A stretch of 56,587 nucleotides of DNA from positions 1-56,587 of the forward strand of contig JANYDA010000014.1 of assembly GCA_025360005.1 (NCBI GenBank). The letters are read 5' to 3'. Shown in pieces: positions 1 to 56,587 of the stretch. The notes under the pieces were generated by a model, which saw only the letters and a list, made by a program, of their open reading frames with translations, had not been told where the DNA came from and did not search any database. The DNA comes from Fibrobacteria bacterium. GTDB taxonomy: Bacteria > Fibrobacterota > Fibrobacteria > UBA11236. Both the position numbers and the translations under genes were made by a program. How positions within the stretch are numbered: the first letter of the stretch is position 1; every line of letters starts with the position of its first letter.

Positions 1-138
1 AGACCCGAGCGGCATAACCCCTACTCCATCGCGACGCTGCGCATCCTCCTGGCGCGCTCCCTGGTGCAAACTCTGAAGTTCTGTCCGGCTTGCTGCTCCG
101 CCAATCTCCCTCCTCGTACTTTTTATATGACACAGTAG
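1..138 (+). CDS. Unrecognised C-terminal gene fragment (5' cut by window)
   Basis: The first reading frame is open from base 1 to a TAG at 136-138 and gives 45 residues beginning RPERHNPYSIATLRILLARS and ending in FYMTQ. The start lies outside the window. The composition (Leu/Arg-rich, then a CPACC cysteine cluster) could be the tail of a real protein, but I do not recognise the family and chance openness over 45 codons is possible. Low confidence. Confidence 0.25.
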   Translation, partial: RPERHNPYSIATLRILLARSLVQTLKFCPACCSANLPPRTFYMTQ

Positions 139-694
139 AACTATCTGGGTGTACGCAAAATCAGGGGAAGATCAGTTTCAGCCGCCATGGCGTAGTTCAA
201 GCACATTGCCTTATGAGTGCAATGGGAGACCAACTCCAAGGGAATCGCAAGACAATGCCATCGGAAAATGGAGGATGGCGGGGTGTAGCGGATGGCCCAA
301 AAAGGTAATGGGCTTCATTACTGCAGGTAAGATTTCAGGTGAATACCGCGACAAGCAGAGTGAGAAATCCAATGACTGCCATTGCTTTTAAGCATGCCTT
401 GTTTCCGGTTACGGAAAGGAATTGTTTCAGGGCTTGGCCATCGCGCGCCTGACCGGCGACATCGGCGTGGATTGCGCCATTGATGCCGTTCATCGTCGGC
501 GTCTACCCGGAAACCATGGGAATCTTCTCCCTCCGCCAGGCGATGAATAAGAACCTGGCCCAGCAAGGCTGGCTCAAGGTGTAGGTCGGAATTGTCAGCT
601 TGAGGAAAGGACCCAATCTTTACTTGGGTTTGCCCATTCGGATTATTGATTAGAAAGGACGGCAGCAGATGCTGCCGATAAAAGGAGCGGAGCG
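139..694. other. Mostly non-coding region with a possible decayed gene
   Basis: No convincing intact gene is seen here. The small open frames at 90-391 and 318-566 have implausible protein composition. The only coding-like signal is the broken stretch at 431-584, listed separately. The region ends with a good ribosome binding site (AAAGGAGCGG) for the hemerythrin gene at 695, so its 3' part should carry that gene's promoter. Confidence 0.5.
431..584 (+). pseudogene. Possible frameshifted gene remnant
   Basis: From 431 one frame reads GLAIARLTGDIGVDCA. A +1 shift near 480 enters a frame starting MPFIVGVYPETMGIF and ending with QQGWLKV and a TAG at 582-584. Both halves look protein-like while the intact frames across the region do not. 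This suggests a decayed gene with an indel. The TGD-x-GV stretch loosely recalls V-type ATPase proteolipid subunits, but the second half does not clearly support that. It could equally be chance. Confidence 0.22.
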
Positions 695-1150
695 ATGAAA
701 TTATTTGAACTCTTGAAAAAAGATCACGAAAGCGTCAGAAAGTTGTTCGCGAAACTGGAGAACAAGGATGAAAACCAAGCGGAAGAAAGGGATGAAATCT
801 TCCAAACCTTGAACCAGGAGCTTAGCATCCACGCTATGGCCGAGGAAAAATTCTTCTATTCGGCCCTGAAGGAGAAGGATGGGGCCGAGGAAAATACCCT
901 GGAAGCCCTTGAAGAGCATAAGGTGGTGAAAAAGCTGCTGAAGGAACTGGATGCGAACGAGAAAGGAAGCAAGGAATGGGCCGCTAAACTCAAGGTGCTG
1001 CAGGAAAATGTGGAACACCATGTTGAAGAAGAAGAAGGCGAACTTTTTGAAAAGGCGGAAGAGGTGATGGATGATGAGGAAATGGAACGTATCGGGGAGG
1101 AAATCGAAGCCTTTAAGGCCGAGCAACTCCAAACCGAGAGAGCTTCTTAA
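695..1150 (+). CDS. Hemerythrin HHE-domain protein
   Basis: A 151-residue, highly charged all-helical protein. Hemerythrin HHE proteins bind a non-haem di-iron centre and serve in oxygen, nitric oxide or iron handling in the cytoplasm. Candidate ligands are spaced as in the family: H11 in KKDHESV, H46 and E50 in SIHAMAEE, H75 in EEHKV, and H108/H109 followed by E111-E114. The C-terminal third is very acidic. The start is supported by AAAGGAGCGG just upstream. It has no signal peptide and appears monocistronic, with a hairpin after the stop. The exact substrate cannot be told from sequence. Confidence 0.88.
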   Translation: MKLFELLKKDHESVRKLFAKLENKDENQAEERDEIFQTLNQELSIHAMAEEKFFYSALKEKDGAEENTLEALEEHKVVKKLLKELDANEKGSKEWAAKLKVLQENVEHHVEEEEGELFEKAEEVMDDEEMERIGEEIEAFKAEQLQTERAS

Positions 1151-1157
1151 ACCCGCA

Positions 1158-1199
1158 ACGGCCGGATCCGAAATGGACCTGTTCCGGCCGTCCTAGCTT
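1158..1199 (+). terminator. Inverted repeat between convergent genes
   Basis: ACGGCCGG (1158-1165) pairs perfectly with CCGGCCGT (1184-1191) around an 18-base loop, followed by CCTAGCTTT. It lies between the hemerythrin gene and the convergent DUF2243 gene, so it could end transcripts from either side. The U-tract is weak. Confidence 0.4.
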
Positions 1200-1250
1200 T
1201 ATACTCGTCGAAGTTCTTAACTGCCTACCCCGATTGTTACTGTGCTTCAG

Positions 1251-1766
1251 CTACCTGGCAATCAGACCATGAGCGCCTTCTTCGCCTCGGGCGCTCATGG
1301 TGCGGCTTCCCAGGCCTATCAACTTCCATCCGGTTCCGCATAAAAGAAATCCAGCCAAGAGGAAAGACAAATCGGCAGGCGCGTGGTTTAGGGAATACTC
1401 ATCCACATGGTGGATTCCCAAGATGAGATGATCGAGGGTTCCCTCCACCAAATTGAACAATCCCCAGCCCAATAGCATGGATCCCGTAAGCATGAACCCG
1501 GACCATGGAACGTCGTGCCGCTTTCCCGCCTTGAACAGCGCGGCCAATCCCAGGACGGTCATCAGCCACGCGGAGGCGTGGAAATAACCATCCCACGCCA
1601 TATTCACCTTGGCCGAGATCAAATCCGTCACCGGAAGGCGTCCCGATAGCATACTGTGCATTTGCAGGATCTGGTGGAACAGGATCCCGTCCACGAATCC
1701 GCCTAATCCAGCGCCCAATAAAATGCCGGAAGAAATGAGCGGTCTGGGATTGAATCGGAACTCCAT
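1251..1766 (-). CDS. DUF2243 four-helix membrane protein
   Basis: A 171-residue integral membrane protein of the DUF2243 type. Visible family features are a first glycine-rich helix leading into GGFVDGILFHQILQMH, then WDGYFHA, then a third helix, then TLDHLILGIHHV and a fourth helix. The conserved His residues near membrane boundaries hint at metal or haem binding, but the family has no established function. The start follows AGAGAGGAGGAAACC. A larger frame from 1989 overlaps its 5' half and is listed separately. Confidence 0.8.
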   Translation of the reverse strand: MEFRFNPRPLISSGILLGAGLGGFVDGILFHQILQMHSMLSGRLPVTDLISAKVNMAWDGYFHASAWLMTVLGLAALFKAGKRHDVPWSGFMLTGSMLLGWGLFNLVEGTLDHLILGIHHVDEYSLNHAPADLSFLLAGFLLCGTGWKLIGLGSRTMSARGEEGAHGLIAR

Positions 1767-1989
1767 GGTTTCCTCCTCTCTTTCTGCCGAAGTTTCCTTG
1801 GCGAGAAGGCGAATATAAAACGACGCTCAACGCTATCAGGATGGCGACGGGAACCAGCAGGACAAAAAGCGTTGCGGGGAATTCCGAATTATAGATCCGG
1901 GCCGATACCAATGGCCGGCATTGCGCGCAAGCCCAGAGAGGGCCGCCGCAGAAAGGCGCGAAGAGGATTATCCGGGGATTGTATGCCAT
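1399..1989 (-). CDS. Possible small membrane protein overlapping the DUF2243 gene
   Basis: The first ~65 residues (coding bases about 1790-1989) look real: MAYNPRIILF, a CAQC motif, then a single long hydrophobic segment (ATLFVLLVPVAILIALSVV) and a basic tail. This resembles short two-cysteine membrane proteins. The frame then stays open through the first 368 bases of the DUF2243 gene, where the residues look like a shadow. Either the gene lost its stop through a small indel, or only the upstream part matters. The full 196-residue product is doubtful. Confidence 0.3.
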   Translation of the reverse strand: MAYNPRIILFAPFCGGPLWACAQCRPLVSARIYNSEFPATLFVLLVPVAILIALSVVLYSPSRQGNFGRKRGGNHGVPIQSQTAHFFRHFIGRWIRRIRGRDPVPPDPANAQYAIGTPSGDGFDLGQGEYGVGWLFPRLRVADDRPGIGRAVQGGKAARRSMVRVHAYGIHAIGLGIVQFGGGNPRSSHLGNPPCG

Positions 1990-2154
1990 AGCGCCTTATG
2001 GAGATAAGGAGATAAGGGGATGAGGGATGTCAAAGAGATAAATTCCTCTTAGGCCTGGGGCAATAGATCCCCGCCATTTTCCCTATCACTCCTTTCAAAC
2101 CGTATATTAGGCGAAAGCCAAGAAATTTAAAGCCAGGAAGTTAAAGGGGGGGCG

Positions 2155-3177
2155 ATGCCATACGATATCATAGTCATTGGAGGCTCCGCCGGCGGAATGG
2201 ATCCTCTCATCCGCATACTGACCGAACTGGATGCGGATCTGCCCGTTTCTGTTTTCGCGGTCATTCACATCGCAGCCTCCAGCAAAGGCGACATAGCCGG
2301 CCTTATCCAACGCAACAGCGGTCTGGACTGCGCCTTGGCCCAGGATGGGGAGCCGATCCGCAAGGGCCGCATCTACCTTGCCAGGCCCGATCATCATCTG
2401 TTATTGGAACCCGATCGCGTGTTGGTGGCACGCGGGCCCAAGGAAAACCGGTCCCGGCCCGCCATCGATCCGTTGTTCCGTTCGGCTGCCGCGGCATTTG
2501 GCCCCAGGGTGATAGGCATTGTGCTGAGCGGCATGCTGGATGACGGCGCGCAGGGGTTGGCCGCCATCAAAAATGCAGGCGGCTTGGCCATCGTGCAGGA
2601 TCCCAAGGAGGCCCGATTCCCGAGCATGCCTCTGAACGCTTGCCTGGCGGTAACTCCGGATTACAAGCCGACCGTGGCGGAAATCCCCGATCTTCTAAAA
2701 AATTTGCTCCGGGGCCCGTTGCCGCAGGCGGGGTATCGAGCGCCGCCTCCTTCCAAACCGGTTTTGGAGGAAGAGGCCAAGGTAGGCGCCAACCAATTGA
2801 TGTCGGAAGGGGAGATGCGGGAGCTGGGCCAGCCTTCGGTGTATACCTGCCCCGACTGCGGGGGCGGCTTGTACGAGATTCAGGATTCGGGAATGGTCCG
2901 CTACCGGTGTTCTATCGGGCATGCCTTTGGCGCGCATTCCCTGCTGGCGGGCAAGGATGCCAAAATTGAGGAGGCTCTCTCTGCCTCGCTCAGGGCCTTG
3001 CAGGAATCAGAAAGGCTTTCGCGCGGGTTGCTGCTCACCCTGGGGGCCAGGGAGTTCCCCATGACCCGCAAAGAGTTGGATGCGAAGGCCGATGCGGCGA
3101 ACCGTAACGCGCAGACCATCCATGACCTGCTGGGAAGGTTCCAAAACGCCTCCGAAGCGGGATCGACGGAAGATTGA
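2155..3177 (+). CDS. CheB-type methylesterase with C-terminal zinc-ribbon-like motif
   Basis: A 340-residue protein with a CheB catalytic domain (about 1-190) and no receiver domain. CheB enzymes hydrolyse glutamyl methyl esters on chemoreceptors. The triad is intact by position: S11 in GGSAGG, H38 in AVIHIA, D130 in SGMLDDGAQG. The C-terminal part (about 225-335) carries C232xxC235 and C252xxxH256, a likely metal site, followed by a helical segment. The start has a strong AAAGGGGGGGCG ribosome site. It lies 120 bp upstream of the CheB-CheR-kinase fusion, whose own CheB triad is lost, so it may supply the esterase activity (inference). No chemoreceptor gene is nearby. Confidence 0.85.
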   Translation: MPYDIIVIGGSAGGMDPLIRILTELDADLPVSVFAVIHIAASSKGDIAGLIQRNSGLDCALAQDGEPIRKGRIYLARPDHHLLLEPDRVLVARGPKENRSRPAIDPLFRSAAAAFGPRVIGIVLSGMLDDGAQGLAAIKNAGGLAIVQDPKEARFPSMPLNACLAVTPDYKPTVAEIPDLLKNLLRGPLPQAGYRAPPPSKPVLEEEAKVGANQLMSEGEMRELGQPSVYTCPDCGGGLYEIQDSGMVRYRCSIGHAFGAHSLLAGKDAKIEEALSASLRALQESERLSRGLLLTLGAREFPMTRKELDAKADAANRNAQTIHDLLGRFQNASEAGSTED

Positions 3178-3297
3178 CGCGGTGTTGGCAGCGGCCAACC
3201 TCGCTTCTCCGGAAGGCCCTTAACGTAAGATCTTCTTTTTTTTACGTTCTCGGCTCCTCAACTGATCGATCCAAAATCCTTTTCCAGACGGTTCAAT

Positions 3298-6200
3298 ATG
3301 GCATCGGAATCCAGCAAATCCGGCTTTCTCATCGCCGGCATCGGCGCGGCGGCGGGGGGAGTGGAAGCCTGCCAGAAGCTGTTGGCAACCCTTTCTAAGC
3401 CTGCGCCTGTAGCGCTTATCCTCGTCCTGAATCCGGAACCCGATAGCGACCCGGTCGAAGCCCTCTCCGTTCCCGGTGGCATGCCGGTCTGCCTGGCGGA
3501 AGACGGAGTCTCCGTGACAAAAGGCACATTCTATATTATTCCCGCGGAATGCATGGCCGTTCTCCAACAAGGCCGCATCCGCCTTTCTCCCGCTTCCGCG
3601 GCGGGGCAACGGCCCATCGACCACTTTCTCGAATCCATGGCCACCGACCAAGGCGTGCAGGCCATAGGCATTTTGCTCAGCGGCGCGGCTTCGGAAGGGA
3701 CCCACGGCCTGGCCGCCATCAAGGCCGAAGGCGGCATCACTCTGGTGCAGGATCCCAACACGGCCCTCCACAGCGGCCTGCCTCAGGGCGCCATCGAAGA
3801 AGGGCTCGCCGACATGGTGCTGCCCCCGGAAAGACTGGCCCAGGAAATCGAGAGTTATGCGGCCCGGTTTCCTACGGAGTTGCTGGATGAGGGCCGGGAG
3901 ACGGAGAGCGTCTTCGCTCGCAATGAGGATTTCGTGCAAGTCCTCTCCCTGCTGGAAGTCATCACCACGGTGGACTTCACCCATTACCGCGATTCCACCC
4001 TGCGGCGCCGTATTTTCCGGCGCATGGCCCTTACCAAGCAAGAGACGATGGGCGAGTATATCCGCTACCTGCGGGAAAACCGCGCCGAGGTGGAAGCGTT
4101 GTTCCGGGATATCCTCATCAATGTGACGCGTTTTTTCCGCGACTCGGAAGTCTTCGAATCCCTGAAAACACTGGTCTTCCCCATATTGCTGAAAGAGCGC
4201 TCCGTGCGGGAGCCGCTGCGCTTCTGGGTCACTGGCTGCTCCACCGGTCAAGAGGCGTATTCCCTGGCCATCGTCCTTCTGGAGTTCTTGGCGGATGTAC
4301 CCAATCCGCCCCAGTACCAGATCTTCGCTAGCGACATCATCGAATCCGGATCCTTGGATCGGGCGCGTGCCGGGTTGTACCCGGAGACTATCGAAGCGGA
4401 CGTTTCCACGGAACGGCTGCGCCGCTTCTTCACCAAGGAGGAGCGCGGCTACCGCATCAGCAAGGACATCCGCTCGCGCTGCATCTTCGCCAAGCACGAT
4501 CTGACCAATGATCCGCCCTTCTCCAAGCTGGATCTGGTGACCTGCCGGAACGTCCTCATCTATATGGCCGCGCCCTTGCAAAGGAAGATTCTCCCCATTT
4601 TCCATTACTCCCTCAAGCCCGAGCGGTTCCTCTTGCTGGGGCCTTCGGAAACCATCGGGCGGGATTCCGATCTGTTCCACATCGTGGATCGCGAGAAGAA
4701 ACTGTATCTGCGCAAGTCCACCGTGGCCAGGCTGCCCACCTTCACGGTGCGGAACCATGCCTCGTCTTCTCACCTCACGGCCACGCGGGCAGTCATTCCC
4801 GTGGCCACCAATGCGGACTTCCAGCGGGAAGCGGATCGCATCCTGCTGAATCGCTTCGCTCCGGCGGGAGTGCTGGTGAATTCCAACTTGGACATCCTCC
4901 AGTTCCGCGGCCGCACCCGCCCATATCTGGAACCGCCGCAGGGAGAGGCGTCCTTCAGCCTGCTCAAGATGGCCAACGAAGGCATGTTCGCCGAAATCCA
5001 CCTGGCGGTTCAGGACAGCCTGCAACAGAACGCCGCGGTGAGGCGCGAGAGCATCCGGGTTTGGGAAGAAGGGCGAATCCGCAACATCCACTTGGAAATC
5101 ATCCCCGTCTCGCTCCCCACCTCCAGCGAAATGTGCTTTCTGGTGCTTTTCGAAGAGGCGAACCGGGCAGACGCGGGCAAAGGCCCGGGCCTCCCCCGCC
5201 AAGAAGCCTCTCCCATCCATGAGGATCTGGCGCAGCTGCGCAAGGAGAACGGTTCACTACGCGAGTACTTGCAGCTGGTGCGCGAGCAGCATGAAGCCTC
5301 TACGGAAGAACTGAAATCCTCCAACGAAGAGTTGCTGTCCAGCAACGAGGAACTGCAAAGCACCAACGAAGAATTGGAAACGGCGAAGGAGGAGTACCAA
5401 TCCGCCAACGAGGAGCTGACCACCCTCAATGAGGAGATGGCCACGCGCAATCAGGAAATGGTGCAGCTCAATAACGATCTGACCAACCTTCTGAATACCC
5501 TTATCGTACCCATCGTGATCGTCGGCAGCGGCATGCGTATCCGGCGGTTCACTCCCGCGGCGGAAAAGCCCATGCGCCTGGTGCCCACGGACGTGGGGCG
5601 CAAGCTTGAAGACATCAAGCTGGGCCTGGAAGGGCCTAACCTGGAGGAAGCGGTCCAGGACGTTATCTCCAAGATGATGCCGGTGTCCCAGGAGATGCGG
5701 GACCGGGAGGGGCGCTGGTATTCGGTGCAGGTGCATCCATACCGGACCGCGGACAATCATATCGAGGGCGCCGTCATCATCCTCATCGACATCCATGGGC
5801 TTAAGACCGCCCATGAGCGCCTGCGCGATTCCGAGGAATACGCCCGCGCCATCGTGGACACCATCCGGGAACCTATGGTCATCCTGCGCGAAGACCTGCG
5901 CGTCAACACCGCCAACGCCTCCTTCTATGACACCTTCCGGCTGACGCCGGAGGAAACCCAGGGCCTGCCCATCTATAAGCTGGGCGGAGGAAGGTGGAAC
6001 ATCGCGGAAGTGCGCAGCCTGATCGAGGACACGCTAGCCAAGGACGCGCGTTCCGGGGAATTCGAGATGGAGCATGACTTTCCCGGGCTGGGAAACCGCG
6101 TCCTCAGGCTCAACGCCCGCAAGCTGCTCTGGAAACGGGATGCCTCGCCCATGGTGCTGTTGGCCATCGAGGACATCACCGTGCATCGGCGGGCGGAGGC

Positions 6201-6957
6201 CGCCTTGCGGGATCAAAGCCGCAAATTGGAGCAGGCGGTGCAGGAGCGCACCTCGGAATTACTGACCTCTTCAAGCCAGATGGAATCGTTCTCGTACAGC
6301 GTCTCCCACGATCTCCGGGCGCCGCTCCGGGCCATGCAGGGCTATGCCGAAGCGCTGCTAGAGGATTGGGGCGGAAGCATCAATCCGGCCGCCCGGGAAT
6401 ATGTGGAGAAAATCGTCCAGGCCGGCAGCCGCATGGATCGCCTGATTCTCGATGTCCTCACTTACAGCCGCGCTGCCATGGGGGAGATCCGGATCCGCGA
6501 GATAGACACCGAGGCCCTGGCGCGCGAGGTGATAGCGCACCATCCCGAGCTGACGGAAAAAGGGGCGCAGATCGATATCGTATCCCCCCTGGCCCGGGTG
6601 ATGGGGCACGAGCCGACCCTGGCCCAATGCCTCTCCAACCTCCTGGTGAACGCGGTGAAATTCGTGGCGGCGGGAACCGCTCCGCGCATCACCATCCGGA
6701 CCGAGAACATTCATTCCCTGGTCCGCATCTGGGTCGAGGACAACGGCATCGGCGTTGAGCCGGAGGACCAGCAGAAGATTTTCGGGATGTTCGAGAAGCT
6801 GCACGCGCAGGATGTGTATCCCGGGACCGGCATAGGCCTTGCCATCGTCAAGAAGGCCGCGGAAAGGATGGGCGGCATGGTGGGCATGGAATCCTCGCCG
6901 GGAACGGGTAGCGGCAGCCGGTTCTGGATCCAACTGACTGGGAGCGTGCCGGCATGA
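3298..6957 (+). CDS. CheB-CheR-PAS-histidine kinase fusion protein
   Basis: A 1219-residue cytoplasmic signalling fusion. Domains in order: CheB-like (about 8-200), CheR methyltransferase (about 210-470) with SAM loop GCSTGQEAYSLAI at 313-325 and TCRNVLIYM at 415-423, a PAS-like segment (about 505-610), a coiled coil with repeated SNEEL/TNEEL units (about 655-735), two PAS domains (about 735-980), HisKA with H1004 in SHDLRAPLR, and HATPase with N-box NLLVNAVKF, DNGIG and GTGIGLAI. In CheB the catalytic Ser, His and Asp positions are A18, N45 and E133, so esterase activity should be absent. The CheR loop has Gln where Glu is usual. No receiver is fused, but a receiver gene overlaps its stop. 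No strong ribosome site was seen at this start. Confidence 0.92.
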   Translation: MASESSKSGFLIAGIGAAAGGVEACQKLLATLSKPAPVALILVLNPEPDSDPVEALSVPGGMPVCLAEDGVSVTKGTFYIIPAECMAVLQQGRIRLSPASAAGQRPIDHFLESMATDQGVQAIGILLSGAASEGTHGLAAIKAEGGITLVQDPNTALHSGLPQGAIEEGLADMVLPPERLAQEIESYAARFPTELLDEGRETESVFARNEDFVQVLSLLEVITTVDFTHYRDSTLRRRIFRRMALTKQETMGEYIRYLRENRAEVEALFRDILINVTRFFRDSEVFESLKTLVFPILLKERSVREPLRFWVTGCSTGQEAYSLAIVLLEFLADVPNPPQYQIFASDIIESGSLDRARAGLYPETIEADVSTERLRRFFTKEERGYRISKDIRSRCIFAKHDLTNDPPFSKLDLVTCRNVLIYMAAPLQRKILPIFHYSLKPERFLLLGPSETIGRDSDLFHIVDREKKLYLRKSTVARLPTFTVRNHASSSHLTATRAVIPVATNADFQREADRILLNRFAPAGVLVNSNLDILQFRGRTRPYLEPPQGEASFSLLKMANEGMFAEIHLAVQDSLQQNAAVRRESIRVWEEGRIRNIHLEIIPVSLPTSSEMCFLVLFEEANRADAGKGPGLPRQEASPIHEDLAQLRKENGSLREYLQLVREQHEASTEELKSSNEELLSSNEELQSTNEELETAKEEYQSANEELTTLNEEMATRNQEMVQLNNDLTNLLNTLIVPIVIVGSGMRIRRFTPAAEKPMRLVPTDVGRKLEDIKLGLEGPNLEEAVQDVISKMMPVSQEMRDREGRWYSVQVHPYRTADNHIEGAVIILIDIHGLKTAHERLRDSEEYARAIVDTIREPMVILREDLRVNTANASFYDTFRLTPEETQGLPIYKLGGGRWNIAEVRSLIEDTLAKDARSGEFEMEHDFPGLGNRVLRLNARKLLWKRDASPMVLLAIEDITVHRRAEAALRDQSRKLEQAVQERTSELLTSSSQMESFSYSVSHDLRAPLRAMQGYAEALLEDWGGSINPAAREYVEKIVQAGSRMDRLILDVLTYSRAAMGEIRIREIDTEALAREVIAHHPELTEKGAQIDIVSPLARVMGHEPTLAQCLSNLLVNAVKFVAAGTAPRITIRTENIHSLVRIWVEDNGIGVEPEDQQKIFGMFEKLHAQDVYPGTGIGLAIVKKAAERMGGMVGMESSPGTGSGSRFWIQLTGSVPA

Positions 6958-7397
6958 TAGCCGAACTGCCGGTAGTGGCCTTGGCCGAGGACAATCCCGA
7001 TGATATCTTCTTCTTGAAACGCGCGCTGAAGTCGGCAGGCGTATCCAATCCTCTCGTCATTCTCCCGGACGGCCGCCAGGTGCAGGCCTATCTGGAGGGG
7101 AAGGGAGACTTCGCCGATCGCGAGCGGTATCCTCTGCCCAGCCTTTTGCTACTCGATCTCAAGCTGCCTCTTATGAGCGGGTTCCAAGTGCTGGAATGGA
7201 TCCGCGGGCGCGCGGAAACGCGCTCCCTGCCCGTCATCGTCCTCACCACGTCCGGGGAGCTCAAGGACGTGTCCATGGCGTACCAATCGGGAGCGAACGC
7301 TTTTCTGATCAAGCCCTCCGGCGCCGAGAACCTGGTGAACCAGATACGCGCTATCCGGGATTTCTGGCTGGAACAGAACGTTTTCGCCAAGTTATGA
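6954..7397 (+). CDS. Stand-alone response regulator (receiver only)
   Basis: A 147-residue single receiver domain of the CheY/Rcp1 type. E12/D13 form the acidic pocket in LAEDNPDD, D68 in LLDLKLPLMSG is the phosphoacceptor, T98/T99 the switch residues and K120 in IKPSG the conserved lysine. There is no output domain. The ATGA overlap with the preceding kinase fusion indicates translational coupling and makes that kinase the obvious phosphodonor. The NPDD pocket and 147-residue length match receivers paired with phytochrome-like or PAS kinases. Confidence 0.92.
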   Translation: MIAELPVVALAEDNPDDIFFLKRALKSAGVSNPLVILPDGRQVQAYLEGKGDFADRERYPLPSLLLLDLKLPLMSGFQVLEWIRGRAETRSLPVIVLTTSGELKDVSMAYQSGANAFLIKPSGAENLVNQIRAIRDFWLEQNVFAKL

Positions 7398-7414
7398 ATT
7401 CCCGCCAACGCCTT

Positions 7415-8374
<960 letters not shown>

Positions 8375-8418
8375 TTAAGCAGGGTTGTCTTTATCCCGAT
8401 TTCCGCTCGCTCGCCATA

Positions 8419-8434
8419 GTAACACACATGTTAC
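8419..8434. promoter_or_regulatory. Operator-like perfect inverted repeat
   Basis: GTAACA-CACA-TGTTAC is a perfect 6-4-6 dyad upstream of the minus-strand aldo/keto reductase gene and near the 3' end of the GH1-RmlD gene. The size and symmetry fit a dimeric repressor site (TetR- or LacI-like). No regulator gene is adjacent. Confidence 0.4.
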
Positions 8435-8444
8435 CATACGGGAG

Positions 8445-8472
8445 CTCGGCGTTTTTTTTTGGGCCGAGGTTT
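8445..8472. other. Hairpin enclosing a T9 run
   Basis: CTCGGC (8445-8450) pairs with GCCGAG (8463-8468) around a loop containing nine consecutive T bases, followed by GTTTT. It sits just beyond the 3' end of the minus-strand GH1-RmlD gene. On that strand the loop becomes an A run, so it is not a classical terminator for that gene. Confidence 0.3.
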
Positions 8473-8494
8473 TAAGATGCCGATTAAGCCAACC

Positions 8495-10714
8495 TCATCG
8501 GCCGTGCACGGCCATGCCGGAAAGTTCCCCAAGGCAGCGCTCCAAATCCTTTTCCACGGAGGGCAGTATGCGACCCCTTTCGCTGGATAAAGCGCTGTAC
8601 CGGGGCCCGGGGGTATTGGGAAAAAGGATGCGGGAGGGAAGAGCCAGCACGGATTCCTCGCCGTACCCCAAGGCACGCGCGATAAAGCGCGCCAAATCCG
8701 CCCAGGTCATGGCCCCGGAATTCGCCAAATGCCAAACCCCGCTTTCCCCGTCCAAGAGGAGATCCAAGCAGACATCCGCCAGCCCTGGAAGATAAGTAGG
8801 CGAAACCGTGATATCCTCCGCGACCATGAGAGGTTCCCGAGTTCGCAGGGCCTCGATATATCGCACCAAGAAACCGGATCCCTCGCCAGGGCCGAAAAAG
8901 GCGCCGGTGCGGACGACCAGGGAGCCCGGGGCCGCTGCAAGCACCCGTCTTTCGGCCTCCGCCTTGCTGCGGCCATAAAGGTTGGGCGGAGAAACCGGAT
9001 CGGATTCCAGGTAGGGCCGGACGGCGTGGCCATTGAAAACCAAATCCGAGGAAAACGTCAGCAGACGTATGGCTTGGCTATCGCAAGCTTCGGCCAGGAC
9101 GGCGGGTCCCAGCGTATTTTCCCGCAGGCATTTTTCGGGTTCGTTTTCGGCGTCCTCCACCCGCACGTAACCCGCGGCATTCAGGATGGCCCAAGGCCGC
9201 ACGTTGTTGATGGCCCTTTTGACGGAGTCCGTATCGGCGACGTCCATTTGGGCGCGGGAAAGCCGCAGGAAGCGAAGCCCGCGTTTACGGCACCTGTTGG
9301 CCAGCACCCGCGCCAGGGTTCCATCCCCGCCTGTGATGAGGATGGGCCGGATCGATTGCGTGCGGACGCGAAACGTCCGGCATGCTCCGGTGATGGGCTC
9401 CGTCGATGCCGCGAAAAAGCGGTCCGTCCTATGCCACCAGCCCGGGTCCGCGGAAACCGGATCCGAAGGCTTATGCCCCGCCGCCAAGCAGGCGATCAGG
9501 CCCGCCAGGGCCGTGGGCCGGGGGCTCGGGGCGCGCACATCGAACGCACCCGGTTCGTAATGGCCATCCAGGCGCGTTACCAGGCTGTTCCATTCGCAAG
9601 CGCCGAACAAAGACCAGGCCGTAACGGCGCGGATGTCCACCCCTTCTTGCTTAAGCCCTTGGGCAGCGATCCAAATTTCACGGAGCCAGCGGACCTGATC
9701 TTCCCGGGTGCAGCCCAAATGGGCTTCCGTGACCGCCAGCGGCTTGCCATATCGCTCCCACGCGTCCCGCAAAAGGTTCCCGGCCCCGGAAATGCGGGCC
9801 TCGTGGACCCTTACGGCTTCGACATCCGCATAGGAATGGCGGCCGTTCCCGCCATGGTAACATTCAGGGTACCTATCCAGGCGGGGATCTAGGAACCGTT
9901 CCCCGGTAAGATAGTAGTTGAACCCCAGGATGTCCGGGGGAACGGACTCTTCCGCGAGCGCGCGCAAATCCCGTTCAAGGATCCCGTGCTCCAGCAAATG
10001 CCGCCATAAATAATGGTGGTTATCCACTTTTCCGCACAGCAAATCGCAGGAAAGCCAGCGGCGTTCATTCTCGAAATCGGCTTGGTAGGCGAGTGGGGGC
10101 TTGGCATGCGTCTTAGCCAGATCTTCGGTGGCTATGAATTTGGCCTGCGGGATGGATTTACGGATGGCGCGCATGGCCCACATGCTGGCCTTGCATTGAG
10201 CCACCAGAATGGCGAGGAAAGCGCGCTCGCTACGCAGATGCGGGAACCAGTGCCCGTAAAGGCCGCTGAAGCGGGCCGTGGTCAGCGGCTCATTAACGGG
10301 AGTGAAGGCATCTACCCAGGGATATCGTTCGGCCACAGAGGCGGCATAGGCGGAAAAAGCGCGCGGGAAACCGGGATCGATAAGGCTGGTCCAGGTGGGG
10401 CCGCTCCCATGGTGCATGAGGCCTGCAATGGGGCGGATCCCCAACTCCCGCATTCGGGCGAGCCTTTCGTCCGGAAAGGACCATATTTTGTGGTTTGGCC
10501 CAAGGGAGCAAACCGTTTCCCAGAGCACCGGATACCGTAGCGTGCGCAGGCCCAAGGCCGCGATGGCGTCGAGATCTTCCGGTCGGGCGGCGTGGCCCGT
10601 CATTTCAATCTGGTTGAAGTATCTATCATGTACCCTATTGAAGGTGCATTCCAACCCACCCCAGATTTCCAAGGATGGATGCCCCCGGCCTGCGGAGTGC
10701 TTTTCCGCGCTCAT
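8495..10714 (-). CDS. GH1 glycosidase-like / RmlD-like reductase fusion
   Basis: A 739-residue two-domain protein. Residues about 15-410 form a family 1 glycoside hydrolase-type barrel with acid/base E142 in TPVNEP and candidate nucleophile E330 in VTEAHLG. Residues about 455-735 form an extended short-chain reductase like dTDP-4-dehydrorhamnose reductase, with ITGGDGTLARVLA at 460-472 and Y580xxxK584. A reductase acting on a nucleotide sugar fused to a retaining-glycosidase fold is unusual; the GH1 part may be a transferase or sugar-binding module (inference). ATGA overlap with glf upstream shows translational coupling, and the glycosyltransferase gene overlaps glf in turn. The cluster context suggests glycan or glycolipid synthesis rather than catabolism. 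Confidence 0.85.
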   Translation of the reverse strand: MSAEKHSAGRGHPSLEIWGGLECTFNRVHDRYFNQIEMTGHAARPEDLDAIAALGLRTLRYPVLWETVCSLGPNHKIWSFPDERLARMRELGIRPIAGLMHHGSGPTWTSLIDPGFPRAFSAYAASVAERYPWVDAFTPVNEPLTTARFSGLYGHWFPHLRSERAFLAILVAQCKASMWAMRAIRKSIPQAKFIATEDLAKTHAKPPLAYQADFENERRWLSCDLLCGKVDNHHYLWRHLLEHGILERDLRALAEESVPPDILGFNYYLTGERFLDPRLDRYPECYHGGNGRHSYADVEAVRVHEARISGAGNLLRDAWERYGKPLAVTEAHLGCTREDQVRWLREIWIAAQGLKQEGVDIRAVTAWSLFGACEWNSLVTRLDGHYEPGAFDVRAPSPRPTALAGLIACLAAGHKPSDPVSADPGWWHRTDRFFAASTEPITGACRTFRVRTQSIRPILITGGDGTLARVLANRCRKRGLRFLRLSRAQMDVADTDSVKRAINNVRPWAILNAAGYVRVEDAENEPEKCLRENTLGPAVLAEACDSQAIRLLTFSSDLVFNGHAVRPYLESDPVSPPNLYGRSKAEAERRVLAAAPGSLVVRTGAFFGPGEGSGFLVRYIEALRTREPLMVAEDITVSPTYLPGLADVCLDLLLDGESGVWHLANSGAMTWADLARFIARALGYGEESVLALPSRILFPNTPGPRYSALSSERGRILPSVEKDLERCLGELSGMAVHGR

Positions 10715-11823
10715 GCCATGGCGGGTTCTTCTTGGGCGGTTTTGCTCAGCTTGCGATATGCAGCCAGCGATTGCGATACCACCTGGTCCATGTTGTAATA
10801 CTTGTAAGTCGCCAATCGCCCGGTAAAAAGGACGTGCGGTAAGGCAGCCGCCAATTGCTGATATTTATGGTACAGTTCGTTGTTTTCTTTACGGGGAACG
10901 GGATAATAGGGATCTCCGGACGCGCGCGGGATTTCGTATACGATGCTGGTATTTTGGTGACGCTGTCCGGTCAGGAACTTGAATTCTGTGACACGCGTAA
11001 AGGGTTGATCCTGCGGATAGTTGATCGTTCCCACGGATTGGAATCGCTCCCTGTCGAGGATTTCGTGCCGGAATTCCAAAGAGCGATACGGCAATTTTCC
11101 GAACTGGTAGTCGAAAAAGGCGTCAATGGGGCCCGTATATATCATCTTACGGAAGGGAATGGAGTCCACCAGCGAACGGTAATCGGTTTTGAGTAGGATG
11201 CTGATATTGGGGTGCGCCAGCATGCGCTGGAAAAGGCGCGTATAGCCATGCAAGGGCATGGCCTGATAGGTATCGGTAAAGTAGCGATCGTCCCGGTTGG
11301 AGCGGATCGGCACGCGCGCGGTCACGGAGGCGTCCAGCTCGGAGGGATCCAGACCCCATTGCTTACGCGTGTATCCCCGGAAGAATTTTTCGTAGAGTTC
11401 CCGTCCCACTTTGCTTACCACCACGTCTTCCGAAGTACGGATGATTTCTTTGGGTTCCGCCAGGGAGGCGAAATAACCTTCTAGTTCCGCCGGTTTCAGG
11501 TTCATGTTATACAAGCGGTTCACCGTGTCCAGATTGATGGGCATCGGCACCAATTGTCCGTCCACGCTCGCAAGCACGCGATGCTCATAGGTGCGCCATT
11601 GCGTGAATTGGGAAAGGTAATCGAATACTTCCTTGGAGTTGGTATGGAAGATATGCGGCCCATAGTCATGAACCAAAAGCCCGGCGTCATTGTAGGAATC
11701 ATATGCATTCCCGGCGATATGGGGACGCTTGTCCACTAGGAGAATTTTTTTCCCGTCATTCGCCAGCCTCTCCGCCAGGACGGATCCGGCGAATCCGGCG
11801 CCCACAATCAGGTAATCAAACAT
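10711..11823 (-). CDS. glf: UDP-galactopyranose mutase
   Basis: A 370-residue flavoprotein that converts UDP-galactopyranose to UDP-galactofuranose in the cytoplasm. Visible features are the N-terminal FAD motif IVGAGFAGSVLAERL, VDKRPHIAGNAYD, the YGPHIFHT block, the YTRKQWG motif, and the C-terminal GRLATYKYYNMDQV signature. I chose the ATG at 11823 because AAAGGGAC precedes it and the length is normal; an in-frame start at 11877 would add 18 residues. It overlaps the upstream glycosyltransferase by 8 bp and the downstream fusion by 4 bp, so the three genes are one transcription and translation unit. Confidence 0.95.
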   Translation of the reverse strand: MFDYLIVGAGFAGSVLAERLANDGKKILLVDKRPHIAGNAYDSYNDAGLLVHDYGPHIFHTNSKEVFDYLSQFTQWRTYEHRVLASVDGQLVPMPINLDTVNRLYNMNLKPAELEGYFASLAEPKEIIRTSEDVVVSKVGRELYEKFFRGYTRKQWGLDPSELDASVTARVPIRSNRDDRYFTDTYQAMPLHGYTRLFQRMLAHPNISILLKTDYRSLVDSIPFRKMIYTGPIDAFFDYQFGKLPYRSLEFRHEILDRERFQSVGTINYPQDQPFTRVTEFKFLTGQRHQNTSIVYEIPRASGDPYYPVPRKENNELYHKYQQLAAALPHVLFTGRLATYKYYNMDQVVSQSLAAYRKLSKTAQEEPAMA

Positions 11824-13018
11824 GGATACGTCCCTTTGCGCCGCGGGATGATTGGCAGATTCTTTCCACAAGGCCATTCATACCGGACCACGTGGTATCC
11901 CAAGACATGTCGGCCATGAAACGCGTGACCTTTTCTTGCCATTTGGCATCCTGCCGCATCGACATGGCCTTTTCGCATTGCCCCACGAAATCCAAGGGCG
12001 TATCGGCGAGCAGCACCAAACCTTCTTTGCCGTAAGGATCGGCCACGTCCTTGATGGAAGTGGAAATCACGGGCAGGCCCGCCGCCAGGTATTCCGGCGT
12101 CTTGGTGGGGCTTATGAACCGGGTGGCCGAGTTATGCGCGAAAGGCATCATGGCCGCATCCCAATGCCCCAGGTACGCGGGAAGTTCCGAATACTCTTTC
12201 TTCCCCAGGTAGTGGATATTGGCGCGCCTGGGAAGCGAGTCCGGATCGATCTTGCAAACCGGCCCAACCAGTATCCATTGCCAGTCCGGGCGCAGCGAAG
12301 CGGCTTCGGAAAGCAATCCCAGATCCATGCGCTCGTCCACTACGCCATGGAAGCCTACGCGCGGGCGCGGGATGGAAGCCTGGTCCTGCGGATCCTTGCC
12401 GGGAAAACGGGCTTGGAGAAAATGCGCCTTATCGATACTGCTGGGAAAGGCATGCACATTGTGATGCCGGCTCTTCTTGGCCTCGTATAGGCTTGCACCG
12501 CCCGTTAAAACCAGATCCGCTTTGGCCATCATCCGCCTTTCCATATCGACCATCTCCGGCGGCGCTCCGGAGAAAGCCGACAGCTCATCCATGCAATCGA
12601 AGACCGTCATGATAGGTTTCAGATGGGCGGAGAATGAAAGCGCCATAGGCGTGTAATACCAGGCTACCCAATCCTTGATACGCCAGCGATCCAGAGCGCT
12701 GTCCATGAGATCTCGCATGGTCTGCTCCCATTCCCCTTCTTGCATATGGAAGGGTAAACGGGGCACCAATAGCGTCACATTTTCCTGACGGGCCGCAATC
12801 AGGAAGTTGGCTTGATGCCAATCCCCGAAAACGGGCTCCTCCACGAAAAACACGCGTCTTTCCTTTGCGAAACGCGTAAGAATATGTTGGGGGCGCTGGA
12901 AAACAAAGTCCCAACGCAGATGGGAAAAGCAAATCAGGTCCGGCTTGGCGGCGCCGGCCGGCGCTTCAAGCGGAACCAATGACTCATCACGCGCATGTGT
13001 TAAACCTTGAGAGTGCAT
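11816..13018 (-). CDS. Glycosyltransferase (GT4/GT1-like)
   Basis: A 400-residue soluble GT-B glycosyltransferase. The N-terminal block ICFSHLRWDFVFQRPQH with FFVEEP, followed by PRPRVGFHGVVDERMD, a WILVGP strand and TKTPEYLAAGLPVIST with downstream acidic residues, matches glycosyltransferases found beside glf genes. The donor-binding motif ...KTPEYLAAGLPV lies near 330-345. An in-frame start at 13078 exists, but GGAG followed by an A-tract favours the ATG at 13018. With glf next, UDP-galactofuranose is a plausible donor. It is the first gene of the minus-strand trio. Confidence 0.85.
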   Translation of the reverse strand: MHSQGLTHARDESLVPLEAPAGAAKPDLICFSHLRWDFVFQRPQHILTRFAKERRVFFVEEPVFGDWHQANFLIAARQENVTLLVPRLPFHMQEGEWEQTMRDLMDSALDRWRIKDWVAWYYTPMALSFSAHLKPIMTVFDCMDELSAFSGAPPEMVDMERRMMAKADLVLTGGASLYEAKKSRHHNVHAFPSSIDKAHFLQARFPGKDPQDQASIPRPRVGFHGVVDERMDLGLLSEAASLRPDWQWILVGPVCKIDPDSLPRRANIHYLGKKEYSELPAYLGHWDAAMMPFAHNSATRFISPTKTPEYLAAGLPVISTSIKDVADPYGKEGLVLLADTPLDFVGQCEKAMSMRQDAKWQEKVTRFMADMSWDTTWSGMNGLVERICQSSRGAKGRIHV

Positions 13019-13314
13019 TTTTTTCTCCATTTTAGGCATGAACATGATTCGGACGTTGCCGCATTCGATCGAACTCAACTAATGCAAGGTTTAGGAAGCA
13101 ATATCCCCCGAATGGCTCGCTAAGGAAAAATGCTGGGGATTTTCACATTCTCTTCCGGAAAAAGCGTAACGCCCCGCACACAGGCGAACGCCAGGTCTTT
13201 TATCCAATCCAACTTATTCATGAGGGGATATTTCAAGGGACAGTCCGCTCGCGAGGCATCTATGCCGGGCGGCGTCGATTCATTCCTATTGATTTCCATG
13301 CAACCCTCCGATGG
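13019..13314. other. Intergenic spacer without a recognised gene
   Basis: This spacer lies between the 5' end of the glycosyltransferase gene and the 3' end of the GH1 gene. It should hold the promoter of the glycosyltransferase-glf-GH1/RmlD unit. A 62-codon plus-strand frame (13130-13318) has no good ribosome site or family resemblance. Confidence 0.45.
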
Positions 13315-14637
13315 TTAAAAAATGGTCCGGCCTTCTTCATATGGGATGGCCGACGCCAGAAAATCGCGTTCTTCCGCCATAAGCGTGGGCCGCATATCCA
13401 GGCAAAGGCTTTCCATGGGCAGGATGTTCTTCCATTGCTGCACCAAGGTTCGATACGCCTCCCCCACGGGGCGGATCTTGCGATCCAGGTCATACAACCC
13501 TAGCGGGTTGACCCGGTTGTTTTCTTCGCGCAGGGCCGTGTCCCAATCGATTTGATCCAGTAGGCTATACCAAGTGAATCCCACGATTGGGACGCCATCC
13601 TGCTTAAGGCGGATCATATTGACCCACTCTTTCCAAAGCCAGGCCGGGGCCCTTTCGGAATCCATGAAATTGGTTTCCGTGTGCATGACGGGAAGGTGAT
13701 AGCGCTCGAAATATTGCCTGGTAATGACATAGTACCCGAATATCTCTCCCGAAGGCTTAACAGGACCCGAATCCTGCACCAAGTGCTCATTGGTGATGTA
13801 ATAATCGTTGCCCATGATGCAGCGCGGTTTGAGACCCGCGCCGATATGGTGGAACCAATGGTATTTATCCCGCGTCATTCCGTTATCGAGTAAGTACTCG
13901 TACATATAGGCCGCTACGTCGTAGCCATAGCAGAGGTCGAGGGAAAGGAAGCGCTTCTGGTTGAAGTGCTCGGCCCTATCGAAAGCCTTAGGCTCCGCCG
14001 GATGGAAATATTCCGTGGATTCGCTTTGGATGAAAATGGCTCCGGCCTGCACGCGCACGATGGCCGCTTCCGCCATCAGGTTGGCCTCGGCCAGGTGCGT
14101 GAGAGCGGTTACGAAGGCCCGGTCGGAAGTCAATCTCTCGTTCCACCAACCCCATTGCGCCGAGAACGTAGCGGTGATGAAGATTTCATTGACCGGAGTA
14201 TAGAAACGCACCCAGGGATAACGCTTGGCGAACTCGCCTGCGTACTGCGCGAAAAGCGGAGGCCAATCCGGATTCTGGAAATTGCCCAGCCAATCCGGCA
14301 AACCGAAATGGCAAAGATCGATGATGGGGATGATATTCAGGCGGTGCATTTCCCCCATCGCCAGATCCGTAAAGCTCCAATCGTATTTATCCGGTCCCGT
14401 GTGGGTAAGGTGATAAGGCGGACCCCAGCGAAGGTACTCCAAGCCGAGTTCGCGCACCAGCGCGAAATCCTCTTTCCACCGGCGGTAGTGGCCGGTTTTT
14501 TCCATCTCGTCTACCCGCGCGTCTTTTCCGTCTGCACCGGAAATCACCGGATAGCTGTTTTCTATGCCTGTGGCGAACATAAAAGAGCGCGCTCCCGGAT
14601 AAAGCTGGGGGCGATTTTTTCTGTTTATGATTTCCAT
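13315..14637 (-). CDS. GH1 family beta-glycosidase-like protein
   Basis: A 440-residue single-domain family 1 glycoside hydrolase. E151 in YTPVNEIF is the expected acid/base and E321 in MHTETNF the expected nucleophile. Other barrel motifs are LRWGPPYHLTH, IDLCHFGLPDWL and GFTWYSLLDQIDW. No signal peptide is seen, so it is probably cytoplasmic. The open frame extends to 14874, but residues before MEIINRKNRP are not family-like and would overlap galK; the 14637 ATG follows GGGATGGG. It is paralogous to the GH1 half of the fusion. Substrate specificity cannot be read from sequence. Confidence 0.85.
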   Translation of the reverse strand: MEIINRKNRPQLYPGARSFMFATGIENSYPVISGADGKDARVDEMEKTGHYRRWKEDFALVRELGLEYLRWGPPYHLTHTGPDKYDWSFTDLAMGEMHRLNIIPIIDLCHFGLPDWLGNFQNPDWPPLFAQYAGEFAKRYPWVRFYTPVNEIFITATFSAQWGWWNERLTSDRAFVTALTHLAEANLMAEAAIVRVQAGAIFIQSESTEYFHPAEPKAFDRAEHFNQKRFLSLDLCYGYDVAAYMYEYLLDNGMTRDKYHWFHHIGAGLKPRCIMGNDYYITNEHLVQDSGPVKPSGEIFGYYVITRQYFERYHLPVMHTETNFMDSERAPAWLWKEWVNMIRLKQDGVPIVGFTWYSLLDQIDWDTALREENNRVNPLGLYDLDRKIRPVGEAYRTLVQQWKNILPMESLCLDMRPTLMAEERDFLASAIPYEEGRTIF

Positions 14638-14758
14638 TACCCATCCCCGGCCTATAGCCACACCATCGAAGATAAATTCCCAGGGAAGGGAAGGGAATTT
14701 TTTCTGAAGAGGATTTGCCTCACGCGCGCATGCGCAAGCTTGTTTCTTAGGAAGAATG

Positions 14759-15937
14759 ATGCATGGCAACGATCTCATCCATATGGTATGGAAGAATTTC
14801 GGCGAAGCGTACGGCGCGGATCCGGCCTGGGTGGTCCGCACTCCCGGCCGCGTGAATCTTATCGGCGAGCACACGGATTATAATGGCGGTTGGGCCATGC
14901 CATTCGCTATCGGCGAGCGCATGATCATGGCCGGAGGCTATGCCTCCGACAGGACCCGTCTACGGGCCCTGGACATGCGCGATACCGTGGAATTCGATTC
15001 CCGGGAACTTCCCGCGCCGCGCCACCGGCATTGGTCCAACTATCTGATCGGCGTCATGGCGGAATTTTCCGCCCGGGGATTCGCCCTCCCCCAACTAAAC
15101 GCCTGCTTCGCGGGGAACCTTCCGCAGGGGGGCGGCTTATCCAGTTCCGCTGCGCTCTCCAATTGCATGGCCATGCTGGTCGATAAGAGCATCGGGAGTT
15201 CGCTTCCCAAACAAGAGCTTGCCCTCATATCCCAAGGATGCGAACATCATTATGCGGGCGTGATGTGCGGCATCATGGATCAATACGCCACATTATTTTG
15301 TAAACAGGATCACGCGTTATTGCTTGATTGCCGTTCGCGCTCCTACCGCCATGTGCCCTTGCATATCCTTCCCTATCGTTTGGTGCTCATCAATTCCATG
15401 ATCAAACATGACCTGGCGGAAGGTGCATACAATCAAAGGCGAAGGGAGTGCGAAAGCGCCTTGGCGAGCCTGCGCGTTAAGCATCCCCTGATGCAGGATC
15501 TGCGCGATTGCAGCCCGGAAATATTGGCGGACGCGCGAGCGCGCCTGACCGAAACCGAATATCGTCGCGTCTCCCATCAGGTGGGGGAAAACCATAGGGT
15601 GCTGGCCGCGGAAAAGGCCCTGCGGGCGGGCGACCTTCCTTCGCTCGGCCGGCTAATGCATGCATCGCATATCTCGCTTGCCGAAAACTTTGAAGTGAGT
15701 TCGCCCGAGCAGGATTTTCTGGTGGCTAGCGCCATGGACCTGAAAGGAGTGCTGGGAGCGCGCATGACCGGCGGGGGATTCGGAGGCAACGTCATTTGCC
15801 TGGTGCATCAGGACCGTTGCGAGGAATTGCGCCTATCAATCGGCGCCGGGTACCTGACGCGATTCGGTAAAACGCCGGAGTTCCATCTTTGCTCCCCGGA
15901 GGACGGGGCTTCTTTTGAGGAAGCCGGTCCGCCGTGA
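14759..15937 (+). CDS. galK: Galactokinase
   Basis: A 392-residue GHMP kinase that phosphorylates galactose at C1 with ATP (Leloir pathway, cytoplasm). All three family blocks are present: the galactokinase signature GRVNLIGEHTDYNGG, the ATP loop LPQGGGLSSSAALS, and MTGGGFGGN near the C-terminus. The catalytic Asp is in CGIMDQYATLF. Two ATGs abut at 14756 and 14759; AGGA spacing favours the second. It is divergent from the GH1 gene over about 120 bp, so the two may share control. Galactose-1-phosphate feeds UDP-galactose, the substrate of Glf encoded nearby. Confidence 0.95.
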   Translation: MHGNDLIHMVWKNFGEAYGADPAWVVRTPGRVNLIGEHTDYNGGWAMPFAIGERMIMAGGYASDRTRLRALDMRDTVEFDSRELPAPRHRHWSNYLIGVMAEFSARGFALPQLNACFAGNLPQGGGLSSSAALSNCMAMLVDKSIGSSLPKQELALISQGCEHHYAGVMCGIMDQYATLFCKQDHALLLDCRSRSYRHVPLHILPYRLVLINSMIKHDLAEGAYNQRRRECESALASLRVKHPLMQDLRDCSPEILADARARLTETEYRRVSHQVGENHRVLAAEKALRAGDLPSLGRLMHASHISLAENFEVSSPEQDFLVASAMDLKGVLGARMTGGGFGGNVICLVHQDRCEELRLSIGAGYLTRFGKTPEFHLCSPEDGASFEEAGPP

Positions 15938-15944
15938 AAGCATG

Positions 15945-17534
15945 CTAAGTATTCGCATTCAGATGCGCGGGACGGAGCAAATCGTTCACTGATTTTACCG
16001 GGTTGAAATAATCTGATGGCGCCTCCACGAAAATGGTATTCCAGAAAGCCATTGAACCGTTCCACAGGCCCGGCAACTCCAGCGCCCGCAAATCGCCTGC
16101 GGCCCCGGATTTCACGGTGATGAACCCCGCATCCGGATCGCGGAATTCCTGCAGCTGGAACGGCATCCCATCTACGTCCCGCAAGCCGCAAACCATGTCC
16201 GTAGGATTGAAGTAGGAGGAGGAGTTTGCGATCGCCATCTGAGCGGGATTGCTTCGATCAATCTGCGGAGTCTCCACGATTTGCAACCGCGTGGAACCAT
16301 CCGGATAGCGCACCCAGAACGGCCCGCCTCCCGGCTCGCCCCGGTTCTCCACCATGGCGCAAACGCGCACAGGCCGATCCAGCAATGCGATCACGAATTC
16401 CCGCATGGATCCGGATCCGGAAAACAGCCGATGCTCTTTTTTCCAATGCGGGGGAAGCCGCACGCCGAGATCGCGTTCCAGGAAATGCACCGCGTTCTCC
16501 AACCTGGATTCATCCGGCGATGCCCTGATGGCCCCAAGCAAACGGAAAATCTCGGACTGGATCTGCACCAGTAAGCCGCCCATGGTTCTGCGCCAGGAAG
16601 TGATGTCGGCGCGGACGGCATCGGGAACCACATTATCGATATTCTTGATGAAGACGATATCTCCCCCGCATTCGGAAAGGTTCTTCAGCAATGCCCCATG
16701 CCCGCCCGGCCGGAATACCAATGTTCCGTCCGGGTTGCGCGCCGGTTCCCCATTGTCGTCGGCCGCCAGCGTATCCGTGGCCGGGTCCTGTCCGGAGATT
16801 TCCACCTGGAAGCGGACGCGCTTCGATTCGAATTTACGTACGGCCTCTCGCAAGGCCGTTTCGATTGCCTGACGATGCTCGGGGGAAACGGTAAAATGCA
16901 ATCTGCAAATCCCTTGGCTGTCCCGCACCAGCTTCCTGGCTTCCGCCAAATGTTCTTCCAAGGCGGTGCGGTTCCCATCCGGATAAGCGTGGAATGGGAT
17001 GAGGGCTTTCGGCTTCTTCCCGTATCCCAAGCCCCCGGCGCCCAGCAAACCTTCCAAGATGGGACGGTAGTCGCCCGATCGCAACGAGTCCTCGAAATCC
17101 TTACCATGCGCGGCCAAATTCCGCTTGAGCTCGGCATGGAATGGAAAGCGATGCAGGCCGCGGATCCAATCGGAAAATTCTTTTTCGTCAGCATCCGCGG
17201 GGCTAATGGCGTTTTCGGAAATAGGGACCATGGGATTTCCCCGGCGCCTTGACTTGGCGAGCAAGGATTTGAACAGGCGCGTAGCCGCACCGGACGCGGG
17301 AACGAACTGCATGGCACGGCCTTGGGCGCATGCTTCGGCATATTTTTCCAAGAGAGCTTCCTGCAACTTGGGCGTAAGCTTGAGGATGCCATTGCCGGTA
17401 CGGGCAGCCTCTGACAACGATGCAAAAGATTGGCCTCGCCGGAAAATTTCCAACTGCGCTAAAGCGGTTTCTTCCGTCGTGCCTTTGGCCCGGATCTGCG
17501 TCAGATCGGCAGGTGAAAATAAGGAGCGATTCAT
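15945..17534 (-). CDS. DUF4301 family protein
   Basis: A 529-residue soluble protein of the DUF4301 family, known mainly from Bacteroidetes and of unknown function. Recognisable segments are QFVPASGAATRLFK near the N-terminus, KALIPFHAYPDGNRTALEEH, RPGGHGALLKNL followed by DIVFIKNIDNVVPD, and a C-terminal SSYFNPTDMVCGLRD. The GGHGALL and IKNIDNV strands recall nucleotidyltransferase-type folds, but that is only suggestive. I chose the ATG at 17534 because GGAG lies 8 bases upstream; the longer frame to 17801 has an implausible N-terminus and would overlap the divergent gene. It converges with galK, 7 bp apart. Confidence 0.85.
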   Translation of the reverse strand: MNRSLFSPADLTQIRAKGTTEETALAQLEIFRRGQSFASLSEAARTGNGILKLTPKLQEALLEKYAEACAQGRAMQFVPASGAATRLFKSLLAKSRRRGNPMVPISENAISPADADEKEFSDWIRGLHRFPFHAELKRNLAAHGKDFEDSLRSGDYRPILEGLLGAGGLGYGKKPKALIPFHAYPDGNRTALEEHLAEARKLVRDSQGICRLHFTVSPEHRQAIETALREAVRKFESKRVRFQVEISGQDPATDTLAADDNGEPARNPDGTLVFRPGGHGALLKNLSECGGDIVFIKNIDNVVPDAVRADITSWRRTMGGLLVQIQSEIFRLLGAIRASPDESRLENAVHFLERDLGVRLPPHWKKEHRLFSGSGSMREFVIALLDRPVRVCAMVENRGEPGGGPFWVRYPDGSTRLQIVETPQIDRSNPAQMAIANSSSYFNPTDMVCGLRDVDGMPFQLQEFRDPDAGFITVKSGAAGDLRALELPGLWNGSMAFWNTIFVEAPSDYFNPVKSVNDLLRPAHLNANT

Positions 17535-17609
17535 GATATGGTCTCCGGAATGTACAGTCGAAAATATGTTTGCCAGCCGGGGGGTACCTAAATACCGTGA
17601 AATGATTAT

Positions 17610-17654
17610 CGCAATTGCGGATCGAAAAAAACGTGTAATCCCGGATCTGATTAC
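17610..17654. promoter_or_regulatory. Palindromes in the DUF4301 / FAD-Rieske divergent promoter region
   Basis: Two dyads lie in the 231-bp spacer between the divergent genes. CGCAATTGCG at 17610-17619 is a perfect palindrome. GTAATC (17635-17640) and GATTAC (17649-17654) form a 6-8-6 inverted repeat. Both could be operators controlling one or both genes. Confidence 0.35.
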
Positions 17655-17765
17655 GAATGGAGCGGCAAGTTTACGTTGTCCACCCGCGATGAATCCTTTT
17701 GTTTGGGAGTATCCGTAGCATTTGTTTGAAAGGCAAGAAATGAAAACGCATCGGCGGAAAAACCA

Positions 17766-19343
17766 ATGAATGCCTTGCATGAGAAAGGTACATCCGGCCA
17801 AAGAGCATCCATTTGGCGCCGCTCAATGGAAATCCCCGGATGCCCCGCCGCTCCCGCCGATACGGCTTGTGATGTTTGTATCATCGGTGCCGGTATATCC
17901 GGCCTTTCCATCGCCTATACGCTCGTCCAAGAAGGCTTATCCGTAGTGGTGATAGACGATGGGGCGATCGGAAGCGGGGAAACGGGGAGGACATCGGCCC
18001 ATCTGGCCAGCGCGGTCGATGATCATTACCATGTGCTGGAGTCCCTTCACGGCGCGGCTTCGGCCCGCTTGGTGGCGGATAGCCACGTGGCGGCGATCGA
18101 TCGCATCGAGTCGATAGTGGCCCGGGAAAACATCCGATGCGGCTTCGAGCGCGTTGATGGTTTCTTGTTCGCCGCGCCGGATGAGGATCCCGGGTTCCTG
18201 GATAAAGAGATGGCGGCCGCGGCGCGGGCGGGGCTTAACCCCCAAAGGGTGTCCCGGGCCCCGATCCCGGGCTTCGATACCGGTCCCGCGATCAGGTTCC
18301 CTTCGCAGGCCCAATTCCATCCCTTGCTTTATCTGGCCCATATGGCGGGCGCGATCCTTTCAAAGGGCGGCAGGATTTACACCGGCCATGCGTCCGAAGT
18401 AAATGGAGGAGGTAACTCCAATGTTACCCTGAAGGGGGGCCAGATCATCCGCTGCGGATCCATTGTCGTGGCCACGAACGTGCCGGTCAATGACGTGCTT
18501 ACCTTGCAAACCAAACTGGCGCCATACCGCACTTATGTCATAACGGCTCCCGTGCCCGCGGGCAGCCTGCCCAAGGCATTGTTGTGGGATACCGCGGATC
18601 CTTATCATTACGTACGCGTAGCCGCCAACGCGGACAATGCGCCCGGCCAGGATCTGTTGGTGGTCGGTGGGGAAGATCACCGGACCGGGCAAGCCTCGGA
18701 TTTCGAGGCGCGGTACGGCCAATTGGAAATGTGGATGCGCGCGCGGTATCCGGAGGCCGGTCCTATCCACTCGCAATGGTCGGGACAGGTAATCGAGACG
18801 GTGGATGGGATAGCGTATATAGGCCGCAATCCAGGCGATGAAAAAAACGTCTACGTGGTGACGGGGGATTCCGGAAATGGCCTTACGCACGGGACCATAG
18901 CGGGAATCCTGATTCCCGATCTCATCCTGGGAAGGAATAATCCTTGGGAGAAAATCTATCATCCCGGCCGCCTGACGTTAAAGGCGGTGCCGGAATTCGT
19001 AAGCCAGAACATCCAAGCCGCATCCAGGTATTTCGATTGGTTGAAAGGCCATGAAACGGCGGATGAGAAGTTTATCGTACCGGGTTATGGCGCCGTCATC
19101 CGTCACGGCCTGAAGCATGTCGCCACCTATCGGGATGAAAGAGGTTCTTTGCATAGGATGTCGGCCGTCTGCCCCCATCTGAAATGCATAGTCACCTGGA
19201 ATGGTTCCGAAAAAACATGGGATTGCCCCTGCCATGGCTCGCGGTTCGATTGCCAAGGCCTTGTGCTGAACGGTCCGGCTAACGAATGCTTGGCCACTTT
19301 GGATCCGGTCTCCCAAATCGAAGCGAACGCGCCTAAGGACTAA
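17766..19343 (+). CDS. FAD-dependent oxidoreductase with C-terminal Rieske domain
   Basis: A 525-residue fusion. Residues about 35-395 are a DAO-type FAD oxidoreductase with the dinucleotide motif CIIGAGISGLSIAYTL, GSGETGRTSAH and a C-terminal ETVDGIAYIGRNP block. Residues about 430-520 form a Rieske domain: C469xH471 and C487xxH490 are the 2Fe-2S ligands, while C474 and C489 sit where the stabilising disulfide occurs in cytochrome bc-type Rieske proteins. The architecture matches a known class of uncharacterised oxidoreductases; electrons probably pass between flavin and cluster. The substrate is unknown. It is transcribed away from the DUF4301 gene and appears monocistronic. Confidence 0.9.
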   Translation: MNALHEKGTSGQRASIWRRSMEIPGCPAAPADTACDVCIIGAGISGLSIAYTLVQEGLSVVVIDDGAIGSGETGRTSAHLASAVDDHYHVLESLHGAASARLVADSHVAAIDRIESIVARENIRCGFERVDGFLFAAPDEDPGFLDKEMAAAARAGLNPQRVSRAPIPGFDTGPAIRFPSQAQFHPLLYLAHMAGAILSKGGRIYTGHASEVNGGGNSNVTLKGGQIIRCGSIVVATNVPVNDVLTLQTKLAPYRTYVITAPVPAGSLPKALLWDTADPYHYVRVAANADNAPGQDLLVVGGEDHRTGQASDFEARYGQLEMWMRARYPEAGPIHSQWSGQVIETVDGIAYIGRNPGDEKNVYVVTGDSGNGLTHGTIAGILIPDLILGRNNPWEKIYHPGRLTLKAVPEFVSQNIQAASRYFDWLKGHETADEKFIVPGYGAVIRHGLKHVATYRDERGSLHRMSAVCPHLKCIVTWNGSEKTWDCPCHGSRFDCQGLVLNGPANECLATLDPVSQIEANAPKD

Positions 19344-19402
19344 GGACGAGTCCCGGCGGATATAGGGAACATAATCGACACGTTATTCACAAAGGAGATG
19401 CT

Positions 19403-21256
19403 ATGAAATTGAGGAATGTTATAGTAGCGAGTGCCATATTACCGATCGCCGTGTTTGCCCAACCGGAAGTCATAACGGGCGGAACCGGTGACTTTGGCGG
19501 CGGCGCCATCCTATCCAGGGGATTAGGCGGAGGGGCTTTTTTAGCCTGCGTTATTTCAGGCGTCTTCCTGGCTTACGCCTTCCAATGGTTGCTCACCAAC
19601 CTTTCCCTGGCCATTGGTATATCGGCTCTCCAGGGCGTTACCGATTCCGACAAAAGGAAAAAGGCCGGGAAAGATTCCGATGGGCGCGTGGCCCAAGGTA
19701 AGAGAGAGGGCGAAGAAGACGATTGGGAAGATACGGCGGTGAAAATCGGTTCCGGAGTGGGCATTTGGGCCATGATCACGTGCAGCATCGCCTTATTCTT
19801 AGCAGGGTGGCTTGCCGTTGGTCTCATCCGCGCGGTGGATGGGAGGCAGGGGCTTATCATGGGTTTGGTAATCTGGTCGGTTTTCATGGGTACCATGATG
19901 TATCTCGAAAGTTTAGCGGCCACATCCTTGCTCGGGTTCATCACCGGAATGGTGCGGAACGGTCTCGGTGCTTTGGCAGCGCCCTTCAAAAGCGTGGCCG
20001 GGAAATTGTCGGAGAACCGGAACCGGGCATCGGACCGCGAGCAGAGCGTGCAAACCGCCCAGGAGATAGCCGCCGCGGTGCGTAAGGAGATGTTCGGCAC
20101 CCAGGATTGGCACGTCGAGGGGCCGGGCATCCAGGAGTCCATCCGCGATTTCGTGCAGTCGAATCTCAAGCCCAAGGTCGAACGTATTTCGCACTTCGGC
20201 GAAAGCATCAAATCCCTGTTGACCGATCCCGAACTGGTTGAGATGGTCAAAAAGGGGGAGTTGCAGAATCTGGATCGATCGCACTTCGCGGAAATCGTAG
20301 CCGGTCGGACCGATTTGGATAAGCATCAGGTGGAGCGGACCGTGGACACATTGCATGGAGCATGGACCAAATTCCTCGGGGAAAATGCTCCCGCAAAGCC
20401 AGAAGGAATAGCCGATGAGGCAGACGTCCCTGCTTCCCATGGCGTGATGGCGAAGTACAAGGGCTTCAGGGAATTCCTGAAAAATACTGGGCGGGAAGAA
20501 TTGAAGCCGGAGCGCCTGGAGCAGGAAATCAAGACCCTGGTCTTGGATCCCAAGGCGGGTTTGGCCCAACTCATGGAGCACATCAAAGAACTAGACCGTG
20601 ATAGTTTAGTGGAGCTTCTTTCGCAAAGGAAGGACTTTACCCCGGAAGAGGCCGCACGGGTCGCGGATCAGATCGATCTGGCAAGGAGCAAAGCGCTATC
20701 GGCCAAGGAAGAGGCCGAACATCGCACCCAGGAAATCAAGGATAGCGTGCTTTCCAAGATCCGGGATCATGTCTATTCCCTCAACCGGCCTGAGCTGGAC
20801 TATGACGGATTCGAAGCCGACTTCAAGAGGCTGTTGGACGATCCCAAAGCGGCTTATGCCTCCTTGAAATCCCGGCTTGGCGGTCTTGATAGGGACAGCC
20901 TGGTGGCTTTACTCGGATCCATAAAAGGGATCGATTCCCAGGACGCGGAAAAAATGGTTGCTAAAGGCGAGGCCGTGAAAGGCAAGGCGGAGCAGGTGGT
21001 GGACCAGGCCAAATCGGGTATGGGCAAAATCGCGGACCGTATTCTGGAAGCCAAGGAAGCCGTGCTCGAACGGGCGCGCCAGGTGGAGGAGGAGGCGGAG
21101 CGCCGCCTTGAAAGAGCAAAACGCATCTCCCTGGAACAGGCGGAAGCGGCCCGGAAAGTAACGGCCGCGGCGGCTTGGTGGATGCTCGCCATCGCCTTGG
21201 TATCGGGAGCTGCCGCCGCATTGGGCGGATACGCGGGCGCGGGTTACCATTTCTGA
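19403..21256 (+). CDS. Membrane/coiled-coil protein with three internal repeats
   Basis: A 617-residue protein of unknown function. It starts with a signal-like segment ending AVFAQ, then hydrophobic segments at about 44-70, 118-142 and 150-185, then a long helical region (about 205-585) and a final hydrophobic segment (about 588-612). The helical region contains three divergent copies of a module of about 65 residues, centred on LDRSHFAEIVAGR (290-302), LDRDSLVELLSQR (397-409) and LDRDSLVALLGSI (495-507). Each is preceded by a DP-containing stretch and followed by an E/D-rich helix. Residues 540-585 are predicted coiled coil. AAAGGAG precedes the start. The zinc dehydrogenase gene follows, 85 bp downstream. 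Confidence 0.75.
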   Translation: MKLRNVIVASAILPIAVFAQPEVITGGTGDFGGGAILSRGLGGGAFLACVISGVFLAYAFQWLLTNLSLAIGISALQGVTDSDKRKKAGKDSDGRVAQGKREGEEDDWEDTAVKIGSGVGIWAMITCSIALFLAGWLAVGLIRAVDGRQGLIMGLVIWSVFMGTMMYLESLAATSLLGFITGMVRNGLGALAAPFKSVAGKLSENRNRASDREQSVQTAQEIAAAVRKEMFGTQDWHVEGPGIQESIRDFVQSNLKPKVERISHFGESIKSLLTDPELVEMVKKGELQNLDRSHFAEIVAGRTDLDKHQVERTVDTLHGAWTKFLGENAPAKPEGIADEADVPASHGVMAKYKGFREFLKNTGREELKPERLEQEIKTLVLDPKAGLAQLMEHIKELDRDSLVELLSQRKDFTPEEAARVADQIDLARSKALSAKEEAEHRTQEIKDSVLSKIRDHVYSLNRPELDYDGFEADFKRLLDDPKAAYASLKSRLGGLDRDSLVALLGSIKGIDSQDAEKMVAKGEAVKGKAEQVVDQAKSGMGKIADRILEAKEAVLERARQVEEEAERRLERAKRISLEQAEAARKVTAAAAWWMLAIALVSGAAAALGGYAGAGYHF

Positions 21257-21341
21257 ATTTCCCAAGGTAGAGTCCGTGCGGATCGCAAAAGACTTTGCCC
21301 ATCACTTCTTTTCAAATCCATTCAAGCAGAAAGGAATTTAA

Positions 21342-22508
21342 ATGAAAGCGTTACGTTGGTACGATTCCAGAAAAGTGCGCGTGGAAGAAGTCCCGGAACC
21401 GCGCATCGAAGATCCCAAGGATGCCATAGTCAAGGTGACATCCACCTCTATTTGCGGATCGGACATCCACCTCTACGACGGGTTTGTGAATACCTTGGAG
21501 AAGGGCGATATCCTGGGACACGAATTCATGGGCGAGGTGGTCGAGATCGGCGCCGAAGTCAGGAAACTGCGCGTCGGGGATAGGGTCGTCTGCTCGTTCA
21601 CCATTTCCTGCGGCGAGTGCGAATATTGCAGGAAGGGATACTTCTCCCTATGCCATGTCAGCAATCCCAACGCCGGAATGCAAGAGAAGTTCCTGGGCGG
21701 CCACACGGCCGCTATTTACGGGTACTCGCACATGTTCGGCGGATTGTCCGGCGGGCAGGCTGAATTCGTCCGGGTGCCCTTCGCGGATATGGGCGCCCTC
21801 AAAGTCGCTTCCCATCTCAAGGATGAGCAAGTGCTTTTCCTTTCGGATATATTCCCCACCGGATACATGGCCGCGGAGAATTGCATGCTGCAAGGCGGGG
21901 AAACGGTGGCGGTGTGGGGCTGCGGTCCGGTAGGGCAATTCGCCATCCGGAGCGCTTTCATGCTGGGCGCGGCCAGGGTGATCGCCATCGACCAGGTGCC
22001 TGAACGATTGGCTATGGCCCGGGCCGCCGGTGCGGACACCCTTAATTTCGATGAGGTCAAGGTGCATGAGGTGCTGATGGAAATGACTCGAGGGCACGGT
22101 CCGGATGCTTGCATAGATGCGGTGGGGATGGAAGCGCATGAAGGCGGTTTCATTGGCAGGTATGACAAGATCAAACAGCTTCTGCGTCTGGAAACGGATC
22201 GGCCATTCGCCCTGCGCCAGGCCATCATGGCGTGCCGCAAGGGCGGTGTCCTCTCCGTGATCGGGGCCTACGCCGGGCTGGCGGATAAAATACCCATCGG
22301 AGCCATGTTCAATAAATCGCTTACCGTTCGTAACGGTCAATGCAATGTGCAGAAATATTGGGCAGGGTTGCTGGCAAAGATCGAGTCCGGGGCGATCGAT
22401 CCTTCTTTCATCGTGACGCACCATATGCATCTTGATGACGCTGCTGCAGGCTACGAGGCGTTTACGGAGAAAAAGGATGGGTGTATCAAAATCATCTTGA
22501 ATCCCTAA
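21342..22508 (+). CDS. Zinc-dependent alcohol dehydrogenase (MDR family)
   Basis: A 388-residue medium-chain dehydrogenase of the formaldehyde-dehydrogenase-like subgroup. Catalytic zinc ligands are C38, H60 and E61; structural zinc ligands are C90, C93, C96 and C104. The NAD-binding motif VWGCGPVGQFAIR follows, with an acidic residue after the second strand (IAIDQVPER) that favours NAD. The insert DAVGMEAHEGG is characteristic of glutathione-independent formaldehyde dehydrogenase-like members. AAAGGAATTTAA precedes the ATG. It could detoxify aldehydes, but the substrate is unproven. Confidence 0.93.
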   Translation: MKALRWYDSRKVRVEEVPEPRIEDPKDAIVKVTSTSICGSDIHLYDGFVNTLEKGDILGHEFMGEVVEIGAEVRKLRVGDRVVCSFTISCGECEYCRKGYFSLCHVSNPNAGMQEKFLGGHTAAIYGYSHMFGGLSGGQAEFVRVPFADMGALKVASHLKDEQVLFLSDIFPTGYMAAENCMLQGGETVAVWGCGPVGQFAIRSAFMLGAARVIAIDQVPERLAMARAAGADTLNFDEVKVHEVLMEMTRGHGPDACIDAVGMEAHEGGFIGRYDKIKQLLRLETDRPFALRQAIMACRKGGVLSVIGAYAGLADKIPIGAMFNKSLTVRNGQCNVQKYWAGLLAKIESGAIDPSFIVTHHMHLDDAAAGYEAFTEKKDGCIKIILNP

Positions 22509-22932
22509 TCAGGCCGGAGACCGCATAAGGAGCCGGCTATCCGAATTCATCGATGTATCACCAGCAATGAATCGATTCCGGTGAGGTCTTTCAACAGCCA
22601 AAGCCGATGAAAACGAAAATTGATCTAAATATGATTTTTGTAACAATTCGTTCTTTACATCCGAGTTACAGCTGCCGAGATGGACGCATGGAGCCGTAAT
22701 CACGCTGCGATATTCACATTTTTAGCGAAAGTCAACTTAAATGCTTTCAAACAGCCCCTTATTTGTGTACCTTTGTCACAAATACCACAAATATTGGCCA
22801 CTGGAAATGCAAAAAACGGGTAATCCAGTTAGGCATCCCTTCCAGCATCCACACTTGAACTGTACAGCATCGGCCCAATCGAGTCGGCCGTCCTGAGTTA
22901 GCGCCTGGAAATAGGCACGAAAGCGGTGGGCA
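22509..22932. other. AT-richer intergenic region with a dyad
   Basis: This 424-bp stretch holds no convincing gene and is visibly more AT-rich than its flanks. It contains ATTTGTG (22761-22767) and CACAAAT (22777-22783), a perfect 7-9-7 inverted repeat that could be an operator. It likely carries the promoter of the kinase gene at 22933. Confidence 0.45.
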
Positions 22933-24507
22933 ATGCAAAATCCGACAATGAATGCCGAATTCCAATTCTCATCTTCGCAAGGCCGCGGCGCTCCAAGGGT
23001 CCTTATTATCGATGATAATCCGGATGATCGAGTGATGGTCATCAGGGCTTTGAAACAGGAGTTTCAAGGACTGGAAGCAACCCAAATCCATGATGAAAAC
23101 TCGCTAAGTCTCTCCCTCGCGGAGGACCCTTTTGATCTTATCATCACCGACTTCCAATTGAATTGGTCTACGGGATTGCAACTGCTGGCCCGCTTTAGGA
23201 AACATTCCCCCAACGCACCGATCATCATGTATACAGGCACGGGGAATGAACTCGTCGCAGTGGAAGCCATGAAATCCGGAGTGGAAGACTATATCGTCAA
23301 ATCCGTTTCCAATATCAAATACCTTGTCTCGGCCACGCGCGCTTGCCTGGAGAAAAAGCACGAACGCATGCGGGGGCGGCTTCCGGAAGGCCGACTCGAA
23401 ATGATGGTATCCCACCTGAATATAGGCGCGTTCCGGCCGACCCTGGCCGGCGTCCTTTTATCCGCGAATGCGGTCTTCCTGGAAATGCTGGGATTCAATT
23501 CCATCGAGGAAGCTTGCTTGCTTGCCTTCAGAAATCCCAAGGACGGATTCCACGATCTTGAAAGCGTTCTAAGGGAAATCCTAGGGGGAAGTGCCAGAGG
23601 CAAATCCGAAATACGGATAACCCGGACCTGCGGCAAAAAAGTTTGGATTTCGGTTTCCCTGATCATCTCTTCCCAGTTCCCCCAGGAAGTGGAAGGCATG
23701 GTGGAGGATATTTCGGCGCGCAAGAATGATGAGCAACTGGATACGGAAAAGCAAGATTCCCTGCGCCAGGGAGAGCATCTCGATTCCATCGCGCAACTGG
23801 CCGGAGGGGTAGCCCATGATTTCAACAATATGCTTACTACGATAAATGGGTTATCCGAATTGCTCTTGGAAAAAGTTGAAAGCTCGGAACTCCGGCAGGA
23901 TATCATTGAAATCCATAAGGCGGGTTCCCAGGCCGCCAAGCTGACCAGCGATCTCTTGTCTTTCGGACGCAGGCAAATGCTCGAGAAACGCGTTGTAGAC
24001 CTGAATAAGTTGATTTGCAACCATGAGGATTTGATCCGGGAGAAAATCGCTGAATCGTGGATTTATGAATCCAACCTATGCGCAGATCCATTGCTCGTTA
24101 AAGTCGATCAAGGCCATATGAAGCGCGTGATCCTGAATTTATTGAATAACGCCATCGAAGCCCTTGGCCATTCGGATCAAGGCCGGATCACTATTGTGAC
24201 GGGAAGAGCCGACTTAAAAGGTAAATCGGAAGCGGCTGGATTCCAGAAGGGATTTTCCGGTCCGCAGGATGCGATCATCCCTGGGCGCTATGTTTTCCTT
24301 AGTATCACTGATTCCGGGATAGGCATGGAGCCATCTACGCTGGCCAGAATTTTTGAACCCTTTTTCACGACTAAGGTACGGAAAGGCCCCGGCATGAGCC
24401 TCGCGAGCGTCTATGGTATCGTCAGGCAAAGCGAAGGGTATGTCTTGGTAAAGTCCGCACCCATGAAAGGCTCTACATTCCGCGTCCTGCTTCCGGCCGT
24501 ATCCTAA
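22933..24507 (+). CDS. Receiver-PAS-histidine kinase hybrid
   Basis: A 524-residue cytoplasmic sensor kinase. An N-terminal receiver (about 18-140) has DDN acidic residues, D73 as phosphoacceptor in IITDFQL, and K at VKSVSN. A PAS-like domain (about 155-270) precedes HisKA with H295 in GGVAHDFNNML and a HATPase with N-box LLNNAIEAL and DSGIGM. The last glycine box reads KGPGMSLASVYG, where this NtrB-like subgroup usually has KGTGLGLATVYG, so ATP-lid function may be altered. No signal peptide or membrane segment is seen. The ribosome site is weak. No cognate output regulator is adjacent. Confidence 0.9.
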   Translation: MQNPTMNAEFQFSSSQGRGAPRVLIIDDNPDDRVMVIRALKQEFQGLEATQIHDENSLSLSLAEDPFDLIITDFQLNWSTGLQLLARFRKHSPNAPIIMYTGTGNELVAVEAMKSGVEDYIVKSVSNIKYLVSATRACLEKKHERMRGRLPEGRLEMMVSHLNIGAFRPTLAGVLLSANAVFLEMLGFNSIEEACLLAFRNPKDGFHDLESVLREILGGSARGKSEIRITRTCGKKVWISVSLIISSQFPQEVEGMVEDISARKNDEQLDTEKQDSLRQGEHLDSIAQLAGGVAHDFNNMLTTINGLSELLLEKVESSELRQDIIEIHKAGSQAAKLTSDLLSFGRRQMLEKRVVDLNKLICNHEDLIREKIAESWIYESNLCADPLLVKVDQGHMKRVILNLLNNAIEALGHSDQGRITIVTGRADLKGKSEAAGFQKGFSGPQDAIIPGRYVFLSITDSGIGMEPSTLARIFEPFFTTKVRKGPGMSLASVYGIVRQSEGYVLVKSAPMKGSTFRVLLPAVS

Positions 24508-24575
24508 AAGCATTCCGTAGTCAAGGCATGCGCTCCAAAACGTATGCCTTACCACAAAGGTTTTATGCCTTTAAG

Positions 24576-25055
24576 TCAGGGGGTTCCGGACCCACCACCT
24601 GTTCCTGTTCCACTGCCTGTCCCGGTACCACCGGTTCCGGATCCGCCGCCCGTGCCCGTACCAGTCCCGTTACCTCCATCCGTTCCGGTTCCACTGGAAC
24701 CAGCTCCCGATCCGGGCATATTCGAGGTGGTATCCGTCGATCCCATCTTGGAACCGCTCTTTTTATTCCCCTTCCTATGCCTGGACTTTTTGGATGACCG
24801 GGTCCCCGTAGAATCGCGGCCGGATCCATTGGAATGGTTATCGTTTTTCATTGTACCTGTCGCGGTATCCCTACCTGAATGCATATTTCCCATCGTATCG
24901 GTGTTACCCGATCGCGTACCGCTTGATGGATACGAGGAACCCGCCGTGCTTTGGTTTTTATGAGTACTGTCCGCGGAACCATTGCCGGCTGCCAAAATGG
25001 TTCCCGTCAGAGTTAGAGCCAATAATGATGATTTTTCGAACTTTAATATGTCCAT
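24576..25055 (-). CDS. Secreted Gly/Ser/Thr-rich low-complexity protein
   Basis: A 159-residue protein with a short signal peptide (hydrophobic core LLALTLTGTILAAG) and a mature part made almost only of Ser, Gly, Thr, Asn and Asp. A Lys/Arg-rich patch (SSKKSRHRKGNKK) lies in the middle, and the last ~45 residues are Gly-Thr-Ser repeats (GTGTGGGSGTG). The start at 25055 follows AAAGGACATC. It should be extracellular or periplasmic and intrinsically disordered. No family is recognised. The complementary strand reads as a Pro/Val-rich frame that I treat as the shadow. Confidence 0.55.
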   Translation of the reverse strand: MDILKFEKSSLLALTLTGTILAAGNGSADSTHKNQSTAGSSYPSSGTRSGNTDTMGNMHSGRDTATGTMKNDNHSNGSGRDSTGTRSSKKSRHRKGNKKSGSKMGSTDTTSNMPGSGAGSSGTGTDGGNGTGTGTGGGSGTGGTGTGSGTGTGGGSGTP

Positions 25056-25273
25056 GATGTCCTTTCTCAAGTGCAACTACACACATTGGTAAACAATATT
25101 TTTCTCAAGTAAAATCAAGGCCCGGATAGCGATTGCATTATGGCGGACGTAACCTCCACGTTTCTGGGGTCGCTTGCGCGGTGAACCGCGGGTTCCAGTG
25201 TCGTAATCGGTGGGCTAAGGACAGTAAGGGATATGCAGCGAGCGGGAAGCATTTAGCGATAGCGCCGCTTCCA
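25056..25273. other. Intergenic spacer
   Basis: No gene is seen. The part next to 25055 should carry the promoter of the low-complexity secreted protein. It includes the AT-rich stretch TTGGTAAACAATATTTTTCT. Confidence 0.4.
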
Positions 25274-26410
25274 TCAAGGGATCCATGCGGTTTTTTCCGG
25301 GGCCGGCAACTCCAGCCAGAAGCAGCTGCCGTTCCCGGTTTGGGACTCCACCCCCGCCATGCCTCCCATGCTTTCCATTCCTTTTCGGACTATGGCAAGC
25401 CCGGTACCGGTGCCGGGATACCGCTCCGCCCCGTGCAACCGTTTGAAGATCCTGAAGATCCTCTGGTGATGGTCGGGATCGATCCCGATGCCGTTGTCTT
25501 CCACGCACAATCGGATCCTCCCATCTGTCTTGAGCGCGCGGATGAGTACCTTGGGCGTTACCCCGGGAGCCATGAACTTTATGGCGTTGCCGATGAGGTT
25601 CGCCAGGATGGTGACCAGCATGGAATGGTTCCCCATCACCTGGCCCAGCGGCCGCGTCAGGGATATCTCCGCACCGCGGTCCCGGATATCATCGTCGAAT
25701 CGGGAAAGAGCTTCACGCGCGGCGTCATCCAGGGAGACCGGCCGCATATTCTGTTCCGATTGGCCCAGGCGGCTATAGGCGAGCAAATCCAGTATCAAGC
25801 GGTCCATCTTGCGCGCCGCGCCGATGATACGGGTGAGATAGTCGCGGCCGGTGTCGTCGAATCGTTCGCGGTAATCCTCTCCCAGCGCTTCCGCCAAGCC
25901 CTGCAGTGCGCGCAAGGGCGCGCGCAGATCATGGGAAATGGTGTGGGGAAAGGATTCCAGTTCGGATACGAGGCTGCGGAGCTTGTCCTCGGCAAGTTTG
26001 CGATCGGCGATATCGATGAATACCATCACGGCCCCGCCAACCTCGTTTCCATGCGTGCGATAAGGGCTGATGCGCAATGAGTAGCAGTTTCCCGCCGGGG
26101 CCTGCAGGTCCAATTCCTTGGTAATGCCGTTCCCGATCACCTCCGCGATCAGTTCCTCCAGATTGATGAGGCCTATCTTGGGGTTGAGATCGCTTATGGG
26201 CCGGCCGATATCCCCGGGAATGAGATTGAGGGCCTTCTCGGCCATGGGCGTGAAGCATCGGAGCCGCATGTCGCTCCCGAACATGACTATAGGCACGTTC
26301 ATGCTGATCAGCAGATTGCTGCTGTCTTGGTGCAGCGCCGCCGTGGCGGCCTCCCTCCGCGCCTCAGCCGCGGATTTAGCGGGATCCTCTGCGCGCTTGT
26401 TCATCTCCAC
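25274..26410 (-). CDS. PAS-domain histidine kinase
   Basis: A 378-residue soluble sensor kinase. The PAS-like domain (about 30-135) has IVMFGSDMRLRCFTPMAEKA; HisKA carries H160 in TISHDLRAPLRAL; the HATPase has N275 in NLIGNAIKF, VEDNGIGI and GTGTGLAIV. It is clearly paralogous to the PAS plus kinase part of the 1219-residue CheB-CheR fusion (similar PIV..GS.MR.R.FTP.AEK block and PLR motif), as if the C-terminal part had been copied without the chemotaxis domains. The start is GTG at 26410 after TTAGGACACC. It has no receiver partner nearby. Confidence 0.9.
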   Translation of the reverse strand: MEMNKRAEDPAKSAAEARREAATAALHQDSSNLLISMNVPIVMFGSDMRLRCFTPMAEKALNLIPGDIGRPISDLNPKIGLINLEELIAEVIGNGITKELDLQAPAGNCYSLRISPYRTHGNEVGGAVMVFIDIADRKLAEDKLRSLVSELESFPHTISHDLRAPLRALQGLAEALGEDYRERFDDTGRDYLTRIIGAARKMDRLILDLLAYSRLGQSEQNMRPVSLDDAAREALSRFDDDIRDRGAEISLTRPLGQVMGNHSMLVTILANLIGNAIKFMAPGVTPKVLIRALKTDGRIRLCVEDNGIGIDPDHHQRIFRIFKRLHGAERYPGTGTGLAIVRKGMESMGGMAGVESQTGNGSCFWLELPAPEKTAWIP

Positions 26411-26557
26411 GGTGTCCTAAGGATAGGGCCCATATCCGCTTCGGGAGTAAGAAATCCTTTGTGGGCCATTTCATTCCTACGGTTGCCTTCCATGCTGGAA
26501 CGGAAGGCAGGGACGATATTCCACCGCGCAGTAACATAGAAAAGAAGTATTTAAGGT

Positions 26558-27427
26558 ATGCCTTTGATCCCTTTGGCAGCCGCCTTGGCATTTCCTTTCG
26601 CGGCCTTGGCCTTGAAACGCGCGCTCGCATGTACCCGGGACTTGTGGGGCGTAATATTCATCTGCAATGCGGTATTGGCATTGGCATTCCTGCCTTTCCT
26701 TTTTAAAACGGCGGATTCCGTTCCTGCCCCGCAAGGTTGGCAGCCTATGCTGGCGGGCCTGTTTTTTTTCCTGGGGCAGATCGCCGCCTTCAAATCTTTC
26801 CAAGGCGATCTCTCCATCGCCATTCCCGTGCAAGGCGCAAAGGTTTTGCTGGTGGCGTTCCTGGCCATGTTCGTATTGGGCCAAGGCATCGATACGCGCA
26901 TCTGGGCCGCGTCCGGATTGAGCGTTGCCGCTCTTCATTTTCTGCACGATGAAAGCGGGAAAAACGGGGAGGCGAAATCGGTCTGGCATACGCTCTTGTA
27001 CGCTTGCTTCGCGGCCTTCGCGTTCGCCGCCTTCGATATCTCGGTGCAGAAATGGGCGCCGCATTGGGGACCGCAGCGATTCGGCCCTTGGGCCTTCCTA
27101 AGCCAGGCATCCCTGTCCTTCTGCTTGCTCTTGGCTCCCCACCAAGACCGCTTCAGGTACGGCGGCGGAGGCTGGGCCTGGTTGCTGTCCGGGGCCTTAG
27201 GCATGGCGGTCATTACCGTGGCGTTGGTCTTTGCCATCGGTGCATTCGGGAAAGCGACGGAGGTGAATCTCCTGTTCAATTCGCGCTGCCTCTGGGGCGT
27301 CGTCGCCATTTGGATGTTGGGAAAAAAATTCGGGAACCTCGAAGCGGGCTGCGGGAGGCGCACCATGGCCCATCGTCTGGGCGGCGCGGGCCTGATGATG
27401 GCGGCCGTCTTTATCGAGCTCTTTTAA
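26558..27427 (+). CDS. DMT/EamA-like membrane permease
   Basis: A 289-residue integral membrane protein with about ten hydrophobic helices in two five-helix halves, as in the drug/metabolite transporter superfamily. The end of the first half shows the family pattern SIAIPVQGAKVLLVAFLAMFVLGQG and the second half the equivalent KATEVNLLFNSRCLWGVV. The ribosome site is TTAAGG close to ATG. It is divergent from the PAS kinase gene (147 bp). The transported compound cannot be predicted. Confidence 0.78.
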   Translation: MPLIPLAAALAFPFAALALKRALACTRDLWGVIFICNAVLALAFLPFLFKTADSVPAPQGWQPMLAGLFFFLGQIAAFKSFQGDLSIAIPVQGAKVLLVAFLAMFVLGQGIDTRIWAASGLSVAALHFLHDESGKNGEAKSVWHTLLYACFAAFAFAAFDISVQKWAPHWGPQRFGPWAFLSQASLSFCLLLAPHQDRFRYGGGGWAWLLSGALGMAVITVALVFAIGAFGKATEVNLLFNSRCLWGVVAIWMLGKKFGNLEAGCGRRTMAHRLGGAGLMMAAVFIELF

Positions 27428-27797
27428 GGCCGGCAGGCGCGATGTCACCCACCGATCAAAACCATTTTCGATGATGAAGCGATTCCGCATGCCTTAACAG
27501 GATGTTGAATAAAGAAGCGGTCAAATCGCAATTCCGGACCCCTAACCTGGGAGTTCCCGGAGAAAGCCGCCAAGTGTTCCGGCAGAATTCCCTTTTTATC
27601 TTCAACGGCTCCTCCAGCGGGTGGAAACACCTTGGAAGCAATAACGCAATCCATTGCCTTGGGGAGAAATCGTGTCTATAATATTGATATTGCTTAGGCT
27701 GTCACGGTTCATCGTAACTTCGCATTTCCGGATCCGATGCGCCCCACGCCGGGGCCGAAGGATCCCGGTCTCCAATCTGCCCGGGGAGTTCTTCAAA
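27428..27797. other. Intergenic region without a recognised gene
   Basis: The short frames on both strands here lack ribosome sites and family features. The long frame that could start at 27654 is read as upstream extension of the lipoprotein gene at 27798. No strong terminator was seen after the permease gene. Confidence 0.4.
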
Positions 27798-28865
27798 ATG
27801 GCACTTCGGTCCAAGCTTCATCTTATCGTTCCCGTGGCGCTTTCCACCCTTGGCTGCATTCCCGCTACCCCGCGTGCGGCTTCCGAATGCGACGGTTGGC
27901 AAACCCGTAAGCCCGAATGGATTTTCTGCGACGACTTTGAAAAGGCGGGCCCCCTGGTGGCTCCGGGACGCTATTTCGAATACGACGATAACAAAGGCGA
28001 TTTCAAGCCGACGGCGGGCGCGGGCCTGCAGGGTTCCACCGGAATGCGCGCCGTTTGGCAAACCGGGGAAATGGATGCGGGGAGCATCAAGCTCGGTTTC
28101 GGCCGGGCTCCGGGAACTTATTTCTCCAAGGGCATCCGCACGGATACGGATTTCCGAGAGGTCTATTACCGTGTGTTCATGCGTCTGCAAAAGGGATGGC
28201 AGGGAAACCCTTACAAATTGTCCCGCGCCACCGTGATTGCAAAGACCGATTGGTCCCAGGCCATGATTGCCCACCTGTGGGGGGATCAGGGAGAGCGCCT
28301 GCAACTCGATCCCGCCAGCTGCGCCGATGTCTTGGGCCTGATAAAATGTTCCGGCTATAACGACTTCACCAACATAAAATGGATCGGCGCCAAAGCGGGA
28401 ACCACGCCTTTGTACAATGGCAGCTATGACGATAAATGGCTATGCATCGAGGCCCACGTCCGTTTAAACGATGCCGGGAAAGCCAACGGGGTGCATGAGT
28501 TTTGGATCGGCGATACCCTGGAAGCCAGGCGCGAAGGGCTGGATTTCCTGGGCGCCTATAAAGACTACGGCATCAACGCGGTCCTCTTCGAGAATTATTG
28601 GAATTCCGGATCGCCGAAACCGCAGGAGCGTTACCTGGACAATGTCGTGGTTTCCACCCAACGCATCGGCTGCAACGCGGACCCGGGGAGCTCCTCTCTC
28701 CCTGGGCCTCATCCGGGGCAAAAGAGCGGGAAGCTGCGCATGCCGGGCTTGCTCGAAATCGACGGCGCCACCGCTTCCGTGCAGGCTTTCGGAGAACTAA
28801 GAACTTTGGCCGGCCGCAAACTCCGGGCGGAATCCGGGCTCACCGGACTCCCCGAAAATCCCTGA
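27798..28865 (+). CDS. Lipoprotein, polysaccharide-lyase-like beta-sandwich
   Basis: A 355-residue exported protein. The N-terminus is a lipoprotein signal with lipobox LSTLGC (Cys20), so it should be membrane-anchored. The mature part resembles uncharacterised proteins with a concanavalin/heparin-lyase-like jelly-roll: WIFCDDFEKAG near the start, KGWQGNPYKLSRATV, and a C-terminal ERYLDNVVVSTQRIGC strand. The tail (about 300-355) is variable. GGGGAG precedes the ATG; the frame extends upstream to 27654 but that part is not protein-like. It precedes the sugar-oxidation operon by 365 bp and may belong to the same programme. Enzymatic activity is not proven. Confidence 0.7.
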   Translation: MALRSKLHLIVPVALSTLGCIPATPRAASECDGWQTRKPEWIFCDDFEKAGPLVAPGRYFEYDDNKGDFKPTAGAGLQGSTGMRAVWQTGEMDAGSIKLGFGRAPGTYFSKGIRTDTDFREVYYRVFMRLQKGWQGNPYKLSRATVIAKTDWSQAMIAHLWGDQGERLQLDPASCADVLGLIKCSGYNDFTNIKWIGAKAGTTPLYNGSYDDKWLCIEAHVRLNDAGKANGVHEFWIGDTLEARREGLDFLGAYKDYGINAVLFENYWNSGSPKPQERYLDNVVVSTQRIGCNADPGSSSLPGPHPGQKSGKLRMPGLLEIDGATASVQAFGELRTLAGRKLRAESGLTGLPENP

Positions 28866-29229
28866 GGGATGGCGCTTCCCAGCCGCGTCCGCCTCACCGG
28901 AAAAGCCGGATTGGGGGCGGATTAACCCGTTAATATTGTCCTTGATTAACTTCGACGTTACTATGTTTCTTGAGGATCCGATTGGTGGCAAAATGCCAGC
29001 GTTTTTCCCTCGGAAGATCCACTAAGATACCTATACAAGTATAAAATTAAGGCATTCAGGGTATCCCAAAATTCGGGTCGTCCTGAAAATGGGCCATTGA
29101 AAAAACAGAAGGGGTCTAGATTACCCTAATCGCAAGCGGGGAGCGGATCCATTTCCGCAAGGCTTTGGGGTCCGGACTCGGCGCTTAGGAGGCGCCGGGT
29201 GCGAGTCATTTTCATTGGCGGAAAAGCAT
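28866..29229 (+). promoter_or_regulatory. Leader/promoter region of the sugar-oxidation operon
   Basis: No gene is seen. The first ~230 bp are AT-rich (CAAGTATAAAATTAAGG at about 29035-29052 could include a -10 element). The 3' part is GC-rich and folds into two adjacent hairpins: GCGGA (29143-29147) with TCCGC (29154-29158), then ACTCG (29176-29180) with CGAGT (29202-29206) enclosing GGCGC (29180-29184) with GCGCC (29192-29196). The hairpins end about 25 bp before the first ATG, so they would lie in the mRNA leader. Confidence 0.45.
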
Positions 29230-30849
29230 ATGAAACAATCAAATTCTTGGTCCCTGGCTAAAATCGCATTGGGGGCGATTGGGATGTTCGCCTCGCTTCC
29301 CATCCTTGCATTCGGGCAGCTTCCCACCGGCGTTACCTTGGTTCCTTTCTACAACACCGCCCAGGTCAGCTTCGTGCGCGATACCGTGCGCACGGTTGGC
29401 ATGGTGGAGGTGCCGGGCAAACCGGAACACTTTTTCGTACTCGATCAAATGGGAGCGGTGTATTCGCTTTATCCCGATACCACGATTTCATATACCCCAG
29501 GCCAGATTAAAAACTACTCCAAGGCCACTATCGCCAATTTCCGGAGCCGGGTCAAACACAATCTGCGCAGCGAAATGGGAGCCTGGTCCCTGGCTTTCAG
29601 CCCCAACTTCCGCCAGAACCGTTATTTCTATCTCCTGTTCTTCGGATACAATACCGCGGCCTCGGACGGGATCCGCACCGACGGCTATGTCAACCTGGAA
29701 CGTTGGACCCTGGGCGCGGATTACCACACGGCTACCCGCGACACCACGATATTCCGATTCTATCACCAGGCGTCCTACGGGGTTTCCAGCATGGCATTCG
29801 GGCCGGATGGATTTCTCTACATCGGAACCTCGGTTTACTCGGAGGACGGCTGGGATACCACGACGGTAGCGCGGAAAATCCTGCGCATCGATGTGGATCA
29901 TCCCGACGGGGCGAACATGTATTCCATACCCACGGGGAATCCCTTCGCCAAAAGCGCCAATCCCGCGGTCCGCAAGGAGATCTACGCCTGGGGCCTCCGC
30001 AATGTATGGAGCATGGCCTTTGATTTCCAAACCGGCAAGCTCTGGGCGGGGGAAGTGGGCCAAGATCTTTACGAAGAGATAAACCTGATCGAGCCCGGAA
30101 AGAATTACGGCTGGGCCGATGGGGGAAATTCGGAGCCTTCCGCGAACGGATACGGAGTGCAGGGAAATTGCCAGACCGGATTCAGCGCCAAGGGATTGAC
30201 CTGCGGGAATCTGACCAACCCCACCTGGGTTTTTTCCCATACCGCCGCTCCTGCCATCAACTGCATCGTGGTGGGGCCCGCCTTTCGGGGCAACCCGGCC
30301 TCGCCTTTTTACGGCTACCACTTCGTAACCGACGTGCAGCGCAACCAGTTCTGGGCCATCAAGGAGGGCAGCGCTCCCCAACTGGTGGGACAGTCTCCCA
30401 CCTCCAACACGTCCAACAACGACGCCCATAACGGCATCGTAAATATCGCCGAGGATTCCCATGGCAACCTTTACGCCAGCGCGGTGGATTGGCATTTCAA
30501 CGGCACCATCGGTACCACCACCAATCCTTTGCCGCAGGGTGAGCAGATGTATCACGAGATTTACCGGCTGTCCCATCCGCAAATGACCCCGGCTACCACT
30601 CCCATTGCTTTCCGAGGCCCGGGCCTTCCGGCCATGCCTGCGTCCGATCGGCTGATGCTGAACGTCGGGTCCGGATCCTGGATCGGAATCCCTGAAGGAT
30701 TTTCCGGGCTGGAGATCTACAGTCTGCGGGGCCGGCTCGTCTGGTCTTACCGCGGGAAAAACCGCGCGAGCGGAACGGGTGGAGCGGCCGGGACAAGGAT
30801 TCCGGCCGGATTGGAAAAGGGAATCATGCAAGTGCGGTTCCTGCCTTGA
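29230..30849 (+). CDS. Sorbosone/glucose-dehydrogenase-like beta-propeller, exported
   Basis: A 539-residue exported protein, first gene of the operon. After a signal peptide ending LAFGQ comes a six-bladed propeller of the soluble PQQ glucose/sorbosone dehydrogenase type: EMGAWSLAFSPNF, SMAFGPDGFLYIG, RKILRIDV, EIYAWGLRNVWSMAFD, GEVGQDLYEEINLI and KNYGWADG. These enzymes oxidise aldoses or related sugars, usually with PQQ. The last ~75 residues form a beta-rich tail (LEIYSLRGRLVW...GIMQVRFLP) shared by other exported proteins in the window, probably a sorting or surface module. I chose ATG 29230 over the upstream TTG. The next gene follows after 25 bp. Confidence 0.85.
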   Translation: MKQSNSWSLAKIALGAIGMFASLPILAFGQLPTGVTLVPFYNTAQVSFVRDTVRTVGMVEVPGKPEHFFVLDQMGAVYSLYPDTTISYTPGQIKNYSKATIANFRSRVKHNLRSEMGAWSLAFSPNFRQNRYFYLLFFGYNTAASDGIRTDGYVNLERWTLGADYHTATRDTTIFRFYHQASYGVSSMAFGPDGFLYIGTSVYSEDGWDTTTVARKILRIDVDHPDGANMYSIPTGNPFAKSANPAVRKEIYAWGLRNVWSMAFDFQTGKLWAGEVGQDLYEEINLIEPGKNYGWADGGNSEPSANGYGVQGNCQTGFSAKGLTCGNLTNPTWVFSHTAAPAINCIVVGPAFRGNPASPFYGYHFVTDVQRNQFWAIKEGSAPQLVGQSPTSNTSNNDAHNGIVNIAEDSHGNLYASAVDWHFNGTIGTTTNPLPQGEQMYHEIYRLSHPQMTPATTPIAFRGPGLPAMPASDRLMLNVGSGSWIGIPEGFSGLEIYSLRGRLVWSYRGKNRASGTGGAAGTRIPAGLEKGIMQVRFLP

Positions 30850-30874
30850 GGAAACTTTTTGGGGAGGTAAGGTT

Positions 30875-31627
30875 ATGAGAAAAGGGATTTTGGCGATTCT
30901 ATTCCTGGCGCTGGCGGGAAGCCAAGCGGCGGCACAAGTGGCCAGGCCCAGCCCTTTCTGGTTCGGGAAGGTGGTCTCCACGGAACGTTCGCGGCAAGTG
31001 TTTGTCGGACTCAACGCCAACATGTGGATAATGTACGACCTGCCCCAGGCCGTTTTGTACCAGGCATGGAAGGGCGGCACCCTCGGCGGAAGCCTGGCGA
31101 CCGGAAGCCCCGCCGTTACTCCGGAATACTGGTTCAAGGGAGGTCCCCATTTCCCCCATATCTTTGTTCCTGCCGGGACGGATTATTTCCGCGATGGGGT
31201 AGGGGAATACTTCGCGAGCTATACCAAGCCGGCCGACATCGACACCTATTACACGAAATGGCCCAAGCAGCCTCTTAACTACAAGAACTGGGTGGTTATG
31301 AATGGCGCCGCGGACGTGGGAGCCAAGGTTCGGAACCGGGGATACAGCGTGCTCGGGAACGTCTTCACCTTGAAGTTCGGTTTGATCCTTCCCGATAACA
31401 GCGAGATCGCCGTAACGGAATCCCCGGAGTTTTCCGGCGCAAATGGAAAGAACAATCTGGTTCGCACATTTTCCTTTTCCGGAATCCCGGCAGGTTATCA
31501 AGTGCGCCTGCAACATCCCGGCGGCGCAGCCGCTTCATGGACAGTGACTTCCGGGCCGGCGACTTTGTCAGCCGGCGCCATGACACAAACCGCCAATGGT
31601 CAAACCGTTCTGACTGGATCGTGGTAA
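30875..31627 (+). CDS. Exported partner protein (cytochrome/dehydrogenase-associated domain)
   Basis: A 250-residue exported protein with signal peptide ending GSQAAAQ. Its core matches a domain seen fused to c-type cytochromes and sugar-dehydrogenase propellers in other bacteria: VGLNANMWIMYDLPQAVLYQ, AWKGGTLGG, then a C-terminal half with YSVLGNVFTLKFGLILPD and SWTVTSGP beta strands. It has no CxxCH motif of its own and no C-terminal sorting-like tail. GGGGAGG precedes the ATG. It sits 25 bp after the first propeller gene and 2 bp before the second. A scaffold or sugar-binding role in the complex is inferred, not shown. Confidence 0.65.
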   Translation: MRKGILAILFLALAGSQAAAQVARPSPFWFGKVVSTERSRQVFVGLNANMWIMYDLPQAVLYQAWKGGTLGGSLATGSPAVTPEYWFKGGPHFPHIFVPAGTDYFRDGVGEYFASYTKPADIDTYYTKWPKQPLNYKNWVVMNGAADVGAKVRNRGYSVLGNVFTLKFGLILPDNSEIAVTESPEFSGANGKNNLVRTFSFSGIPAGYQVRLQHPGGAAASWTVTSGPATLSAGAMTQTANGQTVLTGSW

Positions 31628-31629
31628 AT

Positions 31630-33459
31630 ATGAAACACATGCAATGGATGGCCACCTTCGCCCTCGCTCCTTTCGCTTTCGTCTCTTTAGCCTCCGCCCA
31701 GCGGCCCGGGGATAGGCAGAATCAAACCGCGATCAACCCCGCCTACTCGATTGAACACATCCGCCCTGCCGGCATGGGCTGGCCCATCGGCGGGATGGAC
31801 TGGCTATCCGATGGCCGTATGGTGGTGACGAGCTGGAAAGATCCTTACGGGGTTTTCATCATCAGCAATGCCGTCACCGGAAGCAGTCCCAAATCCGCTA
31901 CGGTAACCCAATTCGCCACCGGCTTGTCCGAAGCACTGGGCGTCAAGGTGGTGAACGACTCGATTTATGTGCTGGAAAAAGATCAGTTGACCTTGCTCCT
32001 CGACAATGATGGGGACGGCAAGGCGGATGAATACCGCGCGATCGCCTATGATTGGACCAAGTCGGTAAACGAAAAGGAATACGCCGTAGGCCTGGCCTTC
32101 GATGGAACCTATTTCTACGGAATCTTCGGCGATCCCACCATAGGCAGCGGCACTTCCATCGATCCCCAGCCGGCCGGTCGCCAGAATGGAACCATCCGCA
32201 TCCGTAAAAGCGACGGCTTGACGGAAGTGTTCACCGGCGGCATGCGCGTTCCGGGCGGCATCGATATGGCCTTTGGAAAGGTTTGGGCCACGGAGACGCA
32301 AGGCGGGTACCGCGTGTCCCACGTGCTTTACGTTCCGAAAATGGGGCGGTTCTATGGGCGTCCCGTCAATCCGGCTTCCATGTTCCAGCCGGCGGCGGCG
32401 TCCAGTCCTAATGTCAACCCGGATCCCTATACCAGCGCGGATGAAATGGCCAAGGTGGCCACGCCTTTTTCCGTGAACATTCCCTTCAAGAACACCACTG
32501 CATCCAAAGCCGGACCCTTGGGCCTGATGCGTTCGCCGGGCAATCCCGTGGAGCTGACCAAGGGGCCCTATGCGGGCCAGGTATTGATTCCCGAAGCGGA
32601 TAAGGAACTGAATGGGGAAATGACGCGCGTTTTCGTGGAGATGACGCAGGACGGCGAATATCAGGGAGCGGCTTTCCATTTCACTTCCAACACGGTATTC
32701 GAGGGCTCCGCGGTATTCAATTTGAAACCCGGCCCGGATGGGAATTTGTACGCGGGTGGAAACGGATCCTCCGGCGCGGGTTGGGGGCGGTTAACCAATA
32801 TCGGTCTCGATAGGATGAAGCTGACGGGCAACACCCCGTTCGACATCCTGGCCGTTCGGAACCTGGGGGCGAACAGCTTTGAGGTCCAATTCACGAAACC
32901 GCTCGCCGCCAGCCTCGGCACCAACGTCACCGCGGATTTGGTGGCGCAGAAATGGTGGGATAAGATCTCCGACAACTATGGCTGCTGCCGCGCCAACCTT
33001 ACCGACCTGACGGTGAGTTCGGCCACCGTGCAATCCGATCGCAGTAAAGTGGTCGTGACCATCAACGGCTTGACCTTGCACTGGATTTATTACCTGCGCT
33101 GGCTCGATGCCATCAAGTCCGAGCAAAACGAGACCCTGTGGGGCACGGAGGCCTGGTACACTTTGAACGCCTTCGGTCCCGCAACGGCCCCTACCGTCGG
33201 GCTCCGGAACAACGCCGCCCCGGCGGCCCATCCTTTCATCGCGAACCGGAGCGCATCGGGTTTGCGGGTGCAGGTGCTTTTCCAGTCCTCCGTTCCTTAC
33301 CGCGCCCAGATCACGGATGTCAGAGGCAAGCTTATCGCCGAACATGCGGGGCGGGGCTCGGAGGAATTTCTTTTCCCGCAGAACGCTTTGCCCATGGGCG
33401 TCTATGTCCTCAGAATAGAGTCCGGGAAAGAGGCGTATTCCAGTTTGGGATTTAGGTGA
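31630..33459 (+). CDS. Second beta-propeller dehydrogenase-like exported protein
   Basis: A 609-residue exported protein. The signal peptide ends SLASAQ. Propeller motifs include IGGMDWLSDGRMVV, LDNDGDGKADEYR, GGIDMAFGKVWATETQ and LKPGPDGNLYAGGNG, as in sugar-dehydrogenase-like propellers that lie next to haem proteins. Residues about 410-530 form an additional beta domain (FEVQFTKPLA..., WIYYLRWLDAIKS). The last ~75 residues are the shared tail (AQITDVRGKLIA...MGVYVLRIE). The start at 31630 is 2 bp after the previous stop; ATG 31642 is possible. It overlaps the next gene by 4 bp (GTGA). The PQQ or haem requirement is not evident. Confidence 0.78.
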   Translation: MKHMQWMATFALAPFAFVSLASAQRPGDRQNQTAINPAYSIEHIRPAGMGWPIGGMDWLSDGRMVVTSWKDPYGVFIISNAVTGSSPKSATVTQFATGLSEALGVKVVNDSIYVLEKDQLTLLLDNDGDGKADEYRAIAYDWTKSVNEKEYAVGLAFDGTYFYGIFGDPTIGSGTSIDPQPAGRQNGTIRIRKSDGLTEVFTGGMRVPGGIDMAFGKVWATETQGGYRVSHVLYVPKMGRFYGRPVNPASMFQPAAASSPNVNPDPYTSADEMAKVATPFSVNIPFKNTTASKAGPLGLMRSPGNPVELTKGPYAGQVLIPEADKELNGEMTRVFVEMTQDGEYQGAAFHFTSNTVFEGSAVFNLKPGPDGNLYAGGNGSSGAGWGRLTNIGLDRMKLTGNTPFDILAVRNLGANSFEVQFTKPLAASLGTNVTADLVAQKWWDKISDNYGCCRANLTDLTVSSATVQSDRSKVVVTINGLTLHWIYYLRWLDAIKSEQNETLWGTEAWYTLNAFGPATAPTVGLRNNAAPAAHPFIANRSASGLRVQVLFQSSVPYRAQITDVRGKLIAEHAGRGSEEFLFPQNALPMGVYVLRIESGKEAYSSLGFR

Positions 33460-34589
33460 GGAAAACCTTTCTCGCCTTTTGCGGGGCGCTTATCGGCGCC
33501 GCTGCGGCCCAGCCCACTTCCGCGACCAAAGCGGATTCCGGTTGGGTTTCCCTTTTCAACGGAACGGATCTCACCGGTTTGTACGACTACGTATCCGGAA
33601 CGGGTATGGTGGACGTCAACACCCAAACCAATTTCACGGTGCAATCCGGCATGATCCATGTGAATGGAAGCCCGGGCGGCTATCTCGGAACCATCCGGCA
33701 GTATTCCCATTACCATGTGCGCGTGGATTACCAATGGCCGGTGGGCACCGTCGCCAACGCGAATTCCGGGTTGCTGATCCATCTGGATAGCGCGGCCATC
33801 TTTTCCAAGGCCTTTACCACGGGCGGCAGGCCGCGTTCCATCGAAGTGAATTGCCGCCGGGATACCAATTTCCCCTGGAGCTTATGGTCGGCGGATAAAC
33901 TGGGTCCTTACATCACCACCACGGTAACGGCGATTCCCGCGGCGGGCGTTCCCGGGCAGTACAATCCGGCCGGAGTGGCCTGGACTGACGATCCCTGGGG
34001 TAGCGGCAACACCCGGGTCCTGACCGGTGATTTCCAGGCCAACCCTGAATTGCCCGTGGGCCAATGGAACCGCGGCGAAGCCTACTTGTATGGAGACAGC
34101 GGCACTTTCGTTCTGAACGGGCAGATCCGCACGCGGGGGCATAATTTCCAAACCCGCCTCAATGCCGCCAATGCCTCGCCGAGAATCGCCTGCACCAAGG
34201 GCAATATCGGTTTGCAATCGGAGGGGTTTCCCATCCTTTTCCGTAACTTCGAGATCATGGAACTGGACTCCATTAGCAATGTTCCCGTCCACGCCCGGCG
34301 CGGATGCACGGATAGAAGGGCGGCCAATTACGATCCACGCGGCATGGTGGACGACGGATCGTGTACCCCCACGGCCTTGGCCGGTAAAACCGGAACCCAA
34401 GAGGTAGGCGTCCGCTTCCTTTCCAACACCCTTGGCAATGCCTGGATCGCTTTCCCGCCCGGGTCCACCGCTATGCAACTTTTAAATTTATCCGGCCGAC
34501 CGGTAGGAGTCTACCCCCGTTCCGCGGCAGGTTCCCGCCTACCTGCCGGCTTGCCGCGTGGGGTGTTCGCGGTGCGATTTTTACCTTGA
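33456..34589 (+). CDS. DUF1080 (3-keto-glycoside hydrolase type) exported protein
   Basis: A 377-residue exported protein with a GTG start overlapping the previous stop. The signal peptide ends AAAAQ. The main domain (about 28-275) is DUF1080, a beta-jelly-roll family with members reported to act on 3-keto-disaccharides: GWVSLFNGTDLTGLYDY, YHVRVDYQWP, NANSGLLIHLD and GNIGLQSEGFPILFRNFEI. A short GCTDRRAANYDP/DDGSC motif follows (about 285-310), as in cell-surface proteins of Bacteroidetes and relatives. The tail has LLNLSGRPVGVY and GVFAVRFLP. If the propellers make 3-keto-sugars, this enzyme would cleave them (inference). Confidence 0.82.
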   Translation: MRKTFLAFCGALIGAAAAQPTSATKADSGWVSLFNGTDLTGLYDYVSGTGMVDVNTQTNFTVQSGMIHVNGSPGGYLGTIRQYSHYHVRVDYQWPVGTVANANSGLLIHLDSAAIFSKAFTTGGRPRSIEVNCRRDTNFPWSLWSADKLGPYITTTVTAIPAAGVPGQYNPAGVAWTDDPWGSGNTRVLTGDFQANPELPVGQWNRGEAYLYGDSGTFVLNGQIRTRGHNFQTRLNAANASPRIACTKGNIGLQSEGFPILFRNFEIMELDSISNVPVHARRGCTDRRAANYDPRGMVDDGSCTPTALAGKTGTQEVGVRFLSNTLGNAWIAFPPGSTAMQLLNLSGRPVGVYPRSAAGSRLPAGLPRGVFAVRFLP

Positions 34590-34615
34590 TGAATCTCACC
34601 CCAGCAGGAGTTAAA

Positions 34616-36052
34616 ATGGCCAGGTTTGGAACCCAGGTTTTGATTTTGTCGGCGGCGCTCGGCGTCGCGAATGCCGAGTTGGTGCGGCATCCGTTGAATG
34701 CGGGAGTGGCGTTTGAATACGGCCAGGTTTCCAAAGCCATCGACTTTTTCACCACTCCTCAGCAAGTCGATCAGTTCACCATCCACAAAACCTTGGGCTG
34801 GTTCGTTCAAAAGGCGACCGTCGACGAACGATTCGACATCACCATCGGCATGGGCGCCATGTTCTTCTACATGTTTCCGGAAGAAGGGTATGACTATTCC
34901 CGCTCACCCCAATCCGCAGTTTCCCTGACGGAAGCCTCCGGTGCTTACACTTTCGGCGATTTGCAAAATCCCAGTTTGAAAATCTCGCTCGGATTACTGC
35001 CCTATAAATACAACGAGGACTCAAAGAATTTGGGTGAATACCTCTTCCGATCCACCCCGTACCCGTCCACCACGGTCAATGGCGGCTGGGAAACGGTGAA
35101 CAGTTCCCGGGCGAAAATCTGGGGCGCCGTAGCGGAGAAAAACTTCTTCGATGGAAAGTGGAAAAACAATCTTCTCGTGACCATGAGCACGGTGTTTCCC
35201 CTTTACGACATCAGCCCCGCCTTCGTTACCAGTTATAAATTCGGCGGCATGTTGGAGCTGGGCGCGGGAGTCAATCTGTCCCACCTGATCCCGAACCAAG
35301 GCAAGGTAACGACGCCTAAAAGCAAGGGCGTTTACGACGCGTATTTCAACTATCAGGGAACCAACTACTACGCCAATAAATCCTATTACGATAAAATAGC
35401 CAGCTACTACGCCGATCCGGCGGGAGGAAACGATGCCGCCATCGCGGGTCAGTATACCGCTAAGGCTCTCTTGGTCGATTCCTTGAACAATGCGGTGGCC
35501 AAACCTTCCTACTCCTACTACACCGTGCAAGGCACCGAAGTAATGGGGCGGTTTTCCATGGATTTCAAACCCCTGCTGGGCGAAAACGCGGACTTAAAAA
35601 TTTACGGGGAAGCGTGCTTGCTGGGAGTAAAGAACTATCCCGTCTTTTACACGGACCCTTTGGAAAGAACGCCCATGATGCTGGGAGTGGATATTCCCAC
35701 CTTCCATATTTTGAACAAGCTGGCGGTGGAAGTGGAGTATTGGAAAAATCCGTATATCAACGATTATGCAAGCGAATCCGTGACAGGATGGGAGGTGGAC
35801 GCCCCGCTTCCGGATTATTCCCACGAAGTGGACGGCTTGCATATCGATCCTTCCAAGCCTTACACCAAGGACGATTTCAAATGGTCCGTTTTCGCCGAGA
35901 AATCCCTGGGCTCATCCTTTACAGCCTACGTCCAGGTGGCCCGTGATCACATCCGGCCCGTCTATGCGCTGAGTTCAAACCCGGTGCCTTCCGATATCCT
36001 TTTGGATAATAAGGGATGGTACTATGCTGCTCGCATCCAAATGGGGATCTAA
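34616..36052 (+). CDS. Putative outer-membrane beta-barrel protein
   Basis: A 478-residue exported protein with signal peptide ending GVANA. The mature sequence is rich in alternating aromatic and polar residues typical of outer-membrane strands (ITIGMGAMFFYMFP, ALLVDSLNN..., LAVEVEYWKNPYIND, SFTAYVQVARDHIRP) and ends WYYAARIQMGI. It has no sorting-like tail, unlike its operon neighbours, which fits membrane insertion. It could be a porin for sugar passage or the outer-membrane partner of the diheme cytochrome. GGAG lies 7 bases before the chosen ATG. No characterised family is recognised with certainty. Confidence 0.65.
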   Translation: MARFGTQVLILSAALGVANAELVRHPLNAGVAFEYGQVSKAIDFFTTPQQVDQFTIHKTLGWFVQKATVDERFDITIGMGAMFFYMFPEEGYDYSRSPQSAVSLTEASGAYTFGDLQNPSLKISLGLLPYKYNEDSKNLGEYLFRSTPYPSTTVNGGWETVNSSRAKIWGAVAEKNFFDGKWKNNLLVTMSTVFPLYDISPAFVTSYKFGGMLELGAGVNLSHLIPNQGKVTTPKSKGVYDAYFNYQGTNYYANKSYYDKIASYYADPAGGNDAAIAGQYTAKALLVDSLNNAVAKPSYSYYTVQGTEVMGRFSMDFKPLLGENADLKIYGEACLLGVKNYPVFYTDPLERTPMMLGVDIPTFHILNKLAVEVEYWKNPYINDYASESVTGWEVDAPLPDYSHEVDGLHIDPSKPYTKDDFKWSVFAEKSLGSSFTAYVQVARDHIRPVYALSSNPVPSDILLDNKGWYYAARIQMGI

Positions 36053-36076
36053 CGGTATTCTATGAGAGGTTTCACT

Positions 36077-37054
36077 ATGAAAAAATATTTGGCTTTCGCA
36101 TTCGCCCTGACGTGCGCGGCTTCGGCATTCGGGCAGTTCAACGATACCTTGTGGCACGATTTGTGGGGCGGGACCGGGCAAAAGGACGCCGACCTCACCA
36201 AGAGCTGGCGCGGCCTTCCTTCCATTTGGACGGTGCGGTATGCCAATACGGACACCGCCGAAATCTACGGCAACGGAACGCCGCCCACCAGCGCGCATAC
36301 CTTCCTGATTTACAAGTCGCTTTTGCTGGACTTTGAAGTGGAAGCCATGCAGAGGTTGCCCGGCACCACTACCAATAGCGGGATCCAAATGCGATCCGTA
36401 TGCTCAACTCCCGGAGACGCCATTCCTTGCGGCGCGACCTATACCGTCTACGGCCCCCAGGCCGACGTAGGCGCTACGCATAACGGGGAATTGTTCAACG
36501 AGCAGGTGGGCCCGCTCGTCAACGTCAATACCACGCCCGCCACCGGAACCAATTATATCAGCAGCGTGACGGCATGCCGTCAATCCCAAAAGGCCTATCC
36601 GCAGTGGAATCTCACCCGGGCCAGGGTGGTGGGCAATAAAATCGTCGGGTATTTGAACGATGTGAAATGTTACGAGTATACCATCGGTCCTACCCAGACC
36701 GATTGGCTTAAGGCCGGGATATTCGCTTTGCAATACCACGGGACCGGAGGCACGGTGGAGTACCGATCGATACGGATGAAGTCGTTGAACGTCTCGGTTC
36801 CCGTCGCCCCTGTTTCTCCGGCGGCCGCCGACAACCTGGAGGTGCAAGGCGGAAGGCAATCCTTTTCCTTCGGCATCAGGTCCCCGGGAAACTATACCGT
36901 TACCGTCGCGGATATCACGGGCCATTCGGTCAAAAGGATAACCGGAGCCGGGCCCGTGGCCGCAAAAACGGTGTCGCTGGCCATGCCGGGGCTCTATTGG
37001 GTCCGAATCACATCGGCCGGCGCCGTGTCCATGAAAAAGATTTATATAAACTAG
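36077..37054 (+). CDS. DUF1080-like exported protein with sorting-like tail
   Basis: A 325-residue exported protein; signal peptide MKKYLAFAFALTCAASAFGQ. The domain (about 25-235) is a jelly-roll of DUF1080/laminin-G type: FLIYKSLLLDFEVEAMQRLP, NSGIQMRSVC, GELFNEQVGP and a C-terminal FALQYHGTGGTVEYRSIRM, the usual DUF1080 closing strand. The tail is VTVADITGHSVK...GLYWVRITSAG. It is shorter than the DUF1080 protein two genes upstream and only distantly similar, so the pair may act on different linkages. The start is chosen from AGAGG; a longer start at 36062 is possible. The cytochrome gene follows after 9 bp. Confidence 0.78.
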   Translation: MKKYLAFAFALTCAASAFGQFNDTLWHDLWGGTGQKDADLTKSWRGLPSIWTVRYANTDTAEIYGNGTPPTSAHTFLIYKSLLLDFEVEAMQRLPGTTTNSGIQMRSVCSTPGDAIPCGATYTVYGPQADVGATHNGELFNEQVGPLVNVNTTPATGTNYISSVTACRQSQKAYPQWNLTRARVVGNKIVGYLNDVKCYEYTIGPTQTDWLKAGIFALQYHGTGGTVEYRSIRMKSLNVSVPVAPVSPAAADNLEVQGGRQSFSFGIRSPGNYTVTVADITGHSVKRITGAGPVAAKTVSLAMPGLYWVRITSAGAVSMKKIYIN

Positions 37055-37063
37055 GGAATCATC

Positions 37064-38539
37064 ATGAAAAAAGCCCCTCGTAAGTCCATCGGGTGGAAGA
37101 CGCATCGGCTCTTCGCCGCCATTCCGTCGCTTCTCCTTTTATCCGCCATCCAACCCGCTTGCGCGCGGCTGGTGCCGTCCCTCCTGAATTTCGACGGGAC
37201 CAACCCGGAAACCCTTCCCGCCAAATTGTCGCAAACCGGTTTGTACGATAACGTGGCTTCTCGCGCCCGCGCCGTCACCGCCGGCATCGTCGCCTTCGAG
37301 GTTAACACGCCGCTTTGGAGCGACGGCGCGCATAAGGAACGTTTCATCACCGTGCCCGCGGGTTTCAAAGTGACCCCCACCGACAGCGATCAATACCAAT
37401 TCCCCGACCAGACGGTTTTGATCAAGAACTTCCAGATCGATTCCGTCTACGGCGACTCCACCACGCGGTTCTTCATCGAAACCAGGTTCTTGGTCATCCG
37501 CCAATCCCAGTTCGGTTACCAGTATTTGGGGGTCAGTTACAAATGGTACCGGGACCAAACCGATGCGGAATTGGTAAGCCAGACCTCGGGACTGGATACG
37601 GTGCACCAAGTGAAATTCGCCGGGGCGGCAAAGGGCAAGCGTTGGCGCTATCCTTCCCAGGCGGATTGCGGCGCCTGCCATTTCAACCGGGGCGTTTTGG
37701 GTTTCCTGACTCCCCAGCTTAACCGGCCATCCAAGGCGAACCCGGGCATCAACCAACTGCAAGCCTTGGTGACGGCGAATATATTGACCGCGAATCCACT
37801 GGCCGGAAAAGCCGGCCCCACTTTCCGTTGGGTAGGGCTTACGGAGACGGGCGTTACGCCACCCTCGGGGATCTCCTTGGTGGAATGGAAAGCCCGTTCC
37901 TATTTCGCCGCCAACTGCTCCCAATGCCATGGGAATAACCATGCCAATACTTTTGAATCCGCTTCGCACGATTTCGATTTCCTCCATCCGGGACGGAGGA
38001 TTACCTATACGGAACCGGATACCATCGGCGGATTCGTAGGCAAACACACCAATGTGGATCCTAATTTCCCGCAATTGATTTATCGCGGCTTTCCGGAAAG
38101 TTCCTTTGTGATGGAGCGGATGATGTCGCGACCCACCGCTTTCAATACCTTGAGCCGGCAAATGCCGCCTTTGGCCACCTTCCAAATGGATTCCGCGGCG
38201 GCCAATGTCGTCAAGGATTGGATTTGCTCACTGGGGAGTCGCGGTTCCGCATGCAAGCTCCCGGCCGTGCAAACGGACAGCACCTATTGGGCTACGGGGC
38301 TTTATCACTATATGTTCCCTCGCTCACGCCCGGGTGCGCTGAACGCCTATTTCCATGGCAACCGATTGACCGTATCGGGACCGATAACCGCGAACCCTAC
38401 TCTGTCCGATTTCCAGGGCCGTGCCGTCAAAATGGTGAAGCTGGGCGGCGGGAATTACCTGATTGCATCCCCGCTTCGCTCGGGCATTTACCTGCTCAAA
38501 GTCGGTAGCGTCACGGCCAAAGTCAATTACTCGCCCTAA
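37064..38539 (+). CDS. Exported diheme c-type cytochrome (SO_2930-like)
   Basis: A 491-residue exported protein, last gene of the operon. Two haem attachment motifs are present: C202GAC205H206 and C285SQC288H289. The N-terminal part (LSQTGLYDNVA, FEVNTPLWSDGAHKERFI) is diagnostic of the SO_2930/HNE_0200 family of diheme cytochromes (TIGR03806, from memory), often encoded near dehydrogenase propellers. Met residues in RQMPPLATFQM could be axial ligands. The last ~70 residues are a sorting-like tail (LSDFQGRAVKMV...GIYLLKVGS). It is the likely electron acceptor for the propeller dehydrogenases. A dyad follows the stop. Confidence 0.88.
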   Translation: MKKAPRKSIGWKTHRLFAAIPSLLLLSAIQPACARLVPSLLNFDGTNPETLPAKLSQTGLYDNVASRARAVTAGIVAFEVNTPLWSDGAHKERFITVPAGFKVTPTDSDQYQFPDQTVLIKNFQIDSVYGDSTTRFFIETRFLVIRQSQFGYQYLGVSYKWYRDQTDAELVSQTSGLDTVHQVKFAGAAKGKRWRYPSQADCGACHFNRGVLGFLTPQLNRPSKANPGINQLQALVTANILTANPLAGKAGPTFRWVGLTETGVTPPSGISLVEWKARSYFAANCSQCHGNNHANTFESASHDFDFLHPGRRITYTEPDTIGGFVGKHTNVDPNFPQLIYRGFPESSFVMERMMSRPTAFNTLSRQMPPLATFQMDSAAANVVKDWICSLGSRGSACKLPAVQTDSTYWATGLYHYMFPRSRPGALNAYFHGNRLTVSGPITANPTLSDFQGRAVKMVKLGGGNYLIASPLRSGIYLLKVGSVTAKVNYSP

Positions 38540-38547
38540 AAAGGATC

Positions 38548-38563
38548 GGGGTACCTGTACCCC
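38548..38563. terminator. Perfect dyad after the operon
   Basis: GGGGTAC (38548-38554) and GTACCCC (38557-38563) form a 7-2-7 inverted repeat 9 bp after the cytochrome stop, followed by GCGTTTTCG. It may end the operon transcript or act as an operator for the receiver gene downstream. The very short loop makes this uncertain. Confidence 0.35.
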
Positions 38564-38636
38564 CACCTCGCGTTTTCGATCATTGCTGCTGACACCCTGG
38601 GCGGCCCGGGGTTTATTTGCCTTCCGACTTTTTACT

Positions 38637-39059
38637 ATGTACCCTTTCTTCATGACGATCCCCAGAACCATTCTCCTGGCCGAAGACGACAATTCCATCC
38701 GCAAGCTGATCGCGGCCATGCTGAATCGGGAGAATATGAAGGTGCTTATCGCCGACAGCGGGGAAGCGGCGCAGGAAATAAGCCTGGCCTACCAGGGGCC
38801 CATCCACTTATTGCTGACCGATATCGTGATGCCTAAGATTACCGGCAAGGAATTGGCGGATATCATTTGCAAGGTGCGGAAAGAAACCCGCGTGGTTTTT
38901 ATGTCCGGCTATCCGCGGGGCACTTTTTTCGAAAACGGAGTTTGCCATGACAAACTCTTCTTCCTACAGAAACCCTTTTCCATGCCGGTAATGCTGGAGA
39001 TGGTGAAGGCAGTCCTGGAAATGCCTTCGTCCGAGCTGAAGAATGCGGACCATGGATGA
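38637..39059 (+). CDS. Stand-alone receiver-domain protein
   Basis: A 140-residue single receiver domain. Features are LLAEDDNSIRK acidic pocket, phosphoacceptor Asp in LLTDIVMPKITG, VFMSGYPRG switch region and QKPFSM lysine. There is no output domain, so it may pass phosphate to another protein. The LLLTDIVMP...ELA pattern resembles receivers of hybrid NtrB-type kinases. Two starts are possible (38637 and 38652), neither with a clear ribosome site. It follows the diheme cytochrome gene and converges with the large glycosidase-like gene. Its kinase is not identifiable here. Confidence 0.82.
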   Translation: MYPFFMTIPRTILLAEDDNSIRKLIAAMLNRENMKVLIADSGEAAQEISLAYQGPIHLLLTDIVMPKITGKELADIICKVRKETRVVFMSGYPRGTFFENGVCHDKLFFLQKPFSMPVMLEMVKAVLEMPSSELKNADHG

Positions 39060-39115
39060 CGGATTCCATTCCTAACCGGGCCGGTAACCTTCGGACTCAT
39101 TCCTAAGAACCGGTT

Positions 39116-41824
39116 TCATCCGCCTCTGGCGATGACGACATCGTTGCCGACCTTGCCCGTGAAGTCGCTCCAGAGGAACGACCCGCCGTTGAAATGCACC
39201 AGCTCGGACTTCTGGTAATGAGCCGAGGTAATCGCCACCAGGTCCGCCCAGCGTTGCTGCGCCGTCAGCAGATGGGCGACGGCGGCATCCTGATGGGCCT
39301 TTCCCTGGCCTTTGCGGAAAAGCTGCAACTCGATGCCCCCCCGGATTTTTTCCGAGAAATAAAGGCTGAGATTGGCCAGCGCCTTGATGTCGGCGATTTC
39401 GCAGGCCAGCGGGCCTGTGGCCGCGATGCCGTTGGCGAGATTCAAGGCCAGCGTCCCGTCCGCTTCCAATGAGTCGGCCATTTTCGCCGGCGTGGGAACG
39501 GCCGCGCCGATCGCTTTTTTGGCGACGAGCGCATCGACATAGTCGCTGATCCGGAGCAGGTTGCGATCCAGTGGCTGGAATCCGATCATGGCGTTGACGT
39601 CCAGGAAACCGGAAGTGGCGAACCCTTCCGCATAGAGCGATTTGTCCCAGGTGCCTTCAAAGAGGGTGGCGAAGCGCAGCGGCATGCGGCTGGCGGCCTG
39701 GAAGGCCTGGAGCAATTGCGCTCCGTGTTTGCCCGGATACCTCCGATCGAAGGCGGCCGCGAAAGCGGCGTCCGGAGTATTGGGATCGTACAGCAGCCTG
39801 CCCCAGGTCATGTAGTAAAGCCACTGGCGCTCGAAGGCGTATTTCCAGGCGATATGATCCGAGTTCCGGACGTGGAAATAATCGTCCGCGGGGATGTGGG
39901 TCTCGGATCCGATATAATAGCCGGCGGCATAGCTTTTGGAATTGATGGCGATATGCTGCCGGATAAAGGAAGGCTCGCCCCATCTCAGGAAAAGCACGTC
40001 TTCATTGCGTATCATCCAGGTCATCTTGTACGACACCGGTTCCGGGATCCAAAGGTTGGAGTTGTAATTGGTGACCACGCCGCCATGGGTCCGGAAAAGG
40101 CCGGGTGAACTCATGCCATGGGAATGGTTGAACTTGAGCTCCACGTATACCGGCTTGATCAGCGCCGACCCATCCAGGGCGTTCCGCATGGCCTGGATAT
40201 CCGCGAGTTGGAAGGGATCCCGATGGATGAACTTGACCGGTCGTTTTACCTGGTTGATGGCGGTGAAGTAGACGCTGGAAATCCAGTCCTCGATCTGCTG
40301 GCCGGAAAGGCCCACCATGCGTTCGCCCAGGCTGGTTCCCAGTCCCGTGAGTTCGGGGTATTCGTTCAGCGTTTGCACGATGCATTCGCGGGTGTATTGC
40401 TTGATCTGCTCGGTGGTATAGCCCGGCCCATTGATGAACTCGTCTTCCGATGTCGCTTTCGCATCGTAGTTCGCCTTGAACCCCCTGGACACGAAAACGT
40501 TCCAATTGACCAGGTAGGTTTCTATGCCCCTATCCTTGGCCATGCGGAAGAGGGTATGCCAAAAGCGTTGCCAATCCGCGAGTTCCGCATCCGTAAAGGA
40601 GCAGGCTTTGGGGAAATTGGTGGGGCGGATCATATAGGTGTAGGGATGCAGGTTCCACAAGGTCAAAGCGTTGTAGCGGTTGCGCGCCATCATGTCCAGG
40701 AATCGCTTCCAGAACAAAGTGTCACGGCAGGTATTCGTATGTGTGGAGGTGATCTTCTCCTGCCAGTAGGGCGACCAGGGAAGATTGAACTTGATGGCGC
40801 GGAACGGCAAGGCGGGGTTTTCGGTCTTCGCCTCCACGGCTGCCGTTCCGCCATGCATTCCAATCTGCTCCGCGACTTCGAAGGCGCCATACATGGCCCC
40901 GGTGGTGTCCACCGCGCGCACGGAAACCGCGCCGAGGTTATTGACGATTTGAAATCCGGACTTCTTAACGGCCGGATCCGCCTGGACGCCCGGAATATCG
41001 GCTGCGGAAGCGATGAGGGTGATGTCCTCGGCTCCCGTCCGGGAGGAAAGATCATGATGCTCCGTCAAAAGACCAAGGGCCAGCAAAGAGCTGTCGATGG
41101 CGCTTATGGCCGATTCCAGCCCGGGCAGGCCCATGCGATAGGCGATGGTTATCCTGGCGTTCTTGGCAAGCACGATATCGCCCAGGTCCGCCGTCAGCGA
41201 GGGGACCGCAACCGTTTTCGCTAGATACCCGACCGCGGATAGGGAGACCGAGTCGGATCCGGCGCTTGCTTTTCCCAGCGTTCCCGATCCGGCGTCCCCG
41301 GCGAGAAGGATCGGGACCGGGGCAGGGAAGCCTGCGGCTGCCCGCGTTTGCCGATAGGAGAGCACGGATTTGGATTCATCCACGGTGATTCGGACCAGGC
41401 GGGCGCCCGTTCCCATGGCGGGAGGCGCAATCCCGGCCAAAGACAGGGCGTAGCTTCCGCTTTCCAGCCCGGAGCTTTCATAGCCTCCCAGGCGCGATCC
41501 GGAAAGGGAAAGAAGTTCAATGGATACGGGCCGGCCCGAGCGGGGAACGGAAAAATAGATCCGCTGGTTTTTCACCACGGGATTCTGCCGAAGCCGGCCC
41601 GGAATTGCGGCTCTGGATCCATCGCCGGCCGTGAGGAGAAACCGGCCATCCTGTCCGCTGACGGTTTGCGGGGCTGCGCCATTGAACTTGACCGCGGCGC
41701 CGCCGATGGGCCGGGATTGGGCGTCGATCACCCGCCCGGTAATACTCATCGTCTGGGCCTGGAGCGAAAGGCAAAAAGCCATCGTGACCGCGGAAAACGC
41801 TGGCAGGGTATGGTGACCTATCAT
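39116..41824 (-). CDS. Alpha-glucuronidase-like exported glycoside hydrolase
   Basis: A 902-residue exported protein. After a signal peptide ending SLQAQT comes a carboxypeptidase-regulatory-like beta domain (about 25-70; ITGRVIDAQSRPIGGA), then a module like the sorting tails but placed internally (about 85-150; SIELLSLSGSRLGGY...). Residues about 225-340 resemble the N-terminal alpha/beta domain of GH20/GH67-type enzymes (TLIASAADIPG, GAMYGAFEVAEQI). The catalytic barrel follows (about 350-800): PFRAIKFNLPW, RNRYNALTLWNLHPYTYMI, TGLGTSLGERM and FLRWGEPSFIR. Uronic-acid or hexosamine polysaccharides are plausible substrates. The catalytic Glu/Asp cannot be fixed from sequence alone. It is divergent from the PQQ-like pair. 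Confidence 0.7.
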   Translation of the reverse strand: MIGHHTLPAFSAVTMAFCLSLQAQTMSITGRVIDAQSRPIGGAAVKFNGAAPQTVSGQDGRFLLTAGDGSRAAIPGRLRQNPVVKNQRIYFSVPRSGRPVSIELLSLSGSRLGGYESSGLESGSYALSLAGIAPPAMGTGARLVRITVDESKSVLSYRQTRAAAGFPAPVPILLAGDAGSGTLGKASAGSDSVSLSAVGYLAKTVAVPSLTADLGDIVLAKNARITIAYRMGLPGLESAISAIDSSLLALGLLTEHHDLSSRTGAEDITLIASAADIPGVQADPAVKKSGFQIVNNLGAVSVRAVDTTGAMYGAFEVAEQIGMHGGTAAVEAKTENPALPFRAIKFNLPWSPYWQEKITSTHTNTCRDTLFWKRFLDMMARNRYNALTLWNLHPYTYMIRPTNFPKACSFTDAELADWQRFWHTLFRMAKDRGIETYLVNWNVFVSRGFKANYDAKATSEDEFINGPGYTTEQIKQYTRECIVQTLNEYPELTGLGTSLGERMVGLSGQQIEDWISSVYFTAINQVKRPVKFIHRDPFQLADIQAMRNALDGSALIKPVYVELKFNHSHGMSSPGLFRTHGGVVTNYNSNLWIPEPVSYKMTWMIRNEDVLFLRWGEPSFIRQHIAINSKSYAAGYYIGSETHIPADDYFHVRNSDHIAWKYAFERQWLYYMTWGRLLYDPNTPDAAFAAAFDRRYPGKHGAQLLQAFQAASRMPLRFATLFEGTWDKSLYAEGFATSGFLDVNAMIGFQPLDRNLLRISDYVDALVAKKAIGAAVPTPAKMADSLEADGTLALNLANGIAATGPLACEIADIKALANLSLYFSEKIRGGIELQLFRKGQGKAHQDAAVAHLLTAQQRWADLVAITSAHYQKSELVHFNGGSFLWSDFTGKVGNDVVIARGG

Positions 41825-42125
41825 TGCTGTATGTCCCTTTTAGAATATTGCGAGAGAATGCATTTCCCCAACCCGCAAAGCGCTCCGCGTCTCTTGTAAG
41901 CTGGAAAGTATTGTGAAACCCAGGAATGCGAAGGCAATCTATGGGGCAAACCGGAATACGGGAGGATTTACCGGCACCGGAAGACGGGAAATGCTGGGAA
42001 GGCAGCAGTATGCCATCCGGTATTCCGGCACATTCGCAAACATTCGGCCGTTTTTAGCGGTAACTTTCACTATCGAATCGGGAATAGCAGGGAGCGGAGC
42101 TTAACATCGAACCCAGGATGCGGCA
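41825..42125. promoter_or_regulatory. Divergent promoter region
   Basis: This 301-bp spacer separates the minus-strand glycosidase gene from the plus-strand dehydrogenase pair and should contain both promoters. A 63-codon plus frame (41913-42104) shows no family features. AGGATGCGGCA precedes the plus-strand ATG. Confidence 0.4.
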
Positions 42126-43757
42126 ATGATGTTTGTAATACTACTGGCCCTATTGCTGCCATCCGTTCTCTTTTCCCAAATCTGCCCGGAGCCGGCGATC
42201 GCGGACTTCCATAAAGTCACCCTGGTTTCGGGCGGGATGGACCAAGCCGTCGACCTGGGGGTAACACCGGATGGACGGGTCTTCATCGCGGAGATGCAAA
42301 CCGGCAATATCCGCCTGTACCAACCCGGAATCGCGGGCATCGCCATTGTCGGAACCATACCCAATATTTTCTGGGTGTCCGCGGACGATGGCCTCATCGG
42401 GTTGGAATTGGATCCCGGGTTCATGCAGAACGGATGGATATACGTGGACTATTGCCGCAAGGCGGCTTTGGGATCGCGCGTTTTCCTCTCCCGGTTCACC
42501 TTCGCCAACGGTAAGATCGACATGGCTTCGGAAAAGATCCTCCTGAGTTTCGACCGCCCCGATCCGGGTGGCCATGCCGGCGGCGGTCTGGCCTTTGACG
42601 CGCAGGGAAACCTGTACCTGTCAACCGGCGATAATACCGGCCACGCAGCCAGCGAGGGATACGGAGCCTTGGACATCCGGGATTCCATTTTCGACGATCA
42701 GCGGTCATCCGCCAACACCAACGACTTGCGGGGAAAGGTGCTGCGCATCCATCCGGAAGACAACGGCAGCTATACCATTCCCCCCGGCAACCTGTGGGAA
42801 GCCATGCTCCCCGCGCCTTCCTCTGCGGAGGCCTCCAAAATGCGGAAAGAAATTTATGCCATGGGTTTTCGCAATCCGTTCCGGATATCGGTGGGATGGA
42901 ACGGAAACCTTTACATCGCAGACGTTGGGCCGGATGCGGTTAGCGCAAACCCTGTCCGGGGACCGGCCGGTTTCGACGAACTGGATATAGCAACCCGGCC
43001 CGGATTTTTCGGGTATCCCTATTGCATGGCCGATAACTTCGGGTATAACCGCCTCGCGAGCGTTGCCAATGGCGTCCCGACTTATGGAGCCGCCTACGAT
43101 TGCAGCAAGCCCATCGACAATAATTCCCCTTTCAACACGGGCATCAAGAGCCTTCCGGCCCCGGTGCCCGCCTCCATTTGGTACCAAGGCACCCGGCAGG
43201 ATTTTCCGGAAATGGGATCGGGGCCGGCAACCGTCATGGTGGGGCCCTTGTATCAATTCGATGCGCGCCTGAATTCCAAAGTGAAATTCCCACCCCAATT
43301 CCATGGCCGCCTTTTTTTCAGCGATTGGAGCCGCGGCACCCATGTCACGGTTTCTTTCACCCCCCAGGGGAGGGTGGCCAAGCTGACGCCATTCAATGTA
43401 GCCGGGAATTTGATGAAGCGCAGCGACGTCGCTTATCAATTCGGACCGGAAGGCGCTCTCTACGTTGTGCAGTATCCCAATGCCTTGTACCGGGTGGAAT
43501 ACGCGGGAGCCATCGATGCCGCCTGTTATCCGGCCACCACCGCTGTCAAAGGCAAAAGCGCCCATGGTGAAATGGGGCTCGACCTGAGGGATGGCGAACA
43601 ATGGCAAATGCCCCCGAACATCGGGGAGGCGGATTTCTTCGACCCGCGGGGGAAGAAAATCGCTTCCTTTCGCCGCAAGCCGGGTGAGATGGGATGGATC
43701 CGGATTCCGTACCCATCGGGTCTGGCCCCGGGATTGGTCCATGTCCGCTATTTCTAG
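42126..43757 (+). CDS. PQQ-dependent sugar dehydrogenase-like propeller, copy 1
   Basis: A 543-residue exported protein; signal peptide MMFVILLALLLPSVLFSQ. It is a soluble glucose/aldose-sugar dehydrogenase type propeller: VDLGVTPDGRVFIAEM, GLIGLELDPGFMQNGW, GGGLAFDAQGNLYLSTGDN, LRGKVLRIHP, EIYAMGFRNPFRISVG and NLYIADVGPD. The N-terminal blade and the STGDN/RNPF blocks are those that bind PQQ and calcium in characterised members. The tail reads ADFFDPRGKKIASF...GLVHVRYF. It overlaps copy 2 by 17 bp, and the two genes share long near-identical DNA stretches, so they are a recent tandem duplication. It likely oxidises a sugar in the periplasm or at the surface. Confidence 0.88.
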   Translation: MMFVILLALLLPSVLFSQICPEPAIADFHKVTLVSGGMDQAVDLGVTPDGRVFIAEMQTGNIRLYQPGIAGIAIVGTIPNIFWVSADDGLIGLELDPGFMQNGWIYVDYCRKAALGSRVFLSRFTFANGKIDMASEKILLSFDRPDPGGHAGGGLAFDAQGNLYLSTGDNTGHAASEGYGALDIRDSIFDDQRSSANTNDLRGKVLRIHPEDNGSYTIPPGNLWEAMLPAPSSAEASKMRKEIYAMGFRNPFRISVGWNGNLYIADVGPDAVSANPVRGPAGFDELDIATRPGFFGYPYCMADNFGYNRLASVANGVPTYGAAYDCSKPIDNNSPFNTGIKSLPAPVPASIWYQGTRQDFPEMGSGPATVMVGPLYQFDARLNSKVKFPPQFHGRLFFSDWSRGTHVTVSFTPQGRVAKLTPFNVAGNLMKRSDVAYQFGPEGALYVVQYPNALYRVEYAGAIDAACYPATTAVKGKSAHGEMGLDLRDGEQWQMPPNIGEADFFDPRGKKIASFRRKPGEMGWIRIPYPSGLAPGLVHVRYF

Positions 43758-45504
43758 CCGCGGAAAAAAAACCGGCCTTGGAGCGGTCGCCGGCGCCCCC
43801 AATCCACGCGGATCGGGATTCCCGGCCGCTGCAGCCCTCATCGCCGCAGTCGTGGCCGTATCGTTCCCGCGCGCTTTGTTTGCCCAAACCTGCCCGGAGC
43901 CCAAGGCCGCGGACTTCCGCAAGGTTGCCCTGGTCCAGTCCGGGATGGCGCAGCCCATAGACCTGGGGGTAACATCGGATGGACGGGTCTTCATCGCGGA
44001 GATGCAAACCGGAAATATCCGCCTCTACCAACCCGGAGTCGCCGGCACCACCATCGTAGGCACCGTTCCCAATATCTCCTATGTGAGCCAATGCGATGGC
44101 TTGGTGGGGCTGGAACTGGATCCCAGGTTCATGCAGAACGGATGGTTGTACGTGGACTATTCCCGCAAGGTGAACGGCGTAGCCCGGCTTTTCCTTTCCA
44201 GGCTCACTTTCGCAAACGGCAGGGTGGACATGGCTTCGGAAAAGATCCTTTTGAGTTTCGAGCGCCACGAACCCAGAAGCCATGGCGGCGGCGGCCTGGC
44301 TTTCGATGCGCAGGGGAACCTGTACCTTTCCACCGGCGACAATACTACGCCTTCCGGCAGCGATGGGTATGGAGCTTTCGATATCCGGGATTCCGCTTTG
44401 GACGACGAGAGATCGTCGGCCAATACCAACGACTTGCGGGGGAAAGTGCTGCGCATCCATCCGGAAGCCGACGGAAGTTACTCAATACCTGCGGGTAACC
44501 TGTGGGAAGCCATCCAGCCCGCTCTTTCCCTCTCGGAGGCGGCCAAGGTGCGCAAGGAAATCTTCGCCATGGGTTTCCGCAATCCGTTCCGGATCGCGGC
44601 CGGCTGGGACGGAAACCTGTATATCGCGGATGTGGGGCCCGTCGCCGCCAGCGATAATCCCGCCCGGGGACCCGCCGGCTTTGACGAATTGGACGTCGCC
44701 ACCCGGGCCGGATTTTTCGGGTACCCGTATTGCATGGCCGACAACCGGGGGTACAACCGGATCGCGGGTATTTCCGGGACAAACGTGACGTATGGTACAC
44801 CCTATGATTGCGCCAAAGCCATCGACAACAATTCCCCGTTCAACACCGGCCTCAAGACACTTCCTGCTCCCGTGCCCGCATCGGTATGGTACCAGGCCGG
44901 CCACAAGGATTTTCCGGAAATGGGTTCCGGTCCGGAAACCGCCGTCATGGGGCCGATGTACCGGTACGATCCCAACCTGGTTTCCAAGGTGAAGTTTCCG
45001 CCCCAATTCCACGGCCGCCTCATCTTCAGCGATTGGAGCCGGGGAACCCATGTTACCGTTGCCTTTCCCGGGCCCGGTAAGGCGGCCAGATTGACGGCAT
45101 TCAACGTATCCGACAACTCCCTCGATAAAAGCGATGTTGCCTATGAATTCGGGCCGGAGGGCGCGCTCTACGTACTGCAATACAGCGCTTTTGCCTACGC
45201 GGACAACAACAGCGCCCTTAGCCGGGTGGAGTATACCGGCGTTGTCGATCCGGCCTGCTTCCCCGCCGGCACCGAAGTCCGAAAGGGACGCCGGCCTGCC
45301 GACAGACTTTCGATCCGGCTGGATCCCGACTCGGAATGGCAATTGCCGCGGGAGGCATCCGGCGCCGACGCTTTCGATGCGAGCGGAAAAAAACTCTGGA
45401 CATATCATCGGAAGAACGAGAATCCGGAATCGATGCGGCTGCCTTTTCCGCACGGCGCGGCGGGCGGGCTCATCCGATTCCGGTATTTTTCAGACTCCGA
45501 ATAA
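43741..45504 (+). CDS. PQQ-dependent sugar dehydrogenase-like propeller, copy 2
   Basis: A 587-residue tandem paralog of the preceding gene. The N-terminus is longer (about 49 residues before QTCPEPKAADF) with hydrophobic stretch AAALIAAVVAVSFPRALFAQ acting as signal peptide. All propeller blocks match copy 1 (GLVGLELDPRFMQNGW, GGGLAFDAQGNLYLSTGDN, LRGKVLRIHP, MGFRNPFRIAAG). A small loop insertion near LQYSAFAYADNNSALSRVEY distinguishes it. The tail is ADAFDASGKKLWTY...GGLIRFRYF. The open frame extends upstream to 43591, but that overlaps copy 1. A hairpin (CCCGC 45510-45514 with GCGGG 45522-45526) follows the stop before the amidohydrolase gene. Confidence 0.87.
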   Translation: MSAISSRGKKTGLGAVAGAPNPRGSGFPAAAALIAAVVAVSFPRALFAQTCPEPKAADFRKVALVQSGMAQPIDLGVTSDGRVFIAEMQTGNIRLYQPGVAGTTIVGTVPNISYVSQCDGLVGLELDPRFMQNGWLYVDYSRKVNGVARLFLSRLTFANGRVDMASEKILLSFERHEPRSHGGGGLAFDAQGNLYLSTGDNTTPSGSDGYGAFDIRDSALDDERSSANTNDLRGKVLRIHPEADGSYSIPAGNLWEAIQPALSLSEAAKVRKEIFAMGFRNPFRIAAGWDGNLYIADVGPVAASDNPARGPAGFDELDVATRAGFFGYPYCMADNRGYNRIAGISGTNVTYGTPYDCAKAIDNNSPFNTGLKTLPAPVPASVWYQAGHKDFPEMGSGPETAVMGPMYRYDPNLVSKVKFPPQFHGRLIFSDWSRGTHVTVAFPGPGKAARLTAFNVSDNSLDKSDVAYEFGPEGALYVLQYSAFAYADNNSALSRVEYTGVVDPACFPAGTEVRKGRRPADRLSIRLDPDSEWQLPREASGADAFDASGKKLWTYHRKNENPESMRLPFPHGAAGGLIRFRYFSDSE

Positions 45505-45548
45505 GCAAGCCCGCCGTTTTTGCGGGTAAGATCGGCAGGTACGGCGAC

Positions 45549-46625
45549 ATGACTATCCGCATAGTGAAATTGTTTGGCTTGCTGGCGATCTTTTTCCCAC
45601 CGGCGATTTTTCCCGGTCCCATCCGCATTATCGATGCGTTTATCCACAGCTATGATCCCTTTCGTCCCCAAGGCGTGCCCTGGCCCGGCAAATCCGATAC
45701 CTTGCTGTACCGCACCGCCTTGCCCGCCGATCATGATCTGGTCGCCAAGCCCGTGGGAGTCACCGGCACCGTGGTGGTGGAATGCAGCGCTTGGTTGGAA
45801 GACAATCAATGGGTACTGGATCGCATCCAGAGCCGGCCCGACTATTATGGATTTGTGGGGAACCTCCCCATCGGGGTCCCCGAGTTCGCCGCCAACCTGA
45901 CCCGCTTCGCCAAGAATCCGAAATTCCTGGGAATCCGCCTGAGCACCCAGAAAGTGCAGAGGAAAAACCTGACGCCCGAGATCCTGCGGGACCTGCGCAA
46001 CCTGGCGTCCCACGGGCTGGCCCTGGAGTTCCTAATGGGCACCGGGCCCGGAAACACCCTTGACGACGTGGCGGCAGTGGCCTCCCAGGTTCCGGAGCTG
46101 GCCATCATGATCGATCACTTGGCCGGAATCAAAACCGACGGAACGCCTCCGCCCGCGACCGTGGTCAATTCCCTCAAGGCCGCGGCCGCATACCCGCGCG
46201 TGTACTGCAAGATCTCCAGTCTTCTCAACCATTCCGTGCAACAACCCGGGTCCCTCCAGGTGGCCTATTATCGGCCTTTGCTGACGGTGTTGGAACAGGC
46301 GTTCGGCGATGATCGTTTGGTCTACGGGAGCAATTGGCCCGTGTCCGATGCCGGCGGAACTTTCGCCCAGCAGCAAGCCGTGGTGATGGCCTATTTCCAG
46401 GCGCGGGGAGATTCCGCGCTGAACGACGTGATGTGGCGTAACGCCGTAAGGTTCTACCATCTGCCGGTACCCTTGCGGATTGCCACCCCGGCGTGGGGAA
46501 AAGGGGCGATGGAAAACAAGGTGACGGGCGATGTCCGTCTGGCCAATGGTGGCCTGGCCCAGCCGGATGAGGCGAAGCCGGAACGGCCCGTTTTCAGGCG
46601 GATACTCCACCCAACCAACCGGTGA
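45549..46625 (+). CDS. Exported amidohydrolase/lactonase-like protein
   Basis: A 358-residue protein of the amidohydrolase-2 (fuconolactonase/LigI-like) superfamily, preceded by a hydrophobic segment (IVKLFGLLAIFFPPAIFPG) that may export it. Family blocks are IDAFIHSYDPF, GIRLSTQKVQRK, MIDHLAGIK (D189, H190), YCKISSLL and YGSNWPVSD. The first metal-site His of the usual HxH is F31 (H33 kept), and the usual Asp of GSDWP is N262, so it may be metal-independent like some lactonases or altered. A lactonase next to sugar dehydrogenases would open the lactones they make (inference). It is 44 bp after copy 2. Confidence 0.75.
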   Translation: MTIRIVKLFGLLAIFFPPAIFPGPIRIIDAFIHSYDPFRPQGVPWPGKSDTLLYRTALPADHDLVAKPVGVTGTVVVECSAWLEDNQWVLDRIQSRPDYYGFVGNLPIGVPEFAANLTRFAKNPKFLGIRLSTQKVQRKNLTPEILRDLRNLASHGLALEFLMGTGPGNTLDDVAAVASQVPELAIMIDHLAGIKTDGTPPPATVVNSLKAAAAYPRVYCKISSLLNHSVQQPGSLQVAYYRPLLTVLEQAFGDDRLVYGSNWPVSDAGGTFAQQQAVVMAYFQARGDSALNDVMWRNAVRFYHLPVPLRIATPAWGKGAMENKVTGDVRLANGGLAQPDEAKPERPVFRRILHPTNR

Positions 46626-46710
46626 TCTTGAAGGTTGAACTACGCGCCGGGTCTTGTGCGAGCGCCGAAAGCCGCCCTTATTCGCGTCCAAGCTCCGCGT
46701 GATAAGAATG

Positions 46711-46750
46711 CGCCTTCCGCCGGCTGTTCCGGCGGAAGGCGGACTTTTTA
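46711..46750. terminator. Strong bidirectional terminator
   Basis: CGCCTTCCGCCGG (46711-46723) and CCGGCGGAAGGCG (46729-46741) form a perfect 13-bp stem with a 5-base loop, followed by GACTTTTTA. It lies between the convergent amidohydrolase and DUF5060 genes and should stop transcripts from the plus strand efficiently. The minus side has a weaker AT tract. Confidence 0.8.
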
Positions 46751-46751
46751 C

Positions 46752-49346
46752 TTACTTCACAAGCCGTACGGTCTGGGTCAGGGCCCTGCCGTTGCTTCTC
46801 AATTTCACAAAGTAGATGGCATGGGAAAGGTTCTTCCCTTGCAGGCTTATCTGATTGATACCGGCGCTCCCATCGCGGGTGAGCGAAGCCACTTTTGCCC
46901 CCGTGATATCAAAGAGCGAAAACGTGTAGTATCCCGCCTTCGGTAGGTTGAAGCTCAGGGCGGCAGCATTGAATCCGACGATCTTGAGAACCGGATCTAT
47001 CGCTGTCTCTGAAACCACCGCGGCATTCACACTCACCGCAGCCTCCAAGGCGCGCGCCTGGGCGCCGGCCGCGGCGGAAGGTCCAAGTACCCGGAACTCG
47101 AAAATCGAGGCCCAATGGTTCACATCGGTCGCCGTGGACGTGACCCTAACGTACCGCGCGGTGGCCGAAAATGCATCCGCGAAAGTCTGGGCCGTGGTTC
47201 CGTTCGCGGTTTTGTTGACAACCTGGGCCCAAGCGGCGTTATCGCTGGAGGTTTCGATTTTATACTTGTAGGTCCAGGATTTCTCGAATACGATCTCGGT
47301 GCCCGTCAGGCCGTGATCGGCTCCCAGATCGATTTCCAGCCACTGGTTGGCCGTGCCGTTGCTGGCGCACCAGCGGGTGGTGGTACTATTGTCCTTTGCA
47401 TCGACAGCAACATGGGTCGTCTGCATGCTGCTTGCAGTCGCCGTGCCATTGAGAGAAAGGTTCACGGTTCCGCCGCCACCGCTGGTCACCGTGACGTTCA
47501 CCGTTGCGGAAGTGGTGCTTGCGCCCAGATTGTCCGTTGCGACAGCGGTGAGGCTATAGCTTCCCGCCGCGACATTCGCCCAGGAAAAGCCGTAGGGAGC
47601 GGTGGTAGCCGTGGAAAGCAAGGTGGAGCCCTGATAGAATTCCACTTTGGCCACGGAGCCATCCTGATCCGCCGCGTTCGCCGCGAGGGTTATGGTGGCC
47701 GGCGCGGTATAGCTAGCTCCATTCGCGGGCGCCGTGATGGAAACGGTGGGTGAAATATTCGCCGTGCCGGAGGCGGCCAGCCAGAGCACGGAGGGGACAT
47801 TGGACCAGGGCGCGGTCAGGTTCGGCGAGCCGTTGGTGAACGGCCCGGCGCTCTGCTGCTGCCCGGTGTAGGCATTCATCCATACCCCCTGCACTGGGGA
47901 GGCGGCTCCGGCGATGTTCAATGTGGTTGAGCCTCCATTGCTCAGATACACCATATATTCCGAACCCGCTTTGGCCATACAATGGTTTCCGGTTTTGTTT
48001 CCCAGCAGGTTGTCATTGGGAACCACATCGTACCATTTTGTCTGTTGGGTGAAGAAGCTGCTCAGGTACCCGTAGAACTTCAACCCGTTGGGCACCTCGT
48101 AAGTCTTCACCACGTCCCAGGCATGGTAGGTATAATAGTAGGCAGGATATCCGCCGGCCATCAGAACCTCGTAGGTCCACTTCAAAACCTGTTCCTTGGA
48201 CTGGACGCTGGAGTAGGTATGCCCGCCATCGTTGCCGATCTCATAGCCCAGTTCCGCATTGTAAATCGGCCAGTTTTTCTGGTTCCGTTGGCCAATTACG
48301 GTGCTGTACTGAGCGGATTGCTGTTGATCGGTGCGGAAATCCATGTTGGTGTTCAGGGCGGGATCCCCGGCATAATCGTGCCCTTTACCCAGGTCATCAT
48401 GGGTGGTGCGCAATCTTTTATAGGCGTCTTTGGCGGTGATCAGGTTCAACATCCGATGGATATACGCATCATCGGGCTCATTGTAGGACTCCTTGGAAAA
48501 GCTCCAGATGATGTTGGGATAGGCCTGGTAACGGGCGGTAATAGTGGCGAAATACAAAGAATCATCCTTGGATCCCTTGGTCGGCCAGTTGACGAGCTTA
48601 TTGTAAACCTTGAAGTATATGTAAGCCACCATGCCTTTTTGGTACAGATAGTCGATGACCTTGTCGTAATGATCCCAATAGGCCGTATTCAGCCGGGAAT
48701 GATCCGGAGAGGCATTCGTGCCGGCCCATGCGTATATGTCGGGCGGTCCGAAATCGTCCGCGCTGGTTTTTCCGGTTTTCCACGAGGTATCCCAGGCATA
48801 CCCGTTCATATTGATGGCGGTGAATCCACGCGCTGCGTACATGTCGATTATCTGCTTCGGCTTTGTCAGGGTCGCATCGCTGGTTTGCATCAGAGCAAGC
48901 CAGTTTATCTCGCCGCCCATGAGGAAATACGGGGTCCCATCCTCGAACCGGAAATGATGGGGATTCGCCGCATCGACGGCGAGCCTTCCATGGACGTTCG
49001 CCTGCGTGTTGGCCACGCAATTGACGCTGCCGGAGACGTTGCTCAGATTGGCATCGGGCGAGGACGTGACATAGGTCCAGTTTCCGATCTGAGTAGGCGC
49101 GAATCGGACCTTCCAGGTATTGCCGCCGATGTAGAACCCGGGGATTTTGAGAGTGACGTTTCCCGGTCCCGTGAAGGTGGCGTCCATAGTAACATCCTCG
49201 AAGGGATTGGCGAAAGAGGTCGAAGTCGTAAAGGAGAGATCGACGGGATGCCATTGCTCCACATCCGCCTGCGCGGATAACATCATGATCGCGACGATCC
49301 AAATCGCGCTTTTCAAGCAGTGAAATTTCCGACTCATTAAATTCAT
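46752..49346 (-). CDS. DUF5060/DUF4038 glycosidase with Ig and F5/8C modules
   Basis: An 864-residue exported enzyme. The signal peptide ends MMLSAQA. Domains: DUF5060 beta-sandwich (about 25-110; VEQWHPVDLSF, GFYIGGNTWKVRF), DUF4038 TIM barrel (about 115-430; HHFRFEDGTPYFLMGGE, YWDHYDKVIDYLYQKGMVA, FSKESYNEPDD, WPIYNAELGYE), a C-terminal barrel-associated beta domain (GVWMNAYTGQQQSAGPF), an Ig-like domain (about 530-625; VSITAPANGASYTAP), an F5/8 type C/CBM32-like domain (about 635-770; ATASSMQTTHVAVDAKD, RYVRVTSTATDVNHW) and the sorting-like tail (FSLFDITGAKVASL...AIYFVKLRS). Related enzymes cleave pectic or glycosaminoglycan-like side chains; the substrate is unknown. GAAAGG precedes the chosen ATG. 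Confidence 0.83.
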   Translation of the reverse strand: MNLMSRKFHCLKSAIWIVAIMMLSAQADVEQWHPVDLSFTTSTSFANPFEDVTMDATFTGPGNVTLKIPGFYIGGNTWKVRFAPTQIGNWTYVTSSPDANLSNVSGSVNCVANTQANVHGRLAVDAANPHHFRFEDGTPYFLMGGEINWLALMQTSDATLTKPKQIIDMYAARGFTAINMNGYAWDTSWKTGKTSADDFGPPDIYAWAGTNASPDHSRLNTAYWDHYDKVIDYLYQKGMVAYIYFKVYNKLVNWPTKGSKDDSLYFATITARYQAYPNIIWSFSKESYNEPDDAYIHRMLNLITAKDAYKRLRTTHDDLGKGHDYAGDPALNTNMDFRTDQQQSAQYSTVIGQRNQKNWPIYNAELGYEIGNDGGHTYSSVQSKEQVLKWTYEVLMAGGYPAYYYTYHAWDVVKTYEVPNGLKFYGYLSSFFTQQTKWYDVVPNDNLLGNKTGNHCMAKAGSEYMVYLSNGGSTTLNIAGAASPVQGVWMNAYTGQQQSAGPFTNGSPNLTAPWSNVPSVLWLAASGTANISPTVSITAPANGASYTAPATITLAANAADQDGSVAKVEFYQGSTLLSTATTAPYGFSWANVAAGSYSLTAVATDNLGASTTSATVNVTVTSGGGGTVNLSLNGTATASSMQTTHVAVDAKDNSTTTRWCASNGTANQWLEIDLGADHGLTGTEIVFEKSWTYKYKIETSSDNAAWAQVVNKTANGTTAQTFADAFSATARYVRVTSTATDVNHWASIFEFRVLGPSAAAGAQARALEAAVSVNAAVVSETAIDPVLKIVGFNAAALSFNLPKAGYYTFSLFDITGAKVASLTRDGSAGINQISLQGKNLSHAIYFVKLRSNGRALTQTVRLVK

Positions 49347-49379
49347 GGGTGCCTTTCTGTGAGCGTGTATCGCCCACCC

Positions 49380-49445
49380 AAGATATAGGCGTAACATACT
49401 TGTAACGGTTACGGTATCGGTACGGGATATAAACAATCGTACTCC
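49380..49445 (-). promoter_or_regulatory. Palindromic region upstream of DUF5060 gene
   Basis: GTAAC-G-GTTAC (49402-49412) is a perfect 11-base palindrome in the presumed promoter of the minus-strand DUF5060 gene. Another GTAAC half-site lies upstream at 49391-49395. The half-site resembles GTAACA at 8419, but a common regulator is not established. Confidence 0.35.
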
Positions 49446-49575
49446 TGCGGGAACGGGTTCAGCCCGATGTCGCGGAATCTTCTATGAGATGGGTTTGGAA
49501 GTGATGGGTGAAGTAGAGGAGGGGTAAAACGGATTCCGCCAAAGGCGAAACCCGATCGCTTGAACTTTTTCGTTT

Positions 49576-51399
49576 TTAGGGGACGGACAATTTCCGCAAA
49601 ATGTCCGCGCTGCCGGCCGTATTACCGCGGATGCGCACCCAATATACGCCGGGGCGGACGTGGTTCTTGGCATCGCCGGCGGTCACTTCCGGCCTATCAC
49701 TGACGAAGGAACCGGCGGATTTCCCCTGAAGATTGAAAATGTCGACCCGGTAGGGGCCTTTGGAAAGGCCGCTCATGGCCATAGGGGCATCCTTCCCCAA
49801 TCCCGGATGCACCGCGGTGGTGGGACCATTGCCGAGCCACAATAGCGACGGTACATTGGGCCATGGCGCAGTCAGGTTCGCCGCGCCACTGCCGAATGGG
49901 CCGGCGCTCTGTTCCTGTCCGGTGTAGGCGTTCATCCACGTCCCATTCAACTGGCCCGTGACTCCGGCCAGCGTCAAGGTGGTCGATCCGCCTTTGCTGA
50001 GATAGACGAGATATTCCGAGCCGGCTTTGGCCAGGCAATGGTTCCCGGTTTTATTTCCCAGCAGGTTATCGTTGGGAACCGTTTCATACCATTTGCTTTT
50101 GGCGGTGAAAAAGTGGGACAAATAACCGTAGAATTTCAACCCATTAGGGACTTCCGCCGTCTTCACCACATCCCAGGCATGATAGGTGTAGTAGTAACCC
50201 GGATATCCGCCGGCCATCAAAACCTCGTAGAACCGGGCCAAAACTTCTTCTTTTGAATTGACGACGCTGTACGTATGGCCGCCGTCGTTTCCAATCTCAT
50301 AGCCGAGCTCCGTATTGTAAACCGGCCAGTTCTTCTGATTGTGCTGGCCCATGACGGTGCTGTATAGGCCGGTCATCTGTTGGTCCGTCCGGAAATCCAG
50401 GTTGCCGTTCAAATTGGGATCCGCAGCGTAATCCACCCCCCGTCCCAGATCATCATGGGTGGTGCGCAGTCTTTTGTAGGCATCGTTGGCGGTGATCAGG
50501 TTCATCATTTTATGGATATACGCATGATCGGGTTCATTGTAGGATTCTTTCATGAAACACCAAACGATATTCGGATAGGCCTGGTAACGGGTAACGATAT
50601 TATTGAAACGCAACGAATCGTTTGAGGATCCATTGGCAGGGTTATTGACGCCCTTATTGTTGTCCTTGAAGTAGATATAAGCCACGATACCTTTCTGGAA
50701 CAGGTAGTCGATGACCTTGTCGTAATGGTCCCAGAACGCGGTGTTCAGCCTGGTATGATCCGGATTGGCGTTGGTCCCCGCCCATGCGAACATGTCCGGC
50801 GGGCCGTAATCTTCGGGGCCTGAATTGCCCCAGGGGGTGTCCCAGGCATACGCGAAAATATTCAACGCGGTGAATCCTTGCGCGGCATACATGTCGACGA
50901 TCTGTTTCGGTTTCGCCAAGGTCGCATCATTGCAATTGATGAGGGCCAACCAATCGATTTCACCCCCCATGAGGAAAAAGGGGGCGCCATCCTCGAACCG
51001 GAAATGATGGGGATTCGCGGCGTCAACCGCGAGACGCCCATGCACGTTCGCCTGCGTGTTCGCTACGCAATTGACGCTGCCGGTGACATTCCCCAATTTG
51101 GAATCCGGTGACGAAGTGACGTAGGTCCAGGCTCCGACCTTGGTGGGCGCGAACCTGATTTTCCAGGTATTCGCGCCGACATAGAACCCGGGGATTTTGA
51201 GAGTGACGTTTCCCGGCCCGGTGAAGACGGCGTCCAGAGTTACGTCCTTGAAAGGATTGGCGAAAGTCGCCGTGGTAGTGAAGGAAAGATCGGTGGGATG
51301 CCATTGCTCCACATCGGCGGCCCATATCGGGAGCCCGAGGCCCGCAAAGACGAGGATCATATATTTTAAGTAGCAGAAATTATGATGCATTAATTTCAT
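49576..51399 (-). CDS. DUF5060/DUF4038 glycosidase, short paralog
   Basis: A 607-residue exported paralog of the neighbouring 864-residue enzyme. The signal peptide ends LPIWAADV. It carries the DUF5060 sandwich (VEQWHPTDLSF, GFYVGANTWKIRF), the DUF4038 barrel (HHFRFEDGAPFFLMGGE, YNTELGYEIGNDGGH) and the beta domain (GTWMNAYTGQEQSAGPF), but lacks the Ig and F5/8C modules. After LWLGNG it goes directly to a sorting-like tail (VDIFNLQGKSAGSF...GVYWVRIRGN). Many DNA stretches match the paralog, showing duplication followed by domain gain or loss. GGAAAGG precedes the chosen start. Both genes point the same way and may be co-regulated. Confidence 0.84.
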   Translation of the reverse strand: MKLMHHNFCYLKYMILVFAGLGLPIWAADVEQWHPTDLSFTTTATFANPFKDVTLDAVFTGPGNVTLKIPGFYVGANTWKIRFAPTKVGAWTYVTSSPDSKLGNVTGSVNCVANTQANVHGRLAVDAANPHHFRFEDGAPFFLMGGEIDWLALINCNDATLAKPKQIVDMYAAQGFTALNIFAYAWDTPWGNSGPEDYGPPDMFAWAGTNANPDHTRLNTAFWDHYDKVIDYLFQKGIVAYIYFKDNNKGVNNPANGSSNDSLRFNNIVTRYQAYPNIVWCFMKESYNEPDHAYIHKMMNLITANDAYKRLRTTHDDLGRGVDYAADPNLNGNLDFRTDQQMTGLYSTVMGQHNQKNWPVYNTELGYEIGNDGGHTYSVVNSKEEVLARFYEVLMAGGYPGYYYTYHAWDVVKTAEVPNGLKFYGYLSHFFTAKSKWYETVPNDNLLGNKTGNHCLAKAGSEYLVYLSKGGSTTLTLAGVTGQLNGTWMNAYTGQEQSAGPFGSGAANLTAPWPNVPSLLWLGNGPTTAVHPGLGKDAPMAMSGLSKGPYRVDIFNLQGKSAGSFVSDRPEVTAGDAKNHVRPGVYWVRIRGNTAGSADILRKLSVP

Positions 51400-51841
51400 G
51401 ATATCGACCTTTCCGTGATATTCCAATTTCAACTTGGAAAGTAGGCTTAGGACCAGCACTGCAAGCCTGAAATTGCTGGGTGGACAAATCGCCGTACTCT
51501 TAAGGAAACGGGTTATGAGTAATGAAAATGCCTATTCACTATTGAATATCATCTCTTCCGGAAAGAGCTTCCCGGAAACGTCGGGCTCTCGAAAAAGCCC
51601 GGTTACCCGATAAAATGTCGAGCTCCGCAAACGGAGCCGAAGACCGATTCCTAATGCTACCCTGGAATCCCTTGCTTGCATTCGGAAACACAAGGGTGAA
51701 CGACAAAAGCGCTGCTCCGGGCGCAGCGCTTTCCGGTTGTCGCTATGATTGGGAAGGCGTTTCCGGGTATCCTCCCATACCTTTGAACGGCCGGGGATAA
51801 CGGCCCGGGCACCCGGCTACGGCCGAAACAAGGGGATGGAT
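51400..51841. other. Divergent intergenic region with a hairpin
   Basis: No gene is seen. The spacer separates the short DUF5060 paralog from the alginate-lyase-like gene and must contain both promoters. AAAGCGCTGC (51706-51715) pairs perfectly with GCAGCGCTTT (51723-51732), about 110 bp before the plus-strand gene; it may be a leader structure or operator. GGGCT/AGCCC repeats lie near 51582-51602. Confidence 0.45.
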
Positions 51842-53182
51842 ATGAGGTTGAAATCAGGAGCGGCCCTGGCGGTTTTCTTGGCGACTTGGGCACAGGCCGC
51901 TTTTCAACACCCGGGAGCCTTGCTTACCCAGGCCGATCTCACCCGCATCAGGACCAATGTGGCCGCGGGCCGGGAGCCCTGGAAGAGCGCCTGGGCCGCG
52001 CTCAAGAACTCCGATGCCGGCGCGGGTTACCGTGCAAGCGTCGCGGCCAAAATTACCGATGTATATGCGCTGCAAACCGACGGGCACGCCGCTTATGTCC
52101 TGGCGATCAAGTGGGCGGCTTCCGGAGATGTGACCTATGCCAACGCCTCCAAGAATATCATCAATGCCTGGACCTCCACGGTGCAAAAGCCGTTCCATGA
52201 AAGCATGCGCAACGGATTGGGTACCCTGCAAATGGCCAATGCCGCCGAGATTCTTGCTTATGGCTTCAATGGCTCGGCAGGATGGTCGCCGGCCGAAGCG
52301 GGCCGCGCCCAAGCCTGGTTCCAGGCGAAGATTTGGCCCGAATTGAAGCAAACCGATCCCGCGAACATGAGCATCACCGGTCATTCCTCGAATTGGGGTA
52401 CCTCATGCCAAGCCGGCCTTATGGCCATGGCCATCTTCTGCGACAGCCGCGAGATTTACGATAGCACCGTGAGCGCATACAAGAACGGCTTTCCCGGCGT
52501 GAAGGGATGTTCCGCATCCACCCAATATATTTGGAGCCCCACCGGCCAGGCTACCGAGAGCGGAAGGGACCAAGGCCATGCCCAAGGGGGGATCGCTCAC
52601 TTGATGGAAACGGCCGCCATGGCCTGGAACCAAGGGGAGAACCTGTTTACCTATGGCGGCAACCGGGTGGTGGCCGGGTTTGAATATGCCGCCAAGTACA
52701 ACTTGGGCAATGCCGTTCCGTACGACCCCGCCTTTCCCGATCCTTGCGATGTCCATCCTGCTTGGCCCACGATATCTGCGACGGGCCGGGGGAATTTTTC
52801 CCCCGTTTATGAAATGGCGAACAGCTATTTCAACCTGGCGGGAATACCCGCTCCCTATACGAAACAAGTCCGGGACCGGCCCGGTTATACGCCGGAAAGG
52901 ACCAATAGCGATCACCCCGGCCTGGGTACCCTGACATTTTACGGAGTTACCTCGAGCGTCGGCATCTTGGAAAGGAAAGGATTGATCGGTTCCCTCCGAC
53001 CCCAACCCGCATCCTCCCGGATCTTCATTTTCGATGCGAACGGACGGGCATGGTATCCGACCAAGGAAGCTTTGGAAGCCGGGCCAGGCCGGCCCGGAAA
53101 TCCGGGCCAGGTATCGGGGCGGTTACTTCCTGAACCAGGCGCCGTGGAACTGAAGGGTCAATACATCATCTTGGGCCGGTAG
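51842..53182 (+). CDS. Alginate-lyase-like exported polysaccharide lyase
   Basis: A 446-residue exported protein with signal peptide ending ATWAQA. It resembles the alginate lyase (PF05426-like) alpha/alpha-barrel family: LLTQADLTRIRTNVAAGREP near the N-terminus, LGTLQMANAAEILAYGF, NWGTSCQAGLMAMAIFCDSR, and ESGRDQGHAQGGIAHLMETA with the conserved Arg-Asp-Gln-x-His catalytic region. Such enzymes cleave uronate polymers by beta-elimination. The last ~50 residues (FIFDANGRAWYP...) may be a degenerate tail. Two adjacent ATGs (51836, 51842) exist; AAGGGG spacing favours the second. Substrate specificity is not certain. Confidence 0.78.
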   Translation: MRLKSGAALAVFLATWAQAAFQHPGALLTQADLTRIRTNVAAGREPWKSAWAALKNSDAGAGYRASVAAKITDVYALQTDGHAAYVLAIKWAASGDVTYANASKNIINAWTSTVQKPFHESMRNGLGTLQMANAAEILAYGFNGSAGWSPAEAGRAQAWFQAKIWPELKQTDPANMSITGHSSNWGTSCQAGLMAMAIFCDSREIYDSTVSAYKNGFPGVKGCSASTQYIWSPTGQATESGRDQGHAQGGIAHLMETAAMAWNQGENLFTYGGNRVVAGFEYAAKYNLGNAVPYDPAFPDPCDVHPAWPTISATGRGNFSPVYEMANSYFNLAGIPAPYTKQVRDRPGYTPERTNSDHPGLGTLTFYGVTSSVGILERKGLIGSLRPQPASSRIFIFDANGRAWYPTKEALEAGPGRPGNPGQVSGRLLPEPGAVELKGQYIILGR

Positions 53183-53393
53183 GGCATTGCCGGTTAAATA
53201 TTACCGTCGCAACGTCCGATAAATTTCGCCGTAGTTTCGCCGTACGCCGAATTCCATTTCGGAAAAGGCCCTCCCCGCGCGCAAGCCCTAGGTAAAAAAT
53301 ACGTCCGCGCCTTGGACAACATATATTGGAAATGCAAATGGGGCAGACCGCTACGTCGGGATTCCCGGACAGCCCCGGGAGAGAGAGCCGGTC
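53183..53393. promoter_or_regulatory. Promoter region of ackA-xfp
   Basis: A 211-bp spacer without a gene. It should hold the ackA promoter and the end of the lyase transcript. I see no strong terminator; GGGAGAGAGAG before the ATG may serve as the ribosome site. Confidence 0.4.
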
Positions 53394-54599
53394 ATGGTAT
53401 CGTTCAATTCCGCCCTCCTGACGATCAACGGGGGTTCATCGAGCATCAAATTCTCGGTGTATACCTGCGCTGCCGCTCCCCAACGGCTTCTGGAAGGCGC
53501 GATAGAGCGCATTGGATTGCCGGACGCGACCCTGAAGGTCAAAAGCGTGGACCAAGCCGATACTTTCACAAGATCGGCGAACGTGCCGGACTACGCGGCG
53601 GCGGTAGGCGCGTTGATGGATTGGATCGCGGAGAACTCCGGGAACGGCGCGCCCATCGCGGTGGGCCATCGGGTGGTGCACGGAGGTCCCAACTACAGTA
53701 TGCCTCAGCGCGTCACGGCGGGGATGATCGCCGAGCTGAGCCGATTCAGTCCCTATGATCCCGAGCATCTGCCCCAGGAGATTCTCCTGATGGAGAGGTT
53801 GCAGCGCCGGTTTCCGGATTTGCCCCAGGTGGCGTGCTTCGATACCGCCTTTCATAAATCCCTGCCGCGTGTCGCCGGCTTGTTGCCGATCCCGCGCCGG
53901 TACCAGGCGCAGGGATTGCGGCGGTATGGATTCCACGGCCTTTCCTATGCTTTTCTGATGGGGGAACTGGAGCGCCTGGACGCGGATGAGGCGCAAGGCC
54001 GCATCATCTTGGCGCATCTGGGCGGCGGCGCCAGCCTGGCGGCCGTGCAGCAGGGAAGGCCCATGGATACGACCATGGGGTTTTCGCCGGCCGGGGGCCT
54101 GGTGATGGGTACGCGTTCGGGCGATCTGGATCCGGGGCTCTTCCGCTTTCTCGCCGATTCCGAGAACATGACGCCCGCGCTGTTCCAGCACATGGTGAAC
54201 CATGAGTCCGGGATGCTCGGCATTTCCGGAACGCATTCCGATATGCGCGATCTGCTTGGGCAGGCGTCCCAACACGAACCTGCGGCCGAGGCCGTGGAAC
54301 TTTTCTGCTATCAGGCCAAAAAAGGGATCGGATCTTTCGCGGCCGCCCTGGGCGGAGTGGACACTTTGGTCTTTGCCGCCGGTATCGGCGAAAACTGCCC
54401 GGCCATCCGCGCCCGTATTTGCCAGGGACTGGGTTTTCTCGGTATCGAACTGGATCCCGAGCGCAATGCGGCCAATGCCGCCCTGATTTCCACCGATGCC
54501 GGCGCGGTCCGGGTGCGGGTCATCCGCACGGATGAAGAACTCATGATCGCCTTTGCGGTCATCGGCTTGTTGGATCCGGTTGCGGCGAAAGAGGCTTGA
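53394..54599 (+). CDS. ackA: Acetate kinase
   Basis: A 401-residue cytoplasmic enzyme converting acetyl phosphate and ADP to acetate and ATP (reversible). Family blocks are [14 protein letters not shown] at the N-terminus, GHRVVHGG with the catalytic region, [58 protein letters not shown] and [13 protein letters not shown]. Length is normal. The phosphoketolase gene starts 2 bp after the stop, so the pair is co-transcribed and acetyl phosphate from Xfp is the obvious substrate. Confidence 0.97.
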
Positions 54600-54601
54600 A
54601 C

Positions 54602-56587
54602 ATGGATAACGAAACCCTGTCCCCTGAACTGCTCCGCAAGATGGACGCGTATTGGCGCGCCGCCAATTATCTCTCCGTCGGACAGATTTACCTCTATGAT
54701 AATCCCTTGCTGAAGCGTCCCCTGGCGCCCACCGACGTGAAGCGCATGCTGCTGGGACATTGGGGGACCACTCCCGGCCAGAATTTCATCTACACGCACT
54801 TGAACCGGGTCATCAAAAAATTCGCCGCCAACATGATCTACGTTTCCGGCCCCGGGAATGGCGGCCCCGCGGTGGTGGGCAATACCTACCTGGAAGGCTC
54901 CTACAGCGAAGTCTATCCTGACATCGGCCGCGACGAGGCGGGGCTGCGGAAATTATTCCTCCGGTTTTCCTTTCCCGGCGGCATTCCCAGCCATGCCTCG
55001 CCGGAATGCCCCGGATCGATCCACGAGGGAGGCGAGCTGGGCTATTCTCTCAGCCATTCCTTCGGGGCCGTGTTCGACAATCCCGATCTCATCGCGGCCT
55101 GCGTAGTGGGGGATGGGGAAGCGGAAACCGGGCCGCTGGCCACCGCATGGCATTCCAACAAGTTCCTCAATCCCGTCGGAGACGGCGCGGTGCTGCCGAT
55201 CCTCCATCTCAACGGCTATAAGATTTCCAATCCCTCCCTGCTGGCCCGCATCACCCGGGAGGAATTGGATCAATTGTTCCGGGGCTACGGATGGACGCCC
55301 TATTTCGTGGAAGGGCACGACCCCGCAATGATGCATGAGGCGATGGCGGCGGCCTTGGACGCCGCCATGCTGCGGATCCGGGACATCCAGCGGAACGCCC
55401 GTACCACCGGCGTTACCGGGCGCCCGCGCTGGCCCATGATCGTGCTCAATTCCCCCAAGGGATGGACGGGGCCGAAAGCGATCGACGGCCGGCCCATCGA
55501 AGGCACCTTCCGTTCGCACCAGGTTCCCCTTTCCGATCCGGCTTCCAACCCGGAGCACCTCAAGCTCCTGGAAGCCTGGCTGAAAAGCTACCGGCCCGAG
55601 GAGCTTTTCGACGCGCAGGGCCGCTTGCTTCCCGAGCTGGCGGAACTGGCGCCCAGCGGGGATAGCCGCATGGGATCGAATCCCCACGCCAATGGCGGCA
55701 TGCTGCTCCGGGATTTGCGGATGCCGGATTTCCGCGCCTATGCGGTGGCGGTACCCTCGCCGGGCGCCCCTGGGATTGGGGATACGCATGTGCTCGGCGG
55801 CTTTCTCCGCGACGTGGCGAAGCTGAATGCGGAAGCGAATAACTTCAGGGTTTTCGGTCCCGATGAAACCCTGTCGAACGGGCTGGAAGCCCTTTTCGAG
55901 GCCACCAACCGGCAATGGGAGGCGGAGACGGCGCCCAACGACGAATTCCTCGCGCCCGCGGGGCGCGTCATGGAGATGCTCAGCGAGCATCAATGCGAAG
56001 GTTGGCTGGAGGGGTATCTGCTCACGGGCCGGCACGGCCTCTTCAATTGCTACGAGGCCTTCATCCACATCGTGGATTCGATGTTCAATCAGCACGCGAA
56101 ATGGCTGAAGGTGGCGGCGCGCCTGCCGTGGCGGAGGAAAATCGCCTCGTTGAATTACCTGCTCGCCTCGCATGTCTGGCGCCAGGATCACAACGGCTTC
56201 ACCCACCAGGATCCCGGATTCATCGATGTCGTGGTCAACAAGAAGGCGGAAGTGGTGCGCGTCTACCTGCCCCCGGACGCCAACTGCCTGCTGTCGGTGA
56301 TGGACCATTGTCTCCGCAGCCGCCATTACGTCAATGTCGTGATTGCGGGCAAGCACCCGGCACCGCAGTGGCTGACGATCGATGCGGCTGTCAAACACTG
56401 TACCGCGGGCGTCGCCATCTGGCAGTGGGCGAGTAACGACCAGGGGGTAGCGCCCGACGTGGTCATGGCCTGTTGTGGCGACGTCCCGACGTTGGAGACG
56501 CTCGCCGCCGTTTCGATCATGCGCGAGCATCTGCCAAGCTTGAAAATCCGTGTCGTGAACGTCATCGACCTCATGAAGTTGCAGCCG
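54602..56587 (+). CDS. xfp: Phosphoketolase (3' end cut by window)
   Basis: The frame runs from ATG 54602 to the last base without a stop, giving 662 residues of a family usually near 790-800. It encodes thiamine-diphosphate-dependent xylulose-5-phosphate/fructose-6-phosphate phosphoketolase, which splits the sugar phosphate to acetyl phosphate plus glyceraldehyde-3-phosphate or erythrose-4-phosphate. Visible motifs are [17 protein letters not shown] and [18 protein letters not shown] at the N-terminus, [40 protein letters not shown], the ThDP motif [19 protein letters not shown], and [15 protein letters not shown]. Cofactor-binding residues present so far look normal. It is coupled to ackA. 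Confidence 0.96.

Follow-up and report, generated by a model that had tools for sequence, protein, structure and literature searches.

The window analysed here, 56,587 nucleotides long, is one entire contig of a 5.0-Mb genome of a member of the Fibrobacteria (MAG data). Seven codirectional open reading frames without internal stops, p1 to p7, occupy positions 29230–38539 of its forward strand and are separated by gaps of exactly 25, 2, −4, 26, 24 and 9 bp. All seven N-termini are basic and hydrophobic, carry an A-x-A-like site and resemble signal peptides (heuristic). Inspection of the frames and N-termini thus agreed with the layout and export signals described in the original prediction. A promoter scan returned sites no more numerous than in shuffled sequences. 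Two hairpins are present 3′ of p7, but they folded no better than shuffles and were rejected as a terminator.

The first gene, p1 (29230–30849, +), encodes an exported β-propeller of the GSDH fold (YHQASYGVSSMAFGP). It matched PF07995 (GSDH) above cut-off (E=1.5e-27) and, in a sequence search, PDB entry 2ism (E=8.5e-17); HHIP was also among its sequence matches. It is followed by p2 (30875–31627, +), an exported 250-aa partner protein, and p3 (31630–33459, +), an exported propeller related to the PVC Piru_Ver_Nterm/DUF7133 proteins. The p3 product gave weak propeller matches (TIGR02604, E=1.5e-5; PF23500, E=2.8e-5), contains no CxxCH motif and is 31% identical to a planctomycete fusion protein. 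No match to p2 was found in Pfam, NCBIfam, PHROG or PDB; its C-terminal half is predicted to be β-rich, and its AF2 model (small alignment, pLDDT 60) had no Foldseek match with E<0.5 and no PDB fold match. PDB sequence searches with p2, p3, p5 and p7 returned nothing meaningful.

Both proteins that had been assigned to DUF1080 (PF06439), the 3-ketoglycoside-hydrolase family, scored above its gathering score of 26.8 bits: p4 (33456–34589, +; GTG start) with 77.1 bits (E=2.4e-21) and p6 (36077–37054, +) with 62.9 bits (E=5.3e-17). Both carry export signals, and p4 has a PDB relative in 3u1x (E=0.0046). Characterized or proposed members of the family include the 3-ketotrehalose hydrolase BT2157 and a genetically supported 3′-ketolactose hydrolase candidate, a lactose-fitness gene near LacABC; the endo-xanthanase/lichenase THTE_1561 is also a member, so that other activities occur in the family (PMC9007349). 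The hydrolase activity of p4 and p6 is putative.

Between these two genes, p5 (34616–36052, +) belongs to a large family and is predicted to form a porin-like β-barrel in the outer membrane; its sequence had no match to any known family. Its AF2 model, built from a four-sequence alignment, has about 16 long strands and low confidence (pLDDT 47), and the best 50 Foldseek PDB matches of this model were outer-membrane proteins, nearly all of them porins (e.g. OprD/Occ, OprB, OmpF and AlgE). The barrel candidate proposed earlier would, judging from this low-confidence model, be of the porin type. The last gene, p7 (37064–38539, +), encodes an exported SO2930-type c-type cytochrome with two CxxCH haem motifs, CGACH at residue 202 and CSQCH at 285, in line with the diheme cytochrome of the original prediction. 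Its profile match to TIGR03806/SO2930 was nearly full-length (E=1.2e-43), but the score of 149.5 bits was below the curated cut-off of 313.3, which was reached by no genome of the phylum. It further differs from the SO2930 family in its sorting-like tail and its placement with p2, p3 and PF06439 genes.

Five of the products had been credited with surface-sorting-like tails. The T9SS type A sorting tail of p6 matched TIGR04183 above cut-off (E=3.9e-6) and was the sole tail of the operon to do so. The claim was less secure for the remaining four: p3 (TIGR04183, E=0.001) and p7 have weak Por tails below cut-off, and p1 and p4 share a C-terminal ‘RFLP’ tail covered by no model. The genome encodes SprA (TIGR04189, above cut-off with 621.9 bits over the whole frame), which supports the use of the T9SS for the predicted surface display.

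Conservation of gene order beyond this genome had been chosen beforehand as the main point on which the original prediction should be judged, and it was found within one Fibrobacterota order. Neighbourhoods were compared using HMMs built on these sequences. Among 168 genomes of the phylum, TIGR03806 and p2 homologues occurred only in the window's own order. In G160, a genome of another genus, an operon with six of these seven families keeps their order and strand. It reads p1-p2-p3-p4-p1b-p5-p5-p6, with gaps of 30, 10, 6, 166, 79, 0 and 26 bp; its proteins are 59% (p1), 58% (p2), 59% (p3), 52% (p4), 44% (p5) and 31% (p6) identical to the matching ones. This merged operon was present in two genomes only. 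Elsewhere, its two halves were found apart. Sub-module A (p2, p3 and the p4-type gene DUF1080a) occurs alone in G163, G161 and G157 (contig C62), and p2-p3 pairs without p4 were detected in G162, as two tandem copies in G154, and in G156, where three barrels lie upstream and DUF1080a is on the opposite strand. Sub-module B (the p1-type propeller, the porin and the p6-type gene DUF1080b, in variable order) stands alone in G163 (C2), G158 (C78) and G155 (C92) and is partial in G157 (C175) and G154 (C300); in G163 it is located 60 kb from A on one contig. Because A and B occur separately in the relatives, the conserved unit, as judged from gene order, is the sub-module and not the seven-gene set.

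Within sub-module A, p2 was directly upstream of a p3 homologue at ten loci and additionally on contig C66 of G157. In the planctomycete UBA6172, a single ORF combines a TIGR02603 haem domain with stretches resembling p2 and the p3 propeller, which is domain-fusion evidence for joint action of p2 and p3. Together with the synteny, this suggests that the two proteins cooperate, perhaps along with a haem protein. The spread outside Fibrobacterota was judged from degenerate peptide patterns; p2 had no relatives among plasmids and p3 none among viral contigs. The earlier statement that these domains are fused elsewhere was borne out by the planctomycete protein and also by ORFs of 1548 or 2095 aa that unite GSDH and TIGR03806. 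An apparent fusion of cytochrome and p2 on contig C66 of G157 was ruled out, as the two ORFs are adjacent but in different frames.

The cytochrome had been regarded as a fixed component of the complex, which the relatives did not confirm. In the sister genus g2, no TIGR03806 gene was found in or beside the operons, and in G162 the family was not detected at all. Across the order, TIGR03806 cytochromes were mostly located beside GSDHs with the usual histidine (g1 and g3), sometimes fused to them, and often had no member of the seven families closer than 4 kb. Two such His-type GSDHs lie 3.6 kb downstream of p7. The cytochrome does accompany p2-p3 at two further loci, contig C49 of the window's own genome (DUF1080a-cytochrome-p2-p3) and C66 of G157 (cytochrome-p2-p3). 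We conclude from these neighbourhoods that the cytochrome is an optional partner of the operon.

Electron transfer across the outer membrane, also proposed originally, found no support either. Like the MtrCAB-type porin-cytochrome conduits, the operon combines a barrel and a cytochrome; however, p7 has two haems and not about ten, no decahaem gene is present in the operon, and the low-confidence p5 model resembles diffusion porins of 16–18 strands rather than a cytochrome-plugged conduit.

In the sGDH of A. calcoaceticus, His144 is the likely base and Arg228-Asn229 are positioned at the PQQ ketones; in AA12 the histidine is not strictly conserved (PMC6881810). An alignment of GSDHs from the genomes studied placed a tyrosine of p1 at the His144 position and revealed that the Arg-Asn pair is kept, as GLRN. 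In a tree of GSDHs, the p1 clade (n=12) is separated from 23 others by a branch with 100/99 support. The His144 position is Y, F, P or V in 12/12 clade members, all of which keep Arg-Asn and have an invariant histidine exactly four residues upstream of the lost one. In the 23 GSDHs outside the clade, and in 2ism and 3das, the His144 position is a histidine. The p3 family has no invariant histidine among ten homologues. The two ‘dehydrogenase-type propellers’ of the original prediction are therefore upheld as propellers (p1 as a GSDH, p3 by its weak match), but not as two dehydrogenases.

A PqqC gene was found in one of 11 genomes, the window's own, where its neighbour is a PqqB-like ORF (read from sequence); the ten relatives, including the operon-bearing G160, had none, and PQQ could be scavenged by the cell. 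Loss of the histidine in the p1 clade, the lack of an invariant one in the p3 family and the distribution of PqqC weaken a quinoprotein role. The propellers do not have the customary catalytic histidine, which makes the proposed oxidation, though possible, doubtful. The strict conservation of both the upstream histidine and Arg-Asn nevertheless suggests that p1 has retained an active site. An oxidative step could take place in this particular genome, since it has PqqC, the cytochrome and the Arg-Asn pair.

Taken together, the operon is a variant of known DUF1080/propeller loci with distinct features. We consider it somewhat probable that it is a modular, surface-exported operon for glycoside processing and uptake, belonging to one Fibrobacterota order and with an optional cytochrome. 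At the outer surface, T9SS-tailed propellers and PF06439 hydrolases would jointly process glycosides or oligosaccharides; p2 would bind the p3 propeller and the porin p5 would import the released sugars. The diheme cytochrome, in this reading an addition of this lineage, would accept electrons if a dehydrogenase step occurs. The substrate class, the hydrolase activity, the binding of p2 to p3 and any redox step are inferred. Several points weigh against this reading: PF06439 members may have other activities, as in THTE_1561, all tails but that of p6 are weak or unmodelled, the p5 model is of low confidence, p2-p3 binding is deduced from synteny and one fusion protein, and A and B are merged in two genomes only.

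A serious, if somewhat unlikely, alternative is that the propellers are non-catalytic scaffolds binding carbohydrate or protein in a plain system of surface binding, hydrolysis and uptake, and that the cytochrome, though adjacent, is unrelated to this system and serves the nearby His-type GSDHs. The GSDH-fold Hedgehog-interacting protein (HHIP), one of the p1 matches, is non-enzymatic, and the loss of the catalytic histidine throughout the p1 clade as well as the usual pairing of TIGR03806 genes with His-type GSDHs, two of them close to p7, would fit this explanation. It does not readily account for the retained Arg-Asn pair and upstream histidine or for the recurrence of the cytochrome with p2-p3 at the two further loci.

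We regard as unlikely the dedicated oxidative complex originally envisaged, in which glycosides are oxidized by the propellers with PQQ or a similar cofactor, the resulting keto-products are cleaved by the DUF1080 hydrolases and the diheme cytochrome receives the electrons, perhaps by a route through the outer membrane. sGDH-type enzymes oxidize C1, not C3, and the histidine is missing from the whole p1 clade and not invariant in the p3 family; moreover, PqqC is absent from the relatives and the cytochrome from the g2 operons. In favour of such a complex are the Arg-Asn pair that would contact the PQQ ketones, the pqqC gene of this genome, the position of the cytochrome as last gene, 9 bp downstream, its recurrence with p2-p3, the incomplete conservation of the histidine even in AA12 (PMC6881810), and the combination of LacABC dehydrogenase and DUF1080 known from other phyla (PMC9007349). 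In the LacABC loci of Caulobacter and Pedobacter, an exported PF06439 protein likewise has a dehydrogenase module as neighbour, and oxidation followed by hydrolysis has been proposed there (PMC9007349). Here, in contrast, propellers without the canonical catalytic histidine replace LacABC, there are two PF06439 proteins, and the operon additionally has T9SS tails, a porin and p2. It is a quite improbable, more specific idea that a re-wired GSDH clade, its catalytic histidine moved four residues upstream, oxidizes glycosides outside the cell as a propeller-based counterpart of LacABC, with T9SS delivery, cleavage of the keto-sugars by the paired PF06439 proteins, import by the porin and drainage of electrons by the diheme cytochrome.

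A limited literature search found no report linking DUF1080 with sorbosone dehydrogenase and a cytochrome, which is weak evidence of novelty. Compared with AA12-like sGDH/GSDH proteins (PF07995), p1 shares the fold and the Arg-Asn pair but differs in the replaced base, the upstream histidine and the T9SS-like tail. Compared with the fused Piru_Ver_Nterm/TIGR02603 haem proteins of the PVC group, the p2-like and p3-like domains are encoded here by separate genes, and the haem domain belongs to another family (TIGR03806). The operon is a compact and testable case for the function of the propeller-DUF1080-cytochrome proteins of the PVC and FCB groups, with domains split into genes, two natural sub-modules to compare and one GSDH clade with a defined substitution of the catalytic histidine.

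The porin family tied to the PF06439 enzymes is large and uncharacterized, with 13–50 first-look candidates per genome, and its link to these enzymes could explain sugar use by uncultured Fibrobacterota. A PF06439 gene was located ≤3 kb from ~27 of the 76 barrel loci among those listed, vs ~1.6 expected under random placement, an enrichment whose p-value overstates independence because the genomes are related. A chance run of unrelated exported genes without a functional link, for which one may argue that every family has several copies in these genomes, so that some proximity is expected, is highly improbable in view of this adjacency and the same six-family order in another genus.

Downstream of the seven-gene operon, a second gene set (window 42126-46625, forward strand) comprises two GSDH propellers (PF07995) with the canonical catalytic histidine, followed by a PF04909 amidohydrolase. 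This arrangement looks like C1 oxidation and a lactonase, and the set is a candidate for the true partner of the diheme cytochrome p7. Two giant exported ORFs at other loci (L058:12911-19198 and L066:5853-10499) combine GSDH-like and TIGR03806 parts, the latter ORF also carrying CBM6, CBM35 and ricin-lectin domains.

GSDH matches were numerous in all 11 genomes of the order (8-73 each), and PqqC was found in one of the 11, the genome studied here, where it lies with two further ORFs, one PqqB-like and the other PQQ-protein-like (L173, contig C65, about 3846-8994). PF06439 was likewise expanded (8-53 per genome), and first-look counts gave 13-50 barrel-family candidates per genome. G154, which represents the most distant genus, has two tandem copies of the p2-p3 pair (L142 on contig C314, 7373-12816).

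Elsewhere in the window, two exported DUF5060/apiosidase-like paralogues (46752-51459, reverse strand), one with F5/8 and a Por tail, are followed by an alginate-lyase-family gene (51749-53182). A 1219-aa protein (3298-6957, forward strand) reads, from its sequence, like a CheB/CheR-histidine-kinase fusion.
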